DNA from: Salegentibacter salinarum
Lineage (GTDB): Bacteria > Bacteroidota > Bacteroidia > Flavobacteriales > Flavobacteriaceae
Length of the DNA stretch: 64,000 bases
Direction: 5' to 3'
Assembly: GCF_900168115.1 (NCBI RefSeq)
Contig: NZ_FUZC01000007.1
Span: forward strand, 1 to 64,000
The translations under genes were made by a program, and so were the position numbers. The number at the start of each line of letters is the position of its first letter. Positions within the stretch are counted from its first letter, which is position 1. Shown here piece by piece: positions 1 through 64,000 of the stretch. Under the pieces are notes generated by a model. The model had not been told where the DNA came from. It saw only the letters and a list, made by a program, of their open reading frames with translations, and did no database searches.

Positions 1-1
1 A

Positions 2-895
2 CAAACTTCAGATCCTGCGCCTCCTACAGTACTATACCGTGTTAATTCTGGTGGACCTGCAATAGCTTCCATCGATGGTGAAATAGACTGGGGGGCAGAC
101 ACGTCCTCGGAGAATTCCCCATACCTGGCTGAAGCTGGAGGGAATAATACCGCTAGTTCCGGCATGAAGAATTATACCGATTCAGTTGATCTGGAAACAA
201 CCCCGACCAGTATTTTTAACTCAGAAAGGTCAGATTATTTCTCTGGCATGCCAAATGTCATGTATTCATTTCCACTGGATCCCGGCACTTATGAGATACG
301 CCTATATTTAGGCAATGGTTACCATGGAACCTCAAAAGCAGGGCAACGGATTTATAATGTTGAGATGGAAGGCATAGTTCATCCTGAACTTGAAGGGATA
401 GATATCTCCGGAACTTTTGGGCATAAGGTAGGGGCGGTTATTAATAAAACGGTTAATGTTACCGATGGCTTCCTGAATATTTCCTTTATTCATGGGGTGG
501 AAAATCCTCTTATCAATGGAATAGAAATTCTAGGATCAACATCTCTCCTCGATATAAAGACTTCTGAAGAACAGATTAAAGAGGCTGAGGCAATAATTCC
601 TGATGAAGATGTTAAAATGGTAGTAGCAGAAGCTACAACAGTTAAACTCTACCCCAACCCTGCACAATTTGATGTTTACCTACAATTTTCAGATCCAAAG
701 TTGAAAATTTCTAACATTAGCGTCTACGATTTCAACGGCCGCTTCTTAAAATTTTTTGATAAGTTTCAGATTATCGAAAAGGGTAAAGGTGAATATCGGT
801 TCAATATATCAGGAATGTCCGATGGAGTTTATATACTCAAAATTTTTACTGAAAATTTCGACGTATTCACCCTCAGGTTGATTAAAAAAGACTAG
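2..895 (+). CDS. Secreted malectin-domain protein with T9SS type A sorting domain (5' truncated)
   Basis: The open frame enters from the left edge of the window; the first in-frame ATG at 164 is internal, because the upstream codons already read as malectin-like sequence (YRVNSGGP, IDWGAD). About 160 residues of a malectin-type carbohydrate-binding fold are followed by a linker rich in Glu and Val, then an ~80-residue C-terminal domain starting VKLYPNP and ending in a basic tail (RLIKKD). That C-terminal pattern is the type A sorting signal of the type IX secretion system, so the protein should be exported and anchored or released at the cell surface. The N-terminal part, with the signal peptide and any catalytic domain, lies outside the window. 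The next gene starts 267 bp downstream and belongs to another pathway. Confidence 0.85.
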   Translation, partial: QTSDPAPPTVLYRVNSGGPAIASIDGEIDWGADTSSENSPYLAEAGGNNTASSGMKNYTDSVDLETTPTSIFNSERSDYFSGMPNVMYSFPLDPGTYEIRLYLGNGYHGTSKAGQRIYNVEMEGIVHPELEGIDISGTFGHKVGAVINKTVNVTDGFLNISFIHGVENPLINGIEILGSTSLLDIKTSEEQIKEAEAIIPDEDVKMVVAEATTVKLYPNPAQFDVYLQFSDPKLKISNISVYDFNGRFLKFFDKFQIIEKGKGEYRFNISGMSDGVYILKIFTENFDVFTLRLIKKD

Positions 896-1162
896 TAGGT
901 TCAAGGTTTCAGTGATAGCTTATGATCCCACATTGTTGTACAATTAAATAAAAGAACCAGGTTTTTACAAGGTTATTATTTCAGATCTTCCTAGCGAAGT
1001 TTATACTTCAACTTTAATTCATAATCTTCTAAACCTGTCTTGCATTTAAGTATCAAAGAGTAATAAATAGGAGTCCCTATATTATTCAAAGAGCATTCAG
1101 GAAAAATAAATCTTCTTTAAAATAACTTAATTAATAATTTTTAAATACTTAAAAGCATCAGT

Positions 1163-1933
1163 ATGAAAGTAGTTCTATTAGCCGGTGGGTTTGGCACGAG
1201 ATTAAGCGAAGAAACAGATTTAAAGCCAAAACCTATGGTAGAAATAGGGGGGAAACCTATTTTATGGCACATAATGAAAATTTATTCACATTATGGATTT
1301 AATGAATTCGTTATCTGTCTAGGATACAAGGGGTATGTAATTAAGGAGTATTTCTTTAATTACTTCAGGCATCTATCGGATATAAGTATAAATCTTGGCA
1401 CAAATACAGTTGAGATACTTAATACCACTTGTGAACCTTGGAAAATTTCACTTATTGAAACCGGACTTCATACTATGACTGGGGGACGGATAAAAAGGAT
1501 TAAACCTTTTGTAAATAATGAACCTTTTCTATTAACCTATGGGGATGGTGTAGGATCTGTTAACATCAAAGAGTTGATTGATTTTCATAAATCTAAAAAT
1601 AAATTGATTTCTGTAACTGCTGTTCAGCCCTCGGGAAGATTTGGGGCTATGAGTATAACCGATGGCAACGACGTAGATTCGTTCCTTGAAAAACCTAGAG
1701 GAGATGGTGGGTGGATTAACGGAGGCTTTTTTGTTTGCCAACCAGAAGTATTTGATTATATAAAAAATGATCATACTGTTTTTGAAAAAGAGCCTCTTGA
1801 AAGCTTAGCAAAAGAGGGGGAAATGGCAGCCTATAAACATATGGGCTTCTGGAAACCTATGGATTCTTTGAGGGATAAGCGTGAGCTAGAAACGTTATGG
1901 AGTGAAGAGAAAGCACCTTGGAAAGTTTGGTAA
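1163..1933 (+). CDS. rfbF: Glucose-1-phosphate cytidylyltransferase
   Basis: Makes CDP-glucose from CTP and glucose 1-phosphate, the first step to CDP-linked 3,6-dideoxy or 6-deoxyhexoses for O-antigen or other surface glycans. At 256 aa it has the normal length. The nucleotide-binding loop GGFGTR lies at residues 8-13, followed by KPKPMVEIGGKPILWHIM, the family's sugar-nucleotide signature. The C-terminal GFWKPMDSLRDK is also typical. It is first in a four-gene cassette and 18 bp ahead of rfbG. No Shine-Dalgarno sequence is visible, as usual in this phylum. Confidence 0.95.
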   Translation: MKVVLLAGGFGTRLSEETDLKPKPMVEIGGKPILWHIMKIYSHYGFNEFVICLGYKGYVIKEYFFNYFRHLSDISINLGTNTVEILNTTCEPWKISLIETGLHTMTGGRIKRIKPFVNNEPFLLTYGDGVGSVNIKELIDFHKSKNKLISVTAVQPSGRFGAMSITDGNDVDSFLEKPRGDGGWINGGFFVCQPEVFDYIKNDHTVFEKEPLESLAKEGEMAAYKHMGFWKPMDSLRDKRELETLWSEEKAPWKVW

Positions 1934-1951
1934 ATCATAAAATTTATAATA

Positions 1952-3055
1952 ATGTTTGAATCAGTTTATAAAAACAAGAAAGTGCTTATTACCGGAAATA
2001 CCGGGTTTAAAGGTGCTTGGTTAAGTATTTGGCTGCATGAACTAGGCGCTGATGTTTATGGTCTTTCAGACAGAATTCCTACAGAGCCTTCAATTTTCGA
2101 AAGCTTGTCTCTAAAAGATATCATTAAACACCATTTCTGTGATATCAGAAACCTGGGAGAAACTAAAAAAATTATTAATGAAATTGCCCCAAATTTCATT
2201 TTTCATCTAGCAGCCCAGCCAATAGTTGGTTTATCCTATCAAAACCCTGTAGAAACGATAGAGACGAACGTTTTAGGTACCACGAATGTTTTAGAAACCT
2301 TCAGGCTGCTCCAAAATGAATGCACAGGGATATTTATCACAAGTGATAAGTGCTATGAAAATGTGGAATGGACGTATGGCTACAGAGAAACAGATCCTGT
2401 GGGGGGGAAGGATATTTATAGCGCATCCAAAGGTGCTTGTGAGGTTATAATTCACGGTTACTATGAATCTTTTATTAAGAACATTCGTCACTTAAAGCTT
2501 GCTTCTGTACGTGCAGGTAATGTAATTGGGGGCGGAGATTGGGCAGATAAAAGGCTCGTACCGGACTGTATTAGAGCTTGGTCGGAAAACAGAAAGGTGG
2601 AGATAAGAAATCCCTATTCAACAAGGCCCTGGCAACATGTATTGGAACCTTTAAGTGGATATCTGAGAACGGGCCAGAAACTTTCTCAAAATAAAATTCC
2701 GAATGGGAATTCTTTTAATTTTGGTCCACCCGGTGATCATTCTCACACAGTAGAAAAAATCCTCGAAAAAATCGCGCATTACTGGAATCCTGTCCATAGC
2801 GAAGGACTGTTTGAAGTGAATGAGGAAGGTAAATTTCATGAAGCGGGTTTGCTTAAATTGAATTGCGATAAAGCCCTGGCAGATCTTAATTGGATATCTG
2901 TGCTATCTTTTGATGATACGGCCAGATTTACTGCAGAATGGTATAAAACATACTACGAAAGAAATGAAAATATGATGGATTACACAAAGAAGCAGATCAA
3001 CGAATATACTAACAAAGCATTTGAAAAAAAATTGGCATGGACTCAGAGAAAATAA
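1952..3055 (+). CDS. rfbG: CDP-glucose 4,6-dehydratase
   Basis: Converts CDP-glucose to CDP-4-keto-6-deoxyglucose using bound NAD. Extended SDR of 367 aa with the dinucleotide motif GNTGFKG at residues 15-21, a TSDKCYEN active-site strand and the catalytic pair Tyr156/Lys160 in YSASK. The TSDKCYE and GYRETDPVGGKD segments are characteristic of CDP-glucose dehydratases rather than dTDP-glucose ones. The end overlaps the next gene by 19 bp, which suggests translational coupling. Together with rfbF it commits carbon to a CDP-deoxyhexose; the later dehydrase (rfbH/ddhC) is not in the window. Confidence 0.95.
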   Translation: MFESVYKNKKVLITGNTGFKGAWLSIWLHELGADVYGLSDRIPTEPSIFESLSLKDIIKHHFCDIRNLGETKKIINEIAPNFIFHLAAQPIVGLSYQNPVETIETNVLGTTNVLETFRLLQNECTGIFITSDKCYENVEWTYGYRETDPVGGKDIYSASKGACEVIIHGYYESFIKNIRHLKLASVRAGNVIGGGDWADKRLVPDCIRAWSENRKVEIRNPYSTRPWQHVLEPLSGYLRTGQKLSQNKIPNGNSFNFGPPGDHSHTVEKILEKIAHYWNPVHSEGLFEVNEEGKFHEAGLLKLNCDKALADLNWISVLSFDDTARFTAEWYKTYYERNENMMDYTKKQINEYTNKAFEKKLAWTQRK

Positions 3056-3474
3056 TATTAGAGGATGTTTATCTAACCTCTCTTAAGATTATCGAGAATC
3101 CCAAAGGAAACATCCTTCACGGGCTAAAGAATACTGAAGAGGTCTTTTCTCAATTCGGGGAGGCTTATTTTTCTAAAATCAAGAAGGGAGAAATTAAAGG
3201 ATGGAAAAAACATTCTAAAATGAAGTTAAATATTATAGTTCCCTTAGGAGCTATAAAATTTTATTTGATTGATCATAAAAAGGGCAGTAGTACGTATAAT
3301 ATGAATATGAAGGTAGAACTATCCCTTTTAAACTATTCCCGGCTGACTGTTCCCCCTGGCTGCTGGATTGCTTTTGAAGGAATGGAGGAAGATAATATGT
3401 TATTAAATATTGCTAGTATTACCCATGATCCTTCTGAAGCAGAGACAAGGGATTTCAGTTACTTTTCTATATGA
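3037..3474 (+). CDS. Cupin-fold sugar-nucleotide epimerase-like protein (RmlC family)
   Basis: A 145-aa protein resembling the dTDP-4-dehydrorhamnose 3,5-epimerase / WxcM-like sugar isomerase group. Visible features are KGNILHGLK near residue 25, GWKKHSKM as the usual histidine-containing strand, and a VPPGCWIAFEG turn typical of these cupins. It probably acts on the CDP-4-keto-6-deoxyglucose made by RfbG, as the 3- or 3,5-epimerase of a CDP-ascarylose or related pathway; that substrate is inferred from position only. It starts inside the end of rfbG and its stop overlaps the start of the next gene by 4 bp. Confidence 0.75.
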   Translation: MDSEKIILEDVYLTSLKIIENPKGNILHGLKNTEEVFSQFGEAYFSKIKKGEIKGWKKHSKMKLNIIVPLGAIKFYLIDHKKGSSTYNMNMKVELSLLNYSRLTVPPGCWIAFEGMEEDNMLLNIASITHDPSEAETRDFSYFSI

Positions 3475-4409
3475 ATATCCTAATTACTGGGGGTTTAGGA
3501 TATGTTGGAGGTCGTTTAACCAGCTATTTTTCCCAAAAGGGCAATCAAGTTTATGCCTTATCCAGACACAAATCTCTGGATGAATATTATGAAAATGTGG
3601 AAGTTTTGAGTAATGTCGACGTGTTAGAGAAAAACAAACTTGAAAATATTTCCATACAATGTATTATTCATTTGGCCTCGATGAATGAGCATGAATGCAT
3701 CGATTTTCCTCTTGAAGCTATAGACGTCAATGTCAAAGGAACGTTGAACTGGTTGATGTGGGCAAAGAAAAATAATGTAAAACAATTTATTTTTTTCTCT
3801 ACTGCACATGTTTACGGAAGTCCATTAGTGGGAAATTTAAATGAGTATACCCAGGCCGTTCCCAGCCACCCATATTCTATTACTCATAGGTGCGCAGAGG
3901 ATTATGTAATTGCTTATTTTCACAAGCATAACCTAAACACGAAAGTAGTAAGACTTTCAAATTCCTTTGGATATCCTGCCTTTCCAACAGCTAATCGATG
4001 GACACTCTTGATAAATGATATTTGCAAGAGTATTGTTGAGGACAGAAGCTTCAAAATCAAATCTAACAGACTACAGGAAAGAGATTTTATTTCTTTATCA
4101 AACGTTTGTAAAGCAATTGAAAAATTAATTGATTATTCTATACCTGAGGGAGATAATAGAATCTTCAATTTAAGCAATGGAAAAAGTAGAACTCTTTTTG
4201 AGATAGGTTTATGGATAAAAAAAATTGCGGAAAATTATTTTGGTGAGGAAATCCAATTTTCATTTGATGCATCTAAAGATCTTCCAATTATTCCTTTAAA
4301 ACTATCAAGTCAAAAAATTAAAAAATCCGGATGGAATCCTACTCCACACAAAGATGTAGATGAAATCCAACAAACCTTCGATTTTTTTATAAAAAAAAAT
4401 AAAATGTGA
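3471..4409 (+). CDS. NAD-dependent epimerase/dehydratase with YxxxH active site
   Basis: Extended SDR of 312 aa and last gene of the CDP-sugar cassette. The cofactor motif GGLGYVGG is near residues 7-14 and the active-site strand is STAHVYG. In the usual YxxxK position the sequence reads Tyr135-Ser-Ile-Thr-His139, so the lysine that lowers the tyrosine pKa is replaced by histidine. The rest of the fold, including RLSNSFGYP and a C-terminal substrate region, is intact. By position it should be the final reductase or epimerase of a CDP-deoxyhexose route. Either the enzyme tolerates His or it is impaired. A hairpin follows about 85 bp downstream. Confidence 0.8.
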   Translation: MNILITGGLGYVGGRLTSYFSQKGNQVYALSRHKSLDEYYENVEVLSNVDVLEKNKLENISIQCIIHLASMNEHECIDFPLEAIDVNVKGTLNWLMWAKKNNVKQFIFFSTAHVYGSPLVGNLNEYTQAVPSHPYSITHRCAEDYVIAYFHKHNLNTKVVRLSNSFGYPAFPTANRWTLLINDICKSIVEDRSFKIKSNRLQERDFISLSNVCKAIEKLIDYSIPEGDNRIFNLSNGKSRTLFEIGLWIKKIAENYFGEEIQFSFDASKDLPIIPLKLSSQKIKKSGWNPTPHKDVDEIQQTFDFFIKKNKM

Positions 4410-4493
4410 TTTGGAAATAGGAAGGTATATCAATATTTATTTTCATTTTATGAATTAGGCATTTTTTTAAACTAACTCTTTTCCCAAGGGCTT

Positions 4494-4530
4494 GGGTCTG
4501 TAAATTAAACTCTGTCTGATTTACAGACCC
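4494..4530. terminator. Inverted repeat, probable terminator between convergent genes
   Basis: Perfect 12-bp arms (GGGTCTGTAAAT at 4494-4505 and its complement at 4519-4530) around a 13-nt loop. It lies between the CDP-sugar cassette and the convergent response-regulator gene. The T-run on the + side starts only about 13 nt after the stem, so intrinsic termination is likely but not certain. Confidence 0.55.
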
Positions 4531-4562
4531 ATAAAACTTCTAGTTTTTTGAGAATAAAAGAA

Positions 4563-5264
4563 TTAATCAGTCTTTAAGATAAAACCTTTCTTATGAAGAT
4601 TTTCAATTTTAATTTTTGAATCTTTTTTTAAATATTTACGAAGGTGGGAAATAAAAACGTTTAGGCTTTTTCGATTAAAATAATCGTTTTTACCCCAGAG
4701 TTGAACCAGGATATCCTTGTGGCTGCAAAGCTTATTTTTATTTTGTACAAGGTAATTTAGTAATTCATTTTCCCTTGCGGTTAAGTAAATAATTTCCTTA
4801 TTAAAGATAAGCTCCTGACTTTTACTATTAAAATCATACTCACCTATTTTAAATATATATTCTTCTGGTTCTGATTCCTTCTGAAATGAATGCACTCTTG
4901 ATAGAAGTGCGTGAATTCTTACTACCAGTTCTTCTTCATCAATCGGCTTTTTTAGATAATCTACGGCACCAAGTGAAAATCCTTTTAAGACATCAATCTT
5001 CATAGACCTGGCCGTTAAAAAAATAAACGGTGTTTCTGGATAATTGATTTTCAATTTATTTGCCAGGCTAAACCCATCAATATCGGGTAACATCACATCC
5101 AGGATAATTAAGTCATGCGTATCTGCTTCAATTAGCTCTAAGGCCTTTTTTCCTGTTTGCGCCCAGAAAACCTCAAATTCTTTGATCTTTAGATATTCCG
5201 ATAGGAGATATCCTAGGGAATCATCGTCTTCAACCAGTAATATTTTATGCTTTTTATCCGGCAT
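4563..5264 (-). CDS. OmpR/PhoB-family response regulator (RprY-like)
   Basis: 233 aa: a receiver domain (acidic pocket EDDD at residues 12-15, phospho-acceptor Asp56 in LDVMLPD, conserved KKP) followed by an OmpR-type winged helix with the TARENELLNYL recognition segment. It overlaps the upstream histidine kinase by 11 bp, so the two form one unit. Layout and sequence resemble the RprX/RprY-type envelope-stress pairs common in Bacteroidota. The target genes cannot be read from the sequence; the divergent outer-membrane protein gene upstream of the kinase is the obvious candidate. Confidence 0.9.
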   Translation of the reverse strand: MPDKKHKILLVEDDDSLGYLLSEYLKIKEFEVFWAQTGKKALELIEADTHDLIILDVMLPDIDGFSLANKLKINYPETPFIFLTARSMKIDVLKGFSLGAVDYLKKPIDEEELVVRIHALLSRVHSFQKESEPEEYIFKIGEYDFNSKSQELIFNKEIIYLTARENELLNYLVQNKNKLCSHKDILVQLWGKNDYFNRKSLNVFISHLRKYLKKDSKIKIENLHKKGFILKTD

Positions 5265-6522
5265 TTTTTAGAGGGATTATCAGGGTGATTTGTGTGCCTT
5301 TTTGTAATTCACTTTCTAATTTTATGCGGCCTTGATGCCTTTTTATAACTTCCTGAACATAGCTAAGCCCCAAACCATAGCCTTTTACAGTGTGTAAATC
5401 GCCTTCGGGAACACGATAGAATTTTTTAAAAATTCGCTGTTTTTCTTTTTCTGAAATTCCCTTTCCATTATCGCTAATGCAAATATGCAATTTACTTTTT
5501 TCAGAATATGCTGTTAGGCTAATTTGTGGATTATCGGAATACTTTTTAGCATTATCCAATAAGTTATTGATAGCGTTTTCAAAATGAGGCACGGCTACTT
5601 TTACTTTATATTCTCCCGATTGAAGTTCAAAATTGAAGGTGAAATTTTCCAGGTCAGATTGCATTTTAAAATCTTCGCACCATTGCAAAAGTTTTGGTCG
5701 TAGATCTAGCACTTTATAGTCTATAAATCTTTTTTTCGTTTCTAAACTAGCCAGGTCAAGTACTTGTAGAATATGTTTATTAAGGCGATCCACTTGTTTT
5801 CTAATATGAAAAACAATTGGCTTTTGATTCTCATTTAAATCTTTCTCCAGGATTTTAGTTGCTACACCTATTGAGAAAACTGGGGTTTTAAGTTCGTGAG
5901 TCAGGTTATTAATAAAATCATTGGTAATGATAATCAAATTTCTCTGCCAATAAAATAACCGAAGCATCCAAATCACTACGAAGATAATTATAGCCAGAAA
6001 GAGTAAGCCTGGAATAAGCAGTCCATGTAATTGGGAAAGGAAATAGGAGTTAAGGTCTTTAAAATGAAGTTCCAGGGTGACATCCTTTTCAAGGGTTTCC
6101 GGGAGATAGCCCTCTAATTGTACAGGGTATTTTATAATAGAATCTTCAGGGCTAAAATTGACCGGTGACTTGAGATCAATACTTCCGTCTTTTGAATACA
6201 GGTTATAGGAGAAATCGGTTTTTATCCTGTTAGTCACCAACCTGTCTCTTATAAAATCGTTTAAAAAATGTTTGGAAGCATCTTGTAAACTATCCTGACT
6301 GAGGGTGAAATAATTGCTACCTTCAAGTGATTGTGCAATTAGAAAGCTAAGCTGATTCTCGTTGGAAAGGTCTTCTTTTAAATCACTCCCGGCGCGTTCA
6401 ATTTTTTGCTCAAACTGTAGTTCAGCAAGGTTAAGTCCAATTCTTAAATACTGAAATTGTACAACGAAGAGTCCTACTACCGAAATTATAAAAATGGCTA
6501 TATAAATTTTTCTCCGCTTCAA
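5254..6522 (-). CDS. Membrane sensor histidine kinase (RprX-like)
   Basis: 422 aa with a first membrane segment at about residues 7-24, a periplasmic sensor region of about 140 residues and a second membrane segment at about 168-190. The HisKA domain carries phospho-acceptor His209 in LTHELKTP. The HATPase domain shows the N-box NAINNLLDNAKKYS, DNGKGIS and GYGLGLSYV. All catalytic boxes are present, so it should be active. It phosphorylates the regulator encoded immediately downstream. The 163-bp gap to the outer-membrane protein gene at 6686 is a shared divergent control region. Confidence 0.9.
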   Translation of the reverse strand: MKRRKIYIAIFIISVVGLFVVQFQYLRIGLNLAELQFEQKIERAGSDLKEDLSNENQLSFLIAQSLEGSNYFTLSQDSLQDASKHFLNDFIRDRLVTNRIKTDFSYNLYSKDGSIDLKSPVNFSPEDSIIKYPVQLEGYLPETLEKDVTLELHFKDLNSYFLSQLHGLLIPGLLFLAIIIFVVIWMLRLFYWQRNLIIITNDFINNLTHELKTPVFSIGVATKILEKDLNENQKPIVFHIRKQVDRLNKHILQVLDLASLETKKRFIDYKVLDLRPKLLQWCEDFKMQSDLENFTFNFELQSGEYKVKVAVPHFENAINNLLDNAKKYSDNPQISLTAYSEKSKLHICISDNGKGISEKEKQRIFKKFYRVPEGDLHTVKGYGLGLSYVQEVIKRHQGRIKLESELQKGTQITLIIPLKNAG

Positions 6523-6685
6523 ATCAGCAACTATATTACTAAAAATTAACGCTCTACTGCTTAATTAACTCCTTATTAATTCAATTAACCTTTGATTAAT
6601 CTTTTTGATTTTTTGTTACCCTAAACCTGTGTAAAATAAAACTACTTTGGTCTTCAACAAAGTAAAAATATTCATTTATAAACCT

Positions 6686-7828
6686 ATGAAAACAAAATAC
6701 GCTCTTTTCCTTCTCCTTATATCAATATTAATTCTTCCTCAAACGATGAAAGCACAAGGTTGTGTTGCTATTAGGCATTTTTCCTCCAGTATCGGGAATG
6801 AATTGGAAAGTAATTTGCTCGGCAAAGGTGATTTTCAGGTAGGTATGAATTATCGCTACTTTAAATCATTTAGGCATTTCAAGGGAACTGAAGAGGAACC
6901 GGATAGGGTTTCAAATAATACTGAAGTAATAAATTATTCCCATTCCTGGGATTTCAGTTTGAATTATGGACTTACTGATAGATTATATGCAGGAATTACT
7001 ATTCCCACTGTTCTTAATGAACGCTCTTCTTTATATGAACACGGGCGTGAAGAACGTCATAAAACTTTTTCCCGAGGCCTTGCCGATATTAGAGTAGGAA
7101 TGGGTTACTGGCTGTTTGATCCTGAAACTCACCTAAACGGAAATTTGGCACTGGGTCTTGGCTTAAAGCTACCAACCGGAAATTATAATGCAACAGATGT
7201 TTTTTATAACGTTGGCCCTGAAGCTTCGCCTCAAACCAGGCCGGTTGACCAGTCTATTCAGCCTGGAGACGGCGGATTTGGTTTGACCGTCGATTTTCAG
7301 TTTTACCAAACCATAACCGATGATCTTTTCATGTATGGTGGTGGATTCTATCTTTTTAACCCGAAAGAAACTAACGGTATTAGGACTTTTAGAGAAACCT
7401 TGAGTCCTATCCTTGACAATGAATCCATAATGTCAGTGCCAGACCAATTTGCTTTACGCGCCGGTCTTGGTTATGCTTTATCACATACCTTCTCTGCTTC
7501 CCTTGGTGCCCGTTTTGAAGGGGTTCCTGTTGAAGATGTTATTGGTGGAAGCGGTGGATTTAGAAGACCGGGAAATGTACTTTCTATAGATCCTGGAATA
7601 TCTTTTATGAAACATAATTTTTCTGTAAATCTAAATGTACCCGTTGCTTTAAGGAGAGATCGCCCCCAGAGCGTTACAGATCTTGAAACACAACTGGCCA
7701 CAGGTGAACCTCGTAATGGAGATGCTGCGTTCGCTGATTATCTTATAAATCTTGGAATTTCCTACCGCATAGGAGGTGGAAAGTCGATTTCTGAAATCGA
7801 ACCTGAGTCAGATTTACAGTTTGATTAA
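6686..7828 (+). CDS. Outer-membrane beta-barrel, transporter-like
   Basis: The chosen ATG gives 380 aa with a clear signal peptide (Lys-rich start, hydrophobic core, cleavage after MKAQ). An upstream TTG at 6647 would add 13 unlikely residues. The mature part consists of alternating aromatic strands such as DFSLNYGLTDRLYAGITIPT and repeated Gly-rich turns, as in the phenol-degradation MetA-like / putative transporter barrel family. It probably sits in the outer membrane. Divergent from the two-component genes and possibly their target. The substrate is unknown. Confidence 0.7.
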   Translation: MKTKYALFLLLISILILPQTMKAQGCVAIRHFSSSIGNELESNLLGKGDFQVGMNYRYFKSFRHFKGTEEEPDRVSNNTEVINYSHSWDFSLNYGLTDRLYAGITIPTVLNERSSLYEHGREERHKTFSRGLADIRVGMGYWLFDPETHLNGNLALGLGLKLPTGNYNATDVFYNVGPEASPQTRPVDQSIQPGDGGFGLTVDFQFYQTITDDLFMYGGGFYLFNPKETNGIRTFRETLSPILDNESIMSVPDQFALRAGLGYALSHTFSASLGARFEGVPVEDVIGGSGGFRRPGNVLSIDPGISFMKHNFSVNLNVPVALRRDRPQSVTDLETQLATGEPRNGDAAFADYLINLGISYRIGGGKSISEIEPESDLQFD

Positions 7829-7878
7829 TTAAGTCCTTATGGTGAATATTTAAACCAAGTTGAAAATAAGGGAATAGA

Positions 7879-7910
7879 AAAGCTCTGGTAGATCCGGAGC
7901 TTTTTCTTTT
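7879..7910 (+). terminator. Rho-independent terminator
   Basis: A 10-bp stem (AAAGCTCTGG / CCGGAGCTTT, one G-T pair) with a 5-nt loop, followed by TTCTTTT. It closes the outer-membrane protein gene, 50 bp after its stop. Confidence 0.85.
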
Positions 7911-8105
7911 GATAGAATTCAGACTTATAATATTACTCAAAATCTACTTGTGATTTTATGGACGATATATAAATTTTGATGCTTTGTAATGTCTAAATAT
8001 TACTCGAGGGGGTAATTTTTAATCTTTAAAATATTCTTCATTTCTAATTTGTACTCCAAGTCCAGCCGCACCAATCTTTCTGGTTTGCTAATGATCTTCT
8101 TCAGT

Positions 8106-9161
8106 TTAATCTATATTTTGTGCTGCAGAGAATGCTGCACCCAGTAGTGCAGTATTTGGATTTAAAATCACTTGGATAGGTATTAAGTTTAATAATGACT
8201 TCATACGATTTGAATTTACAAAGTCATTTGCAAATTTTTTCTTATTTATAATCTGTATATTTTTGGGAACTATTCCTCCTCCTATATAAATACCCCCTGT
8301 AGCTTTGAATTTAAGGGCTAGTTGTGCAGATTCTATTGCAAGAAATCTTAAGAATAGAGCCATAGTTTCTACACAAGTATTATATGTGTTTTCCATAGCA
8401 CACTGACTAATTAAAAACGCCGGATCTTCATTTAAATATCGTTCTTGAAACCATTTAGGCTCTGAAACTTGGCGGTACCATTTAAGAAATTGATATATAT
8501 TAATAATGCCAGGACCCGAAATTACTCGTTCCCAACTAACATGATCATATTTATAATGTAAATATCTCCATAATTCAATATCTAGCTCGTTTCTAGGACT
8601 AAATTCACAATGTCCTCCTTCAGAAGCAATTGGATGATACTTATTACCATCCCAAAAGATTCCAGCTTCTCCAAGCCCGGTACCCGGAGATAGTATCGCT
8701 AAATTTCCAGAATCAGATGAGCCACTTTTTATCTCCGTGAAATGGCTGGATTCTATATTTTTTAGACCATAAGCTGTAGCCTCCAAATCATTGATTATAC
8801 GGATCGAACTATTCTTTGTAATATCAATAATATCTTTCTTATCAATTTCCCACGTGAAATTTGTACCTAATACTTTTCCATCTTTTACAGGACCAGCAGC
8901 CCCTATACACACACTTTTTATCTTCAATGTATCGTTCCCGCAGAATTTTATAACTAATTCTTTGAAGGAATAGTATTCTTTTGTTTTGTAAGAGTTTTCT
9001 CGTACGAGAGAAAGATTTCCATTTTCAAAATTGAATATAGCAAACCGGGCGTTTGTCCCACCAATATCAGCTGCCAATAATAAACCACGTTTGTTTTGTA
9101 ATTCCGGATTGATCTCCATATTAATGCGCCAGCGCATACCTGCTTGAAGGGACGTTTTCAT
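8106..9161 (-). CDS. glk: Glucokinase (Glk family)
   Basis: Phosphorylates glucose with ATP. 351 aa from the ATG at 9161; an ATG at 9119 (MEINPEL) gives a 337-aa protein closer to the family's usual N-terminus, so the start is uncertain. Motifs: AADIGGTNARFAIF (phosphate 1), SPGTGLGEAG, ASEGGHCEFSPR with the Glu-Gly-Gly-His sugar-binding segment, and GGIYIGGGI (adenosine). These mark the bacterial Glk family rather than ROK kinases. It is transcribed away from the PEP synthase gene across a 490-bp gap. Confidence 0.9.
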   Translation of the reverse strand: MKTSLQAGMRWRINMEINPELQNKRGLLLAADIGGTNARFAIFNFENGNLSLVRENSYKTKEYYSFKELVIKFCGNDTLKIKSVCIGAAGPVKDGKVLGTNFTWEIDKKDIIDITKNSSIRIINDLEATAYGLKNIESSHFTEIKSGSSDSGNLAILSPGTGLGEAGIFWDGNKYHPIASEGGHCEFSPRNELDIELWRYLHYKYDHVSWERVISGPGIINIYQFLKWYRQVSEPKWFQERYLNEDPAFLISQCAMENTYNTCVETMALFLRFLAIESAQLALKFKATGGIYIGGGIVPKNIQIINKKKFANDFVNSNRMKSLLNLIPIQVILNPNTALLGAAFSAAQNID

Positions 9162-9654
9162 AGTGTTCAGTTTTTCAAATTTGTAATGTTCTAAAGGTAT
9201 CTCAAAGTATCACAAATAATTTTACTCTAAAAAAATGAAGTTTAATTATGAAAATGGTGGTAGCTTCTTAGCACGTTTACTACACATTATTCCTAGCAGA
9301 TAGATGAAATGTGAATGCCAATTATAAAATCTCTTATTACATTTAACTAAGGCATACTGTGGTTTAAGAGCAATTTGATCTATTTTCTACTCCTTCCCTT
9401 TTAAGTGCAACAGAGTGTTATAACTTTTTATGTTTTCTAAAATTAGAGGGAAATATTTACCCTTAAAAATGAAATATCAAGGTTTTAGATATAAAGAGTA
9501 ATCTCTTGATTAATACTTAATAAAACAAATAATAGAAGTCATGAAGATGATGAAAATCATATTTATTTTCAAACGGTTCGACTAATTTTAGTTATTGGTG
9601 GAGTTTTTATTAATAATTGACCAAACTTCTTTTTAAAAACTAAAATATACTACG
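9162..9654. other. Divergent intergenic region upstream of glk and ppsA
   Basis: No open frame of note. It contains the inverted motif ATGAT-GAAA-ATCAT at 9547-9560, about 95 bp ahead of the ppsA start, and otherwise A/T-rich sequence without a recognisable riboswitch or RNA gene. Confidence 0.6.
9547..9560. promoter_or_regulatory. Candidate operator, TGAT-N4-ATCA type, upstream of ppsA
   Basis: ATGAT, 4 nt, ATCAT: perfect 5-bp arms. The same core recurs upstream of adhP, hsp20 and the broken response regulator. The spacing resembles a Crp/Fnr-type dimer site, but that assignment is inference. Confidence 0.35.
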
Positions 9655-12033
9655 ATGCTAATTAAAAAATTTTCTGAGATCGGAATTGGGGATGTGAGCC
9701 AGGTGGGTGGAAAAAATGCATCTTTAGGAGAGATGTACAATAAATTATCGGGTAAAGGAATAAGAATTCCCGATGGCTTTACTACCACTGCAGATGCATA
9801 CTGGTTATTTTTAAAGGAGAACCACTTAAAGGAACACTTAGAGAATTTGATGAAAAATTTAGATAAGAATAAATTTTCCAACCTGTCTATTATTGCAAAC
9901 CAAGCTAGGGAATGTATTTTAAAAGGAAATTTTTCTAAGAACCTTAAAGAATCGATACTCGATGCTTATCACCATATGGGAAATAACAATAATATTCCCG
10001 TAGCTGTGAGGAGTAGTGCTACAGCAGAAGATTTACCAAAAGCTAGTTTTGCTGGGCAGCACGATACCTTCCTTAATGTGAATGGGGATGAGTCCGTTCT
10101 ACTTGCTGTAAAGAAATGCATGGCTTCACTATATACCGATAGAGCCATAAAATATCGAGAGGATAAAGGCTTTTTTCATCACGATATTGCGCTATCAGTT
10201 GGAGTCCAAAAAATGGTACGTTCCGATTTAGCCTGTTCTGGTATAGGATTTACCATTGAACCGGAATCAGGGTTTGAAAATATTATTCAATTGTCAGGAG
10301 TATATGGCCTCGGTGAAAACATCGTCCAGGGGGCTGTTAATCCAGATGAATTCTTCATATTCAAACCTAGTTTAGAACTGGGAAAATACTCGATTATTCA
10401 GAAGAAGTTAGGTACCAAAGATAAAACTATGACATATGCTCAATCTTTTGAACATTCTTCTGTAATAAATATGGTAACACCTTTAGAAAAACAAAATCAA
10501 TTTGTCCTTACTAATCCAGAAATAACGACCCTTGCCCAATGGGCTTTAATTATTGAAAGGTATTATAAGCGTCCTATGGATATTGAATGGGCCAAGGATG
10601 GAATAACCCAGGAATTATTTATAACACAGGCACGACCTGAAACTGTACATCAAACTAAAAATAAAAAGGTTCATAACATCTATTCATTAAAGGAGAGGTC
10701 TACAATAGTTGTTAGCGGAAACGCTATAGGAAATAAAATCTATGCTGGACCAGCTCGCTTATTAACTTCTCCAAGCCAGGCAGGTTTACTTCAGGATGGA
10801 GAAATATTAGTGACTGATACTACTAGTCCGGATTGGGATCCATTGCTGAAAAAGGCAGGTGCGGTAGTTACTAATCGTGGAGGCAGAACCAGTCATGCGG
10901 CAATAGTAGCACGGGAACTTGGTGTTCCCGCGGTAGTAGGTACAATTAATGCCACAGAAAATATTAAAGATGGGGAGTTAATAACTGTTTCCTGCAGTGA
11001 AGGAAAAACAGGTTTTGTTTATCGGGGAGCTCTTTCATTTGAAGAGAATCAAGTGGACTTTAACAAACTGACGTTACCAGATACAGAAGTTAAGTTCATA
11101 TTATCAGACCCAGAAAAGGCCTTTCAACTTAGTTTTTTACCAAATAATGGGGTGGGTCTTCTTCGGATGGAATTTATAATTACACATCAAATCAAAATCC
11201 ACCCGATGGCACTGATTAAATTTAACGAAATTAGAGATAATGAAGTAAGAACCATTATCGATGAATTAACTCAAAATTATTCACGGAAGGATGAATATTT
11301 TATCGATAAACTCTCCCAGGGAATAGGAGTTATAGCTGCAAGTTTCTTTCCTAAGGAAGTAATCATTAGAATGAGTGATTTTAAAAGTAATGAATACGCT
11401 AATTTAATTGGAGGCAAACAATTTGAACCGATTGAAGAAAATCCTATGCTGGGATTTAGAGGAGCTGCTCGATATTATCACGAATTATATCGTGAAGCTT
11501 TTGCTCTAGAATGCAAGGCAATAAAAAGAGTCCGAGATGATATGGGGTTAACAAATGTTAAAATAATGATTCCGTTTTGCCGAACTTTAGTGGAAGGTAG
11601 AAAAACAATAGAGGTACTGGAAAAAAATGGACTAGTTCGTGGCAAAGATAATTTAGAAATCTATATGATGGTGGAAATTCCAAGTAACGTTATTCTTTTA
11701 GAGGAATTTGCAAAGATTTTTGATGGGTTTTCGATCGGATCTAATGACTTAACACAGTTAACCCTGGGAATAGATCGGGATTCCGAATTGATGTCTTCTC
11801 ATTTCGATGAAAATGATGCTGCAGCTAAAAAAACGATTGCGACAGCTATAAGGAAAGCTAAGGTATCAGGTAAAAAAATTGGGTTATGTGGACAGGCACC
11901 CAGCGATTTTTCCGATTTCGCTGAATTTTTAGTCATTGAAGGGATCGACAGCATTTCCTTCAATTCTGATGCACTTTTAGATGGAATAAACAATATAAAC
12001 AAAGCGGAAAAACTTAGAAAAATCACTAAATGA
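9655..12033 (+). CDS. ppsA: Phosphoenolpyruvate synthase
   Basis: Makes PEP from pyruvate and ATP (giving AMP and phosphate), the entry to gluconeogenesis. 792 aa, the usual length. Domain order: N-terminal ATP-binding domain (VGGKNASLGEM; VAVRSSATAEDLPKASFAGQ), central swivelling domain with phospho-His414 in GGRTSHAAIVARELG, and C-terminal TIM-barrel with PEP-binding segments and Cys745 in GLCGQAPSD. All key segments are intact. It stands alone, closed by a strong hairpin. Together with the aldolase, PDH and glucokinase genes in this window it points to control at the pyruvate/PEP node. Confidence 0.95.
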   Translation: MLIKKFSEIGIGDVSQVGGKNASLGEMYNKLSGKGIRIPDGFTTTADAYWLFLKENHLKEHLENLMKNLDKNKFSNLSIIANQARECILKGNFSKNLKESILDAYHHMGNNNNIPVAVRSSATAEDLPKASFAGQHDTFLNVNGDESVLLAVKKCMASLYTDRAIKYREDKGFFHHDIALSVGVQKMVRSDLACSGIGFTIEPESGFENIIQLSGVYGLGENIVQGAVNPDEFFIFKPSLELGKYSIIQKKLGTKDKTMTYAQSFEHSSVINMVTPLEKQNQFVLTNPEITTLAQWALIIERYYKRPMDIEWAKDGITQELFITQARPETVHQTKNKKVHNIYSLKERSTIVVSGNAIGNKIYAGPARLLTSPSQAGLLQDGEILVTDTTSPDWDPLLKKAGAVVTNRGGRTSHAAIVARELGVPAVVGTINATENIKDGELITVSCSEGKTGFVYRGALSFEENQVDFNKLTLPDTEVKFILSDPEKAFQLSFLPNNGVGLLRMEFIITHQIKIHPMALIKFNEIRDNEVRTIIDELTQNYSRKDEYFIDKLSQGIGVIAASFFPKEVIIRMSDFKSNEYANLIGGKQFEPIEENPMLGFRGAARYYHELYREAFALECKAIKRVRDDMGLTNVKIMIPFCRTLVEGRKTIEVLEKNGLVRGKDNLEIYMMVEIPSNVILLEEFAKIFDGFSIGSNDLTQLTLGIDRDSELMSSHFDENDAAAKKTIATAIRKAKVSGKKIGLCGQAPSDFSDFAEFLVIEGIDSISFNSDALLDGINNINKAEKLRKITK

Positions 12034-12079
12034 TTCTCTACAGTTTAAAATTGAACTTGCAAGTCTTATAACATCCTAT

Positions 12080-12125
12080 AAATACAAAAGGCTGTTTCGA
12101 AGTTTCGTTACAGCCTTTTGTATTT
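12080..12125. terminator. Strong bidirectional terminator
   Basis: Perfect 16-bp arms (12080-12095 and 12110-12125) with a 14-nt loop. The outer part of the stem is A-rich on one side and T-rich on the other, so it can serve both ppsA and the convergent WG-repeat gene, whose stop codon lies right next to it. Confidence 0.9.
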
Positions 12126-12126
12126 C

Positions 12127-12750
12127 CTAAATTTTATGAACCCGCCATTTTTTATTGGGTCCTTTTACGGTCAACACATTTTTACCCAACCATTTGGCAT
12201 TAATTTGAGGTGCTTCTCTCAATTTTTGTTTAGAAACAGAAACCGGAAATGGGCCCTCTAAATATTTTAATATATCCCCCTTTTTATTTATTAAGACCAC
12301 ATCATATTTATAAGAAATTACATTCTTACCCAGCAAGGCATTTTCACCAAGCCTTTCTTCTTCTAATTTTAATGCAAGGGCTTTTCCATTATGGAAATTA
12401 GAAACATTCAGGAATTCGGGTTCAATTATAGTTTTTCCTTCCGAATTTATAAAACCATAATAATTAACACCATCCTTCTGCTCTTTGATAATAGCTCGTT
12501 CATCCTTTAATTGGGGATATTGCATCCCCGCAACACCAATAATTCCAGTTCTTGGATCTTCATTTGAAATAAGATCATTTCTAAAATCAAATACTAATTC
12601 ACCACTGGAATTTAAAAAACTCCAATTAACCCCCTGCCTGACTGCGCTATATCCTTCTTCTTGATTGGACACGAAATCAAACTCGTCTGACTCTTGTGCA
12701 AGTAATACAACCGGAATGCTTATTAAGATTCCTAATATAAAATTTTTCAT
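12127..12750 (-). CDS. Exported WG-repeat protein
   Basis: Starting at ATG 12750 the protein has 207 aa with a standard signal peptide (MKNFILGILISIPVVLLAQ); the upstream in-frame ATG at 12786 would put 12 residues ahead of it. Two or three WG-type repeats follow, in which an aromatic or Gly residue precedes FLNSSGE or GFINSEGKTIIEPEF. This family is exported or surface-located in Bacteroidota; its role is generally unknown. It is divergent from adhP, with two inverted motifs in the shared upstream region. Confidence 0.7.
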   Translation of the reverse strand: MKNFILGILISIPVVLLAQESDEFDFVSNQEEGYSAVRQGVNWSFLNSSGELVFDFRNDLISNEDPRTGIIGVAGMQYPQLKDERAIIKEQKDGVNYYGFINSEGKTIIEPEFLNVSNFHNGKALALKLEEERLGENALLGKNVISYKYDVVLINKKGDILKYLEGPFPVSVSKQKLREAPQINAKWLGKNVLTVKGPNKKWRVHKI

Positions 12751-12802
12751 AATTATAGATTTTAAAAACATATCCAAAATTACCATAAGATATTGATAGT
12801 AA

Positions 12803-12820
12803 ATATGATACCTGTCATAT
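12803..12820. promoter_or_regulatory. Candidate operator between the WG-repeat gene and adhP
   Basis: ATATGATA-CC-TGTCATAT: 8-bp arms with one mismatch, about 53 bp upstream of the WG-protein start and 146 bp upstream of adhP. It is a variant of the motif seen at 22004 and 22884. Confidence 0.35.
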
Positions 12821-12914
12821 TGTACTAAAGTTATCCTGATTTTTAAATTTTGAAATTGAATACCAAAATAAATAATAACTTTTCTTAAGAAAGCGGGTTA
12901 ATTATTTCATTTAC

Positions 12915-12926
12915 TGATTGTGATCA
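12915..12926. promoter_or_regulatory. Candidate operator just upstream of adhP
   Basis: TGAT-TGTG-ATCA, 39 bp before the adhP start, so close to the probable promoter. Same core as at 9547, 21263, 22004 and 22884. Confidence 0.35.
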
Positions 12927-12965
12927 TATTTATTTTAACAATAAAAGTATATTTTTAATTAGTAA

Positions 12966-14024
12966 ATGAATAATATAAAACCTAGAACTATGATACCTGA
13001 AAAAATGAAGGCTGCGGTGGTTAACCAATTTGGTAAACCTTTATCTATTGAAAACGTACCCGTTAAAAAACCTGGAAGGGGAGAAGTACTGGTAAAAGTT
13101 TTTGCCAGTGGCATTTGCCATACTGATCTCCATGCGGCTGAAGGCGACTGGCCCGTTAAGCCCTCCTTACCTTTTATTCCCGGGCACGAGGGTATTGGCG
13201 AGGTACTGGCCTTAGGAGAAGACGTAGACTTTTTGGAAAAGGGTGATATTGTAGGTATGCCTTGGCTTCATACGGCCTGTGGCCACTGTGAATATTGCAT
13301 CACCGGGTGGGAGACCCTTTGCGATCATCAACAAAATACAGGCTATAGCGTAAATGGTACCTTTGCTGAATATGTGCTGGCAGATGCAGCATTTGTAGGT
13401 AAATTTCCAAAAGATGTTAACTACTTTGAGATGGCGCCTATTCTTTGTGCGGGAGTAACAGTTTACAAGGGGATAAAAGAAACAGATCTAAAACCCGGGG
13501 AATGGATTGCCATTTCAGGTGTTGGAGGGTTGGGCCACCTGGCGGTGCAGTATGCCAAAGCTATGGGTTATCACGTGGTAGCAGTAGATATTTCTCAGGA
13601 AAAACTAGATCTGGCAACAAAGCACGGCGCTGACTTTGTAGTGAATGGTAAAGATCCCAAAGCCACCGAAGAAATAAAAAAACGAACTAAAGGCGGAGTT
13701 CATGGTGTATTAGTTACGGCCGTTGCACCTGTAGCTTTTGAACAGGCCATTGATATGCTTAGAAAAAGAGGAACTATCGCTATGGTAGGGCTTCCTCCTG
13801 GCAGCATCAACCTCCCAATCTTTCAGATGGTATTAAATCGGTTCACTATTCGGGGCTCTATTGTGGGTACACGTAAAGATCTACAAGAGGCTATCGATTT
13901 TGCCGTGGAAGGCAAGGTGCATACCACCGCTCACAAAGTAAAGTTGGAAGACGTTAATAAGGTGTTTGAAGATATGAAACAGAATAAAATTGAAGGACGA
14001 ATGGTGATAGACATGCAAGCCTAA
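12966..14024 (+). CDS. adhP: Zinc-dependent alcohol dehydrogenase (AdhP type)
   Basis: NAD-linked oxidation or reduction of ethanol and acetaldehyde or similar alcohols. 352 aa. Catalytic zinc ligands: Cys51 in GICHTD and His74-Glu75 in PGHEGIGEV. Structural zinc: Cys105, 108, 111 and 119. Rossmann motif GVGGLGHLAVQYAKA. The first ATG at 12966 may be too early; ATGs at 12990 (MIPEKM) or 13005 (MKAAVV) give ends closer to relatives. In many bacteria adhP sits with hsp20, ppsA and nitroreductase genes in low-oxygen or stress regulons; the neighbours here fit that pattern. Confidence 0.9.
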   Translation: MNNIKPRTMIPEKMKAAVVNQFGKPLSIENVPVKKPGRGEVLVKVFASGICHTDLHAAEGDWPVKPSLPFIPGHEGIGEVLALGEDVDFLEKGDIVGMPWLHTACGHCEYCITGWETLCDHQQNTGYSVNGTFAEYVLADAAFVGKFPKDVNYFEMAPILCAGVTVYKGIKETDLKPGEWIAISGVGGLGHLAVQYAKAMGYHVVAVDISQEKLDLATKHGADFVVNGKDPKATEEIKKRTKGGVHGVLVTAVAPVAFEQAIDMLRKRGTIAMVGLPPGSINLPIFQMVLNRFTIRGSIVGTRKDLQEAIDFAVEGKVHTTAHKVKLEDVNKVFEDMKQNKIEGRMVIDMQA

Positions 14025-14135
14025 GGCCTGCGGGGAGGTAACTGTCCATTATGAAATAACACTTCATTTCACGATGAGGTTAAAAGTTTTATTAAAGGAC
14101 AACAGATGTTTGGTGTGATTCAAGGGGATACTGAA

Positions 14136-15196
14136 ATGAAGTTAGAAGATTTTGGTTACAACGATATATTTGAAAAGTTCAGGATTGAGAATGACCTGGA
14201 AGGCTTTGAGGCAGGAAGAATCGTTTCAGAACATAAAGAGAGGTATATTGTAAAAACTTCAAAAGAGGAATTGGAAGCCTAGATAACAGGTCATTTACGA
14301 TTTTCTTCAAATAATCGTGAGGATTTTCCTCCACTTGATGATTGGGTGGCTTTGACAATATATGATTCTGGTATTTCTATAATTCATAAGGTATGACCCA
14401 GATTCTCTTTTAATTAACGACCTTATGTTGGACAATCTGGAGAAAAACAAATAATTGTAGCAAATATCGATTTGGGGCTAATATTGCAAGCCGCTGATAG
14501 GGATTTCAATATAACAGACTTGAAAGATATCTGACCATTTGTTATTCAGCACAGGTTAGTCCTATAATAGTGCTTACCAGGATTGATTTATTAGATCAGC
14601 CAGAGATTTCTGAAATTTTAGGGAGCATATAAATGTGAGTTAAAAATGTGCCTGTAATTGCAATAAGTAATAAATCCCGGGATGAATAAAAAAAAATCAA
14701 CTATTAAAAAAGGTAAAACCTATAGTATGCTAGGTTCTTCAGGAGTTGGAAAATCTACCCTTTTAAACAACCTTTCTGGTAAAACCATAATTAAAACAAA
14801 TACAATAAGCCAGAGCACAAATAGAGGTGGCATATCACAAGTTACAGGCAGTTAATTGTCCTTAAAAACGGTGGAATATTAATTGACAATCCTGGGATGA
14901 TAGAAGTAAGAATTGCTGTTTCAACAAGCGGATTAGAAATCACTTTCGATAAGATTATCAGACTTTCTCAGGATTGTAAGTTCAAAAATTACACTCACAC
15001 AAATGAAATTGGTTGTTCGGTTCTTGAAGCCGTTGAAAAGGGAGAAATAGACAAGGCATCCTATGAAAACTATTTAAAAATTGAAAGAGAGAACGCACAT
15101 TTTAAATCAACAATTGCCGAGAGACATAAAAAAGATAAAGAATTTGGAAAAAGCCTAAAGAAATATAAAATAGACATGAATAGAAAAAAATACTAA
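14136..15196 (+). pseudogene. rsgA: Decayed ribosome-biogenesis GTPase RsgA
   Basis: Starts MKLEDFGYNDIFEKF and continues as the RsgA OB domain (RIVSEHKERYIVKT) until an in-frame TAG at 14280. Reading on gives HLRFSSNNREDFPPLDDW, then a TGA near 14394 and a TAA soon after. The GTPase domain is spread over shifted frames: VANIDLGLILQAADRDF, SPIIVLTRIDLLDQ, the P-loop GSSGVGKSTLLNNL near 14733, and LIVLKNGGILIDNPGM. The last part, open from 14897, carries the RsgA zinc cluster CKFKNYTHTNEIGC. At least three stops and several frameshifts mean it cannot make RsgA. A functional copy probably lies elsewhere. Confidence 0.85.
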
Positions 15197-15362
15197 GCCT
15201 ATAATAGGATGTGATACACATTGCTTCTAGTTTTTATTTCGAAATCATTGTTCTAATCTGGACTCTCAACCCCTAAACTTTGTTTATTTATCTAAGTATA
15301 TAAATTACTCGACGTCAACTGCAAAATAAGTAAGGTATTTTAATCGATCACAAACGAATTTT

Positions 15363-15812
15363 ATGAAAACTAAAATAATAAGAAATATTTTTCTCTTCTT
15401 ATTGGCATTTTTAGGTGTTGGAGCATTATATGGGGGCGGGGTATTAATCCTTTATCCGTCAGGTGAAATATTAAAAATGCCCTTATCATTACTGGAAAAA
15501 TCTCCATTTAATGATTATTTGATACCGGGTATTATTTTATTTTCTATTCTGGGGTTGGTTCCATGTTTGTTAATCTTTTCACTAGTAAAAAAACCTGTTA
15601 GTAAATTCCTTGAGAAATTTAATGTTTTTAAAGACTTGCATTGGGCTTGGTCTTATACTATCTATATAGCCTTTGTACTAATTATTTGGATACAGGTTCA
15701 AATGATGTTCCTTCAAAAAGTTAGTTGGCTACATACTTTTTATATATTTCTGGCAATTTGTATTCTTATTATAGGAATTTCTCCTCAAATGAGGGAATTA
15801 TACAAAAAGTGA
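15363..15812 (+). CDS. Four-helix membrane protein of unknown function
   Basis: 149 aa with hydrophobic segments at about residues 9-31, 50-73, 94-113 and 123-141; the ends are basic. I recognise no family. A long extramembrane stretch between helices one and two (PSGEILKMPLSLLEKSPF) and the fixed pair HWAW/WLH are the only distinctive features. It sits 72 bp ahead of a serine hydrolase gene on the same strand and might be cotranscribed with it. Confidence 0.65.
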   Translation: MKTKIIRNIFLFLLAFLGVGALYGGGVLILYPSGEILKMPLSLLEKSPFNDYLIPGIILFSILGLVPCLLIFSLVKKPVSKFLEKFNVFKDLHWAWSYTIYIAFVLIIWIQVQMMFLQKVSWLHTFYIFLAICILIIGISPQMRELYKK

Positions 15813-15907
15813 AGAATAGTCTAAAAAAAATTACTCTTGAGAAATAGTGATCCTACTGTTATCTCATTCTATCCAGGGACATTATGTTATTATCAAATAA
15901 ATCATCT

Positions 15908-17290
15908 ATGAAAAATTCTAAAATAATTTTAATTATTTTTCTAATTATTTCTGGAAAATTTCAGGGTCAGGAAGATTTACATACGAGTAATGAAAAAAAC
16001 CTTCCCCCTGAAGTGGTTGAGGCGATTGAAGAACGTATAAAGGAAGATTATACACCAAGCATCGCAATAGCCATAATCGACTCCACAGGGATCCAGTATT
16101 TTAATTTTGGGAAAATTTCCAAGGAAGGAAGAAAAGTAGATGCAAATACCATTTATGAAATTGGGTCTGTAACAAAGGTGTTTACAGGTATATTGCTTGC
16201 ACAACAAGTTCTGGATGGAGATCTTAAACTGGAAGATGAGATAAATAATTTCATGCCAAATGATATTAATGTCCCTGTAATAGGCGATACAGAAATCACC
16301 TTTGGGCATCTTACAGATCATACTTCGGGTTTTCCCAGAATACCAGCAAATTTAAACTCGACCAATCCCGGCAATCCCTATGCGGATTATACTGTAAGCC
16401 AGATGTATGAATTTATTTCAGATTATCAACCTGTCAGAACAGTAGGGTCTGAATATGAGTATTCAAATCTTGCGCAAGGGCTTTTGGGGCACCTCCTTGC
16501 CTTAAATAAGAATAGTAATTATGAAGAATTGGTGATTCAAACAATTGCTAAACCATTGGGTATGAATGTCACCCGTATCGAGATGAATAACAGGATGAAA
16601 GAAAATCTAGCTTTGGGACATAGTAACGGAAAAATTGTTGAAAATTGGGACATCTCTATACTTGCCGGGGCAGGTGCACTTAAAAGTTCCACCTCCGATA
16701 TGGCAAAGTTTATTGCTGCTAATTTGGGTTATATAAAAACTTCTTTAACTGAAGCAATGAAGCTCTCGCATAAAATAAGGCATAATAAAGCCGGTGATAT
16801 GCGCGTTGCAATGGGATGGCATATCAAGAAAGGAAGTAAGGGAGATATTATCTGGCATAATGGTGGTACAGGAGGCTACAGGGCTTTTACTGGTTTTTTA
16901 AAAGAAACGGGCCAGGGGGTTGTACTTCTTTCAAACTCATCACAGAGTTTTGATGATATTGGCTTTCATTTACTTGATCCAGGTTCCGAATTAACAGATA
17001 TAAAATACAAAAGTGACGTCGTTGATTTACCAGAACCAACCCTTGAGAAGTACGTTGGTTTATACGAGTTGCAATCCGAATTCAAAATTAAAATAACTAA
17101 AGAAGGTAAACAGTTATTTGCGCAACCCACCGGCCAGGATAGGTTTGAGATTTACCCAGAAAATGATACGGTCTTTTTCCTAACTGTTGTAAAGGCAAAA
17201 ATCATTTTTAATATTAAAAGTGGTGTTGTTGAGAGTATGACCCTAATTCAAGGTGGGCAAGAAACACTGGGTAAGAAGATAGAACAGTAA
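15908..17290 (+). CDS. Beta-lactamase-fold serine hydrolase (class C / DD-peptidase family)
   Basis: The ATG at 15908 gives 460 aa with a signal peptide (MKNSKIILIIFLIISG); the ATG at 15884 adds eight residues ahead of it. Active-site motifs: Ser87-Val-Thr-Lys90 (SxxK), YSN in YEYSNLAQG, and HNGGTGG in place of KTG. A C-terminal domain (EKYVGLYEL...) of the kind often seen after this fold follows. Probably periplasmic. It may be a peptidase, esterase or beta-lactam hydrolase; sequence alone does not decide. Confidence 0.85.
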   Translation: MKNSKIILIIFLIISGKFQGQEDLHTSNEKNLPPEVVEAIEERIKEDYTPSIAIAIIDSTGIQYFNFGKISKEGRKVDANTIYEIGSVTKVFTGILLAQQVLDGDLKLEDEINNFMPNDINVPVIGDTEITFGHLTDHTSGFPRIPANLNSTNPGNPYADYTVSQMYEFISDYQPVRTVGSEYEYSNLAQGLLGHLLALNKNSNYEELVIQTIAKPLGMNVTRIEMNNRMKENLALGHSNGKIVENWDISILAGAGALKSSTSDMAKFIAANLGYIKTSLTEAMKLSHKIRHNKAGDMRVAMGWHIKKGSKGDIIWHNGGTGGYRAFTGFLKETGQGVVLLSNSSQSFDDIGFHLLDPGSELTDIKYKSDVVDLPEPTLEKYVGLYELQSEFKIKITKEGKQLFAQPTGQDRFEIYPENDTVFFLTVVKAKIIFNIKSGVVESMTLIQGGQETLGKKIEQ

Positions 17291-17557
17291 CGTATCTTAA
17301 TAATAAAAACACCTGTCTGTCAGAAATCGACTTTATAAATTTCAACACCTTTGATAATTGTTATAAGATTTAAAAATAAAGGATGAAATTAATCTTCAGC
17401 ACACATCCATAGTGTTTTTATGACTAAACCTGAAGTATGTAACACTTGTTACCTCCCAGAAAATCATCTAAGCTTACTTTTACGAGGAATTAAAATCTAA
17501 GGTTCTGGAATATTGGATATTCCTGTGTTCTTTGGTGCACTTTTAATTGAAAATAAA

Positions 17558-18151
17558 ATGAAGAAAAAAACTAAAAAAAGTTTCATTGAATATGGGGTAA
17601 TAATAGCCATTTTTAGTGGATTTTATTTTACAGGATTGCATACAGAAGTTTTAGGATTTCTTCAACGGGGAATACTTGCAACCGGTTTAATGGATCCAGA
17701 TTTTGATAAAGATTCTGGGCATGCTGTGAACACCGATTATCCCGAAGCAGATTTTTCAATGAAGCTTATCGATTCAAAGGGGGAAAATGTTGCTATGGAA
17801 GAACTAAAGGGTAAAGTGATCTTTATAAATGTTTGGGCTACCTGGTGCCCTCCTTGTGTTGCTGAAATGCCAGGAATTAATAAACTTTTTCAGGATATTG
17901 ATAAAGATAAAACAGCGTTTATTATGCTATCTGTAGATCAGGATTTTCAAAAAGCTATAGATTTTAATAAAAGAAAAGGATACGATTTTGAAATCTACAA
18001 AAGTAATGGAGGTATCCCCTCAATGTTTAGTTCTCAAAGCCTCCCAACTACATATGTAATAAATTCCCAGGGAGAGTTGGTACTTACACATATGGGAATG
18101 GGCGATTACAATACTAATGAATTTAAAGAATATCTTAAGGAGCTTTATTAA
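17558..18151 (+). CDS. Membrane-anchored TlpA/ResA-like thioredoxin
   Basis: Start at ATG 17558 (MKKKTKKSF), giving 197 aa; the longer frame begins with TTG and an unlikely leader. An N-terminal membrane anchor at about residues 12-32 is followed by a thioredoxin fold with the redox centre WCPPC (Cys97, Cys100) in NVWATWCPPC and the cis-proline segment SLPTTYVI. Probably reduces disulfides in the periplasm. No cytochrome maturation genes are near, so the partner is unknown. Confidence 0.85.
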   Translation: MKKKTKKSFIEYGVIIAIFSGFYFTGLHTEVLGFLQRGILATGLMDPDFDKDSGHAVNTDYPEADFSMKLIDSKGENVAMEELKGKVIFINVWATWCPPCVAEMPGINKLFQDIDKDKTAFIMLSVDQDFQKAIDFNKRKGYDFEIYKSNGGIPSMFSSQSLPTTYVINSQGELVLTHMGMGDYNTNEFKEYLKELY

Positions 18152-18236
18152 TTTTTGAAGTTAATATCTCTGGATTACCCAAGGGTATTGGTAACATGCA
18201 AGATGTGTTTTTACGTAGATTTGGATGACCTATTCA

Positions 18237-18480
18237 TTATTGTCTATCTGCCAGGTTATTTTTACCTTTCAATACATCTAAATTCAAGATTTTTTGCATT
18301 TTTTCCGGTTCTTCGAATAGGGACTGTGAGCCGATTTCTCAAAGGTATAAAATCCTTTATGGGCGCGTCTAGTCTATCAAAATATTTCTTTGCCAATGGG
18401 TAGGATACCGTATAATCGTAAACACCTGACCAAAAATAATCGAGAAATGTATTCTTCCAATTTCTGAAATCTATTATCCG
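18237..18480 (-). pseudogene. 3' remnant of an alpha/beta hydrolase
   Basis: On the minus strand three frames join to give a typical alpha/beta-hydrolase C-terminus: NWKNTFLDYFWSGVYDYTV, then after a shift DFYTFEKSAHSP with the catalytic-His region, then after another shift FEEPEKMQKILNLDVL and a stop at 18237. Two frameshifts within about 60 bp, and no upstream body, because the nitroreductase gene occupies that place. A dead fragment. Confidence 0.65.
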
Positions 18481-19445
18481 AATACTTCTTCTACTGGTCT
18501 TCTATAGGAGTAGGGCATTCTCTTGGAATATCCCAACCGAACGAGCAGGAGTGGATGTTGTTTTTCTATACCTAAGGCTAAGGCCATTTTTTTACGGACC
18601 TCAATTTCCTCACAGGGCATGTTCACGTGAGCATGATTGATTTGGAGCTTGGTAGCCATTAAACCAAAACGTTGTAACGCCCTGCCAGTATTTACCCAGT
18701 GTACAACATCATCCTTTTCGGCTAGGAACAGTATAAAGGTAGGGGTGGAGCGAATTATTTTTTTCCATCGTTTGGCCTCACTTTTCGTGTCTACAAACTT
18801 TTTCATGATCAGGTTTCCCAAGACCAGGCCAACTCCAGGCATGCCCATGCTGGAATGCCAAATTCCATCTCTCTTTTCCTCAACTTCTTTTTTTGAAAAT
18901 CGAATTCTGGAAACCAATTCATTAACAAATGCCTTTTTATGGAATTGAAGGTTGCTTCCTTCAATGATAAAAGGTACTAATTGATCAATTTCCTCCTGGG
19001 TTGAGAAGGACCGGATATGAACGCCTTTAAACTCTGCCGCATCTATCAATTGTTTCAAATCTTTGGAAACGATCGAAGTGTCATCATAGGCATTTCTGGT
19101 AACCTGTCTTTTTTCAATGTAGTTGAACAAATCATCTTTTTGTGCCGCGCTGTCGCGCTGTACTTTTATACTTATGAAATTCACTCCGTCAGTATCTTTT
19201 TCAATTTTTAGATCTGGATTACAGCCTAGGTTCCTGCCTGCTAAAATGATGTTCTCGGCAGCGCATCCCAAGCTAATATATAGAGCGTGATTGTCAGGGT
19301 CAACAATCGGTAAAGCCCTCTCGAAGTCAGGATGAATCTGAATTTCATTTTCGCATAATCTAAACTTCCAGGGTTGAGTATTATGTCCAGAAGGTGCTTT
19401 AGTACCGTATTCGATAATTTTTCGAATTTCTGAAGCTATTTGCAT
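18474..19445 (-). CDS. Nitroreductase-family flavoprotein (Acg-like)
   Basis: 323 aa from ATG 19445 (MQIASEIRKII); an in-frame ATG at 19505 would add 20 residues. The first domain has the nitroreductase FMN segment APSGHNTQPWKF and the second has the repeated half typical of the long Acg-type members (IHWVNTGRALQR-like segment, LGYSKRMPYSYRRPV at the end). In other bacteria such proteins belong to dormancy or low-oxygen regulons together with Hsp20 and universal stress proteins. The substrate is unknown. The end overlaps the hydrolase remnant by a few bases. Confidence 0.8.
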   Translation of the reverse strand: MQIASEIRKIIEYGTKAPSGHNTQPWKFRLCENEIQIHPDFERALPIVDPDNHALYISLGCAAENIILAGRNLGCNPDLKIEKDTDGVNFISIKVQRDSAAQKDDLFNYIEKRQVTRNAYDDTSIVSKDLKQLIDAAEFKGVHIRSFSTQEEIDQLVPFIIEGSNLQFHKKAFVNELVSRIRFSKKEVEEKRDGIWHSSMGMPGVGLVLGNLIMKKFVDTKSEAKRWKKIIRSTPTFILFLAEKDDVVHWVNTGRALQRFGLMATKLQINHAHVNMPCEEIEVRKKMALALGIEKQHPLLLVRLGYSKRMPYSYRRPVEEVFG

Positions 19446-19604
19446 GATCTCATCTATTAATATAACCATAAAAGTACCGACAGATGTGATGATTTGAAAT
19501 GACAATTATCAACATAATGTTTATATTCAGTATTATGCATTTGGATAGAAATTTTACACCTGATTTTCATGAAAAAGGTTGTTCCATATTTTCATTTTTA
19601 TGAA

Positions 19605-19949
19605 TTAGCTTTGTGAGGTAAAAATCCGATAGATTAGAATCAAAATGGCCAGCCCAAAAATGCTCGTGTAAATTACCTTGGTATATTTCGCCAACCAGTT
19701 CGGTAAAAAAATATCAAAATTGTCTTTTATCGAATCGGAATATTTTCGCGCAATAAGAGTCAAGGGACAAAACCATTTAAATACAAGCAAAACGATACCT
19801 TCAGCTACGACTAAACCGATACATATCCATACCCATTTGTCTATTTTATCCACTATAACGGCGTAAAAAAGATAAAAAATGACCACATTATAGAATAGCC
19901 AGATAAGGGTATGAATGCTTTTGATTACAAACAACTTTTTATTCTTCAT
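19605..19949 (-). CDS. Small membrane protein of unknown function
   Basis: 114 aa with three hydrophobic segments at about residues 9-33, 39-58 and 89-109. The central stretch FKWFCPLTLIARKYSD, with a Cys-Pro-Leu-Thr turn after a helix, recalls DUF2784-like membrane proteins, but the match is only by eye. Followed on the same strand by an intrinsic-terminator region that belongs to the next upstream gene. Confidence 0.6.
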   Translation of the reverse strand: MKNKKLFVIKSIHTLIWLFYNVVIFYLFYAVIVDKIDKWVWICIGLVVAEGIVLLVFKWFCPLTLIARKYSDSIKDNFDIFLPNWLAKYTKVIYTSIFGLAILILIYRIFTSQS

Positions 19950-20007
19950 TGTTAAATTAAACTGACCTAATAATACACGTGGGAATGATAAATCCAGCTA
20001 AAAAGTG

Positions 20008-20036
20008 GTCAGCCCTCTCGAGGAAAGAGGGCTGAC
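20008..20036 (-). terminator. Rho-independent terminator (minus strand)
   Basis: Perfect 11-bp arms (GTCAGCCCTCT and complement) with a 7-nt loop; read on the minus strand it is followed by ACTTTTTAG. It closes the beta-barrel gene that ends at 20073. Confidence 0.8.
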
Positions 20037-20072
20037 TGATTGGTTGTAATTTCTCAAGTCAAACACGTTTTG

Positions 20073-20660
20073 CTAGAATAACTTGGCTATCCCAATGCCA
20101 ATTGTGAAATAATTCAAATCTACATTTGTAGTCACGGACCCTAAGTCTAAGTCCCTTGAAAGTGCCCGATAACCCACTTGTGGTCTTAGATTCCAGTCGC
20201 CGCCTAAATCGACCTGAATACCGGCTCCGATTTCCCAACCGAGTCCGTGATCTGAATCGGCTGTAATATCTCCAGTACTGTTTTCGACCTCAATGTGGTT
20301 ATAAATCCCACCGATTCTGATCAAATATGAAGTGGCGGATTCTGCAATTGGGTGAATGAACTGAAGTCCGAATGTATATCCGGTCTCTTCATAATCTGTG
20401 TCGCCCGTTCCAGCAAAGGAATTATTATCAGAACTAAATTGGTTCCAACCCCAGCCTACATAAGCACCCAGATGGGGCATAAATCGATACCCCAAAGCTA
20501 CCTCGGCACCATAACCGGTTTTAAGTTCCGCATCCCCTAAATCAGAAGTCGCGAAATTTATACCTGGCCTTAGTTCTGCTGACCATTTTTCCTGGGCAGA
20601 TAAATTAACAGTTGAAAACAAAAGAATAATTCCGATAAAACATGCTTTTAGAGTTTTCAT
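20073..20660 (-). CDS. Outer-membrane beta-barrel protein (OmpA/OmpW-like fold)
   Basis: 195 aa with a signal peptide ending at SAQ (about residue 23) and an eight-strand-like pattern of alternating aromatic and polar residues, such as YGAEVALGYRFMPHLGAYVGWG, ending in a C-terminal aromatic (KLF) as barrels do. It belongs to the general outer-membrane beta-barrel domain group. Asp-rich loops suggest a small-ion or structural role, but nothing specific can be said. The upstream gap has an imperfect TGATA...TATCA motif at 20716-20735. Confidence 0.7.
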   Translation of the reverse strand: MKTLKACFIGIILLFSTVNLSAQEKWSAELRPGINFATSDLGDAELKTGYGAEVALGYRFMPHLGAYVGWGWNQFSSDNNSFAGTGDTDYEETGYTFGLQFIHPIAESATSYLIRIGGIYNHIEVENSTGDITADSDHGLGWEIGAGIQVDLGGDWNLRPQVGYRALSRDLDLGSVTTNVDLNYFTIGIGIAKLF

Positions 20661-21348
20661 AATAAAATAAGTTTAAAATTTTATTAAATATATTATGTAA
20701 ACCTTATCTACACAATGATAAATGTCAGGGTATCAGTGATATAATCATATAAGTGCAGGTAAACTCGAAAAACCTGTTTAACCTAGAGATATCACTTTTA
20801 AACTTTATGAAGAAATTGAGGTGTCTTTGCTTTTGAAAAAAGATCCATTATATTATTCCATAGCCAGCTGATAAAAATCTTATCCATTGGTTTTTTAATA
20901 ACTCAAAACTTTAAGACTAACGGCCTAATCGCTTGGCTGGCAATTATAAATTTGTTAATTCTTTATTTCTGATATTTGTCATAATTTTTATCGTTGCTAT
21001 GTTTTACTTTTAAAATAATAAATATTACACTGAAGATATAAAGAGAATCTGATTTCTATGTTCTTGTTAGCGTTAGAAATCATAGTTAGAAGATATCCAA
21101 GATATTCTTTAACCTGATATATGGATTTTGCCTAGGGTAAGATCAATGATATCAAACTAAATTAAAGAGTATACTTAATATCTTCTTAAGAAACAGAGGC
21201 TATCGTCTCCTGTTTCTGTGCTTAAAGCCTCCTCATATTTTAATTTAAATTTTTCATTTAACTGATATTCATCATATTATATTTTATTATAACCTCTTAA
21301 ATTAGTATGAATTTAAAATTTAATTATTAACCATTTAATACTTATATT
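20661..21348. other. Non-coding region between the beta-barrel gene and hsp20
   Basis: 688 bp without a convincing open frame. It holds three motif-like sites (20716-20735, 20970-20981, 21263-21274), an inverted repeat GATTTCTA/TAGAAATC near 21050-21090, and an 8-bp-arm hairpin AGAAACAG/CTGTTTCT at 21189-21217. The last could belong to a long hsp20 leader; no known riboswitch is recognised. Confidence 0.5.
21263..21274. promoter_or_regulatory. Candidate operator upstream of hsp20
   Basis: TGAT-ATTC-ATCA, 75 bp before the Hsp20 start. It shares the core of the sites upstream of ppsA and adhP. Confidence 0.3.
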
Positions 21349-21828
21349 ATGTCTCTTACTAGATCAAACAATCGTAAAGTTCCCGCACTAGGAAGTTCTT
21401 TTTTGGCAAAGGATCCATTTTTTGCAGACTTAATGGATACTAAAAGAGGAATCTTTAACCTAAACAGATTTTTTAATGGATATTTTGATGAGGATCTATT
21501 TCCTGCATTAAATGTAAAGGAAAAAGAAAAGGAGTTTGAAATCGAACTGGCAGCACCGGGCCTTTCTAAAGAAGATTTTAAAATTTCTATTGAGGATGGT
21601 ATTTTATCTATCACAGCAGAGAATGAAAATAAAATCGAAGAAGAAAAAGAAGGTTTTGTGAGAAAAGAATTTAGCTACAACAGTTTTTCACGTAATATTA
21701 CGCTACCCGGGGAAGTAGATGTGGAAAAAGATGTTGAAGCAAAATACAAGGATGGTATCCTAAAAATGAACCTGAAAAAAAGAGAAATGGATAAGACAAA
21801 AGAAACTAAAACGGTAAATGTATCCTAA
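21349..21828 (+). CDS. Small heat-shock protein, Hsp20 / alpha-crystallin family
   Basis: ATP-independent holdase chaperone in the cytosol. 159 aa: a variable N-terminal arm, the alpha-crystallin domain from about residue 55 (EFEIELAAPGLSKEDFKI, then GILSITAE and FSRNITLPGEVD), and the C-terminal KDGILKMNLKK strand. The C-terminal I-x-I oligomer contact is weak (TVNVS). A single-gene unit with its own terminator. Confidence 0.95.
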   Translation: MSLTRSNNRKVPALGSSFLAKDPFFADLMDTKRGIFNLNRFFNGYFDEDLFPALNVKEKEKEFEIELAAPGLSKEDFKISIEDGILSITAENENKIEEEKEGFVRKEFSYNSFSRNITLPGEVDVEKDVEAKYKDGILKMNLKKREMDKTKETKTVNVS

Positions 21829-21837
21829 AAAAGAATG

Positions 21838-21874
21838 AAAAATCCCGAAACTTTTTTCGGGATTTTTCTTTTTT
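21838..21874 (+). terminator. Rho-independent terminator of hsp20
   Basis: 13-bp stem (AAAAATCCCGAAA and complement) with a 4-nt loop and a T-rich tail, 9 bp after the stop codon. Confidence 0.9.
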
Positions 21875-22404
21875 GAACTTTCTGGTTTTAGAAGCGAAGT
21901 CCATATCTTATTTTCAATTATGTGAGAACGATTAAAATTTTATAAATTCTATGGTTCGCAATTCCCACCCCATTCTAATTCCCACATATGGTCAGGTAAA
22001 TCTATGATATTTATCATTAATTTTAATTAAATAGTTTATTTGTACTTATCACTATTTTATACTCCCTCACCCATTTACTTTTTAGACGGCTTCTTTTACA
22101 TTATTAGCTTGGAAATGATGGATCAGTCCAAATATTATGGAATAAGCAAAAATATAGGATAATCATTACGAGAAGATTTTTATGTATGACATGTTTTTAA
22201 TTAAATTTTATACCTTTTACTACTTCTCTGTCCAGACATTATATACGGTTGGCAATTTAAAATTCTGTGTAAATTCATTTTCTTCTTATATCTACCCTTT
22301 CCCTATTGACTTTATAAATGCTTTTGAACTCCGGCAGTGTTGATATTTGATAATGTCGATAAGATGAAGAATACTAATTAAAAATTTTTTTAGAGATTTC
22401 AAAT
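21875..22404. other. Non-coding stretch between hsp20 and a broken response regulator
   Basis: About 530 bp with no open frame that resembles a protein on either strand. The only structure seen is the inverted motif ATGATA-TT-TATCAT at 22004-22017. Confidence 0.5.
22004..22017. promoter_or_regulatory. Perfect inverted motif ATGATA-TT-TATCAT
   Basis: 6-bp perfect arms with a 2-nt spacer and the same TGAT-N4-ATCA core as the sites upstream of ppsA, adhP and hsp20. It has no gene directly downstream on either strand, so it may be a leftover site. Confidence 0.3.
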
Positions 22405-22769
22405 TTATGCCAATCTACTTTTTATAGCTTCTAATAGATCTTTTGCACTAAATGGTTTACTAATAAAATCATCTGATCCAAGATTTATACCTTTGCTTTT
22501 TTCTCGATTATCACTTTTGGCCGATAAAAATATAAATGGAATGTTGGCGGTTTCTTTGTTCTTTGCTAGATTTTTTAATACCTCATATCTACTTACACCA
22601 GGGCATAAGGATGTCACATAGAACAATATCCGGTTTAAGACCATAACCTATTTTCCTACCTTCTTTTCCATTTACAGCGGTAATTACTTTAAAGTTGGAA
22701 AACTCTAAGAGCTCCTTTGTGTTTTCTCTTCTAATTTTGTCGTCTTCTATGATCAGTAGTGTTTTTCAT
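22405..22769 (-). pseudogene. Frameshifted single-domain response regulator
   Basis: On the minus strand the expected receiver begins at ATG 22769, but the run of five A after it puts KTLLIIEDDKIRREN in another frame. The frame breaks again at a CCC run within DILMP, after which GVSRYEVLKNLAKN and the conserved Ser/Lys segments (FIFLSAKSD, DDFISKPFS) follow. Each break is repaired by removing one base from a homopolymer, so this is either a recent pseudogene or two sequencing errors. Phospho-acceptor Asp and Lys are both recognisable. Its first bases lie within a 46-bp perfect palindrome. Confidence 0.75.
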
Positions 22770-22807
22770 CCTTTAATTTAACAATTGTTAAATTAAAGGA
22801 TGAAAAA
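22762..22807. repeat. 46-bp perfect palindrome at the response-regulator start
   Basis: 21-bp arms (22762-22782 and 22787-22807) meet around a central AATT, with no mismatch. The left arm contains the ATG and poly-A start of the broken response regulator; the right arm repeats the same start-like sequence (AAAGGATGAAAAA) on the + strand. The A/T-rich arms could extrude as a cruciform. Origin by template switching or an assembly fold-back is possible. Confidence 0.85.
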
Positions 22808-23095
22808 TTTATCCGGCTTTTCGTTTTTATTCTATTAAGATTTCAAAATTTAATTTGAGTGTTTTGAATATAAGTGGCTGAAAATATGATAATTATCATA
22901 TATGGATATTTAAAGACATACTATTTTTGAATAGCTTAAAAGAGCATCTTAGATTGAATTAAATTTGACTTTAATTACTTTATTAGGGAAATGAAAGAAA
23001 TCCAATTTCAGGAGTGAACGGTACGTAATTTTCTTCTAATAATTCTAATAAGTTGTTATACCCGTTTGAAAGGAATGTAAAAATGAAAACGTGAA
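22808..23095. other. Non-coding region upstream of a helical-protein gene
   Basis: Together with the palindrome, 326 bp without a gene. It contains a perfect 18-bp palindrome ATATGATAATTATCATAT at 22884-22901, about 195 bp before the next start, which includes the TGAT-N4-ATCA core. Confidence 0.5.
22884..22901. promoter_or_regulatory. 18-bp perfect palindrome, candidate operator
   Basis: ATATGATAATTATCATAT, 9-bp arms without spacer. It is the most complete example of the motif family and lies between the broken response regulator (-) and the helical-protein gene (+). Confidence 0.4.
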
Positions 23096-23542
23096 ATGAT
23101 GTTGAGGAAACCTTCCGAAATAGACTATCTGGAAAACTATTATATCACTACTTATACTTCGGCGATATACTATAAACACAGCATAATGACGACCAAAAAA
23201 ACCTTTTTAAAAAAGCTTTTTAAATCTTTGTATAATCAAAAAAAAGCAATAAAAAGCGATTTGGACAAACATATTCTGGAAGCCCGGGATCAGGATTATC
23301 TGGACGAGCTACAATTAAAATGTAAAAAAGAAGTTTTAAAAATGGACAGGTATTTAAGAGATAATACCAATCCGAAATATGGCCAAATTTGCACCAAAAT
23401 TGAAGGTCGATTTTTTCACCATCTGCAGGAAAGCCTCAAATTATTAACCGATGGAAGTTTGAGAAACACCCTCTTATCCCATAAATATAAATCACAAATT
23501 TTAAGGGAGAAATTGCTTCTGGTAAATAAATACCTTATCTAA
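23096..23542 (+). CDS. Small helical protein, paralogue of the gene at 39234-39671
   Basis: 148 aa, Lys/Leu-rich and predicted all-helical. It aligns over its whole length with the 145-aa protein at 39234-39671: shared elements include the aromatic N-terminus with a YK pair, KKLFKSLY versus KNLYKKLV, DQDYLDEL versus DQKYLQKL, a Cys-Lys pair (KCKKEV/ECKNEL), the LTDG/ITDG turn, KYKSQIL/KYQIKLL and an identical end KYLI. The alignment from the N-terminus supports the ATG at 23096. The pattern suggests a four-helix bundle, perhaps ferritin-like, but no metal-ligand motif is obvious. No signal peptide. Function unknown. Confidence 0.7.
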   Translation: MMLRKPSEIDYLENYYITTYTSAIYYKHSIMTTKKTFLKKLFKSLYNQKKAIKSDLDKHILEARDQDYLDELQLKCKKEVLKMDRYLRDNTNPKYGQICTKIEGRFFHHLQESLKLLTDGSLRNTLLSHKYKSQILREKLLLVNKYLI

Positions 23543-23725
23543 AATACTGTGGCGTAATATCACTGGTAGAATGGCAGGCCTGAAATTAAATTAAATTTGT
23601 CTTAGATACACTACTAATATTTCCGTTAGTGTAGGAAATCCACTGCCTGCTTTTGATCCTGGCTATGTTTTACGATCATTTTTCAGGTGGAAAATTCAGT
23701 ATTCTGAATCGTTAAACCTCAGATA

Positions 23726-23824
23726 ATGGACAACAAAGGCCAAAAACAACATCAGAAAGAGGATGAAAATCAAGCTAGCAGCACCTCCTCTAAAACTCCA
23801 ACAGAAGACAATTGGGAAGGATAA
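23726..23824 (+). CDS. Possible 32-aa hydrophilic peptide
   Basis: Begins MDNKGQKQHQKEDENQ and ends TPTEDNWEG; very rich in Lys, Gln, Glu and Ser/Thr. Its stop falls exactly where recognisable ATPase sequence begins on the other strand, so the frame may be a truncated relic. No relative recognised. Confidence 0.25.
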   Translation: MDNKGQKQHQKEDENQASSTSSKTPTEDNWEG

Positions 23825-23960
23825 TATCTGCCTTATCGGTTGCAACATCGGTACCGGAACCCACAGCTATTCCTACATCTGCCTGTGCCAGGCAGCGCAT
23901 CATTCACTCCTTCACCGGTCATTGCTACTATTTTGCCTTTATCCTTGAAAAATGGCCATA
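23820..23960 (-). pseudogene. Fragment of a P-type (P1B-like) metal ATPase
   Basis: Minus-strand frames give KDKGKIVAMTGEGVNDA, the P-type hinge motif, then after two single-base losses LAQADVGIAVGSGTDVATDK and ADII. This is the conserved hinge and following helix of copper/heavy-metal exporters. Nothing before or after the ~45 residues remains. The sequence continues directly into a VOC-protein fragment on the upstream side. Confidence 0.75.
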
Positions 23961-24084
23961 TTTATAGATTCCTCTTTGGCTGGACTGGGTTTTTCTTTTC
24001 CATACCGTTGAAGGTTGCTGCGTAGAAGTTCATTGCCTGTTCTGCATTATCATTCTGAAATTTAAGGAATGTTGAAATTTCCAT
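23961..24084 (-). pseudogene. N-terminal fragment of a VOC/PhnB-like protein
   Basis: Starts MEISTFLKFQNDNAEQAMNF with the FY pair and EKKNPV that open PhnB-like glyoxalase-fold proteins, then stops after about 38 residues and runs into ATPase-derived sequence. Proteins of this type often sit beside AraC regulators, as here. Confidence 0.6.
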
Positions 24085-24161
24085 TAATTATAATTTTAAA
24101 AGTTTACCAGTACAAATTTCTTAAATGAAAATTCCCTGGACTTTGCGAAAATTGCTCTTTT

Positions 24162-24521
24162 TTATTGTGAGGGGGTTACTCCTGTATGCATTTTAAATAA
24201 GGTACTAAAAGAACTCGGACTTTCAATTCCAATTTCATAACAAGTATCTGTTACATTATATCCATTAGTCAGCAGTTCTTTTGCAATTGAAATTCTCTTT
24301 TCTGTAAGGTATTGTGTTGGTGTTTGTCCATAGTATCTTTTAAACAACCGCAGTAGGTGATATTTAGAAGTAAAACAGTGATGGGATAGTAAATTTAAGG
24401 TTAACGCTTTATCGAAGCTATGCTCAATAGAACGACGTGCTTCAACTACAGTATTAATTCGACTTTTATTGGAGTAGCAATTTCTTTTAATTCGATTTAT
24501 TTCAGCCTGATAGATGGTCAT
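24162..24521 (-). CDS. AraC-family regulator with damaged C-terminus
   Basis: 119 aa, mostly the AraC double helix-turn-helix: first HTH around LNLLSHHCFTSKYHLLRLFK, then the conserved GQTPTQYLTEKRI linker and the second HTH with DTCYEIGIESPSSFSTLFK. It ends at GVTPSQ where family members continue YRK. Just past the stop, a shifted frame reads KSNFRKVQGIFI and stops at 24121-24123, which is the natural tail of this family; a loss of a few bases explains it. DNA binding might survive. There is no separate sensor domain. Confidence 0.75.
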   Translation of the reverse strand: MTIYQAEINRIKRNCYSNKSRINTVVEARRSIEHSFDKALTLNLLSHHCFTSKYHLLRLFKRYYGQTPTQYLTEKRISIAKELLTNGYNVTDTCYEIGIESPSSFSTLFKMHTGVTPSQ

Positions 24522-24887
24522 AGCCTATGTTTTCCCTTCTTCAAAAATCTTTCAATTTATGTGTCTTTCTTGATCAGGACATATTGAAAGTTAATAATTA
24601 TTTCAAGACTTTTTTCTGTCATTTATTATTTAACACGTCGGTATAATCTTATGTTAATCAATTGACGATAACCCTCATATTTTATAAATTATAACCCATA
24701 ATAAAGATGGGCTTATAAATACAAATATCGATGAAGGCGAAATTATTAGAATGAATTAATTAGGAAAGTATTGTTAATCCATTCCTAACAGATAGTTAAT
24801 GGAGGCATGAATTATAAGATACATCTCCTTTTTCACTCATTTACCCCGGCCAGAAAATTGCCTGTTCTAAGATAATAATTACAACTC
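24522..24887. other. Upstream region of the pyruvate dehydrogenase operon
   Basis: 366 bp between the divergent AraC-type gene and aceE. A/T-rich, no open frame, no hairpin or motif that I can assign. Confidence 0.5.
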
Positions 24888-27554
24888 ATGACAGATAGCA
24901 AAAACGACAATATACAAAAGGAAAATCAGGAGTGGATAGATTCACTAACCTGGATAATTGAAAATAAATCTACAAAAAGGGCGGAAGAATTACTTCTCAT
25001 TTTACAGGAAGAAGCCGAAAAACACAACATTCAACTTCCTGAATCTCTTAATACTCCTTATGAAAATACTATTTCAAAAGATGAAGAGGAGGAATATCCC
25101 GGCAATTTAGAAATAGAAGAAAAACTCTTTTCTTATATTAGGTGGAATGCTATGGCTATGGTAGTAAAAGCTAATAAGGCAGATCCCGGCATTGGAGGGC
25201 ATATTTCTACTTATGCCTCGATTGCTCAGCTATGGGAAGTCGGATTTAATCACTTTTTTAAAATTGATAAAAATAACATTGCAGATCAAGTTTATTTTCA
25301 AGGCCACGCTTCACCGGGTATTTACGCAAGAGCATATTTAGAGGGACGTTTAACTAAAAAAAACCTGGAAGAATTTCGTCACGAAATACAGTCTGAAAAA
25401 GGACTTAGTTCTTATCCCCACCCGCATTTAATGCCAGATTTCTGGAACAACCCCACGGTTTCTATGGGTTTAGGTCCTATCGAGGCTATTTATCGTGCCC
25501 GTTTTAATAAATATCTCTATAACCGTGAACTTATAGATGAAGATAATAGCAAAGTTTGGGCATTTATAGGAGATGGAGAAATGGACGAGGTGGAAGCCCG
25601 TGGAGCAATTAATATAGCTTCCAGGGATAAACTGAACAACCTTATTTTTGTAATAGATTGTAATCTACAGCGATTAGACGGGCCCGTTCGGGGTAATGCT
25701 AAGATTATTCAGGAATTGGAGGGATTATTTAAAGGGGCCGGTTGGAATGTAATCAAAGTGCTTTGGGGTAAAGAATGGGATAAACTTATCGAAAAAGATA
25801 GTAGTGGAAAACTACGTAAAAAATTAAACGAACTTACTGATGGTCAGCTTCAAAAATACGCTTTTAGCGATGGAGAATTTCTTCGGAAGGATTTATTTGA
25901 AAACGATGATGACCTGAACAAGCTGGTAGAAGACTATTCAGATGAAGAGCTCGAAAATCTTAAACGCGGAGGCCACGATTCAGAAAAAATTTACAATGCT
26001 TACAAAGTTGCAGTAGAAGCTAAAGAAAAACCTACTATAATTCTAGCCCAAACAATTAAAGGTTATGGACAGGGTAGCGCGGGGGAGGCCAGTAATGTGT
26101 CTCATAAAACCAAAGAATTTGATGAAGATCAACTCAAATATTTCAGGGATTTTTTCAAGGTGCCTGTTTCTGATAAGGACCTGAAGAAAATTCCATTTAT
26201 CAAACCGGAAAAAGACAGTAAAGAATTAAAATACCTTCAGGAAAAAAGGAAAGATTTAGGAGGTTATATTCCGCAGCGAAGTGATAAAAGCTTAGCTATA
26301 AAAGCCCCGGATACAAAGATATTCGAGAACTTTTTAAAGGGATCCGGAAAAGATGAGGTAGCGACTACCATGGCTATGGTCCAGATTCTTGGCAAATTAA
26401 TGAAAGATGAGAATCTGGGTGAGTTAATAGTTCCAATTATCCCTGATGAATCCCGAACTTTCGGAATGGAATCCCTTTTTAGACAGGCGGGTATTTATGC
26501 GCCCCACGGTCAAAAATATGATCCCGTAGATGAGGAAAGTCTACTTTACTATAAAGAGGCTCAAAACGGCGCTATTATGGAAGAGGGAATTACCGAATCC
26601 GGTTGTATGGCCGAATTCATTGCCGCAGGCACTACCTATCTCACGCATGGAATCAATACCATTCCATTTTATTTTTTCTACTCCATGTTCGGTTTTCAAC
26701 GAACCGGCGATTTAATGTGGGCCGCTGCAGATGCCGGTGCAAAAGGTTTTTTGATGGGTGGAATTTCAGGAAGAACCAGTATTCCTGGAGAAGGTTTACA
26801 GCATCAGGACGGGCAAAGCCATCTGTACGCCCTGGCATTCCCTAATTTAAGGGCGTACGATCCAGCTTTTGCTTATGAACTTGCGGTAATCGTAGAAAAA
26901 GGAATTAAAGAAATGTATATAGATAAAGAAGATATTTTCTATTATATCACAATTAGTAACGACACATATCCAATGCCTGAAATGGATAAAGATCTAGATA
27001 AGGAAGCAATTTTTAAGGGGCTTTATAAATTCAAAAAGTCAAAATCACGTAGAAGAACCAGAAAGGCTCATTTATTTGGTAGTGGCGCTATCATGAAGGA
27101 GGTGCTTGAAGCTGCAGAAATTTTGGAAGATAAATTTAATGTGGGTGCCGATATCTGGAGTATTACCAGCTATAAAGCTTTATATGATAATGCTATTGAT
27201 ACCGAACGCGACAACCGATTAAAAGCCCAGCTGAACAAGGAGCAAAACTATATAGAGCAGCAACTACAAGATGAAAAAGGATCTTTTGTGGCAGCCTCAG
27301 ATTATGTAAAAGCCCTTCCTGAAAGCATCGCCGCCTATTTTCCCGATGAGCTTATTAGTTTGGGAACCGATGGTTTTGGGAGAAGCGATAACAGGGAAGC
27401 CCTTCGTGGATTTTTTGAAGTGAATGCAGCCCATATTGCTTACGCAGCGCTTTACGGCCTGGCTAACCAGGAGCAAATTAGTCTGGAAGAACTAAAGAAG
27501 GCGGCCAAAAAATTAAAAATAGATCCACAAAAAACCAATCCAAGAACGGCGTAA
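24888..27554 (+). CDS. aceE: Pyruvate dehydrogenase E1 component, homodimeric type
   Basis: Thiamine-diphosphate enzyme that decarboxylates pyruvate and acetylates the lipoyl group of E2. 888 aa in a single chain, the E. coli-type architecture. The ThDP/Mg motif begins at Gly228-Asp229-Gly230 (GDGEMDEVEARG) and ends NLQRLDGPV. FQGHASPGIYARAYLEGRL and the C-terminal GTDGFGRSDNREALRGFFEV are typical. The N-terminal region that binds E2 is present. It is followed by aceF after 10 bp. Most Flavobacteriaceae use a two-chain E1, so this operon may be an additional or acquired PDH. Confidence 0.95.
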   Translation: MTDSKNDNIQKENQEWIDSLTWIIENKSTKRAEELLLILQEEAEKHNIQLPESLNTPYENTISKDEEEEYPGNLEIEEKLFSYIRWNAMAMVVKANKADPGIGGHISTYASIAQLWEVGFNHFFKIDKNNIADQVYFQGHASPGIYARAYLEGRLTKKNLEEFRHEIQSEKGLSSYPHPHLMPDFWNNPTVSMGLGPIEAIYRARFNKYLYNRELIDEDNSKVWAFIGDGEMDEVEARGAINIASRDKLNNLIFVIDCNLQRLDGPVRGNAKIIQELEGLFKGAGWNVIKVLWGKEWDKLIEKDSSGKLRKKLNELTDGQLQKYAFSDGEFLRKDLFENDDDLNKLVEDYSDEELENLKRGGHDSEKIYNAYKVAVEAKEKPTIILAQTIKGYGQGSAGEASNVSHKTKEFDEDQLKYFRDFFKVPVSDKDLKKIPFIKPEKDSKELKYLQEKRKDLGGYIPQRSDKSLAIKAPDTKIFENFLKGSGKDEVATTMAMVQILGKLMKDENLGELIVPIIPDESRTFGMESLFRQAGIYAPHGQKYDPVDEESLLYYKEAQNGAIMEEGITESGCMAEFIAAGTTYLTHGINTIPFYFFYSMFGFQRTGDLMWAAADAGAKGFLMGGISGRTSIPGEGLQHQDGQSHLYALAFPNLRAYDPAFAYELAVIVEKGIKEMYIDKEDIFYYITISNDTYPMPEMDKDLDKEAIFKGLYKFKKSKSRRRTRKAHLFGSGAIMKEVLEAAEILEDKFNVGADIWSITSYKALYDNAIDTERDNRLKAQLNKEQNYIEQQLQDEKGSFVAASDYVKALPESIAAYFPDELISLGTDGFGRSDNREALRGFFEVNAAHIAYAALYGLANQEQISLEELKKAAKKLKIDPQKTNPRTA

Positions 27555-27564
27555 AATCTTAGTT

Positions 27565-28956
27565 ATGGCAAAAGAAATAAAAATACCACAAATATCAGAA
27601 GGTGTAGATACCGCGACTATTTCTGAAATTCTTGTTTCCAAAGGAGACAAAATTGAAGAAGACCAGTCAGTAATTGCAGTGGAAACCGATAAAGCTTCAA
27701 CCGAGATCCCTTCTACTTTCGCCGGAACGGTTAAAGAGATAAAAGTGAGTGAAGGTGAGGAAGTAAGTGTAGGAGATGTTATTATCATCTTGGAAGAAGC
27801 TGATGAAGATTCAGAAGAAAACGAAGAATCAGGCGACGATAAAGAGAAAGAAGCATCGGAAGAAAAAGGAAAAAAAGAGAAAAAGGAAAAGGAAGGAACT
27901 TCTGAAGAAAAAGAGAAAAAGAAGAAAAAGACTTCAGAAGGAAAAAAAGAGGAAAAAAGCGAGGAGAAGTCTGATGAGGAAGAAGATGAGACCAAAAATG
28001 GAGATGAGGAAATAGAGAAGAAAAAATCATTTGAGAAATCTGAAAAAGATGAGTCTGACGACAAAAAATCATCAAAGAAAGTCTATGCGTCTCCGGGCGT
28101 ACGCCGCCTGGCTCGTGAATTGGGAGTAAATATTCAGGAGATAGAAGGCAGCGGGCAGAGTAGTAGGATCACTGAAAAAGACGTCAAAAAATATAAAGAA
28201 GGTGGTGGAGAAAAATCCGGTAGCACACAACTTGAATTACCCGATTTTAGCAAATGGGGAGCGGTAGAAACAAAGCCATTAAATAATATTAAAAAAATCA
28301 CAGCAAAGAATGTACTGCAGTCTTGGCAATCTATACCTCACGTTTTTCAGTTTGGGGAGGCAGATATTTCGGGAATTGAAAATTATATAGAGGAACATAA
28401 GGAAAAAGTAGAAGAAGCAGGGGGCAAGCTTACGCTCACTGCGATACTTACCAAGGTGGTTGCTACGGCCCTGCATAAGTTTCCAATGTTTAACGCCAGT
28501 GTAGATATGAATAAGGAAGAAATGATCCTTAAAAAATATGTAAATATCAATATTGCGGTAGCTACAGATGAAGGCCTCTTGGTGCCTGTCATAGAAAATG
28601 CCGATCAAAAAAGTATCAAAGACTTATCGGTAGAAATCTCACAAATAGCCCAAAAAGCAAGGGATCAAGAACTTTCAAAAGAAAATATGGAAGGTGGTAA
28701 TTTTTCTATTTCCAACTTAGGAGGGATTGGAGGTACCAATTTTACCCCCATAGTTTATCATCCGCAGGTTGCGATTCTTGGGGTTTCCCGGGCAAGAATC
28801 AAACCGGTTTATATAGACAATAATTTTGAACCTCGCAGCATACTTCCGCTCAGTTTGTCTTATGATCATCGTTTAATAGACGGGGCAGATGGTGCATCTT
28901 TTATGAACTGGATGGTAAAAGCCCTAGAAGATCCATACGAAGCACTTTTGGGTTAA
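27565..28956 (+). CDS. aceF: Dihydrolipoyl acetyltransferase (PDH E2)
   Basis: 463 aa. One N-terminal lipoyl domain with lipoyl-Lys43 in ETDKAS; then an extreme Lys/Glu/Ser/Asp linker at about residues 80-170; a peripheral-subunit-binding domain around 172-208 (YASPGVRRLARELGV); and the catalytic acetyltransferase domain with SYDHRLIDGADG near the C-terminus (His and Asp of the active site). Most E2 linkers are Ala/Pro-rich, so the highly charged linker is unusual. It forms the core of the complex with the neighbouring E1 and E3. Confidence 0.95.
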   Translation: MAKEIKIPQISEGVDTATISEILVSKGDKIEEDQSVIAVETDKASTEIPSTFAGTVKEIKVSEGEEVSVGDVIIILEEADEDSEENEESGDDKEKEASEEKGKKEKKEKEGTSEEKEKKKKKTSEGKKEEKSEEKSDEEEDETKNGDEEIEKKKSFEKSEKDESDDKKSSKKVYASPGVRRLARELGVNIQEIEGSGQSSRITEKDVKKYKEGGGEKSGSTQLELPDFSKWGAVETKPLNNIKKITAKNVLQSWQSIPHVFQFGEADISGIENYIEEHKEKVEEAGGKLTLTAILTKVVATALHKFPMFNASVDMNKEEMILKKYVNINIAVATDEGLLVPVIENADQKSIKDLSVEISQIAQKARDQELSKENMEGGNFSISNLGGIGGTNFTPIVYHPQVAILGVSRARIKPVYIDNNFEPRSILPLSLSYDHRLIDGADGASFMNWMVKALEDPYEALLG

Positions 28957-28974
28957 TCTTTAATATAAAAAACA

Positions 28975-30381
28975 ATGGCAAAAAATGATAAAAAGGAATT
29001 GGTTATTATTGGTGCCGGCCCTGGAGGTTATGCCGCAGCTTTTCACGCAGCAGATCTGGGAATAAAAGTAACGCTTATTGATCCTGAAGTTAATCCCGGT
29101 GGAGTTTGCCTTTACCGTGGGTGTATCCCTTCCAAAGCACTTTTGCATTTGGCGAAAACCAAAGAAGAGGCTATGAAAGCTTCTGCATGGGGATTGAAAT
29201 TTGAAGAACCCAAAATAGATCGCAAAAAAATTGCCAACTGGAAAAAAAATGTAGTAAAGAAACTCACCGAAGGCCTTGGACAATTAAGCAAATCCAGAAA
29301 AATAGAATATGTACAGGGCATAGCCAGATTTACAGGAAAGAATGAATTGGAAGTAAGCCCTAAAAAAGGAAAAAAGTTCAAATTAAATTTTGAAAAGGCG
29401 ATTATCGCTACCGGTTCTTCTGCGATGGATTTACCTGATATTGAAATAGACCATAATAAAACCTGGGATGCTACCGATGCTTTGGAGCTTAAAGAAATAC
29501 CCAAAAAGATGTTGGTGATTGGTGGTGGATATATTGGACTCGAATTGGGTAGTGTTTATGCAGCTTTCGGAAGCAAAGTTTCTGTAGCTGAAATGACTCC
29601 TGGATTTCTACCAGGAACAGATCGGGATTTGATAAAAGTTTTTGAACAAAACGAACCCTTTAAAAATGTTTATTTTGAAACTAAAATTGAAAAAGTAAAA
29701 ATGACCAAAAAGGGCGTGAGGGTTACTTTAAAAGGAAAAGAAGAAGAGCAAAGCAAAAAGTTTGATTGTGTTTTAGTCGCTGTTGGAAGAAAGCCAAATA
29801 CTAAAAATCTGGGTCTGGATAAACTGGGAGTTTCCCCGAATGAAAACGGATTTATAGAAGTGGATCCTAAACGCCGTACAAAGTTGGAGCATATTTTCGC
29901 CATTGGAGATATCACCGGGGAGCCTATGCTAGCGCATAAAGCAAGCCACGAAGGTAGAATTGCTGCTGAAGTTATTGCCGGCAAGAGAGGTGCCGGCTAC
30001 GATCCAAAAGTGATTCCGGCCATCGTTTTTACCAACCCCGAGCTTGCCTGGTGTGGGCTAACCGAAAAAGAAGCAAAAGAAAAAGACAGGAAGGTTAAAA
30101 TAGTAAAATTTCCCTGGGCGGCTTCCGGAAGGGCAGCTGCTATTGGTGAAAATAAGGGATTAACCAAGCTTTTAATAGATCCTGAATCTGAAGTGATTTT
30201 AGGAGGGGCCGTAGCCGGAAAAAATGCAGGCAGCTTAATTCCTGAGATCGCATTAGCTATTGAAATGGGCAGCACTGCCAGTGATTTAGCGCTTACCATC
30301 CATCCACATCCTACACTTTCTGAAACTATAATGGAGAGTGCCGAGCTATTTTATGGTGGAGCTACGCATTATAAAAAGTAA
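28975..30381 (+). CDS. lpdA: Dihydrolipoyl dehydrogenase (E3)
   Basis: FAD enzyme that reoxidises the E2 dihydrolipoyl group with NAD. 468 aa. FAD motif GAGPGGYAAAFHAADLG at about residues 13-29; redox cysteines Cys45 and Cys50 in GGVCLYRGCIPSK; NAD motif GGGYIGLELGSVY; second FAD motif FAIGDITGEPMLAHKA; C-terminal active-site pair in HPHPTLSE. No N-terminal lipoyl domain. It starts 18 bp after aceF, so the three genes are one operon. Confidence 0.95.
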   Translation: MAKNDKKELVIIGAGPGGYAAAFHAADLGIKVTLIDPEVNPGGVCLYRGCIPSKALLHLAKTKEEAMKASAWGLKFEEPKIDRKKIANWKKNVVKKLTEGLGQLSKSRKIEYVQGIARFTGKNELEVSPKKGKKFKLNFEKAIIATGSSAMDLPDIEIDHNKTWDATDALELKEIPKKMLVIGGGYIGLELGSVYAAFGSKVSVAEMTPGFLPGTDRDLIKVFEQNEPFKNVYFETKIEKVKMTKKGVRVTLKGKEEEQSKKFDCVLVAVGRKPNTKNLGLDKLGVSPNENGFIEVDPKRRTKLEHIFAIGDITGEPMLAHKASHEGRIAAEVIAGKRGAGYDPKVIPAIVFTNPELAWCGLTEKEAKEKDRKVKIVKFPWAASGRAAAIGENKGLTKLLIDPESEVILGGAVAGKNAGSLIPEIALAIEMGSTASDLALTIHPHPTLSETIMESAELFYGGATHYKK

Positions 30382-30943
30382 CCAATTTTTGGGCCTATAA
30401 AAACTTAATTTTATGCAATTAATGAACGGAATTATTTATATATAGAATTCAAGTGTGGTCAAGAAAAGAGAGCAAAAAAAATCTGTATCTGGTGCCAAGC
30501 TATTTCCCGATAGATGTAATTATTAAGACCACAAAATTTTGTGCCTTTTTAAAGGTGAAAACCGGGAACGATTCTAAAAACATTCTACTATGATTTCTAT
30601 TATCTACTAAAATAATCACAAAAATTTTATAGAGTTAAAGGAAACGTTGATAATTGGTTACAACAGCTTTACCGGTCTCTGCAGCATTTATAAGAAAATG
30701 TTATTTCTGCTATTAAAGCTTTTCAACCAAATTATATTCTTTCTTCAGTCCGTTAAAATAGTGTTGGTTGATGAAAATTTACTCGCAATTCAAGGCTTAA
30801 TAAGCGAATATGTTTTGTTATAATGACATATATTTAACTATAATTTTGAATATTTATCTTTTATTTAAGATGGATAATAGGGTTGTTTCTTCTTCATGTA
30901 TGCTTTATTTTCTAATTTAGAATAGCATTCAAATATTTTTTAT
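30382..30943. other. Non-coding region after the PDH operon
   Basis: 562 bp without an intact gene. There is a perfect 14-bp palindrome CACAAAATTTTGTG at 30530-30543. On the + strand around 30640-30820 broken frames read NWLQQLYRSLQHL, ENVISAIKAFQPNYIL and IVLVDENLLAIQGLISEY, protein-like but not assignable; they may be a decayed gene. Confidence 0.4.
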
Positions 30944-31897
30944 ATGAAAATAGGTTTTCACGCATCCCATGAACAATTTACTCCCCGGCATTTACTGGAA
31001 TTGGTCCAAAAGGCAGAAGTAGCAGGCTTTGAATCAATATTATCTTCAGATCATTTTCACCCCTGGAGCAATCAACAAGGGGAGAGTGGTTTTGCGTGGA
31101 GCTGGTTGGGGGCAGCAATGCAGGTTACCAATTTAGAATATGGAATTGTAAATGCTCCTGGGCAGCGATATCATCCTGCGATTATAGCACAGGCAGCATC
31201 AACCTTAGGTCAAATGTTCCCCGGCAGGTTTTGGTTATGTCAAGGCAGTGGACAAGCTTTAAATGAAAATATCACAGGCCAAAAATGGCCCTCCAAAGAA
31301 TTAAGGAATGCTAGGTTAAAAGAATCGGTACAAGTTATAAGAGAGCTTTGGAAAGGCGATTATGTAACGCACCACGGGCTGATTAACGTGGAAAAAGCTA
31401 AACTTTTTACCCAACCGGTAAAAAAAATACCAGTTTATGGAGCTGCAATCACTTCGAAAACAGCCAGGTGGTTGGGCGATTGGGTAGACGGGCTAATTAC
31501 TGTATCTAAACCTCTAAAAGAGTTAAAAAATGTAGTTGAAGCATTTAAGGAAGGCGGTGGCGGGGAAAAGCCAATGGTCCTTAAGGTACAGATATCTTAT
31601 GATGAAAATGAGGAGAAAGCATTAGTTAAAGCCTGGAAACAGTGGAAGAATAATATTTTTCCGAGTAAACTTCTGTCTGATATTAATACAGCAGATCAAT
31701 TCGATGACCTGGGTGAAAAGGTGAGAAAGGAGGATCTTAGGAAACATGTAATTATTGGTAATAAGCCGGAAATCTTTATTTCCAGAATTAAGGAATACCA
31801 GGATCTTGGATTTGAAAAGATTATTATACATAATGTAAATAAGGAGCAAGAAAAATTTATAGATTTTTTTGGTAATGAAGTTTTGTCCTCATTTTAA
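30944..31897 (+). CDS. LLM-class flavin oxidoreductase (non-F420 type)
   Basis: 317 aa, a luciferase-like (bacterial luciferase/F420-oxidoreductase) TIM barrel. Visible landmarks: SSDHFHPW near residue 26, GIVNAPGQRYHPAIIAQAAS, LCQGSGQALNENITG, and the phosphate-binding PVYGAAITSKTARWLGD. It resembles the LLM subgroup found in organisms without F420 and thus presumably uses FMN. Substrate unknown. It is first in a run with a GH13 enzyme 30 bp downstream, an association that suggests a role in sugar metabolism or stress. Confidence 0.8.
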   Translation: MKIGFHASHEQFTPRHLLELVQKAEVAGFESILSSDHFHPWSNQQGESGFAWSWLGAAMQVTNLEYGIVNAPGQRYHPAIIAQAASTLGQMFPGRFWLCQGSGQALNENITGQKWPSKELRNARLKESVQVIRELWKGDYVTHHGLINVEKAKLFTQPVKKIPVYGAAITSKTARWLGDWVDGLITVSKPLKELKNVVEAFKEGGGGEKPMVLKVQISYDENEEKALVKAWKQWKNNIFPSKLLSDINTADQFDDLGEKVRKEDLRKHVIIGNKPEIFISRIKEYQDLGFEKIIIHNVNKEQEKFIDFFGNEVLSSF

Positions 31898-31927
31898 ATT
31901 TGGGTTTGCAATATAAATACCTTTTAA

Positions 31928-33553
31928 ATGAATAAATACTGGTATAAAAATGCAGTTATATACTGTCTTGACGTAGAGACTTTCAAGGATTCCAATAATG
32001 ATGGTGTTGGTGATTTTAAAGGGCTTAAAAATGCTCTCACCTACTTATCTAGTCTAGGAATAACCTGCCTGTGGTTAATGCCATTTTTTGGCACTCCTGA
32101 TGAAGATAATGGATATGATGTAAGAAATTATTATGAGGTGGACCCCCGCCTGGGAGATCTGGGGAATTTTACTGAATTACTCGATGCTGCCAGCGAAGTG
32201 GGGATAAGGGTACTCATAGATCTGCCTGTTAATCATACCAGTGAACAACACTTTTGGTTCCAGGAGGCAAGGAAAGGTAAAAAGAATAAATACCATAATT
32301 TTTATATCTGGCAAGACGAAAAACCAAAGGACGATGGAGAGAATATAATGGCTGAAAATGGAGAAGGTTCAAATTGGAAATACGACCGAAAAGCCAAGGC
32401 TTGGTACTATCATACTTTTTTCCCGCATCAACCAGACCTCAATATTTCTAATCCAGATGTGCAAAAAGAAATCTTTAGGATTATGCATTTTTGGTTAAAA
32501 CTTGGGGTTTCGGGTTTTCGGATGGATGCCGCACCTCACATGTTTACAGAAAAAGGACAAGTCGATTTTCAAGAAGATCCTCATGAGATCTTTAGAAATT
32601 TCAGAGAATTCGTTGAAACCCAAAAACCCGATGCCATTTTATTGGCTGAAGTGGACATTGAACCTGAAAATTATCAGAATTTCTTCGGAGATGAGGATCA
32701 AATGCATATGCTCTTTAATTTCTATGTCAATAATTATCTGTTTCTCTCTCTCGCTAGGGAAGAAGCCACTCCAGTGGCAAAAGCATTAAAGGAAATGGCA
32801 CAGACTCAGGAAAAAGAACAAATGGCCATGTTTATTAGAAACCATGATGAACTTAATTTAGACAGGCTTTCAGAAAAAGAACGGACAGAAGTAATTAAAG
32901 CTTTTGCTCCTAATGAGAATATGCAAATGTTAGGGGGAATAAGAAGACGTGTGGCCTCCATGCTTAATAATGACAGAAAAAGAATTGAACTTGCCTATAG
33001 CCTGCTTTTCACGCTTCCGGGTACTCCAGTACTAAGATATGGCCAGGAAATTGGGATGGGAGAGGATCTTAATTTAGATGGAAGGGATAGTGTTAGAACA
33101 CTTATGCAATGGTCATCTGCAAAAAATGGAGGATTCTCAGATGCAGCAAAAAAGAAGCTGGTTACAAATCTGGTTTCTAAGGGTGAGTTCGGGTACAAAA
33201 AGGTAAATGTAAATGATCAACACCGAACGAAAGAATCCCTTCTGAATTGGATGACAAGTGCAATACGGTTTAGAAAAGAATTTCCGGAGTTTGGATGGGG
33301 GAACTATAAGGTGTTAGATGTAGACGATAAAAGGGTGTTAGCAGTTTATCGAAAATCGCAAAAGGGGCTGGCACTTTCATTTCATAATTTTTCAAATGAA
33401 GAAATTACGGTGAAAATTGATATTGAAGATCCGGAAGATATCGAAGATATTTTTGGAGATGAAAGATATGAAGGCTTTAACCCAAGCGAACAAAAAGTGA
33501 AATTAAATGCATACGGATATCGTTGGATGCATAAGAGTACAAATTTTGTATAA
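31928..33553 (+). CDS. GH13 alpha-amylase-family enzyme, trehalose-synthase-like
   Basis: 541 aa. The four GH13 regions are present: DLPVNHTSEQH (I), GFRMDAAPH with nucleophile Asp200 (II), LLAEVDIEP with acid/base Glu241 (III), and RNHDELN with transition-state Asp307 (IV). The NHDELNLDRLS segment and the C-terminal beta domain (VLDVDDKRVLAVYRKS) resemble trehalose synthase (maltose to trehalose) and its relatives. No signal peptide, so cytosolic. Product specificity cannot be read from the sequence. A 188-bp gap separates it from the ASRT gene. Confidence 0.85.
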   Translation: MNKYWYKNAVIYCLDVETFKDSNNDGVGDFKGLKNALTYLSSLGITCLWLMPFFGTPDEDNGYDVRNYYEVDPRLGDLGNFTELLDAASEVGIRVLIDLPVNHTSEQHFWFQEARKGKKNKYHNFYIWQDEKPKDDGENIMAENGEGSNWKYDRKAKAWYYHTFFPHQPDLNISNPDVQKEIFRIMHFWLKLGVSGFRMDAAPHMFTEKGQVDFQEDPHEIFRNFREFVETQKPDAILLAEVDIEPENYQNFFGDEDQMHMLFNFYVNNYLFLSLAREEATPVAKALKEMAQTQEKEQMAMFIRNHDELNLDRLSEKERTEVIKAFAPNENMQMLGGIRRRVASMLNNDRKRIELAYSLLFTLPGTPVLRYGQEIGMGEDLNLDGRDSVRTLMQWSSAKNGGFSDAAKKKLVTNLVSKGEFGYKKVNVNDQHRTKESLLNWMTSAIRFRKEFPEFGWGNYKVLDVDDKRVLAVYRKSQKGLALSFHNFSNEEITVKIDIEDPEDIEDIFGDERYEGFNPSEQKVKLNAYGYRWMHKSTNFV

Positions 33554-33741
33554 ATTGAGATAACTTTATCTAATTCTTAAAAAAAGAAGGAGAATTATAG
33601 GAGTATTTAGGAGCAGAATTCCTTTTATTCTCTTAGATAGGACCTGGTAAGATCTTGGCTTTCAGTAAGACTTAAAGTCGGAAGTAGTTATAAATTATCC
33701 AATAGCTTTATGAAACTAGTTAATAGTAAAAAACAGAAGAA

Positions 33742-34113
33742 ATGAAAACATTTGGAAAAAGAACCTGGGTAATTGCCGAAGGATACATTCCCTCATATGG
33801 TACAGGGCCTGAACCGGAAATGACCAGTCACGAGACCGTTTGTATACTTAATACTTCAAATAAGGGTGCAGAAGTGGAGTTAACCTTATTTTATTCAGAC
33901 AAAGACCCGGTCGGACCCTATAAAATTAAAGTTGAAGCCCAACGTACAAAACATTTACGAATCAATGACCTTGAAAATCCTGAACCAGTACCTCGTGATA
34001 CGGATTATGCCTGTGTGATAGAATCCAGTGTACCTATAGTGGTGCAACATACCCGTTTGGATTCCAGACAGGCGGAAAACGCAATATTAACAACGATAGC
34101 TTATTCTGAATAG
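33742..34113 (+). CDS. ASRT-family protein (Anabaena sensory rhodopsin transducer homologue)
   Basis: 123 aa, very close by eye to the soluble transducer of Anabaena sensory rhodopsin: WVIAEGYIPSYGTGPEPEM, SHETVCILNTS, LFYSDKDPVGPYKI, RTKHLRINDL and QHTRLDSRQAENA. In Anabaena the protein binds the rhodopsin and forms beta-sandwich oligomers; the wider family is regarded as a small-molecule (perhaps sugar) binding superfamily. There is no rhodopsin gene in the window, so a metabolite-binding role fits better. Its stop is directly followed by the ATG of the flavoprotein gene. Confidence 0.9.
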   Translation: MKTFGKRTWVIAEGYIPSYGTGPEPEMTSHETVCILNTSNKGAEVELTLFYSDKDPVGPYKIKVEAQRTKHLRINDLENPEPVPRDTDYACVIESSVPIVVQHTRLDSRQAENAILTTIAYSE

Positions 34114-35304
34114 ATGACTGATTTTAGGTGGAAGAACTGGAGTGGAAGCCTGTCATTTACACCGGGCAAGATAGTTACACCCGAAAGTGAAGAAGAGGTC
34201 GTAGCACTTGTAAAAACCGCGCAACGGGAAAACCGAAAAATTAGAGTAGTCGGCGCGGGGCACTCATCTTCTCCTCTAGTTAAAACCAAGGATATCTTGT
34301 TGTCTCTAAAGCACTTTCAGGGGGCAGAAGAACCGGATACTGATTCACACCGTCTTACTATTTTGGGAGGGATGACGGTGAAGGATGCTGGTAAAGAGGC
34401 CTTTCGGTATGGCTTGGCAATGCATAACACAGGGGATGTAGACGTGCAAACTATTGCAGGAGCTATTGGTACAGGAACTCATGGTACAGGGGTAAAGCTA
34501 AAAAACCTATCCTCGATGTTAGTAGGAGTTAGAATGGTTACAGGAACTGGCGAGATCCTTGAAACTACCTCTGATAATGATAAGGAGCTGTTCCGTGCCT
34601 TACAGCTTGCAATGGGAACCTGCGGTATTTTTCTAAAAATGCGATTACAGCTTGAAAAAACGTATCACCTTCATAGAAAAGAGTGGTGTGTGCCTATAGA
34701 AAAATGTCTTGAAAACTTTAATGATCTTAAAAAGAATAGAAACTTTGATTTTTATTGGTATCCCCGTAGTGACCTTGCAAAGATTCGAGTAATGAATAAG
34801 GTAGAGCAAGAAGTGCCGGAAATCTTCTATGGCAGTCTAGAAATGGAAAAAAAAGGACCCAGTCATGAGATTTTGCCGCGATCTCGACCTCTCAAATTTG
34901 ACGAGATGGAATATGTACTCCCCGCCGATAAAGCTCTTGATTGTTTTCTGGAAGTACGAGAGCTCATTAAGAAATATTGGCGCAAAAGAGTTGCTTGGCG
35001 GGTACTAGTGCGAACTATCAAATCAGATGAGGCTTATATAAGTCCTATGGCTGGGAGGGAATCTGTAACTATATCTTTACATCATAATGCCGGTCTTAGA
35101 TTCTGGGATTATTTTCAGGGAATAGAGCCCATCTTCGTAAAATATGGTGGCCGGCCGCATTGGGGCAAAAAACATACTTTGAAAGCGGATAAACTCAGGG
35201 ATCTGTATCCCCACTGGGATAAATTTCATGATATAAGAAAACAATTGGATCCCACGGCCGTGTTTCTGACTCCATATATGGAAAAATTATTAATAACTAA
35301 ATAA
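34114..35304 (+). CDS. FAD-linked aldonolactone-oxidase-like oxidoreductase
   Basis: 396 aa of the D-arabinono-1,4-lactone oxidase / VAO-type family. N-terminal FAD-binding domain with VVGAGHSSSPLV, then DVDVQTIAGAIGTGTHGTG, the segment around which the isoalloxazine ring sits. The C-terminal ALO domain ends with PHWGKKHTL and DPTAVFLTPYMEKLL. No signal peptide; expected to be cytosolic. It probably oxidises a sugar or sugar lactone. It is fused in operon sense to two ASRT genes: abutting the first and overlapping the second by one base (TAATG). Confidence 0.85.
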   Translation: MTDFRWKNWSGSLSFTPGKIVTPESEEEVVALVKTAQRENRKIRVVGAGHSSSPLVKTKDILLSLKHFQGAEEPDTDSHRLTILGGMTVKDAGKEAFRYGLAMHNTGDVDVQTIAGAIGTGTHGTGVKLKNLSSMLVGVRMVTGTGEILETTSDNDKELFRALQLAMGTCGIFLKMRLQLEKTYHLHRKEWCVPIEKCLENFNDLKKNRNFDFYWYPRSDLAKIRVMNKVEQEVPEIFYGSLEMEKKGPSHEILPRSRPLKFDEMEYVLPADKALDCFLEVRELIKKYWRKRVAWRVLVRTIKSDEAYISPMAGRESVTISLHHNAGLRFWDYFQGIEPIFVKYGGRPHWGKKHTLKADKLRDLYPHWDKFHDIRKQLDPTAVFLTPYMEKLLITK

Positions 35305-35681
35305 TGAAAGCAATAGGAAAATTGGACTGGGCTTTTAGTGCCGGCAAGATACCTCTTCAAAGTATTGGTGAAGAACCAAAGTTTACTAGCAATGATAAAT
35401 TAGCAATTTTAAATACTTCAGAAGAGAAAGCAATTATTGAACTTTTTATTTTCTATGAAAATAGGAAACCAATGGGTCCTTATTCTGTGACAATTAAGCC
35501 ACTTCGGCTTAAAAAGATAAGATTTAACGATTTAATTGATCCGGAGGCAATAATGCTCGAACAAAATTATAGTTGCTATATTAAAACGAATGTAAAAGTG
35601 GTGATCCAGTTTAGTCGAATGAATACTGGTAATAATAAGGTTTCAGAGATGAGTAGTATGGCGTTTCCAGTAGAATCATAA
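35304..35681 (+). CDS. Second, divergent ASRT-family protein
   Basis: 125 aa, aligned with the protein at 33742-34113 along its whole length: AGKIPLQSIGEEPKFTSNDK for AEGYIPSYGTGPEPEMTSHE, LAILNTS for VCILNTS, FYENRKPMGPYSV for FYSDKDPVGPYKI, and FNDLIDPEA for INDLENPEP. The signature HTRLDSRQ is replaced by FSRMNTGN, and conserved residues such as His in SHET are lost, so ligand choice probably differs. May form a mixed oligomer with the first copy. Starts in the TAATG overlap with the flavoprotein gene. Confidence 0.8.
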   Translation: MKAIGKLDWAFSAGKIPLQSIGEEPKFTSNDKLAILNTSEEKAIIELFIFYENRKPMGPYSVTIKPLRLKKIRFNDLIDPEAIMLEQNYSCYIKTNVKVVIQFSRMNTGNNKVSEMSSMAFPVES

Positions 35682-35691
35682 TTCAATAAGG

Positions 35692-36558
35692 ATGTTAGGA
35701 TTTTTATTAGCTTTTATGACAGCTATATCTGAAGCTTTAAAGGATATAGCTAGCAAATACAATCTACATCATATTGACGAGTACACAGCTGCATTTTCAT
35801 TACACTTAATTCAAAGTATCCTTCTTGTACCTATCGTTCTATACCTTGGGATAGAGGTAATGTCCAGTAAATTCCTCCTGGCGCTTCTGGCCAGTTCAAT
35901 CCTGCAACTTATTGTTATATTGCTATATTTTAAAGCTATAAAAAGATCGGAACTCTCAGTTACCGTTCCTCTTATAACTCTCACCCCGTTGTTTATGTTG
36001 ATTACATCTCCAATAATGATTGGAGAGTTTCCCAATGCGTTGGGGATACTAGGTATTGTTTTAATTGTGACAGGGACATATATTTCTAATCTAGATTCAA
36101 ATCAAAAAAATATTTTTGCGCCGTTTGTCTCCGTAGTAAAAAATCAGGGTAGCCGGTATATGTTGATCGTTGCTTTTTTATGGAGTATAACGGCAAATAT
36201 TGACAAAATAGGAGTAGAGGAGACTTCCCCTGTATTCTGGGCATTTTCAAAAGATTTTCTGATCCTTTTTTATCTTATACCAATTTTGGCAATTAAATCT
36301 AAAAGACCTCTCAAGCAAATTAAAAATAGAAAAGTAGGTTTACTTTTAGTTGGTATGTTTAAGAGTACTAGTGTACTTACTCAAATGTATGCTATTCAAT
36401 TTATTCTGGTGGCTTATGTAATTTCTATTAAACGAGCTAGCGCACTTTTTATAATCCTTTTTGCATTCTTTTTTCTTAATGAAAAGCATAATTTTAGAAA
36501 CAGGATGATAGGAATCATAACAATCCTCTTAGGGCTGTTTGTTATAGCAATTTCCTAA
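35692..36558 (+). CDS. EamA/DMT-type permease
   Basis: 288 aa with ten predicted membrane helices arranged as two EamA halves (first half to about residue 137, second from about 150). Typical DMT segments: SILQLIVILLYFKAIKRSE in half one and SVLTQMYAIQFILVAYVISI in half two. Family members export or take up small metabolites. Ten bp after the second ASRT gene, so likely to move the substrate or product of the flavoprotein or GH13 enzyme. Confidence 0.85.
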   Translation: MLGFLLAFMTAISEALKDIASKYNLHHIDEYTAAFSLHLIQSILLVPIVLYLGIEVMSSKFLLALLASSILQLIVILLYFKAIKRSELSVTVPLITLTPLFMLITSPIMIGEFPNALGILGIVLIVTGTYISNLDSNQKNIFAPFVSVVKNQGSRYMLIVAFLWSITANIDKIGVEETSPVFWAFSKDFLILFYLIPILAIKSKRPLKQIKNRKVGLLLVGMFKSTSVLTQMYAIQFILVAYVISIKRASALFIILFAFFFLNEKHNFRNRMIGIITILLGLFVIAIS

Positions 36559-36890
36559 TTAAAATAAACTTTCGCAGGAGAGGTGGTCTAGAAAGTTTGT
36601 ATTACTATAAAAATGTAGGTTTGGCGATTAAAGTTTTTTTAACAAAAAAACCTTTTCTTAAAACTTGTTTTTAACATACGGAATAATTCTACAGTACTGA
36701 TAGTAAAGAGTACACTAGATATTAATTGGCATTCTCATGAGGGTTTTGTTAATTCAGTTTTAATAAAGGTTTGGCCTCTTTTTAATACAAAAAATGTTCA
36801 CTCATTTTTAAATTTAGAGTAAACCAAAATCGTATTTAAAGGTACGATTGTGAGTTCATATCTTTTTGTTTAAGTAAAATCCCTCTTTAT
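36559..36890. other. Non-coding region after the ASRT operon
   Basis: 332 bp. Only an A/T hairpin GTTTTTTT-AAC-AAAAAAAC near 36630-36650 stands out; it could be a weak terminator. No open frame of interest. Confidence 0.4.
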
Positions 36891-37247
36891 ATGATACCAC
36901 CCAGAGTTCACGGTTACCTTGATTATCTCATCGGAGGTTTATTAATACTAATTCCTTTAATATTTTCAAAAACCTATTATTTACCCTCTTGGATTTTATT
37001 AGGATTTGGAATAGGAACTATTTTATACAGCATACTAACAGACTATGAAATGGGTATTGCTGGTCTAATTAGTTTCAAATTACATTTAATCATAGATATA
37101 ATTATTGGGTTTTTCCTGGCCTTATCTCCGTGGGTTTTTGGTTTTCAAAAAGAAATCTTTATTCCTTTTTTACTCTTAGGGATAGGGGAGGTTATAATTA
37201 GCTTATTTACAAATAGGAAGTTTTACAATGCAAGAGCCATCTTCTGA
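36891..37247 (+). CDS. SPW-repeat small membrane protein
   Basis: 118 aa with four membrane helices. It opens with HGYLDYLIGGLLILIP and has the SPW signature LSPWVFGF in helix three. Clear paralogue of the protein at 58011-58364, with the same length, HGY(I/L)DYL, ILTDYEMG(I/L) and FLALSPWVFG/FLAVAPWLFG. Function unknown; the sister copy sits with stress genes (catalase, ferritin-like), so a stress role in the membrane is plausible. Confidence 0.75.
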   Translation: MIPPRVHGYLDYLIGGLLILIPLIFSKTYYLPSWILLGFGIGTILYSILTDYEMGIAGLISFKLHLIIDIIIGFFLALSPWVFGFQKEIFIPFLLLGIGEVIISLFTNRKFYNARAIF

Positions 37248-37325
37248 ATAAAGTTTTTGTTTTCTTTAATATAATAAAGTTTTCATCATGTTATAGTCTG
37301 TTAAACCGGAGAATGAACCTTTTTA

Positions 37326-37347
37326 ATTTCATTAATTTTAATGAAAT
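37326..37347. promoter_or_regulatory. Perfect inverted repeat upstream of the aldolase gene
   Basis: ATTTCATTAA-TT-TTAATGAAAT, 10-bp arms, 144 bp before the aldolase start. Could be an operator; the A/T-rich context makes chance a real option. Confidence 0.3.
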
Positions 37348-37491
37348 GAATACTTAATATTTGGGATGATATTATACCCTATACATTTAAGTGTTTAAAT
37401 TTTTGCAAAATCTTGTTTTGTCTGAAGAGCATATGGATCTGAATATTAATAAAAATAAGCGGGAATATCTTAAACAATCCACTAATTAATT

Positions 37492-38550
37492 ATGGAAGCA
37501 TTTGAACGAATACAGGAATTATTAGGCAATAATGCCGATTATTACCTTAGTCATCATTCTAAAAAGATTGTGAAAGATAACTTGACAATTCCGGGTCCCT
37601 CCATTATAGATAATTTTAGAAATTCTGATAGAAGTATACCAGTACTTAAAAGCTTATCCCAATTATATAATAACGGAAGATTGAAAGGAACCGGATATTT
37701 AAACATACTTCCTATCGATCAGGGAATAGAACATTCCGCAGCATTTTCTTTTTATAAAAACCAGGATTATTTTAATCCAGAAAATGTTATAAAATTAGCT
37801 TTAGAAGGTGGGTGTAATGCCGTGGCCAGTACAAAAGGCCTTTTAGCCATGCACTCTAGAAAATATGCAGATAAGGTTCCATTTATTGTTAAGATTAATC
37901 ATAATGAGCTTTTGACTTACCCCAATACATATGATCAAATTAAATTTAGTTCTGTAGTAGAAGCTTGGAATATGGGCGCAACCGGAATTGGAGCTACAAT
38001 TTACTTTGGGTCGGAACAAAGTGACCGGCAGATTCAGGAAATTGCTATGGCATTTGAAAAGGCCCATGAATTAGGAATGGCTACAATTCTATGGTGTTAT
38101 ATCCGTAATAAACAATTTAAAAGAGATGATGCCGATTATCACACTGCAGCCGATCTCACTGGCCAGGCTAATCACATAGGGGTCACTATTAAAGCTGATA
38201 TTATCAAACAAAAGCTTCCCACTCTTAATTATGGATTTCGTGACCTTAATTCGGGTAAATTTGATGATGAAATGTATGATGCTTTAGGAACAGAACATCC
38301 GATTGATTTATGTAGGTGGCAAGTCTCTAATTGTTATATGGGACAAATTGGGCTTATTAATTCAGGTGGAGCTTCCAAGGGTGGTTCTGATTTAAAGGAG
38401 GCAGCAACGGCTGCTATTATAAATAAACGAGCAGGAGGTTCAGGTTTGATTATGGGAAGAAAAGCATTTCAAAAGCCTTTAAAAGAGGGAGTTGAAATTT
38501 TGAATCTGGTACAGGATATTTATCTTGATTCCAAAATCACCATTGCTTAA
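37492..38550 (+). CDS. fbaB: Class I fructose-bisphosphate aldolase (DhnA/FbaB type)
   Basis: Schiff-base aldolase that interconverts fructose 1,6-bisphosphate and two trioses. 352 aa. The family segments IPLPIDQGIEHS-like (ILPIDQGIEHSAAFSF), VPFIVKINHNE, GATGIGATIYFGSEQS and the phosphate-binding GGASKGGSDLKEA and GSGLIMGRKAFQKP are visible. It needs no metal, unlike the class II enzyme usual in glycolysis, and in other bacteria it is linked to gluconeogenic growth. With ppsA in the same window this fits a gluconeogenic or survival programme. Confidence 0.92.
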   Translation: MEAFERIQELLGNNADYYLSHHSKKIVKDNLTIPGPSIIDNFRNSDRSIPVLKSLSQLYNNGRLKGTGYLNILPIDQGIEHSAAFSFYKNQDYFNPENVIKLALEGGCNAVASTKGLLAMHSRKYADKVPFIVKINHNELLTYPNTYDQIKFSSVVEAWNMGATGIGATIYFGSEQSDRQIQEIAMAFEKAHELGMATILWCYIRNKQFKRDDADYHTAADLTGQANHIGVTIKADIIKQKLPTLNYGFRDLNSGKFDDEMYDALGTEHPIDLCRWQVSNCYMGQIGLINSGGASKGGSDLKEAATAAIINKRAGGSGLIMGRKAFQKPLKEGVEILNLVQDIYLDSKITIA

Positions 38551-38585
38551 AATCTAAATATTAAATATTAACTAAAATGTATATT

Positions 38586-39134
38586 ATGAAAAAAGTATTT
38601 AAATTGTTGATGTGCGTCCTGTTATTCGTACCAATTTACAGTTGTAACAATAATCAGCAGGGGAATATTGAAGATGAAGATGACCAGGATATCCGTATTG
38701 AAGGCCATCAAAAACAAACAGCCGGTGATGATGCTTATCCTGAAAATGCAGTAGGAGAATATTTAAACTATATATCTCAAGAACGCTCTGCAGATTATCC
38801 AGATCCGGAAAAGGCACTTAAATTATTAGCTTCAGCTATTTCCGAAAAAAATGAAGCAGCAGGTGTAAATTCCAGTAATGAACTCCAAAAGCTAACTAAT
38901 ATTAATGAAGCCGAGAATTACAGTATTAGTAAGACAGATTTCGTTACACTATTAAATGCTTTTAAAGATAGTTCTAATAGCGGTTCATTTGAAGGAGCGA
39001 TCGATACGAAAGAACTAGAAAAAACTGTTGAAGAAATAAGCGTAAATAAAAATGATAAATCTAATAATAAAATTAAAAATTTCTTTGATGAGGCGGGTGA
39101 ATTACTCCAAAAGATGAACGCAAAAGGTAGCTAA
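38586..39134 (+). CDS. Lipoprotein of unknown function
   Basis: Start at ATG 38586 (MKKVFK), giving 182 aa; an ATG nine bases earlier adds three residues. A short signal sequence ends at a lipobox IYSC with Cys20, followed by an acidic linker (EDEDDQD). The rest is mostly helical, with Asn/Ser/Glu-rich stretches. No family recognised. It lies 35 bp behind the aldolase gene and is closed by a hairpin, so it may be part of that transcript. Confidence 0.7.
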   Translation: MKKVFKLLMCVLLFVPIYSCNNNQQGNIEDEDDQDIRIEGHQKQTAGDDAYPENAVGEYLNYISQERSADYPDPEKALKLLASAISEKNEAAGVNSSNELQKLTNINEAENYSISKTDFVTLLNAFKDSSNSGSFEGAIDTKELEKTVEEISVNKNDKSNNKIKNFFDEAGELLQKMNAKGS

Positions 39135-39189
39135 GCAAACGAACTTATAATTTCTATTTTCCTGACCTAATTAGAATAAACAGCAATTG

Positions 39190-39235
39190 GCCACATAAAG
39201 GAGAAACCACTATCCATATGTGGCTTTTCTTTTTT
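39190..39235. terminator. Terminator between convergent genes
   Basis: GCCACATA at 39190-39197 pairs with TATGTGGC at 39217-39224, followed by TTTTCTTTTTT. Closes the lipoprotein transcript; the convergent helical-protein gene ends within the T-run. Confidence 0.8.
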
Positions 39236-39671
39236 AAATTAAATATTTTTCTATTTTTTCCATTTCATGTTGTAGTAATTTTATTTGATACTTTTGATTT
39301 AATATTAAAGCACGAATTTTTCCATCTGTAATTTTTCGCAAGGACTCACAATACGCTGAATATAATTTTTTTTCAATCTGGCAGCACATTAAACTATGTT
39401 TATTATTTAAGTCTGGGTGGTATTTTTGATGTATTTCTCTGAGCTCATTCTTGCACTCCCGATCCAGTTTTTGGAGATATTTCTGATCTACTTTTTTCAA
39501 CAATTGTTCCATTAAAAGTTTGTGAAATGAAATTTTTTGACAAACTAATTTCTTATAAAGATTTTTTATATATGGTTTTTTGGAAGATAGTATACATTGT
39601 TTATAAAACATTCCCCATTTAAAATTCCACTTATAGATTTTTTCCAGTTCTTTAAGTTCAAGATTTTTCAA
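39234..39671 (-). CDS. Small helical protein, paralogue of the gene at 23096-23542
   Basis: 145 aa, Lys/Leu/Glu-rich and all-helical. It shares the full length with the 148-aa protein at 23096: the DQKYLQKLDRECKNEL segment, the CCQIEKKLYSAYCESLRKITDG block and the terminal KYLI. It has four or five Cys residues that the paralogue mostly lacks. No signal peptide and no obvious catalytic motif. Both copies stand next to broken signalling genes, the response regulator there and a PAS kinase here, which is curious and may mean they once acted together. Confidence 0.7.
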   Translation of the reverse strand: MKNLELKELEKIYKWNFKWGMFYKQCILSSKKPYIKNLYKKLVCQKISFHKLLMEQLLKKVDQKYLQKLDRECKNELREIHQKYHPDLNNKHSLMCCQIEKKLYSAYCESLRKITDGKIRALILNQKYQIKLLQHEMEKIEKYLI

Positions 39672-39886
39672 TTTTAAATAATTTAGTGGTTATCAATCCT
39701 AAATTAAATGAAAATTTATATGTGAACTTTGAAGAAAAGTTAATTAACCTGTTTTTAAATCTCCCCTTTTATTAAAGGGCTTAAACGATATTAAGCCAAC
39801 AAAATTTTAATAGATTCTAATATAATAATGTTAATAAACCCTTAATTTTGTTTAGACGATATAAATTACAATAGAAACTGTAAAAA

Positions 39887-40345
39887 TTAGTTTCTAGGAC
39901 TTTTTATTTGTAATTTCTCTGTCTTATGTGCGATATCAAGAATAATCTTGTCTAACTCTTCGGCAGATTCTGAAAGCATATCCAGGATTTCTTCGAATGA
40001 TTCTTCATTCTTATCGGTTTCCTTCGCAAGATAAATTAGACCCATAATTGATGTAAGTGGAGCTCGAACCAAATGTGACTGCATCCATGCTATTTCACGA
40101 AGTTTTTTATTTTGTTTTCTGATTTTTTTAATTTGTTGTCTGGAAGTTGTAACATACAAAGCGGATCCTACACTTCGAATAGGACTACCGTTTTTGTCCC
40201 GCACTATCATCTATCTACTAAGAAAGCTAATGAACCATCCTCTGAATATATTCTGTATTCTTTATACCAATAGGTTTCATCTTTATTATTCAGTATCAGT
40301 TCAAAATGAATTCCAAACATTTTCAACATCTTCTGTAAGACTACC
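39887..40345 (-). pseudogene. Broken PAS-domain sensor kinase
   Basis: Minus-strand pieces in three frames make one protein: EDVENVWNSF, then ELILNNKDETYWYKEYRIYS with SEDGSLAFLVDR, then from ATG 40210 IVRDKNGSPIRSVG followed by a coiled stretch and the HisKA-like block WMQSHLVRAPLTSIMGL. This is a PAS_3 fold joined to a histidine-kinase dimerisation helix in which the phospho-acceptor is probably the His of QSHLVRAP. Two frameshifts lie near 40212 and 40310. No ATPase domain follows; a stop is reached at 39887. Confidence 0.7.
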
Positions 40346-40463
40346 TCATAATTAAAGTATAGATGAATAGTCTATCAGAGATTTATATTAATAAATAGTA
40401 GTAGTGTTTTTTTCAAACAAAATCCAAAATCCATCATAGATATCTTTGAGTTTAATCAAAGGT

Positions 40464-40925
40464 TTATTCGGCCTTTATTTTTTGATTTAAATAAGTCTTT
40501 ATTTCCCCAGGCATTTGATTTATGATATCTGTAATTTGGAAGAGGGAAATATACTTGTTTAATGATTTAATAGTTATAGTAATAATCTCCTCAGTAGATA
40601 ACTTCCAGGGAAAATCTTTTTCTCCTTTTTTCCTTTGATTCTTCTTTACTTCCGATTTCATTTCTTCTAAAGTAGAATAATCAAGTTTGGGTTTTTTGGA
40701 ATACTCCCAACTTTCAATATAGATTCCTCGTAATATTGTGGGTAAAGGTTGCATTAGGAGAAAAGCTTCATTAAAATCAATTCTGTCCCGTATGGTAAAC
40801 ATAACGGACCTCCATATTCTTAATACTCTTTCCTTTTCTTCGGGATGTTCTAATTCCGTTGCCAGATCATTAATATATTCATGTGCCTCTTGTTTAAATG
40901 TCTCAAAATTTAGATTAGAATTCAT
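40464..40925 (-). CDS. DUF2267 protein
   Basis: 153 aa, two helical repeats of the DUF2267 type: EYINDLATEL, then RIWRSVMFTIRDRIDFNEAF and LPTILRGIYIESWEY, then a Lys-rich linker and a second repeat ending in IINQMPGEIKTYLNQ. Cytosolic. Function unknown; family members are often found next to stress and low-oxygen genes. A single gene facing away from the large sugar operon across 318 bp. Confidence 0.75.
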   Translation of the reverse strand: MNSNLNFETFKQEAHEYINDLATELEHPEEKERVLRIWRSVMFTIRDRIDFNEAFLLMQPLPTILRGIYIESWEYSKKPKLDYSTLEEMKSEVKKNQRKKGEKDFPWKLSTEEIITITIKSLNKYISLFQITDIINQMPGEIKTYLNQKIKAE

Positions 40926-41243
40926 TTTCTTACAATTTTAAAAGTTAATATTAAATATCCTTTTTTATAACACGAAGGAACCTTTTTATATAAAATTAAA
41001 ACAATTTGAATTCTTCATTTTTACGTTTTAATAATCTTAACCTTTTAATACTGGTTTAGCACCGCTTGGTTTAACATCTTATGACTAAAAGCACGTCAGG
41101 AGCCTAGTATTGGGGCTTAAACATTGTCGAAAGAATTAACAATTGTTTAAAAAAACTTTAAAGCCTGTTCTGCTGAAGCTCCTCTAATTTTAAATTAGTA
41201 GCATTTCTAGATAATTGAAGAAGAGCTCTATAAAAAAAGAAAT
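40926..41243. other. Divergent upstream region of the glycoconjugate operon
   Basis: 318 bp with no open frame; must carry the promoter of the 12-gene operon. I cannot identify a confident promoter or operator in it. Confidence 0.5.
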
Positions 41244-41942
41244 ATGTCTGTCAGAAATAAAAAAGTATTAATAACGGGAGGATCTAGCGGAATAGGAAAA
41301 GCTATTGTAAAAAAACTTTACTCCCACAATCATATCGTGATTGTAGATAAGGTTTCACCGGAAATATCGCATCCGAATATTTCTTTTTTGAACATAGATT
41401 TAGAAGATCAAAAAGAAATTGCATTAGCTCTTCCTAAAATAGCAAAGGAATTCGGTGTTTTTGATCTTCTTCTACTTAATGCCGGCAGAGGTATACAAGA
41501 AAAACTTACGGAAGGAGATCCTGAAAGATGGCAGGAGATCATTAATCTGAACCTTATGGCGCCCTTACGTTTTATAAGAAAATTTGTGCCCCAGATGATG
41601 TCAAAGAAAGCTGGAGATGTGGTAATAATATCGTCTGTAGCTGCTCACCAACCTCATCCTTACGGAGGAATCTATTCGGCAACAAAAACTGCACTGGAAA
41701 TCATTGCCGATACCTTACGCTTGGAAGTAGTTCCATTTGTCCGTGTGACCACTATTGTTCCCGGAATAACTGATACCAGGTTTTTTCAGAATCAAATTTC
41801 TGGTTTTACTTCTGTGGAAAACCTTAACATGGGTGCAATTTCACCTGATGAAATTGCTGATGACCTCATTTACGCCCTCACTAAGAAAAAAGATACTGCT
41901 ATAAATAAAATAATAACTAGACCTGTAAAACAATCATTTTAA
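41244..41942 (+). CDS. Classical short-chain dehydrogenase/reductase
   Basis: 232 aa. Cofactor motif ITGGSSGIGKAI near residue 11, LNAGRGIQ as the NAG motif, and the active site SSVAAHQPHPYGGIYSATK with Ser, Tyr and Lys all in place. VPGITDTRFF is the usual substrate-loop start. An oxidoreductase, in this place perhaps for a sugar or lipid part of the conjugate. First gene of the operon, 17 bp before the epimerase. Confidence 0.85.
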   Translation: MSVRNKKVLITGGSSGIGKAIVKKLYSHNHIVIVDKVSPEISHPNISFLNIDLEDQKEIALALPKIAKEFGVFDLLLLNAGRGIQEKLTEGDPERWQEIINLNLMAPLRFIRKFVPQMMSKKAGDVVIISSVAAHQPHPYGGIYSATKTALEIIADTLRLEVVPFVRVTTIVPGITDTRFFQNQISGFTSVENLNMGAISPDEIADDLIYALTKKKDTAINKIITRPVKQSF

Positions 41943-41959
41943 TATATAGAACTAAAATT

Positions 41960-43072
41960 ATGTCTAAAAAAGTTTTAATAACCGGAGGAGCCGGATTTAT
42001 TGGTTCTCACCTTGCTGATGATCTCCTAAAAGAAGGATATGAAGTTAGAGCCCTAGATTGTCTTTCTCCACAAGTTCATGGAGAAAAAAGAGATAGACCA
42101 AATTACCTACATAAAGATGTAGAACTTATTATTGGTGATATAAGGGACAAAGAAATTGTTTCATTAGCCCTTCAAGATGTTTCAATAGTTTTTCATTTAG
42201 CTTCAATGGTAGGAGTTGGACAAAGCATGTATGAAATAAGAAAATATACTGATGTAAATAATTTGGGAACAGCAATTCTTATGGAATGTTTAATAGACTC
42301 TAGCGTAGAGAAATTAATAACAGCTTCCAGCATGAGTATTTATGGAGAAGGTGCTTATCAGGATGGGTTTGGAACAATTCATCATAACAGTAAGCGTTAT
42401 GTTTCGGATTTAAAAAATAAAAAATGGGAATTATATAACGACGGGCAGGAACTTCAGCCTGTACCAACTTCAGAGAATAAAGTTCCTGCTTTATCTTCTG
42501 TTTATGCTTTATCAAAATACGATCAGGAACGATTAAGTCTTATTACCGGTGAAGCATATAATATACCTACCACTGCACTCCGGTTTTTTAATGTGTATGG
42601 TACAAGGCAGGCGTTATCAAATCCATATACAGGAGTATTGGCAATTTTTGCATCAAGATTTATCAATAATAAGCCTCCGGTCATTTTTGAAGACGGAAAT
42701 CAACAAAGAGATTTTATTCACGTAAGTGATGTAGCAAGAGCGTGCGTATTAGCTATGGAAAGCGAAAAAGCAAATGGAGAGGTATTTAATATTGGAAGTG
42801 GAAAACAATATAAGATTTCCTTTGTAGCCCAGAAATTAGCCCATGTAATGGGTAAAGAAATAAAACCAGAAATAAGTGGAGAATACCGGGTAGGAGACAT
42901 TCGTCATTGTTTCGGGGATATATCAAAAGCCAGAAAATTATTATCATTTGAACCGCAGAAAAATTTTGACGATGGACTTTTAGAGCTTTCCCAGTGGTTA
43001 GAGCATCAGATTGCCAATGACTCTATTGAAAAAGCTAACCAGGAGTTATCAAAACGAGGATTAACCATTTAA
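41960..43072 (+). CDS. NAD-dependent sugar-nucleotide epimerase, dTDP-L-rhamnose 4-epimerase-like
   Basis: 370 aa, extended SDR. GGAGFIGSHLADDLL binds NAD; the active pair is in YALSKYDQ. The segments LDCLSPQVHGEKRDRPNYL and VGVGQSMYEIRKYTDVN resemble dTDP-L-rhamnose 4-epimerases (rhamnose to 6-deoxy-L-talose) more than GalE. The substrate assignment is by resemblance only. 9 bp ahead of the fusion gene. Confidence 0.8.
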   Translation: MSKKVLITGGAGFIGSHLADDLLKEGYEVRALDCLSPQVHGEKRDRPNYLHKDVELIIGDIRDKEIVSLALQDVSIVFHLASMVGVGQSMYEIRKYTDVNNLGTAILMECLIDSSVEKLITASSMSIYGEGAYQDGFGTIHHNSKRYVSDLKNKKWELYNDGQELQPVPTSENKVPALSSVYALSKYDQERLSLITGEAYNIPTTALRFFNVYGTRQALSNPYTGVLAIFASRFINNKPPVIFEDGNQQRDFIHVSDVARACVLAMESEKANGEVFNIGSGKQYKISFVAQKLAHVMGKEIKPEISGEYRVGDIRHCFGDISKARKLLSFEPQKNFDDGLLELSQWLEHQIANDSIEKANQELSKRGLTI

Positions 43073-43081
43073 AATTAAATC

Positions 43082-45112
43082 ATGAAGGAGATAGCAACAA
43101 AAGAACGTGCAAAATTAGGAATACTTGAATGGTTTAGACCTGGAGAGTATAAAGAGGTAAAAGCTGCAATAAACGATTTAAACCGTCTTGGTATAAAACA
43201 TTTGAGGACCGGTATCTCATGGGCCGATTGGCATGTTGAAGGAACCAAAGAATGGTACGATTGGATGATACCAGAGTTAAGTAAACATTTTGAAGTTTTA
43301 CCTTGTTTTCTCTATACACCTCCTTCAATTGGAGAAGCCCCCAAAACATCTTCTCCACCTAAAGACCTTAAATCATATTCTGATTTTACTTCACTGATGA
43401 TAGATACTTATGGGAATCATTTTGATTGGGTTGAATTATGGAACGAACCCAATAATAAAATTGAATACGATTATACCCTGGATTTTTCCTGGAATAAGTT
43501 CTCTGAGATGATTCAATTAGCGGCTTATTGGGCCAAAAAGAAAGGGAAAAAAACCGTTTTGGGAGGCATGAGTCCTATAGATCCCAATTGGCTGCAAATG
43601 ATTATAGAAAAAGGCACCCTTGAAAATATTGACGCTGTGGGTATTCACGGTTTTCCACACGTGTTCGATCAGCAATGGCAAGGTTGGGAGACAAATATTA
43701 AAGAGGTAAAAGCGGTATTATCGCGTTTTAAGCTTCAGAAAGAACTGTGGATTTCAGAAGTTGGTTTTTCCACTTGGCAAAACGATCAGGTAAAGCAATA
43801 TGATGAGTTTGTCAAAGTACTGAATTGTGACGCTGACAGAATTTATTGGTATAGCCTTAAGGATTTAGATCCAAAAAACGCTACTGTGGGTGGTTTTCAC
43901 TTAGATGAAAGAGAATATTATTTTGGGTTGAAAACTAAAAGCTTTACTCCAAAATTGTTGTACAAACTTTTAGAAAAAGAAGGACTGGGAAAAATAGGGG
44001 ACTTAAATTATATTCAGAAATTCTATGATGTAGAGAAGCTGGGTCCTTTTATCCTTATTACGGGAGGAGCAGGTTTTATTGGTACCAACTTAGCCGAAAG
44101 GCTTCTCTCATCTGGTAAACGAGTAATGATTTATGATGCACTTGTTCGTGATGGTGTAGAAAAGAACCTCAAAGAGCTAAAGCACAATTACGGAAGACAG
44201 TTGATGGTTCAAATAGCTGATATAAATGAAGAATATTTGCTAAAGAAGTGTATAGAAATGGCAGATGAAGTTTATCATTTTGCTTCGCAGGTAGCTGTTA
44301 CAACTTCCATTGAAGAGCCCGAAACAGATTTTGATGTTAATTTGAAAGGAACTATAAAACTCTTGGAAGCCATTAGAAAATCGGAGAAAAAGCCCCCGTT
44401 GTTTTTTACTTCAACCAATAAGGTATATGGAGATTTAAGTAATTCAGAATTCAAAGAGTCTAAAACCAGGTATTATCCGAAAGATTCTGATTTAGCTAAA
44501 AATGGTATAAATGAGTTACAGCCGCTAAGTTTTCATAGCCCGTATGGGTGTTCAAAGGGAGCCGCAGATCAGTATATATTAGATTATACAAGAACTTATG
44601 ATCTTAAATGTGTTGTGTTTAGGATGAGCTGTATTTATGGTCCTCACCAATTTGGTACAGAAGATCAGGGTTGGGTAGCACATTTTTTAATTAGTGCTCT
44701 CAAAGGTAAGGATATTACAATTTATGGAGACGGTAAACAAGTAAGAGATATACTCTATGTAGATGATCTCGTTGATGCCTTTATGTTAGCATCTCAAAAT
44801 ATTGAAAAACTTTCCGGGGAGGCCTTTAACATAGGTGGAGGAATTCATAATTCGGTAAGTCTTATTGAACTATTAAAGAAAATCCAGAAGATTACAAGAT
44901 CCTCGTTAGATCTTTCTTTCAATAGATGGAGACAGGGAGATCAACTCTATTATGTTTCAGATACTCAGAAATTTCAAGATGCTACGGGTTGGAAACCTGA
45001 AGTTGAGGTAGATAAGGGTATTGAAAACTTGACACGCTGGTTAACTAAAAATAGAAGCTTTAAAAAACAGACTAAAATATCAACAAAAAAATTAATAGAT
45101 GTTCAGCAATAA
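43082..45112 (+). CDS. Glycoside hydrolase (clan A-like) fused to a CDP-paratose/tyvelose-epimerase-like SDR
   Basis: 676 aa with two enzyme modules. Residues 1 to about 315 form a TIM-barrel hydrolase of the GH-A kind (GH5/GH39-like): acid/base Glu122 in WNEPNNK and nucleophile Glu226 in WISEVGFS, with IHGFPH and IYWYSLKD as further barrel strands. Residues about 320-655 form a complete SDR: ITGGAGFIGTNLAERLL, FTSTNKVYGDLS, SPYGCSK (Tyr and Lys present) and GDGKQVRDILYVDDL. TNKVYGD is a hallmark of CDP-paratose/tyvelose 2-epimerases. No signal peptide, so the hydrolase module works in the cytosol. The reading frame is continuous and I see no internal break. The last 14 bases overlap the next gene. 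Confidence 0.85.
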   Translation: MKEIATKERAKLGILEWFRPGEYKEVKAAINDLNRLGIKHLRTGISWADWHVEGTKEWYDWMIPELSKHFEVLPCFLYTPPSIGEAPKTSSPPKDLKSYSDFTSLMIDTYGNHFDWVELWNEPNNKIEYDYTLDFSWNKFSEMIQLAAYWAKKKGKKTVLGGMSPIDPNWLQMIIEKGTLENIDAVGIHGFPHVFDQQWQGWETNIKEVKAVLSRFKLQKELWISEVGFSTWQNDQVKQYDEFVKVLNCDADRIYWYSLKDLDPKNATVGGFHLDEREYYFGLKTKSFTPKLLYKLLEKEGLGKIGDLNYIQKFYDVEKLGPFILITGGAGFIGTNLAERLLSSGKRVMIYDALVRDGVEKNLKELKHNYGRQLMVQIADINEEYLLKKCIEMADEVYHFASQVAVTTSIEEPETDFDVNLKGTIKLLEAIRKSEKKPPLFFTSTNKVYGDLSNSEFKESKTRYYPKDSDLAKNGINELQPLSFHSPYGCSKGAADQYILDYTRTYDLKCVVFRMSCIYGPHQFGTEDQGWVAHFLISALKGKDITIYGDGKQVRDILYVDDLVDAFMLASQNIEKLSGEAFNIGGGIHNSVSLIELLKKIQKITRSSLDLSFNRWRQGDQLYYVSDTQKFQDATGWKPEVEVDKGIENLTRWLTKNRSFKKQTKISTKKLIDVQQ

Positions 45113-46130
45113 AACCACTGAAGTAATAGATAAAAAAACTGAATGTGTAGAGGTAAAAGGAAAATCCCTATCCCTTGAAGCTCCTAAAAAATTTCAACTA
45201 CAAGAAGTTACTTATCGTCAACCTAAAAAAAACGAGGTAAGAATCGCTCTTGAAGGTTGTGGAGTTTGCGCTTCAAGCCAGCCGATATGGGAAGGCAGAC
45301 CTTGGTTTAATTATCCTGTAGAAGATGGTAATCCCGGGCATGAAGGATGGGGTTTTATAGATGCAGTTGGTCCTGAAGTAAAAAATTTAGAAATTGGAGA
45401 CCGCGTTACTGGTATGTCTTTTAATTCCTTTGCTCAATATGATTATGCACCGGAACAAAACCTGATAAAAATCCCGAATTTTATTAAAAATAAACCTTTT
45501 CCCGGTGAACCATTGGGCTGTGTAGCGAATATATATACAAGGAGTGATATCCAAAAAGGACAGGTAATAGCTATCGTTGGCTGTGGATTTTTAGGTCTTA
45601 TGTTAGTTCAGCTGGCAAAATCCAGAGGAGCAAAAGTTATAGGAGTTTCCCGAAGCGAATCTTCTCTTACTGAGGCAAAAAAAGAGGGTGCAGATTACCT
45701 GATAAAATTAGATAAGACTGAAGATGTTGTTGCTAAAGTTAAGGAAATCACCAAAGATCAATTATGTGATAGAGTGATAGAATGCACGGGAAAAGAAAAT
45801 GCATTAAATACCGCAATCGAAATTACTGGGGTAAAAAAGAAACTCATAGTAGCAGGTTTTCATCAGGGTGGTTTTCGTTCCGTGAATATGCAAATGTTAA
45901 ACTGGCGTGGGATAGATATGATAAATGCCCACGAACGGGAAATTCCTGTCTACTTAGAGGGAATAAGAATGGCCCTTGACGAAATCCAAAAAGGAAACCT
46001 GAAGCCTTTCCATCTTTTTACACATCGGTTTTCGCTACAACAGGCTGATAGGGCTTTTAAACTTATGGAAGAAAGACCAGAGGGTTTTATTAAAGCTTTA
46101 TTAATAAATAAAAAGGCTGAAGATGTTTAG
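45099..46130 (+). CDS. Medium-chain zinc-type dehydrogenase without the structural-zinc loop
   Basis: 343 aa. The catalytic-zinc residues are Cys in GCGVCASSQ and His in NPGHEGWG; the four-cysteine structural loop of classical ADHs is absent. NAD(P) motif GCGFLGLMLVQLAKSRGA. Proteins of this type oxidise polyols or sugar alcohols or act on sugar-derived substrates. It overlaps its neighbours on both sides (14 bp and 8 bp), which shows tight coupling with the fusion enzyme and the Gfo/Idh protein. Confidence 0.85.
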   Translation: MFSNKTTEVIDKKTECVEVKGKSLSLEAPKKFQLQEVTYRQPKKNEVRIALEGCGVCASSQPIWEGRPWFNYPVEDGNPGHEGWGFIDAVGPEVKNLEIGDRVTGMSFNSFAQYDYAPEQNLIKIPNFIKNKPFPGEPLGCVANIYTRSDIQKGQVIAIVGCGFLGLMLVQLAKSRGAKVIGVSRSESSLTEAKKEGADYLIKLDKTEDVVAKVKEITKDQLCDRVIECTGKENALNTAIEITGVKKKLIVAGFHQGGFRSVNMQMLNWRGIDMINAHEREIPVYLEGIRMALDEIQKGNLKPFHLFTHRFSLQQADRAFKLMEERPEGFIKALLINKKAEDV

Positions 46131-47130
46131 GCCAGTTAATCAGAAAATAAACCTTGGTTTCCTAGGCGTGGGATGGATTGGTCTCGATCGTTTAAAAGCT
46201 TTGAATGCATTTGATGGGATTAACATTACATCTTTTTATGAACCATTAGAAGAGAATATAAAAAGAGTACATGAAGTTGTACCCGAAGCAAAAAGTCTTA
46301 ATTCCCCGGAAGATTTATATAATTATCCTGATTTAGATGGTATTGTAATCGCTTCTCCAAGTGCAATGCATAAAGAACAATCTATCAATGCGCTAAAATC
46401 TGGTAAAGCAGTTTTTTGTCAGAAACCATTAGGTAGAACTGAAAAAGAAGTTTCTGAAATTTTAAAAACTGCGGAAACCGCTAATAAAAATCTTGCTGTA
46501 GACTTGTCTTATCGGTATACTGATGCTTTTAAGAAAGTATTACAGGTAATTAGAAATGGCGAAATCGGTGAATTAAGGCAAATCAATTTAATTTTTCACA
46601 ATGCCTACGGTCCAGATAAATCATGGTTTTATCAATATGAGAAATCAGGTGGGGGTTGTATTATAGATTTAGGTATCCATTTAATAGATATCGCTCTACT
46701 TGGTTTAAATTTTTGCGAAATAAAAGAGGTAAAAAGTTACCTATTTGCCAACGGTCAAATTCTGGAGCCAGATGATAGAAAAGTAGAAGATTTTGCTTCA
46801 GTAAGTATGATTGCTGAAACCGGAACATTAATTAACCTACAATGTTCGTGGAATCTTCCCGCCGGAAAAGAAGCAATAATAGAAGCTAGTTTTTATGGAA
46901 GTGAGGGTGGGGTAGCTTTTAAAAATGTTAATGGTTCTTTTTATGATTTTACTGCTGAAAAATTAAACAACACCACAACAGAAACCCTGGTGGAACCACC
47001 AGATCTTTGGGGAGGCAAAGCTGCTTTAAAATGGGCAGATAGTCTTATCGAGGGAAAAACATACGATAAACCTTTTGCAGAACAACTTGTAATGAACGCA
47101 GCAATAATCGATAGGATTTATGGAAGGTAG
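46123..47130 (+). CDS. Gfo/Idh/MocA-family oxidoreductase
   Basis: 335 aa. Rossmann motif GFLGVGWIGLDRL near residues 12-24; the usual EKP cofactor/catalytic motif reads QKP in VFCQKPLGRTEKE. The C-terminal domain has the GGGCIIDLGIHLIDIAL signature with the catalytic His. Probably oxidises or reduces a sugar or inositol. Paired with the zinc dehydrogenase, it could perform a two-step redox epimerisation. Paralogue at 56022-57035. Confidence 0.85.
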   Translation: MFRPVNQKINLGFLGVGWIGLDRLKALNAFDGINITSFYEPLEENIKRVHEVVPEAKSLNSPEDLYNYPDLDGIVIASPSAMHKEQSINALKSGKAVFCQKPLGRTEKEVSEILKTAETANKNLAVDLSYRYTDAFKKVLQVIRNGEIGELRQINLIFHNAYGPDKSWFYQYEKSGGGCIIDLGIHLIDIALLGLNFCEIKEVKSYLFANGQILEPDDRKVEDFASVSMIAETGTLINLQCSWNLPAGKEAIIEASFYGSEGGVAFKNVNGSFYDFTAEKLNNTTTETLVEPPDLWGGKAALKWADSLIEGKTYDKPFAEQLVMNAAIIDRIYGR

Positions 47131-48223
47131 CAAGTTAAAAATATTAATGACTACCGATACCATTGGAGGAGTATGGGTTTATTCCATGCATTTATGTCAG
47201 TACCTTAGTAAGTTTGGTACAGAGGTAATCCTATTATCTTTTGGAGGTAATCCTTCCTCCGATCAGTTGGATGAAGTACAGGCTATAGAAAATCTGAAAT
47301 ATTACCCTACTACCTACAAACTGGAATGGATGGAAAACCCTTGGGAGGATGTTGAAAAGGCGCATATCTATGTTAAGCAACTTTGCGAACTTCATAAACC
47401 TGATGTTATTCACCTTAGTAATTTTATGGATTTAGAAAACATTCTAACTCCTATCGTAAATGTTTATCACTCTTGCGTACTAAGCTGGTGGGAATCGGTT
47501 AAAGGAAATCCTGCTCCTGAAGAATGGCTAAGATATAAGGAATTAGTTCAAGCTTCTCTGAAGAATGCAGATATTGTGGTAGGACCAACCCAATCTATTT
47601 TGAAATCGGCCAGGGAGCTCTATGGTAATGATTTCCATGGAATTTGTATTCCAAATGCCACAGATTACAATTATCCGGAAGAAGATAAGCAGGAATTTAT
47701 ACTCTGTGCCGGGCGGATTTGGGACGATGCTAAAAATTTAAAACTTTTGGAAACTATAGCCCCGAAATTATCCTATCCAGTAGTAGTTGCGGGCTCCAAT
47801 GAACATCCTAATAACGGGGAAAAGCTTAACATTGAAAATGTCATTTTTCTCGGTAGGCTTCCGCAGAAAGAGTTGTTGAAATGGATGTCCAAATCCGCTA
47901 TATTTTTTAGTCCGGTATTATATGAGCCTTTTGGATTAACCATATTGGAGGCTGCAAGATCACGCTGTGCTCTTGTTATTAGTAATATAGATACTCTAAA
48001 AGAAAATTGGTCTCATGCTGCAATATTTTTTGACCCACGTATTCCCGTTCAAGCTTTAGAGGCACTGAATAAACTTATAGCCAACTCTCGATACAGGCAG
48101 CATCTTGGTAAGGTAGCATACAATAGAAGTAATAAATTTTCTTCTGAAAAAAGTACCAGGACGTATCTCGATATTTATAAAAAGCTGAATAAAGTCAATC
48201 AATTACTAAAATTAAACTTATGA
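47120..48223 (+). CDS. Glycosyltransferase family 4
   Basis: 367 aa, GT-B fold. The donor-binding domain has CAGRIWDDAKN, GRLPQKELLKWM and the EPFGLTILEAA motif (Glu-x7-Glu). The N-terminal acceptor domain has TIGGVWVYSMHL. A retaining transferase that uses a sugar nucleotide. Overlaps the genes on both sides by 11 and 4 bp. Confidence 0.88.
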   Translation: MEGSKLKILMTTDTIGGVWVYSMHLCQYLSKFGTEVILLSFGGNPSSDQLDEVQAIENLKYYPTTYKLEWMENPWEDVEKAHIYVKQLCELHKPDVIHLSNFMDLENILTPIVNVYHSCVLSWWESVKGNPAPEEWLRYKELVQASLKNADIVVGPTQSILKSARELYGNDFHGICIPNATDYNYPEEDKQEFILCAGRIWDDAKNLKLLETIAPKLSYPVVVAGSNEHPNNGEKLNIENVIFLGRLPQKELLKWMSKSAIFFSPVLYEPFGLTILEAARSRCALVISNIDTLKENWSHAAIFFDPRIPVQALEALNKLIANSRYRQHLGKVAYNRSNKFSSEKSTRTYLDIYKKLNKVNQLLKLNL

Positions 48224-49332
48224 AATTAGTCATGTTTTATCATTCCCTTTATTCTGATTGGAACCATGGTAATGCCCATTTTTTAAGAGGGATAGTCAGG
48301 GAATTTAAAAATAAAAATTACGATGTTCAGGTTTACGAGCCACAAAATGGATGGAGTCTTGAAAATTTAATTCAAGATCACGGCGCCGAAAAGTTACAGG
48401 AACTAAAAGAATATTATCCAGGCCTGGAAACTAATTACTACGATCCTGCTGAGCCAGATTTAACTACTGCTTTGGAAGGAGCCGATTATGTGATTGTGCA
48501 TGAATGGAATGATAAAAATCTTATAAAGACTATAGGCGAGCAGAAAAAGACGCAAGGTTTTCGACTTTTATTCCACGACACCCATCACCGAGCAGTTTCT
48601 GATCCTGAAAGTTTAGACGAAATAGATTTATCAAATTATGACGGTGCTCTTGTATTCGGGGATATTATTAAAAAGATTTACGAAGAAAAGAAGTGGGCAA
48701 AGCAAATATGGACCTGGCATGAAGCGGCAGATACGGTTCTTTTTAAACCCAATAGGGATGAAGATAAGGAAGGTGATCTCGTGTGGATAGGAAATTGGGG
48801 AGACGACGAACGTGAAGATGAATTGATGGAATTCTTAATCAATCCTGTAAAGGAGCTGGGAATAAAAGCAAAGGTTTATGGCGTTAGATATCCAAAACAT
48901 GCAATTAAAGCACTGGAAGATGCAGGAATTGAATATGGTGGATGGTTGCCTAATTACAAGGTACCGGAAATTTTCAGTAAATATAAACTTACTGTGCATG
49001 TACCAAGAAGGCCTTATGTAGAAATGTTGCCTGGGATTCCCACTATTAGACCTTTTGAGGCCCTTGCTTGTGGTATTCCTCTAATTTCAGCCCCGTGGAA
49101 AGATGTAGAAGGCTTATTTACGTCCGGAAAAGATTACCTAATGGTTAAAAATGGAGACGAGATGGCGTACAGAATTTCCGAGGTCATAAAAAGTGCTCAG
49201 CTAGCAGGAAGTCTATCTGAAAATGGAGTTGAGGTAATTAAGGAGAAGCATACATGTGTACACCGGGTAGATGAATTGGAAAAAATATTTAATGAAATAG
49301 GGGAAAAGATGGTTTCCCCACGAGATAACTAA
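48220..49332 (+). CDS. CgeB-like glycosyltransferase (first of three)
   Basis: 370 aa, GT-B fold related to the CgeB/spore-maturation glycosyltransferase group. It opens MKLVMFYHSLYSDWNHGN, contains HDTHHRAVSD and WTWHEAADTVLFKPN, and the C-terminal domain ends with IRPFEALACGIPLISAPW and GKDYLMVKNGDEM. Overlaps the GT4 gene by 4 bp (ATGA). Acceptor and donor unknown. Confidence 0.8.
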   Translation: MKLVMFYHSLYSDWNHGNAHFLRGIVREFKNKNYDVQVYEPQNGWSLENLIQDHGAEKLQELKEYYPGLETNYYDPAEPDLTTALEGADYVIVHEWNDKNLIKTIGEQKKTQGFRLLFHDTHHRAVSDPESLDEIDLSNYDGALVFGDIIKKIYEEKKWAKQIWTWHEAADTVLFKPNRDEDKEGDLVWIGNWGDDEREDELMEFLINPVKELGIKAKVYGVRYPKHAIKALEDAGIEYGGWLPNYKVPEIFSKYKLTVHVPRRPYVEMLPGIPTIRPFEALACGIPLISAPWKDVEGLFTSGKDYLMVKNGDEMAYRISEVIKSAQLAGSLSENGVEVIKEKHTCVHRVDELEKIFNEIGEKMVSPRDN

Positions 49333-49335
49333 ATT

Positions 49336-50442
49336 ATGGCTAAAAAGAATTTAAAGATCGCTTTTTTCGGCTCTAGTATTGTTTCAGCTTATTGGAACGG
49401 GGCAGCCACCTATTACAGAGGTATTGTTAAATCCCTTAATAAAATGGGTCACTCGGTTACTTTTTATGAGCCGAATATCTTTGAGCGACAAAAAAATCGG
49501 GATATAGAAGATCCGGATTGGTGTGAGGTAATTATTTATGAAAAGGATAAATTGAATCTGAGATCACTGCTTCGTGGAGTTCAGGAAGAGGCAGATGTGA
49601 TTATTAAAGCCAGCGGAGTAGGTGTTTTTGATGAATTCTTAGAATACGAAGTGGCTATGATGAAAGAAGAAGACAACCTTGTTATCTTTTGGGATGTGGA
49701 TGCCCCAGCTACCCTGGAAAGAATGGAAGAGGATAATTCCGATCCCTTTATTCCATTAGTCCCTGAATATGATTTCATCCTTACTTATGGTGGTGGAAAG
49801 CCGGTAATAGAAACCTATGAATCTTTTGGTGCGCAAAAGTGCATCCCCATATATAACGCCCTTGATACCGAAACACATTTTCCAGTTGAAGAAGAGGAAA
49901 AATTCAATGCTACTTTAGCTTTTCTTGGTAATCGCTTGCCAGACAGGGAAAAACGTGTAGAAGAATTCTTTATAAAACCCGCTAATGAATTAACGAATGA
50001 AAATTTCATATTAGGTGGCAGTGGCTGGGGAGATAAAAATCTTCCATCGAATGTAAATTATTTGGGACATGTGTATACAATTGATCATAATGCTTTTAAC
50101 TCCAGCCCTAGAGCAGTTTTAAACATAAGTAGAAATAGTATGGCAACATTTGGTTTTTCGCCGGCTACACGTGTATTCGAAGCAGCAGGAGCAGCGGCTT
50201 GTATTATAACCGACTATTGGGAAGGTATCGAACAATTTTTTGAACCGGGAAAGGAAATTCTTGTGGTAAAGAATGGAGATGAACTAACAAAAATCTTGAA
50301 AGAACTAAATGATGCAGAAGCTCGAAAAATTGGGAAAGCTGCTTTAAAAAGAGTTCTGGGTGAACATACTTATCAGCATCGGGCAAAACTGCTGGAGAAA
50401 ATTTTCTCGAAAGAACTTTTTGGAGAAGAATCTGTTAAATAA
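49336..50442 (+). CDS. CgeB-like glycosyltransferase (second of three)
   Basis: 368 aa. Opens with IAFFGSSIVSAYWNGAATYY, then DVDAPATLERM as the family's central acidic segment, and RVFEAAGAAACIITDYWEG with GKEILVVKNGDEL in the C-terminal half. It aligns with its neighbours on both sides, and more closely with the third copy. 3 bp after the first copy. Confidence 0.82.
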   Translation: MAKKNLKIAFFGSSIVSAYWNGAATYYRGIVKSLNKMGHSVTFYEPNIFERQKNRDIEDPDWCEVIIYEKDKLNLRSLLRGVQEEADVIIKASGVGVFDEFLEYEVAMMKEEDNLVIFWDVDAPATLERMEEDNSDPFIPLVPEYDFILTYGGGKPVIETYESFGAQKCIPIYNALDTETHFPVEEEEKFNATLAFLGNRLPDREKRVEEFFIKPANELTNENFILGGSGWGDKNLPSNVNYLGHVYTIDHNAFNSSPRAVLNISRNSMATFGFSPATRVFEAAGAAACIITDYWEGIEQFFEPGKEILVVKNGDELTKILKELNDAEARKIGKAALKRVLGEHTYQHRAKLLEKIFSKELFGEESVK

Positions 50443-50454
50443 AAAATTAAAAAT

Positions 50455-51525
50455 ATGAATATCGTAATTATTGGATTATCAATTACTTCGTCTTGGGGTA
50501 ACGGACATGCAACTACATACAGGTCTTTATTAAAAGCGCTTTCAGCGCGTGGGCACGAAATCCATTTTCTGGAAAGAGATGTACCTTATTACGCCCAACA
50601 CCGCGATTTACCAAATCCTTCTTTTTGTAAAGTAAATCTTTATAAAGATTTAGAAGAACTAAAGAAAGGGCATACGCACTTAATTGAATCGGCTGATGTA
50701 GTAATTGTAGGTTCATATGTCCCCGAAGGAGTAGCTGTAGGAAATTGGGTAATAGATTCCGCTAAGGGACTAAAAGCTTTTTATGATATTGATACCCCAG
50801 TTACCTTAGGTAAACTGGAAAAAAAGGATTATGAATATATTACTCCTGAACTAATTGCTAAATATGATCTATATCTTTCTTTTTCAGGAGGAACAGTATT
50901 GGAATTTCTCGAAGAAAAATATGGGTCTCCACGTGCCAAAGACTTATTTTGTTCAGTAGATCCGGACCTATATTATCCAAATCAAAAGGAGGAAGAATAT
51001 CTTTTAGGATACCTGGGCACTTACAGTAAAGATCGGCAATCTACACTTAGTAAATTACTTTTTGAAACAGCATGGAATTATCCTAATGAGAAATTTATTC
51101 TCGCAGGTTCTCAATTTCCAGATAAACTTCATTGGCCAACCAATCTAAATCATATAGATCATTTGCCCCCGGCCGAACATTGTAATTTTTACAATAGCCA
51201 ACGCTATACGATAAATGTAACCAGGGCGGATATGATAAAATTTGGTCACTCTCCGAGTGTACGACTTTTTGAAGCTGCTGCTTGTGGAGTACCTATTATT
51301 TCGGATTTCTGGGAAGGTATAGATGATATTTTTTCTATTGAAAAGGAAATTCTTATTGCAAAAGACGCAAAAGATGTAGCATGTTTTATTGAGGAAATAA
51401 ATGAAAGCGAACGTCTGGCTTTGGCTGAAAACGCTAGGGAGAAAGTATTAATACATCATACTTCCCAGGCGCGGGCAAAGCAATTGGAAGCACATATTAA
51501 TGAAGTCTTACAACCCTCACAATAA
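50455..51525 (+). CDS. CgeB-like glycosyltransferase (third of three)
   Basis: 356 aa. IVIIGLSITSSWGNGHATTY, YDIDTPVTLGKLEKKDY, RLFEAAACGVPIISDFWEG and KEILIAKDAKDV mirror the second copy segment by segment. Tandem duplication followed by divergence is the simplest origin. Three such enzymes in a row suggest three linkages in one oligosaccharide or three acceptors. Confidence 0.82.
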   Translation: MNIVIIGLSITSSWGNGHATTYRSLLKALSARGHEIHFLERDVPYYAQHRDLPNPSFCKVNLYKDLEELKKGHTHLIESADVVIVGSYVPEGVAVGNWVIDSAKGLKAFYDIDTPVTLGKLEKKDYEYITPELIAKYDLYLSFSGGTVLEFLEEKYGSPRAKDLFCSVDPDLYYPNQKEEEYLLGYLGTYSKDRQSTLSKLLFETAWNYPNEKFILAGSQFPDKLHWPTNLNHIDHLPPAEHCNFYNSQRYTINVTRADMIKFGHSPSVRLFEAAACGVPIISDFWEGIDDIFSIEKEILIAKDAKDVACFIEEINESERLALAENAREKVLIHHTSQARAKQLEAHINEVLQPSQ

Positions 51526-51530
51526 ACCTT

Positions 51531-52325
51531 ATGGAAACAGAAAAGAAAATAGAAGAGTTAGCACCCTGGTTTCATAACCTGCATTTACCTGATGGTCTCC
51601 AAACGGCACCGAATCATTTCCTTGGAGATTTTCCTCAATTTAAATGGGAAAAAATTAAACATGAAATACCTGAAGATCTTCAGGGAATGGAAGTTTTGGA
51701 TATTGGCTGTAATGCAGGATTTTATGCCATTTCTCTGGCCCGGCGTGGAGCTAAGGTTACCGCTATAGATCTGGATGATCACTATCTGAATCAGGCAAAG
51801 TGGGCTGCAGAAAAGTTCAATGTTTCTAATCAAATTGAATTTAAGAATATGCAGGTTTATGATCTGGCTCAGGAAGATAAAACTTATGACCTGATTTGGT
51901 TCATGGGGGTTTTTTATCACCTAAGATATCCACTATTAGCAATGGATATTATTTCCAGAAAAACCAGTGATTATTTGGTTTTTCAAAGTTTATCCCTGCA
52001 AGGGTCTTCTGGCCAAGAAGTGCCTGAAAATGTAGATTTTGAAGAAAGGCATTTACTGGAGAGTGAAGATTGGCCTTCCATGGCATTTATTGAGAAGAAA
52101 TTTGCCGGAGATCTTACCAACTGGTGGGTTCCCAATGCTGCAGCTATAAAAGGGATATTAAATAATTGTGGCTTCAAGATAATCGCTTCCCCGGAAGATG
52201 AAACTTACATTGCACGAAAGAATAACGCTATATCCCACCAGGAACGATGGAATAATTCAGAGTATTTATCGGCAATTGGAAAAAATTGGAGAGATGAGGT
52301 TAAAGATAAAATTAATAAATATTAA
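51531..52325 (+). CDS. SAM-dependent methyltransferase
   Basis: 264 aa, class I Rossmann methyltransferase of the DUF1698/CmoB-like kind. SAM motif VLDIGCNAGFYAISLARRGA near residue 55, acidic AIDLDDHYLNQA, and FMGVFYHLRYPLLAMD as motif IV-V. Also WWVPNAAAIKGIL, typical of this group. In this operon it probably O-methylates a sugar of the conjugate. 5 bp after the third CgeB-like gene. Confidence 0.85.
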   Translation: METEKKIEELAPWFHNLHLPDGLQTAPNHFLGDFPQFKWEKIKHEIPEDLQGMEVLDIGCNAGFYAISLARRGAKVTAIDLDDHYLNQAKWAAEKFNVSNQIEFKNMQVYDLAQEDKTYDLIWFMGVFYHLRYPLLAMDIISRKTSDYLVFQSLSLQGSSGQEVPENVDFEERHLLESEDWPSMAFIEKKFAGDLTNWWVPNAAAIKGILNNCGFKIIASPEDETYIARKNNAISHQERWNNSEYLSAIGKNWRDEVKDKINKY

Positions 52326-52344
52326 CCATTAAAAATTAAATACT

Positions 52345-52623
52345 ATGTCAGAATCAAAAAAGACCAAAGATCACCAGGAAATAAAGGAATGGGTAGAAGA
52401 AAGAAAGGGTAAACCCGCATTAGTAAAATCTAATGAAAATACTGGTACGGCAGATGGTCTCTTAAGAATTAAATTCTCCAAAGATCAAAGTGAAGAAAAT
52501 TTAGAAACAATTACCTGGCCTAAATTCTTTACCATTTTTGATGAAAATCGCTTGGAATTTCTTTATCAGGACGAGACCAAAGAAGGGAATACGAGTAGAT
52601 TTTTCAAGTTTGTTAGAACTTAA
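52345..52623 (+). CDS. Small acidic protein (family often labelled 1,4-alpha-glucan branching enzyme)
   Basis: 92 aa. Features: HQEIKEWVEERKGKPALVK, then DGLLRIKFSKDQ and a C-terminal ITWPKFFTIFDENRLEFLY followed by QDET. The same pattern occurs in short proteins that databases often call branching enzymes although they are far too small for one; I regard the real function as unknown. Cytosolic. In the middle of the operon, so it may be a regulator or cofactor protein of the pathway. Confidence 0.7.
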   Translation: MSESKKTKDHQEIKEWVEERKGKPALVKSNENTGTADGLLRIKFSKDQSEENLETITWPKFFTIFDENRLEFLYQDETKEGNTSRFFKFVRT

Positions 52624-52634
52624 TCTTTATTGCA

Positions 52635-53618
52635 ATGAAAACAATTTTAATAACAGGGGCTGCCGGATTTATTGGATCTCATCTTTGTGATCGTTTTCTA
52701 AATGAAGGTTATCGGGTTTTAGGTATGGACAACTTCATAACGGGAAGTCCTGCCAATATAGACCACTTAGCAGATAATCCTAATTTTATCTTTTATGAAA
52801 ATGATATTATTGAATCTATAGACGTACAGGCAAATGTAGATTACATTCTGCATTTTGCCTCCCCCGCTAGCCCAATTGACTATTTGAAAATACCTATTGA
52901 AACTTTAAGAGTGGGGGCTATGGGAAGCTATAATGTCCTGGAATTAGCCAGAATTAAAAACGCCAAGGTTCTTATTGCTTCTACTTCTGAGGTTTATGGG
53001 GATCCGCTTTCTCATCCACAAAAAGAAGAATATCTGGGAAATGTTAATACTATTGGCCCCAGGGGTGTTTATGATGAAGCGAAACGATATATGGAAGCGA
53101 TAACTATGGCTTACCATACTACGTATAATCTACCCATCAGTATTATTAGAATTTTTAATACCTATGGACCGAGAATGAGATTAAATGATGGCAGAGTTAT
53201 TCCGGCTTTTCTAGGACAGGTATTAAACAATGAACCTCTTTCCATTTTTGGAGATGGATCTCAAACCAGGTCTTTTTGTTATATAGACGATCTTGTTGAA
53301 GGGATATATACAGCGCTTTTCAACGATTATCCTTATCCTATTAACCTTGGAAATCCAGAGGAAATCACAATTAATGAACTGAGCAGGGAAATCATAAAAA
53401 TTGCCGGGGAGGAAAAAGAAATTCTATTTAAACCATTGCCCAAAGGAGATCCGGTAAAAAGGAAACCAGATACCTCAGTGGCCAGAAAAATTCTTAATTG
53501 GGAACCTATAACCGGCAGAGATAAAGGCTTAAGATTAACTTTGGATTATTTTAAAAATCTATCTAATCCCACTCTGCTAAATAAAAATCCGAGGAATTTT
53601 GAACCTTTAAATATGTAA
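52635..53618 (+). CDS. UDP-glucuronate decarboxylase-like SDR (UDP-xylose synthase)
   Basis: 327 aa. ITGAAGFIGSHLCDRFL, FASPASPIDYLKIPIETLRVG and ASTSEVYGDPLSHPQ are signatures of UDP-glucuronate decarboxylase; catalytic Tyr and Lys in GVYDEAKRYMEA; then RIFNTYGPRMRLNDGRVIP. It would give UDP-xylose from UDP-glucuronate for one of the glycosyltransferases. Last gene of the run, 11 bp after the small acidic protein. Confidence 0.9.
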   Translation: MKTILITGAAGFIGSHLCDRFLNEGYRVLGMDNFITGSPANIDHLADNPNFIFYENDIIESIDVQANVDYILHFASPASPIDYLKIPIETLRVGAMGSYNVLELARIKNAKVLIASTSEVYGDPLSHPQKEEYLGNVNTIGPRGVYDEAKRYMEAITMAYHTTYNLPISIIRIFNTYGPRMRLNDGRVIPAFLGQVLNNEPLSIFGDGSQTRSFCYIDDLVEGIYTALFNDYPYPINLGNPEEITINELSREIIKIAGEEKEILFKPLPKGDPVKRKPDTSVARKILNWEPITGRDKGLRLTLDYFKNLSNPTLLNKNPRNFEPLNM

Positions 53619-53798
53619 ATATGTAATAGAAAATTGTTTTAATAATTTAGGAGAATATATTTAATCCACAACTTATCAATTGAAGTAGTATTGGATTATA
53701 GTAAAAAAGCAATAAATACTAACAAAACAGCTTAAATTCCTTTACCTGTAGGTAAAGCAGCTATTTTAATTTATAATTTCGCCGGCTAAAAATATTCA

Positions 53799-54818
53799 TT
53801 GAAGCCTATAAAAATCTTTACATTTCCGGCATTTAAAACTTTTAATAAGTTAGCCAATCATTTGGAAAATAGAACTATCAATTCTCCACTTCCTATTCTG
53901 GAAATATCAGAAAAGTTAGGTAAAGGAAATATTTTGGCACTTGATATTTATAATGATATATCTGTCATATTAGTTAGTGGCCACTTTAAAAATGATCTTC
54001 TATTGCATCTGATAACCAATGTAGAGAATCCTCTTAATTTTATTTACAATTATAATACCCCATTTGATTATAAGCATGGGAATAATAACACCTGGCGGGA
54101 GCTAGACCAATTTCAACACGCTATTATTTCCAATTCTCCCAAAACCAATACTAAGGTAAAATTAAAAGCTAATAAACTTTATTACAGTTATATTATCTCC
54201 ATATCAAAAGCTGTATATCTTAATAATAGAAATTACTGTACCCAAACTGTTGCTGATTATTTAAAAATTATTTTTGAAGAAAAGGATAGTACTCCAGATT
54301 TTTTTCACAATGGAACCTATAATTTGCAGATAGCTAATATTCTTAAAGAGATAAATCTTCAAAATTTTTCTTCTTTCGAGCATCATATATTTTTAGAAGC
54401 AAAAATCCATGAATTAATTAACCAACATCTTTTGCAATACAAAAGAGATATTGATAATAGTGCTAATACATCTAATTTATTCTCTTATGAAGTAAAGGCT
54501 ATCCACACGGCAGCAGTTTATATACAAAATCATATGGACGAAATTAAAACAGTAGAGCAGGTAGCTAGATATGTAGGCTTAAATAGCAATAAATTACAAA
54601 GAGGTTTTAATCAACTATTTAATATAAGTGTAAATAGTTTTATAAGGAATGCCAGAATGTCTAAAGCTGAAGAGCTTTTAATAAATTCAGAAGAAACAGT
54701 TTGTCAAATTGTTTCTAAAATAGGTTTGAATAGTAATAGTTACTTTTCCAAGTTATTTAAAGAAAAGTTTAAAGTTTCGCCTTCTCAGTTTAGAATTAAG
54801 AATAGAACCGTAAGTTAA
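53799..54818 (+). CDS. AraC-family regulator (first of a pair)
   Basis: 339 aa, start codon TTG at 53799. The N-terminal ~220 residues are a poorly conserved sensor domain with a cupin-like part (DQFQHAIISN). The C-terminal AraC domain shows VEQVARYVGLNSNKLQRGF, then SFIRNARMSKAEELL, then ETVCQIVSKIGLNSNSYFSK and FKVSPSQFR. Paralogue of the next gene. Immediately downstream of the sugar operon, so probably its regulator. Confidence 0.85.
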   Translation: MKPIKIFTFPAFKTFNKLANHLENRTINSPLPILEISEKLGKGNILALDIYNDISVILVSGHFKNDLLLHLITNVENPLNFIYNYNTPFDYKHGNNNTWRELDQFQHAIISNSPKTNTKVKLKANKLYYSYIISISKAVYLNNRNYCTQTVADYLKIIFEEKDSTPDFFHNGTYNLQIANILKEINLQNFSSFEHHIFLEAKIHELINQHLLQYKRDIDNSANTSNLFSYEVKAIHTAAVYIQNHMDEIKTVEQVARYVGLNSNKLQRGFNQLFNISVNSFIRNARMSKAEELLINSEETVCQIVSKIGLNSNSYFSKLFKEKFKVSPSQFRIKNRTVS

Positions 54819-54864
54819 TCTAATATATAAACCGTACCTTTTACACTAACCATAAATTATATGC

Positions 54865-55887
54865 ATGCTAGTAATTAAAGTAAATGCTATCCCTCTTGAT
54901 GATGTGATGTTGGATTTAGGGAAAGCTTTTGGGGTAGAGGTAGAAGAAACTTGTAAGGAACTAAAATTAAAGTTACCAACATCCTTAGGTACTGGTAACA
55001 TTTCAGGAATTCAATTCCCTAACGGATTGGGTTTTATACAATATGATTGTAAGTTTCATAAAAATACAGAAATTCATTTTATTAAGAGTGAAGTTCATCC
55101 TTTGAAATTCATATATGTAACCGAAGGCCAACTTAAACACCGGTTTTCAAATGGTGATCAGCTCCATAAGATTGATCAATACCAACATGCAATTGTGGCC
55201 AGCGAAAAAAATAATGGGCATATTTTAAAGTTTGAAAAAGGTAAAGAAACATGCTTTTCGAGCATAGAGCTAAATAGAATAGAATTTGAACAAAAACTTG
55301 CCTGTAAATTGTTAGGTGTATCTTCAAGTTTAACACAAGTCTTCTACGATGTAAAGGCATTAAATAGTTTTTACCATAATGGTTATTATTCCTTAAAAAT
55401 AGCAGACCTTTTTGAGGATATGAATAGTTATAAAAAAGAGAATTTTATAAGGAAACTTTTTTTGGAAGCTTTTACTATTCAAATGTTAGCTGAGGAGATC
55501 TTGCAGTATGAAGATGCCTTGAGAGAGGAGGGAAATGCTGAAATTTTAACGCGTTATGAACTAGGGGCAGTAAAAGATGCAGCTGAATTTATTGAAGAAA
55601 ATATTTTTAAAAACCTCGTGGTGAGAGGGATTTCCATTGAAGTGGGAATTAACCAGAACAAATTGCAAAATGGTTTTAAAACCTTATATGGACTGACCGT
55701 TCACGATTTTATAAAAAGACATCGACTCCAACTTGTCAGAGACCTGCTATTAAACACAGATTTACAGATTAACGAAATATCCGATAGGGTAGGAATAAAT
55801 AGTAAAAGTTATTTCTCAAAAGTATTTAAAGAAAAATATGGTTTAACACCTAAAGAATTTAAGAAAAAAGCTGAGTTAGCAAAATAA
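54865..55887 (+). CDS. AraC-family regulator (second of a pair)
   Basis: 340 aa. Same architecture as the protein at 53799: sensor region with VHPLKFIYVTEGQLKHRF and DQYQHAIVASE (compare DQFQHAIISN), FYHNGYYSLKIADLFEDMN (compare FFHNGTYNLQIANILKEIN), and a C-terminal HTH pair ending EKYGLTPKEFKKK. 46 bp after the first copy. A tandem duplication whose copies may sense different ligands or form a heterodimer. Confidence 0.85.
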   Translation: MLVIKVNAIPLDDVMLDLGKAFGVEVEETCKELKLKLPTSLGTGNISGIQFPNGLGFIQYDCKFHKNTEIHFIKSEVHPLKFIYVTEGQLKHRFSNGDQLHKIDQYQHAIVASEKNNGHILKFEKGKETCFSSIELNRIEFEQKLACKLLGVSSSLTQVFYDVKALNSFYHNGYYSLKIADLFEDMNSYKKENFIRKLFLEAFTIQMLAEEILQYEDALREEGNAEILTRYELGAVKDAAEFIEENIFKNLVVRGISIEVGINQNKLQNGFKTLYGLTVHDFIKRHRLQLVRDLLLNTDLQINEISDRVGINSKSYFSKVFKEKYGLTPKEFKKKAELAK

Positions 55888-56021
55888 TTTTGAGACAACA
55901 GATTGAAAAAATTGAATTTGTTATATTTTAATTCAAATATTACATTTCCTTTTCATAATCATACCTAATTTTGATCTCTCAATTTGAGAAATAAAAGTTT
56001 AGAATCTTTAAATTTTTATAA

Positions 56022-57035
56022 ATGGAGGACGAAGGGAAATTTTTAAGGATAGGTATTATAGGGGCTAGTCGCTTTGGTGTAAATCAAATTTCTCGTTTAA
56101 AGAATGAGCAAAATTTAAATATCGATTTTGTAGTACTTGATAAGAATTTAAATAACCCAAAGGAAATAATTAACGAAATTCCTTCTGCTGAATTTTTAAG
56201 TTGTGAAAAAGAATTCTTTAAAAGTGCAACGAATGGAATAATATTGGCAGATTATGTGGATCTACAATTAAAAAAATATCAGCCATCCTTTAAAAAAGCA
56301 ACCTCCTTCTTTTGTAATGCCAATTTCTTAAGTCAGCTTGAGGGTTTAGAACATTTTCTTCAAATTGCCAAATCAAAGAATATCCTGGTTTGTTTTAATT
56401 TACCTTTTCGGTTTACCCGAGGCTTTTTAGAGCTTAATGATATTGTAAGAAAGGGTAAACTAGGAAAAATTCACCAAATTGATCTTACCTATTATAAGAA
56501 TCAATCGGATGAAGGTACGGCTTCTTGTAAAAATCACACTAACTTTTTTGGAGGGTTTATGGATACTGGCGTTCATTTGCTGGATATTGCTCTAAAATCT
56601 CTCAATTATCCGGAAATTAAATATTTAACCGCTATCCCTTATAAAAGAGGGAAAAAAATTGAAAAACAGAATCCATTCTGCGAAGATTATTTATTACTGA
56701 CTTGTATAACTGCAAACGGAACATTAATAAACCTTAGGTGTTCCAGAAACCTTCCTCGAACCAGAAAACGGACAATAGAAGCAGATTATCATGGAGAGAA
56801 GGGGGATCTTAGATTAAGAAACCACGATAAATCGGAACATGATTTAATAGTGGAGGAGTATAAAAATGAATATTTAAGTATAGTAAGCTCCCCTCCAGAT
56901 GTATTTGTTGATGCGGCCATAAAAGAGTGGATTTGGAGTTTAAGAGCTGAAAAAGGATATGATAAAAAAATTGCAAAAGAAATGTTAGCCCTTGCAGGTG
57001 TGGTCCATCAAATTTATAATCAACCCTCACCGTAA
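56022..57035 (+). CDS. Degenerate Gfo/Idh/MocA-like protein
   Basis: 337 aa. Aligns with the oxidoreductase at 46123 along the full length: IGIIGASRFGVNQISRL for the Rossmann motif, GGFMDTGVHLLDIAL for the substrate-domain signature, and NGTLINLRCSRNLPRTRK for GTLINLQCSWNLPAGKE. The second cofactor Gly is replaced (ASRFG) and the EKP region reads FFCNANFLSQ, so the catalytic Lys is missing. It could be a binding protein or regulator rather than an enzyme. Followed by a terminator. Confidence 0.75.
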   Translation: MEDEGKFLRIGIIGASRFGVNQISRLKNEQNLNIDFVVLDKNLNNPKEIINEIPSAEFLSCEKEFFKSATNGIILADYVDLQLKKYQPSFKKATSFFCNANFLSQLEGLEHFLQIAKSKNILVCFNLPFRFTRGFLELNDIVRKGKLGKIHQIDLTYYKNQSDEGTASCKNHTNFFGGFMDTGVHLLDIALKSLNYPEIKYLTAIPYKRGKKIEKQNPFCEDYLLLTCITANGTLINLRCSRNLPRTRKRTIEADYHGEKGDLRLRNHDKSEHDLIVEEYKNEYLSIVSSPPDVFVDAAIKEWIWSLRAEKGYDKKIAKEMLALAGVVHQIYNQPSP

Positions 57036-57500
57036 ATTCCTTCTTGTAACTAAATTTTCAACCTGAATATTTCAAGGAAGGTATTTCCTTTAAGGAAAGA
57101 AATTTAAATCGTACATATATTTATTATTTGTAAATAAGCGAGGTTGTCTAATAGGGCAGCCTTTTTTGTTATTATGCTGTTTGTATTACCCAATCTTTCT
57201 CCTGTAAGATCTCTTTGACATTTTTGGCCAAAATTTCAATGTCATAAGTTTGATTTAAGAAGGTAATTAAAGCAATAGGAAAACATTAATAAAAAATCAC
57301 TTTATCTCACTCGTGGTTTTAACATTTAGGCAGTTCATTTTAATTTAAAAAAGCCTGGAGTGCCTGTCATTAAAGATAATTAATAATTATCCAAATATTA
57401 TTGATATTAACAAATGTTTGAAGTCTAATTAATATAGGATCCTTTATTTCTTTATTAATTTTAAAATAGTTCTGATCGTTTAATCATTAAATAGTATTCT
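57036..57500. other. Non-coding region with terminator and a possible gene remnant
   Basis: 465 bp. Apart from the terminator at 57141-57168, the minus strand from about 57289 to the stop at 57172 reads a protein-like tail (TYDIEILAKNVKEIL, then KDWVIQTA) that opens after a stop codon. I cannot assign it; it may be the end of a lost gene. Confidence 0.4.
57141..57168 (+). terminator. Rho-independent terminator
   Basis: 9-bp stem with G-T pairs (AGGTTGTCT / GGGCAGCCT), 4-nt loop and a six-T tail, about 105 bp after the Gfo/Idh-like gene. Confidence 0.75.
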
Positions 57501-57986
57501 ATGAAAACTTTAAAAGATTTGTTTGAACACCAAATAAAGGATCTATATAGCGCAGAATATCAATTAATTAAGGCGCTTCCAAAGATGCTCGAGCAAGCAA
57601 CAAACGAAAACCTTAAAAATTCCTTTAGAAATCATTTAGAAGAAACTAGATCCCAAAAAAAACGTATAGAAGAAGTATGCGAAAACCTCAATATAGAACC
57701 ATCTGGAGAAGATTGTAAAGCTATGAAGGGACTGATAGAGGAAGCAGAGAGTTTCCTGGCTGAAGATGCTGAAGATGATGTGAAAGATGCAGGTATAATT
57801 GCAGAAGCTCAAAGAATTGAACACTATGAAATATCTGGATATGGCACTCTTATAAGATATGCAAAAGAATTAGGATATGATAAGGAAGCAGAAAAACTTG
57901 TACAAAGCCTAGAAGAAGAGTATAAGGCAGATGAAGATCTAAATGATCTCGCGAAAGATAAAATCAATAAAAAAGCAGAAGCCTAA
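57501..57986 (+). CDS. YciE/YciF-type ferritin-like protein (DUF892)
   Basis: 161 aa, all-helical. MKTLKDLFEHQIKDLYSAE is the family start; the metal-site Glu/His residues occur in EHQIKDLYSAEYQL, HLEETRSQ and AQRIEHYEISGYG. Family members are induced by osmotic or general stress. First gene of a three-gene run with an SPW membrane protein and Mn catalase. Confidence 0.9.
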   Translation: MKTLKDLFEHQIKDLYSAEYQLIKALPKMLEQATNENLKNSFRNHLEETRSQKKRIEEVCENLNIEPSGEDCKAMKGLIEEAESFLAEDAEDDVKDAGIIAEAQRIEHYEISGYGTLIRYAKELGYDKEAEKLVQSLEEEYKADEDLNDLAKDKINKKAEA

Positions 57987-58010
57987 ATACAAATATCAAA
58001 TCTAGTAAAT

Positions 58011-58364
58011 ATGATACCAACAAAGATTCACGGCTATATCGATTATTTAGTTGGATTATTCTTAATCATCATACCATTTATCCTGGTCATAAATAATCCT
58101 ACCGCTAAATGGTTATTAATAGGCCTAGGCGTTAGTACTATTTTTTATAGTGCTATTACGGATTATGAAATGGGACTAGTTGGGATAATTAACTTTAAAA
58201 TTCATCTGTTTATTGATATTCTAGCAGGATTATTTCTCGCAGTTGCACCCTGGTTATTTGGCTTTGCGGATGAAATTTATTGGCCTTTTCTAATTATAGG
58301 GATAGGAGAAATCTTAATCAGTTTTATTACAGCAAAGAAGCCACGATATCCAGAGAAGGCTTAA
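58011..58364 (+). CDS. SPW-repeat small membrane protein (paralogue of 36891-37247)
   Basis: 117 aa, four helices. KIHGYIDYLVGLFLIIIP, YSAITDYEMGLVG and LAVAPWLFGF match the copy at 36891. 24 bp after the ferritin-like gene and 44 bp before the catalase gene, so it belongs to an oxidative or osmotic stress unit. Function unknown. Confidence 0.78.
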   Translation: MIPTKIHGYIDYLVGLFLIIIPFILVINNPTAKWLLIGLGVSTIFYSAITDYEMGLVGIINFKIHLFIDILAGLFLAVAPWLFGFADEIYWPFLIIGIGEILISFITAKKPRYPEKA

Positions 58365-58408
58365 AGAAGATGATCTTTTTAATTATTTATTAACTAAAAA
58401 ATTAATTT

Positions 58409-59278
58409 ATGTTTTATCACGATGGAAAATTACAATTCGATGTAAAAGTCGATAAACCTAACCCTCAATTTGCTAAAATGTTACAGCAAGCCATTGGAGG
58501 TATTGAAGGAGAAATGAAGGTTTGTATGCAATATATGTTCCAGGCCTGGGGAGCACGAGGTCCTGAAAAATATAGGGATATGCTTTTGGAAACCGGAACA
58601 GAAGAAATGGCACATATAGAATTGCTAGCTACCGCTGTCGCTTTAAACTTGGAAGGAGCAACAAACGATTTAAAAGATGAAGTAGCTAAAGACCCTTTTA
58701 TGGAACAAATAATGGGTGGAGCAAATCCCCGTCATATTTTGTCTAGTGGCATGTCTGCTATGGCAGTAGATAGTAGTGGTGTACCCTTTAGCGGAGCCTA
58801 TGTAGTAGCTACAGGAAATTTGGCAGCTGATATGTATGCCAATGTAACCGCTGAGTCAGCGGGAAGAATACTAGCTACGCGCTTATGGAAATCTACGGAT
58901 GATAAGGGTATGAAGGACATGCTGGCCTTTTTAATTGCCAGAGATACTATGCACCAGAACCAGTGGCTGGCAGTTTTGGAAGAATTAGGTGGTGTAAAAG
59001 GTAATCATCCAATACCTAACAGTTTCCCACAAGCTGAAGAAAATCCTGATTTTAACTACAACTTTATTTCTACACATATTGATGGTGAATCTAAGGCTAA
59101 AGGTAGGTGGAGTGAAGGACAATCCATAGATGGTAAGGGATCTTTCACATTTGAAAAAGCTAAACCTTTAGGGAAAAAACCTAATCTCGGAAAACCGCAT
59201 CCTGATGGTTTTGCTCAAAAAGAACAAATGAAGGCTAACCCTTCTATGGCAGAAGACACCATTAATAAGTTGAAATAA
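58409..59278 (+). CDS. Manganese catalase
   Basis: Disproportionates hydrogen peroxide with a di-manganese centre. 289 aa. Ligands by comparison with known family members: Glu35 in EGEMK, Glu66 and His69 in TEEMAHIE, plus a second Glu and the His in RDTMHQNQW. The C-terminal tail is rich in Lys, Gly and Pro. Non-haem, cytosolic. Closes the stress unit, with a hairpin after it. Confidence 0.95.
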   Translation: MFYHDGKLQFDVKVDKPNPQFAKMLQQAIGGIEGEMKVCMQYMFQAWGARGPEKYRDMLLETGTEEMAHIELLATAVALNLEGATNDLKDEVAKDPFMEQIMGGANPRHILSSGMSAMAVDSSGVPFSGAYVVATGNLAADMYANVTAESAGRILATRLWKSTDDKGMKDMLAFLIARDTMHQNQWLAVLEELGGVKGNHPIPNSFPQAEENPDFNYNFISTHIDGESKAKGRWSEGQSIDGKGSFTFEKAKPLGKKPNLGKPHPDGFAQKEQMKANPSMAEDTINKLK

Positions 59279-59293
59279 AAGACTTTGTGTTGT

Positions 59294-59340
59294 GTCATTC
59301 CGTGAATTCTGATTGGAGGGAAGGATCGGAATGACTTTTT
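59294..59340 (+). terminator. Rho-independent terminator of the catalase operon
   Basis: 9-bp perfect stem (GTCATTCCG / CGGAATGAC), 24-nt loop, TTTTT tail, 16 bp after the catalase stop. Confidence 0.8.
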
Positions 59341-59401
59341 ATACATTGTAAAAAACGAATATATTAGAAAGGTTTAGGAAGGAAAATATAATCTAATCAA
59401 A

Positions 59402-60259
59402 ATGGAAGAAGGAAAAGACCAACATACAATACCAATTACCTCTATTAGAAGTGGAAAAGGAGAAGCAGTTTCTAATGATGTTTTTTACTATACAAATAAG
59501 ATTGTTAATGTAATAATGATAGGAGAACCACATAGTGATGATTGGGTACTAATTGATGCAGGTATGCCAAATTCTGGGCAAGAAATACAAAATGCAGCAG
59601 AAAAAAGATTCGGAAAAAATAACCCACCAAAAGCTATTATTCTTACCCACGGTCACTTTGATCATGTTGGAGGCATTATTCATCTCTTAGATGTATGGAA
59701 TACCACAGTTTATGCCCATCCTTTAGAATTTCTTTATTTAACTGGCGAAAAAAGATATCCGGAGCCTGATGATAGTGTAGAAGGAGGGATGCTGGCCAAA
59801 TTTTCTTCAATTTATCCTATTGAACCTATTAACATAAAGTGTAGGTTAAACGAATTGCCCGAAAATGGATCTGTCCCAGGACTTCCAGAATGGAAATGGT
59901 ATCATGTTCCAGGACATGCTCCTGGTCAAATTGCCCTATTTAGAGAAAAAGATAGATTTTTAATTGCGGGAGATACATTTACTACTGTTAAACAAGACTC
60001 TTTATACAAGGTTTTAATTCAGAAAAAAGGTGTATATGGCCCGCCTGTTTATTTAACTACAAACTGGGAAATGGCCCAGGAATCAGCAGAAAAACTACAG
60101 CAATTAGAACCAGAGATGGTTATAACAGGACACGGAGAATATATGGAAGGAACAGAACTCACAGAAGGTTTGTTGGAGCTAGTTCGAAACTTTGAAAAGG
60201 AAGCTATCCCTTCACACGGAAAATTCGTAAGAAATGAAAATAAAAAGACTTCTGGTTAA
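59402..60259 (+). CDS. MBL-fold metallohydrolase
   Basis: 285 aa, single metallo-beta-lactamase domain. Metal ligands: THGHFDHVGG (HxHxDH), His in VPGHAPGQ, Asp in AGDTF and His in TGHGEYM. The two-metal site is complete. Relatives hydrolyse thioesters, lactones or phosphodiesters; no specificity can be given. A single gene between hairpins. Confidence 0.88.
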   Translation: MEEGKDQHTIPITSIRSGKGEAVSNDVFYYTNKIVNVIMIGEPHSDDWVLIDAGMPNSGQEIQNAAEKRFGKNNPPKAIILTHGHFDHVGGIIHLLDVWNTTVYAHPLEFLYLTGEKRYPEPDDSVEGGMLAKFSSIYPIEPINIKCRLNELPENGSVPGLPEWKWYHVPGHAPGQIALFREKDRFLIAGDTFTTVKQDSLYKVLIQKKGVYGPPVYLTTNWEMAQESAEKLQQLEPEMVITGHGEYMEGTELTEGLLELVRNFEKEAIPSHGKFVRNENKKTSG

Positions 60260-60328
60260 AAAATCAAGCCGGGAAGGATTCAACTACCAGAAGTTCTAAC
60301 TAACCATATCTCTTTCCGGTCATAAAAT

Positions 60329-60398
60329 CAGGTATTCCGGCAGATGTGTTTTTCCTTCGTCTAATATTAAGTTTATTTCTGCCGGATAACCTGTTTTT
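60329..60398 (+). terminator. Long inverted repeat, probable terminator
   Basis: 16-bp arms at 60329-60344 and 60378-60393 with two mismatches, a 33-nt loop, followed by TTTTT. 69 bp after the MBL gene. Confidence 0.55.
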
Positions 60399-60423
60399 CA
60401 TAATTAATTAAATATTCAATAAT

Positions 60424-61230
60424 ATGGATACCAGAAATAAAATAGTTCTAATAACGGGGGTAACCAGTGGAATCGGTAAAGCCCTTGCTCAGGAATTTGC
60501 AAAGAATGAATTTGATATTATCGGAGTTTCACAACACCAGCAAGATTTAGATCAAGTTGAAAAATTAATTACATCTACCTATCAGCAAAAAGTTTATACA
60601 ATTTCCCAGGATCTTACCACGGAGGATGGCGCTTCTATTATCTATGAAGAAGTAAAAAAAATGGGTATGGAGATTGATATTTTAGTCAATGATGCGGGAG
60701 TAGGCCAACGAGGATATTTTAATGATATTCCTATAGAGAAATATGAAGAATTGATTCGTCTAAATATTCTGGCTCTTACCAGAATGACAAAACTCTTTAT
60801 AAACGATATGATTGAACGTGATTATGGAAAAATACTTCAATTGGGATCAATTGCAGGATTTGAACCTGGCCCTCTTATGGCAGTTTATCACGCAACTAAA
60901 GCCTACGTAGTGAGTTTTTCAGAAGCATTGATCACAGAACTTGAAGATATGGACAGCAATGTGAGTATAACCTGTTTATGTCCAGGTCCTACAGATACTA
61001 ATTTCTTTTCCAGGGGGGACCTAGAAGATACTAATGTTGTAGAACACAAAGATCAATTTATGGCATCTGCAGAAGAAGTGGCCAAAGGAGGCTACAAAGC
61101 TTTAATGGATAACGAGAGAATTTACATACCAGGTGCTAAAAATAATGTTACCACTTTTATAAGAAGAGTTATACCTAAAAGTACACAGTCTAAATTACAA
61201 ATGAAATTTTATGAACATTCGTCAGAATAA
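60424..61230 (+). CDS. Short-chain dehydrogenase, DltE/YdfG-like
   Basis: 268 aa. ITGVTSGIGKALAQEFA, VNDAGVGQRGYF (NAG replaced by DAG), catalytic Ser in LQLGSIAGF and Tyr/Lys in AVYHATKAY. CPGPTDTNFF in the substrate loop. Similar to SDRs of broad substrate range. Its start is 26 bp after the T-tail of the preceding hairpin, so it has its own promoter. Confidence 0.88.
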   Translation: MDTRNKIVLITGVTSGIGKALAQEFAKNEFDIIGVSQHQQDLDQVEKLITSTYQQKVYTISQDLTTEDGASIIYEEVKKMGMEIDILVNDAGVGQRGYFNDIPIEKYEELIRLNILALTRMTKLFINDMIERDYGKILQLGSIAGFEPGPLMAVYHATKAYVVSFSEALITELEDMDSNVSITCLCPGPTDTNFFSRGDLEDTNVVEHKDQFMASAEEVAKGGYKALMDNERIYIPGAKNNVTTFIRRVIPKSTQSKLQMKFYEHSSE

Positions 61231-61382
61231 TTTGCATGATAGAAGCAATGTCCTTTTATCTTAACTCAAAAAGTTTTATTGGTTTTCTAACAATACGTGG
61301 GGCAATTGACAGATTATTAAGGTGCAGAAATATAAAAAAATAAATTTTCATATAAACAAATAAATAAAAACTAAAAAATTTT

Positions 61383-62471
61383 ATGAATAAGAGCGGATTT
61401 AAACTTGGTCATAGAATATTGATAATCTCAGTAATTTTAATTGTTGGAAATTATTTTTTGTTCCTTGGTCTTGCTAAAGCTAAAGTCTTTCTAGCTCCGT
61501 TTTTAACAGCGGTAATTTTGTCTTTAGTAGTTCTTCCGCTATGTAAAAAATTTGAGAAAAGTGGTGCTAAACGTAGTTTAAGTTCTTTTACTAATACATT
61601 CTTGCTATTTATTATATCGCTTGGTTTTATAGCTTTAGTTTTTTTTCAGATGCAAAGCATGGTAAGTAAATGGCCGAAAATAAAAGAAACTATGAAGCCA
61701 AAAATTGAACAATTAAAAACATTTGCTGCAGAGAAAACACCTATAAGTAAAGAGAAAATTGAGAGCAAAAGTACTAGTTCGTCAATTATTGAGTCAGGAT
61801 CTGGACAGGGAAAAAAGTCAGTAAGTTTTTTGACTAAAATCATGAGTTTTTCTGGAACTTATTTGCTGGTATTTATCTATATTTTTTTCTTATTGAATTA
61901 TCGTGATCGCTTTAAAAAGTTTCTGATACGATTGTTTCCAGATGAAAAAAGGAAAAAAGTTAAAAATGTGATTCATCAATCAGCACAGGTAGTTCAAAAC
62001 TACCTATTGGGTAAGCTCATCCTTATGGGTCTATTAGCTGTTGTATATTCTATTGGCCTTGGGCTTTCTGGTGTAAGTAATTTTATTCTTGTGAGCATAA
62101 TTGCCGCCTTATTAACCATAATTCCCTATATAGGTAATATTATAGGTCTTATTTTAGCAATGGCATTTGGTTATCTTACCTCAGGAGAAATGGGTGTTCT
62201 AATTGGTGTTGCTATAACTTTTACTGTTTCGCAGTTTCTGGAAAGTTATGTTCTGCAACCATATGTAGTTGGGGATAAAGTTGACCTTCATCCCTTTTTT
62301 GTTATTCTGGTTGTAGTGATAGGTAACGCGTTATGGGGAGTTATTGGTATGATCTTGGCCATACCTGTTACCGCAATAATTACCATCATATTTTTACATG
62401 TTTCTCCCCTACATCCTTTTGGATTTCTTCTGAGCAAAAAATCTGCTTCAGAAGAAAATTCAGGGAGTTGA
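61383..62471 (+). CDS. AI-2E-type membrane protein (TqsA/PerM family)
   Basis: 362 aa with about eight membrane helices: two near the N-terminus, a long amphipathic insert (residues about 95-150) and a C-terminal block with GLGLSGVSNFILVSIIAALL, TIIPYIGNIIGL and the SQFLESYVLQPYVVG signature. Members export signalling molecules or act as Na+/H+ antiporters; direction and substrate unknown here. Confidence 0.88.
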   Translation: MNKSGFKLGHRILIISVILIVGNYFLFLGLAKAKVFLAPFLTAVILSLVVLPLCKKFEKSGAKRSLSSFTNTFLLFIISLGFIALVFFQMQSMVSKWPKIKETMKPKIEQLKTFAAEKTPISKEKIESKSTSSSIIESGSGQGKKSVSFLTKIMSFSGTYLLVFIYIFFLLNYRDRFKKFLIRLFPDEKRKKVKNVIHQSAQVVQNYLLGKLILMGLLAVVYSIGLGLSGVSNFILVSIIAALLTIIPYIGNIIGLILAMAFGYLTSGEMGVLIGVAITFTVSQFLESYVLQPYVVGDKVDLHPFFVILVVVIGNALWGVIGMILAIPVTAIITIIFLHVSPLHPFGFLLSKKSASEENSGS

Positions 62472-62572
62472 AAGCAGCCCCATAGAGAAGTGCTTTACTT
62501 CCCCAATAGTCTTCATTGGGAAATAAAATATTTATAAAAAAAAATTAAATAATTCACCAAATTTTCTGAAGT

Positions 62573-63412
62573 ATGGAGCAGAAAGAAGGCGACGTTCAGA
62601 AGTATGTTTTCAGAATTGTGGGATTGTCTAGAAGTGGAAATCACGCAATAATAAATTGGATTATAAATCAACTTCAGGGAGATTACCTTTTTTTAAATTG
62701 TACAGAGCCTAAATATAATCCTTATGATACCGCAAGACCCTTAGATAAGGAGGGTTACACTTATAGAACAAATCTGTATAATTTTGAACTTAACAGAGAA
62801 AAAAAAGGTAATTTTTCTAAAAAAAAATACCTGTTATTTAGTCATGAAGATTGTTTTTTGGGTTCGTTAAATAAAAAAGAAGAAAGAAAAAAAATAGCCG
62901 GTTGGGTTGGTTCTTCAGAAGTACAAAAGGATATTTTAATCATAAGGGATCCTTTTAATCTATTCGCTAGTAGAGCAAAGGCTGGTCTTCTACTAGGAAA
63001 TATCGCAGACCATACAACAAGGCCTATTTCAGAAAAAGTTCTATGCCGTATTTATAAACAGCATGCACGGGAATTTTTAGGAGAAAATAATAATCTAAGA
63101 AATAAAGTTATTATAAATTTTAATACCTGGTCTTCTAATGAAAATTATAGGTTAAAAGTAGCCAAAGCTCTTAATATTCCTTTTTCTGACGCCGGTTATA
63201 GAGAAGTCACAACAGTGGCAGGAGGTAGTTCATTTGATGGGACAAATTTATCCGGTATGGCCCATAAAATGAAAGTTAATGAAAGGTGGAAAAATTATGC
63301 AAAAGATGATAATTATTGGTCCCTTTTTGACCAGGAACTTCTCGAATTTTCCAGGAAAATATTTGGAAATACCCCTCCAGCGCAATTTTTTGAAGAACGA
63401 AATAGAAAATAA
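62573..63412 (+). CDS. Sulfotransferase-like P-loop protein
   Basis: 279 aa. RIVGLSRSGNHAIINWI near residue 16 matches the 5'-phosphosulfate-binding loop and ILIIRDPFNLFASRAKAG around residue 122 the 3'-phosphate-binding segment of PAPS sulfotransferases. A short distal domain follows. It might sulfate a glycan, perhaps one made by the upstream operon; no direct evidence. No signal peptide. Confidence 0.7.
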   Translation: MEQKEGDVQKYVFRIVGLSRSGNHAIINWIINQLQGDYLFLNCTEPKYNPYDTARPLDKEGYTYRTNLYNFELNREKKGNFSKKKYLLFSHEDCFLGSLNKKEERKKIAGWVGSSEVQKDILIIRDPFNLFASRAKAGLLLGNIADHTTRPISEKVLCRIYKQHAREFLGENNNLRNKVIINFNTWSSNENYRLKVAKALNIPFSDAGYREVTTVAGGSSFDGTNLSGMAHKMKVNERWKNYAKDDNYWSLFDQELLEFSRKIFGNTPPAQFFEERNRK

Positions 63413-63565
63413 ATCAAATCTTTTTGCATATGACTCCAAAACCTAAATATGTATTAATTTATATAATATCATAGTTAAATAATTGATAATCTGAGGTTAA
63501 ACTTTCTTAGTAGTTTGCTCTTAGATCAACGAATTAGTAATTTAAAGTAAATAAAAACTATAGTT

Positions 63566-64000
63566 ATGTTACAATATAATTCATCAGCAATTACACCCAC
63601 TGCTAATTTTATTGATAATTTACATACCGGAATATTTCAGGAAATCCTCCCCGGAATTTTTATTATTAAAGGGGCTAAAAATGACAGAGGTTTTGACCAG
63701 GCCTACATGATCCTCAACCAAAAGAAAGAACTAATTTTAATTGATGCAGTAGAAGAAGCTTATCAGAAAGCTATTGCAAATCTTTTAAGTAATGGTTTTA
63801 TAATTCGCGCAATTTTAATTACTGGTAAAGATGTTCTAAATGACTGTTATATTGATCCGGATAGTTTATCAAAAAGCTTAGGAAATGCTGAGGTTTATAT
63901 TTCAACTGACATTTCACCTCAGGGCGTAGAAACTAAAGATCTTACCGATGAGGATTCCTTACTTAAAAAGTTTGAGTTAGAAGGGTATAAAGTACCGAAG
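63566..64000 (+). CDS. MBL-like protein without the metal motif (3' truncated by the window)
   Basis: 145 codons from ATG 63566 to the window end. EILPGIFIIKGAKNDRGFDQAYMIL and ELILIDAVEEAYQ follow the first strands of the MBL fold, and ILITGKDVLND stands where the HxHxDH motif (ILxTHxHxDH) is normally found; the two histidines are missing. Continues beyond the window, so the call is provisional. Confidence 0.5.
   Translation, partial: MLQYNSSAITPTANFIDNLHTGIFQEILPGIFIIKGAKNDRGFDQAYMILNQKKELILIDAVEEAYQKAIANLLSNGFIIRAILITGKDVLNDCYIDPDSLSKSLGNAEVYISTDISPQGVETKDLTDEDSLLKKFELEGYKVPK

Follow-up and report, generated by a model that had tools for sequence, protein, structure and literature searches.

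The closest described relative of the hydrolase considered here is PslG, a GH39 enzyme of the Psl operon of Pseudomonas aeruginosa, which is characterized in the available part of PMC11912335 as a retaining endo-beta-glucosidase. According to the available part of a second source (PMC9075953), pslG is co-transcribed with the psl genes, PslG is found mostly at the inner membrane and in part in the periplasm, and the reason for glycosidase genes in glycan-synthesis clusters is stated to be unclear. A second enzyme to be compared is CDP-tyvelose 2-epimerase (TyvE; structures 1orr and 9rl0), with the roles of its residues taken from the available parts of PMC13098431 and PMC7851689. Moreover, a glycoside hydrolase barrel that is circularly permuted is known, as described in partly available sources, from GH70 versus GH13; these are alpha-glucan enzymes of clan GH-H, whereas the permuted barrel described below is clan-GH-A-like and lies in a glycan-biosynthesis cassette.

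The window, i.e. the whole stretch of 64,000 nucleotides of Salegentibacter salinarum DNA that was analysed, carries a gene in which a PslG-like barrel (termed HYD) is fused to a TyvE-like SDR (termed EPI). As pslG lies inside a glycan-biosynthesis operon, so the fusion gene lies in a glycan cassette; PslG is the nearest solved fold, and its two Glu motifs align with those of HYD. By contrast, PslG is a single-function protein with 416 residues in the solved chain while HYD is a bare 313-residue barrel fused to an SDR, the membrane and periplasmic location of PslG differs from that expected of HYD, which has no signal peptide, and the identity between the two in the structural alignment is 18-19%. 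The view of the initial annotation that hydrolases normally act outside the cell and epimerases inside it needs amending, with PslG being a precedent for a glycosidase in a glycan-biosynthesis operon (PMC9075953, available part). The protein, we propose, is probably a cytosolic enzyme with two functions that belongs to a mobile cassette for glycan biosynthesis, where EPI would invert a nucleotide sugar and HYD would edit the product of the same cassette.

The fused gene

The gene is a single uninterrupted frame of 676 codons from ATG to stop (Table 1), and no other frame overlaps it in the six-frame list of frames of 80 aa or more. No signal-peptide-like stretch is seen at the N-terminus, where the peak 15-residue hydrophobicity in the first 40 residues is 0.11. 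Both the open frame and the lack of a signal peptide had been claimed before and stand; the fusion protein is, by prediction, cytosolic. The full-length fusion is modelled with a mean pLDDT of 89.8 and a pTM of 0.88.

Table 1. Positions in the window of the fusion gene, its parts and the neighbouring genes
Feature	Position	Strand	Description or basis
SDR oxidoreductase	41244..41942	+	Run start; in most Bacteroidota copies; Pfam, locus comparison
EpiA, GalE-like epimerase/dehydratase	41960..43072	+	9 bp upstream of fusion; Pfam, locus comparison
HYD-EPI fusion gene	43082..45112	+	676 aa
HYD, PslG/GH39-like clan-GH-A-like barrel domain	43082..44020	+	Residues 1-313; structure model, Foldseek, profile match to PslG
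Glu122 codon, predicted acid/base	43445..43447	+	WNEPN, just after strand 4; sequence, alignment, model
Glu226 codon, predicted nucleophile	43757..43759	+	WISE, strand 7; sequence, alignment, model
EPI, TyvE-like extended SDR	44042..45067	+	Residues 321-662; phmmer, Foldseek, 17-residue signature
Thr445-Asn446-Lys447, TNK segment of TyvE	44414..44422	+	Alignment; PMC13098431 (available part)
Tyr488...Lys492, SDR catalytic residues	44543..44557	+	Alignment
Zinc-type alcohol dehydrogenase	45099..46130	+	14 bp overlap with fusion end; Pfam
Gfo/Idh/MocA oxidoreductase	46123..47130	+	Pfam
GT4-type glycosyltransferase	47120..48223	+	Pfam
PF13524 glycosyltransferase a	48220..49332	+	Pfam
PF13524 glycosyltransferase b	49336..50442	+	Pfam
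PF13524 glycosyltransferase c	50455..51525	+	Pfam
TIGR04290 methyltransferase	51531..52325	+	327.7 bits, cut-off 300
Small protein	52345..52623	+	No match in Pfam at E 0.001; homologues close to some sister cassettes
UDP-glucuronate decarboxylase-like SDR (UXS)	52635..53618	+	Named by homology only

It might be argued that the fusion arises from an error of assembly or of sequencing at the junction. No point in favour of such an error was found. Of 80 loci from named genomes, which are the best 80 of 145 confirmed candidates among genome contigs, 79 have HYD and EPI together in a single frame without stops, and the shared frame spans the whole of EPI in 76 of them; the contig ends before EPI in L041 and inside EPI in L040 and L045, and the frame is broken inside EPI in L064. 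The same fusion is also present in annotated Agrobacterium and Rhizobium plasmids. The artefactual join is therefore rejected as exceedingly improbable, the fusion is genuine, and the possibility that all relatives encode two separate proteins fails by the same count. Note that the 80 loci were chosen by a profile built on the fused form and do not measure the frequency of separate halves, and that in the samples of class, order and phylum the scoring covered only some first-look candidates per genome.

The two halves and their active sites

The initial annotation of a clan-A-like hydrolase with both catalytic Glu agrees with the structure prediction, in which HYD folds as a (beta/alpha)8 barrel (mean pLDDT 93.2) that ends at about residue 307, where the SDR takes over, with Glu122 and Glu226 at the positions expected. 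Such a barrel, with one catalytic Glu at strand 4 and another at strand 7, is a trait of GH39/PslG. GH39 enzymes have an accessory C-terminal domain beyond the barrel; this domain is absent from HYD, where the SDR comes instead. The best Foldseek matches of HYD are the PslG structures 4zn2, 5bx9 and 9g17 (nearest at E 7.5e-17), and the profile match to PslG is weak (E 6e-4), with both Glu motifs aligned. Searched alone, HYD has no match in Pfam up to E 1 or in NCBIfam up to E 0.01; this weak sequence similarity to GH39 and the missing Pfam match count against our model. A small early profile had suggested that HYD is GH1-like (4ipl, E 0.003); this reading was replaced, since the wider profile and the fold search give PslG. 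We infer that HYD is a PslG/GH39-like retaining glycosidase, with its activity predicted.

Of 95 distinct fused barrels that were scored along their length, 93 retain the catalytic Glu pair (the barrel of genome G415, too broken to score, stands outside this count), as do all 38 permuted relatives described below, so that the earlier suggestion of a hydrolase fold serving a different reaction is not favoured. The companion suggestion, that HYD may hydrolyse or transglycosylate an intracellular intermediate, is plausible, considering the predicted cytosolic location, the two Glu and the glycan-biosynthesis context. That HYD would be mainly a transglycosylase, moving a glycosyl block between cassette intermediates with the same active site but another acceptor, is consistent with the retaining-type clan-GH-A-like active site and with the synthetic context; we regard it as rather unlikely, the sequence neither separating it from a hydrolase nor giving acceptor-site evidence.

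For EPI, Pfam on the 676-aa protein gives SDR families only, the longest match covering residues 325-649. The phmmer matches are 9rl0 (E 7e-90) and 1orr (E 6e-81), and Foldseek places EPI on 1orr with a TMt of 0.92 and 42% identity over 338 columns. The window protein has the entire 17-residue SDR signature, and so does each of the 16 stand-alone EPIs. Scored over 49 aligned fusions, with the degenerate L044 left out, the equivalents of the TyvE triad Thr124/Tyr164/Lys168 are present in 48 at each position (L049 being altered at all three), the NAD glycines in all 49, the equivalent of Asn125 in 48, and those of Lys126, Gln205, Gln235, Arg237 and Arg299 in all 49. EPI thus resembles TyvE in the NAD motif, the triad, the TNK segment and these Gln and Arg residues, and the initial reading as an SDR whose cofactor and catalytic residues are intact is confirmed.

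Yet EPI differs from TyvE, besides being fused to a glycosidase, on the cytosine side, where Tyr203 is replaced by Glu in 49/49 and Trp210 by His in 48/49 aligned fusions, with Trp207 and Phe211 kept in 49/49. The VAM segment of TyvE is not matched either: Val83 is found in 33/49 (Thr in 15/49), Ala84 in 48/49 and Met85 in 0/49 (Val in 48/49). Because the cytosine-side residues are replaced, CDP as the nucleotide of EPI appears doubtful, and because these residues differ and Val83 is Thr in 15 of the 49, specificity for C-2 would be a guess. In the window's gene run no gene for CDP-sugar synthesis was recognised. Of the earlier description as CDP-sugar-epimerase-like, the SDR part stands and the CDP part is in doubt.

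The surrounding cassette

The fusion lies in a 12-gene glycan cassette with epimerases, four glycosyltransferases and a TIGR04290 methyltransferase. The cassette is present in several phyla, with glycosyltransferases, the methyltransferase and epimerases beside the fusion in Bacteroidota, Pseudomonadota and others, and it is absent from 14 of 14 congeners searched; it has spread widely among bacteria and is probably mobile. In sister cassettes the homologues of the UXS gene are annotated as 'UDP-glucuronic acid decarboxylase family protein'. No paper on the cassette or the fusion was found in the open-access literature searched.

The zinc-type alcohol dehydrogenase and the Gfo/Idh/MocA oxidoreductase in the run could be taken to mean that the cassette is catabolic, HYD cutting an imported oligosaccharide whose sugars the dehydrogenases and epimerases would pass on to metabolism. 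This reading is improbable: the run holds four glycosyltransferases, the methyltransferase and the UXS-like SDR, no transporter or surface-binding gene was seen in it, and EPI resembles nucleotide-sugar enzymes. Against the biosynthetic reading that we prefer, it counts that the cassette is without an obvious nucleotidyltransferase and without a flippase or polymerase.

General-stress control of the alphaproteobacterial copies by EcfG was considered too. The EcfG motif, GGAAC-N16-18-CGTT, occurs in 5 of the 38 intergenic regions that lie between divergent genes, versus 0.25 expected from shuffles and about 1 at whole-locus density; since it is in only these 5, such control is rejected as a general feature. 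In the Rhizobium etli stress literature searched, as far as it was available, no names of p42b genes were found.

Permuted and decayed forms, and the model

Besides the recurrent fusion, the halves are also found as separate proteins. In sister cassettes HYD stands alone and is, by alignment, a circular permutation cut at a loop, which starts at beta-4 (WNEPNN) and ends after alpha-3. The permuted proteins form one clade of 38, selected by the swapped-piece pattern itself, and all 38 have both Glu; on the HYD profile the first piece starts at 111-118 and the second ends at 110-119, and on a doubled HYD profile each protein gives one contiguous match while shuffled controls give 0/760. An example is the free 'beta-xylosidase' found in cassettes of rhizobia and other Alphaproteobacteria (WP_247973979.1, Bradyrhizobium sp. 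195), a homologous barrel with both Glu in a related cassette, which differs from the window's HYD in being permuted (strand 4 start, helix 3 end) and unfused. Among the 31 permuted loci examined, 28 have a TIGR04290-type methyltransferase adjoining the permuted HYD; a stand-alone EPI is in the same stretch in 15 loci. The EPI tree omitted the dead fused EPIs of L044 and L049, Sinorhizobium meliloti L097 and numerous fused rows that were near-duplicates.

One or both Glu are gone from three fused barrels: both are changed to Gln in G060, both are lost in G415 and Glu122 is changed to Gly in G540; all remain fused and in frame, and one of the three genes (L047) comes from a metagenome-assembled genome. 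An intact permuted copy is present in 3/3 genomes with a degenerate fused barrel versus 7/88 with an intact one (Fisher p 0.001, uncorrected for kinship), and these counts are not independent because six of the seven are Rhizobium species. This is consistent with a permuted paralogue having repeatedly displaced the fused hydrolase, and with evolution having run in that direction. In two other loci (L044 and L049) it is the EPI half that is dead while the barrel is intact; the L044 genome has no close EPI elsewhere (best 36% identity), and thus EPI would not be indispensable everywhere.

The retention in frame of Glu-less barrels in G060, G415 and G540, which a purely catalytic role would not need and which counts against our model, and the pTM of 0.88 for the HYD-EPI pair could point to a HYD whose present role is chiefly carbohydrate binding or structural, positioning the substrate for EPI or the glycosyltransferases, with catalysis secondary. 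We consider this unlikely, for both Glu are kept in 93/95 fused barrels scored and 38/38 permuted proteins, and the genome of each of the three decayed barrels also carries an intact permuted copy.

In the model of a bifunctional enzyme, EPI, which is NAD-dependent, would invert a carbon, probably C-2, of the nucleotide sugar that supplies the cassette glycosyltransferases, and HYD would act by hydrolysis or transglycosylation on a glycosidic bond of the product, either while this grows or once it is complete, for trimming, release or editing. HYD and EPI would belong to one pathway without a single chain being required, HYD being permuted and free in related cassettes; there the permuted stand-alone version would replace HYD, the fused barrel decaying or disappearing and EPI being left alone. 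The model is supported by the recurrence of the fusion (79/80), the glycan-gene neighbours, the kept Glu, the PslG fold and the complete SDR signature, together with the methyltransferase beside the permuted HYD (28/31), the stand-alone EPI in 15 loci and the distribution of permuted copies (3/3 vs 7/88). A bolder version, which we hold to be less likely than not, is that the glycosidase is an obligatory step in building a so far unrecognised soluble, methyl-capped and possibly inositol-primed oligosaccharide across many phyla, that strong selection for this activity let a single ancient permuted copy repeatedly displace the fused barrel, and that dead, substrate-gripping barrels such as the one with the double Glu->Gln change are living intermediates.

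What appears to be new here is the permuted stand-alone hydrolase in sister cassettes, along with decay that has struck either fused half. The family offers natural experiments on why glycan-synthesis clusters carry glycosidases, with the barrel fused, free and permuted, or decayed beside a permuted copy, and such forms occur in culturable strains, Sinorhizobium meliloti having the permuted HYD and a free EPI and Rhizobium etli the fused form. It also appears to be a case in nature of a clan-GH-A-like barrel that is circularly permuted, and gives a shared identity to groups uninformatively named 'NAD-dependent epimerase/dehydratase family protein' and 'beta-xylosidase'.

Finally, we note that the permuted form and the decay of either half were the main surprise, beyond what was visible in the initial annotation, and that one permuted relative (L099) gives a sub-threshold match to Glyco_hydro_cc, at 17.1 bits versus a cut-off of 21.

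The fusion gene and its cassette

The fusion of HYD, the PslG/GH39-like clan-GH-A-like barrel (residues 1-313), with EPI, the TyvE-like SDR (residues 321-662), is real. As described in the initial annotation, both halves lie in one uninterrupted reading frame in the window, encoding 676 residues. The HYD-half profile was scanned against 84,980 species genomes, giving 145 confirmed candidates, and in the best 80 of the 145, which were analysed, the two halves share one stop-free frame in 79 loci, with the frame spanning the entire EPI in 76. The exceptions are L041, where the contig ends before EPI, L040 and L045, where the contigs end inside EPI, and L064, where the frame breaks inside EPI. 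The 79 of the best 80 loci rule out a sequencing error at the junction and are inconsistent with the alternative that all relatives encode two separate proteins. It is noted that the rest of EPI in L064 runs on in another frame, which may reflect a sequencing error or a pseudogene, and that in the record of L013, a Xanthomonas sacchari plasmid, the HYD half is spread over two frames close to its 5' end.

The fusion-bearing taxa include Bacteroidota, Alphaproteobacteria, Gemmatimonadota, Armatimonadota, Verrucomicrobiota, Acidobacteriota, Chloroflexota and Citrifermentans (Thermodesulfobacteriota). On Agrobacterium and Rhizobium plasmids the fusion is annotated 'NAD-dependent epimerase/dehydratase family protein' and on a Paracoccus plasmid 'SDR family NAD(P)-dependent oxidoreductase'. 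It occurs in 3 of 60 related genomes, the window's own included; a search of 14 genomes of the same genus, one of which is 61% complete, did not find it in any. In most of the best 80 of the 145 loci (several short or cut) it is flanked by most of the cassette set, rearranged. The patchy occurrence among relatives, together with the conservation of the cassette in distant phyla, suggests horizontal transfer.

In the window the cassette consists of 12 co-directional genes whose gaps and overlaps never exceed 19 bp, in the order SDR, EpiA (a GalE-like epimerase/dehydratase), fusion, Zn-ADH, Gfo/Idh/MocA, GT4 glycosyltransferase, three PF13524 glycosyltransferases, TIGR04290 methyltransferase (327.7 bits versus a cut-off of 300), small protein and UXS-like SDR. 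Because no transporter, flippase or polymerase was seen within the run, its product is probably a glycan that is soluble or is exported in some other way. The N-terminus of the fusion protein is non-hydrophobic, bearing out the lack of a signal peptide, and a simple hydropathy scan gave no convincing membrane segment in any of the 12 cassette proteins, the top value being 2.07 (the ADH) versus 2.53 in a control membrane protein of the window.

Features with coordinates in the window and in loci of relatives
Sequence	Coordinates	Strand	Feature
Window	43082-45112		HYD-EPI fusion
Window	46123-47130		Gfo/Idh/MocA gene of the cassette
Window	53799-54818	+	AraC-type gene, possible regulator; helix-turn-helix by Pfam
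Window	54865-55887	+	AraC-type gene, possible regulator; recognised by eye
Window	56022-57035	+	second Gfo/Idh/MocA-family gene; matched in its C-terminal domains only
Window	57501-57986	+	DUF892 protein
Window	58409-59278	+	manganese catalase
Window	62573-63412	+	279-aa ORF; by eye, start resembles a P-loop sulfotransferase; Pfam at E 0.001 gave no match
L013	10001-12117		fusion
L044	9397-11379	+	fusion, barrel intact, EPI (SDR) half degenerate
L064	near 11482		frame break within EPI
L099	10945-12150		phosphopentomutase (DeoB), above NCBIfam cut-off

The AraC-type genes form an adjacent pair after the cassette, and the second Gfo/Idh/MocA-family gene is possibly a diverged paralogue of the cassette's own. 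The DUF892 and manganese catalase genes lie just downstream, and some related cassettes have ferritin-like, DUF1003 or YsnF/AvaK genes annotated close by, which hints at a stress context.

A PslG-like barrel and a tyvelose-epimerase-like SDR

Pfam matches in the fusion protein are to SDR families only, the longest covering residues 325-649, and the HYD half searched alone gave no match to Pfam families (up to E 1) or to NCBIfam families (up to E 0.01). An AlphaFold2 model built from a 40-sequence alignment predicts that this half forms a (beta/alpha)8 barrel (mean pLDDT 93.2), with Glu122 directly after strand 4 and Glu226 within strand 7, which is consistent with the proposed clan-A-like hydrolase having both catalytic Glu; in the full-length model, built from 49 sequences, the mean pLDDT is 89.8 and the pTM 0.88. 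The top PDB fold matches are three entries of PslG, the glycosidase of the Pseudomonas aeruginosa Psl operon (18-19% identity, with Foldseek E-values between 7.5e-17 and 8.5e-16 and a TM of 0.74 relative to the query and 0.57-0.58 relative to the target), and PslG is also the first match of the 40-sequence HYD profile (E 6e-4). In the profile alignment its WNEPN and STEWG motifs align, at the motif level, with those of Glu122 and Glu226. Passages of PMC11912335 and PMC9075953 describe PslG as a retaining endo-beta-glucosidase with catalytic Glu165 and Glu276, and a passage of the latter states that exopolysaccharide clusters often contain glycosidase genes, the need for which is unclear.

The closest solved relatives of EPI are the CDP-tyvelose 2-epimerases (TyvE) 9rl0 (E 7e-90) and 1orr (E 6e-81; fold match, 42% identity). 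With residue roles taken from passages of PMC13098431 and PMC7851689, the cofactor and catalytic residues prove to be intact, as had been claimed: among 49 aligned fusions the NAD-motif glycines are kept in all, Thr, Asn and Lys of the TNK segment in 48, 48 and 49, the triad Tyr and Lys in 48 each, Asp204 in 47, and Gln205, Gln235, Arg237 and Arg299 in all. By contrast, the cytosine-side Tyr203 of TyvE is replaced by Glu in 49/49 and Trp210 by His in 48/49, with Met85 replaced by Val in 48/49 and Val83 by Thr in 15/49. Thus the likeness to an epimerase holds, TyvE being nearest, whereas the CDP part of the description becomes doubtful. Judged from these residues, we read EPI as carrying out C-2-type epimerase chemistry on a nucleotide sugar, the base of which may not be cytosine.

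The circularly permuted stand-alone HYD and its sister cassettes

Besides fusions, a search of plasmid proteins gave relatives, about 35% identical, whose match is split into two pieces, with the domain's C-terminal part placed first; several are annotated 'beta-xylosidase' or glycosyl hydrolase. With a doubled profile each becomes a single continuous match, 63-80 bits above the better piece. In 38 different permuted proteins, chosen by the two-piece pattern itself, the first piece starts between residues 111 and 118 of the window protein and the second ends between 110 and 119, with 0-10 residues linking the former termini and a total length of about 290-344 aa; shuffled controls gave the pattern in 0/760. 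On the HYD model, the cut point lies after helix 3 (97-113) and before strand 4 (116-119). All 38 have equivalents of Glu122 and Glu226, and Asn121, His189, Trp256 and Tyr257 are also kept. In the HYD tree, a quick search with long branches to the outgroup, the permuted (38) and fused (43) forms each make one clade (SH-aLRT 99 each), which fits a single permutation event. As other clan-GH-A barrels share the strand order of the fused form, we regard the stand-alone form as permuted. The recognised permuted barrels, in the parts of the literature on permuted glycoside hydrolases consulted, concern GH70 and GH13, many of the remaining papers being on unrelated subjects; for the cassette family names and other combinations no paper was found in the open-access literature, and one may be published elsewhere.

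In the class, order and phylum samples some first-look candidates per genome were scored, giving lower bounds. At least 14 of 385 Alphaproteobacteria genomes matched, 7 with full fusions and 7 with the permuted form; among the latter, G415 also has a degenerate fusion and G272 a contig-end fusion fragment retaining Glu226. At least 32 of 347 Rhizobiales matched (28 permuted, 6 fused, with G540 degenerate; both in G540 and G745), as did at least 6 of 247 Acidobacteriota (both forms in G060, permuted in 2, weak other relatives only in 3).

A TIGR04290-type methyltransferase adjoins the permuted HYD in 28 of 31 loci examined (several stretches cut), the others being L097/L098 of S. meliloti and L211. 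In 27/31 the same stretch also includes a histidine phosphatase and an inositol-3-phosphate synthase-like gene, whose name comes from a hit of 528.8 bits, short of the NCBIfam cut-off of 638; in 17/31 it includes a further glycosyltransferase and a nucleotidyltransferase (several stretches cut). Of 16 stand-alone EPIs close to the fused EPI, 15 are in stretches with the permuted HYD (two from S. meliloti) and one is in L049; all 16 share the 17-residue signature of the window protein, with its Glu and His. In the EPI tree, stand-alone (15 rows) and fused (48 rows) EPIs are interspersed, requiring at least 7 changes, 4 of them forced by well-supported branches. Given that the fused HYDs make a single clade, these quick trees are explained more simply by the fused barrel having been lost repeatedly than by repeated fusion. 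It is also noted that DeoB directly follows the permuted HYD in L099, with similar genes so placed in L200 and L206, suggesting pentose-1-phosphate supply for a nucleotide sugar.

Degenerate halves and the role of the barrel

Our best reading is that the fusion is a cytosolic bifunctional enzyme, in which EPI would make a sugar donor and HYD would take a PslG-like role within the cell, editing, trimming or releasing a cassette glycan. Of 95 distinct fused barrels that were scored along their length, 93 keep both Glu. In L047 (Candidatus Solibacter MAG, G060) both are replaced by Gln (WNQP, VTQT), with an intact permuted HYD about 10 kb further on the same contig, past the methyltransferase. 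The fused barrel of G415 lacks both Glu and the strand-4 motif, and that of G540 has Glu122 replaced by Gly with Glu226 retained; each genome also encodes an intact permuted HYD. The one TGA flagged in the permuted match of G060 and of G415 is the protein end, one residue past the last matched. The EPI half keeps the full signature in all three fusions. Since such dead barrels are retained, HYD may have a binding or structural function; against this, the catalytic Glu survive and have so far been lost only in genomes with a permuted copy, which argues for HYD activity being under selection.

A permuted copy accompanies 3/3 degenerate fused barrels versus 7/88 intact ones (Fisher p 0.001, ignoring kinship), the latter being 1/50, 6/30 (not counted before), 0/7 and 0/1 (the window's own genome), with L085 and G1109 (L041, partial barrel only) outside the count. 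Six of the seven genomes with an intact fused barrel and a permuted copy are Rhizobium species.

EPI has also decayed. For the degenerate EPI of L044 no close EPI was found elsewhere in the genome (best 36%), and in L049 (Microvirga) the fused EPI has lost the active-site Asn, Tyr and Lys, with an intact stand-alone EPI in the same cassette.
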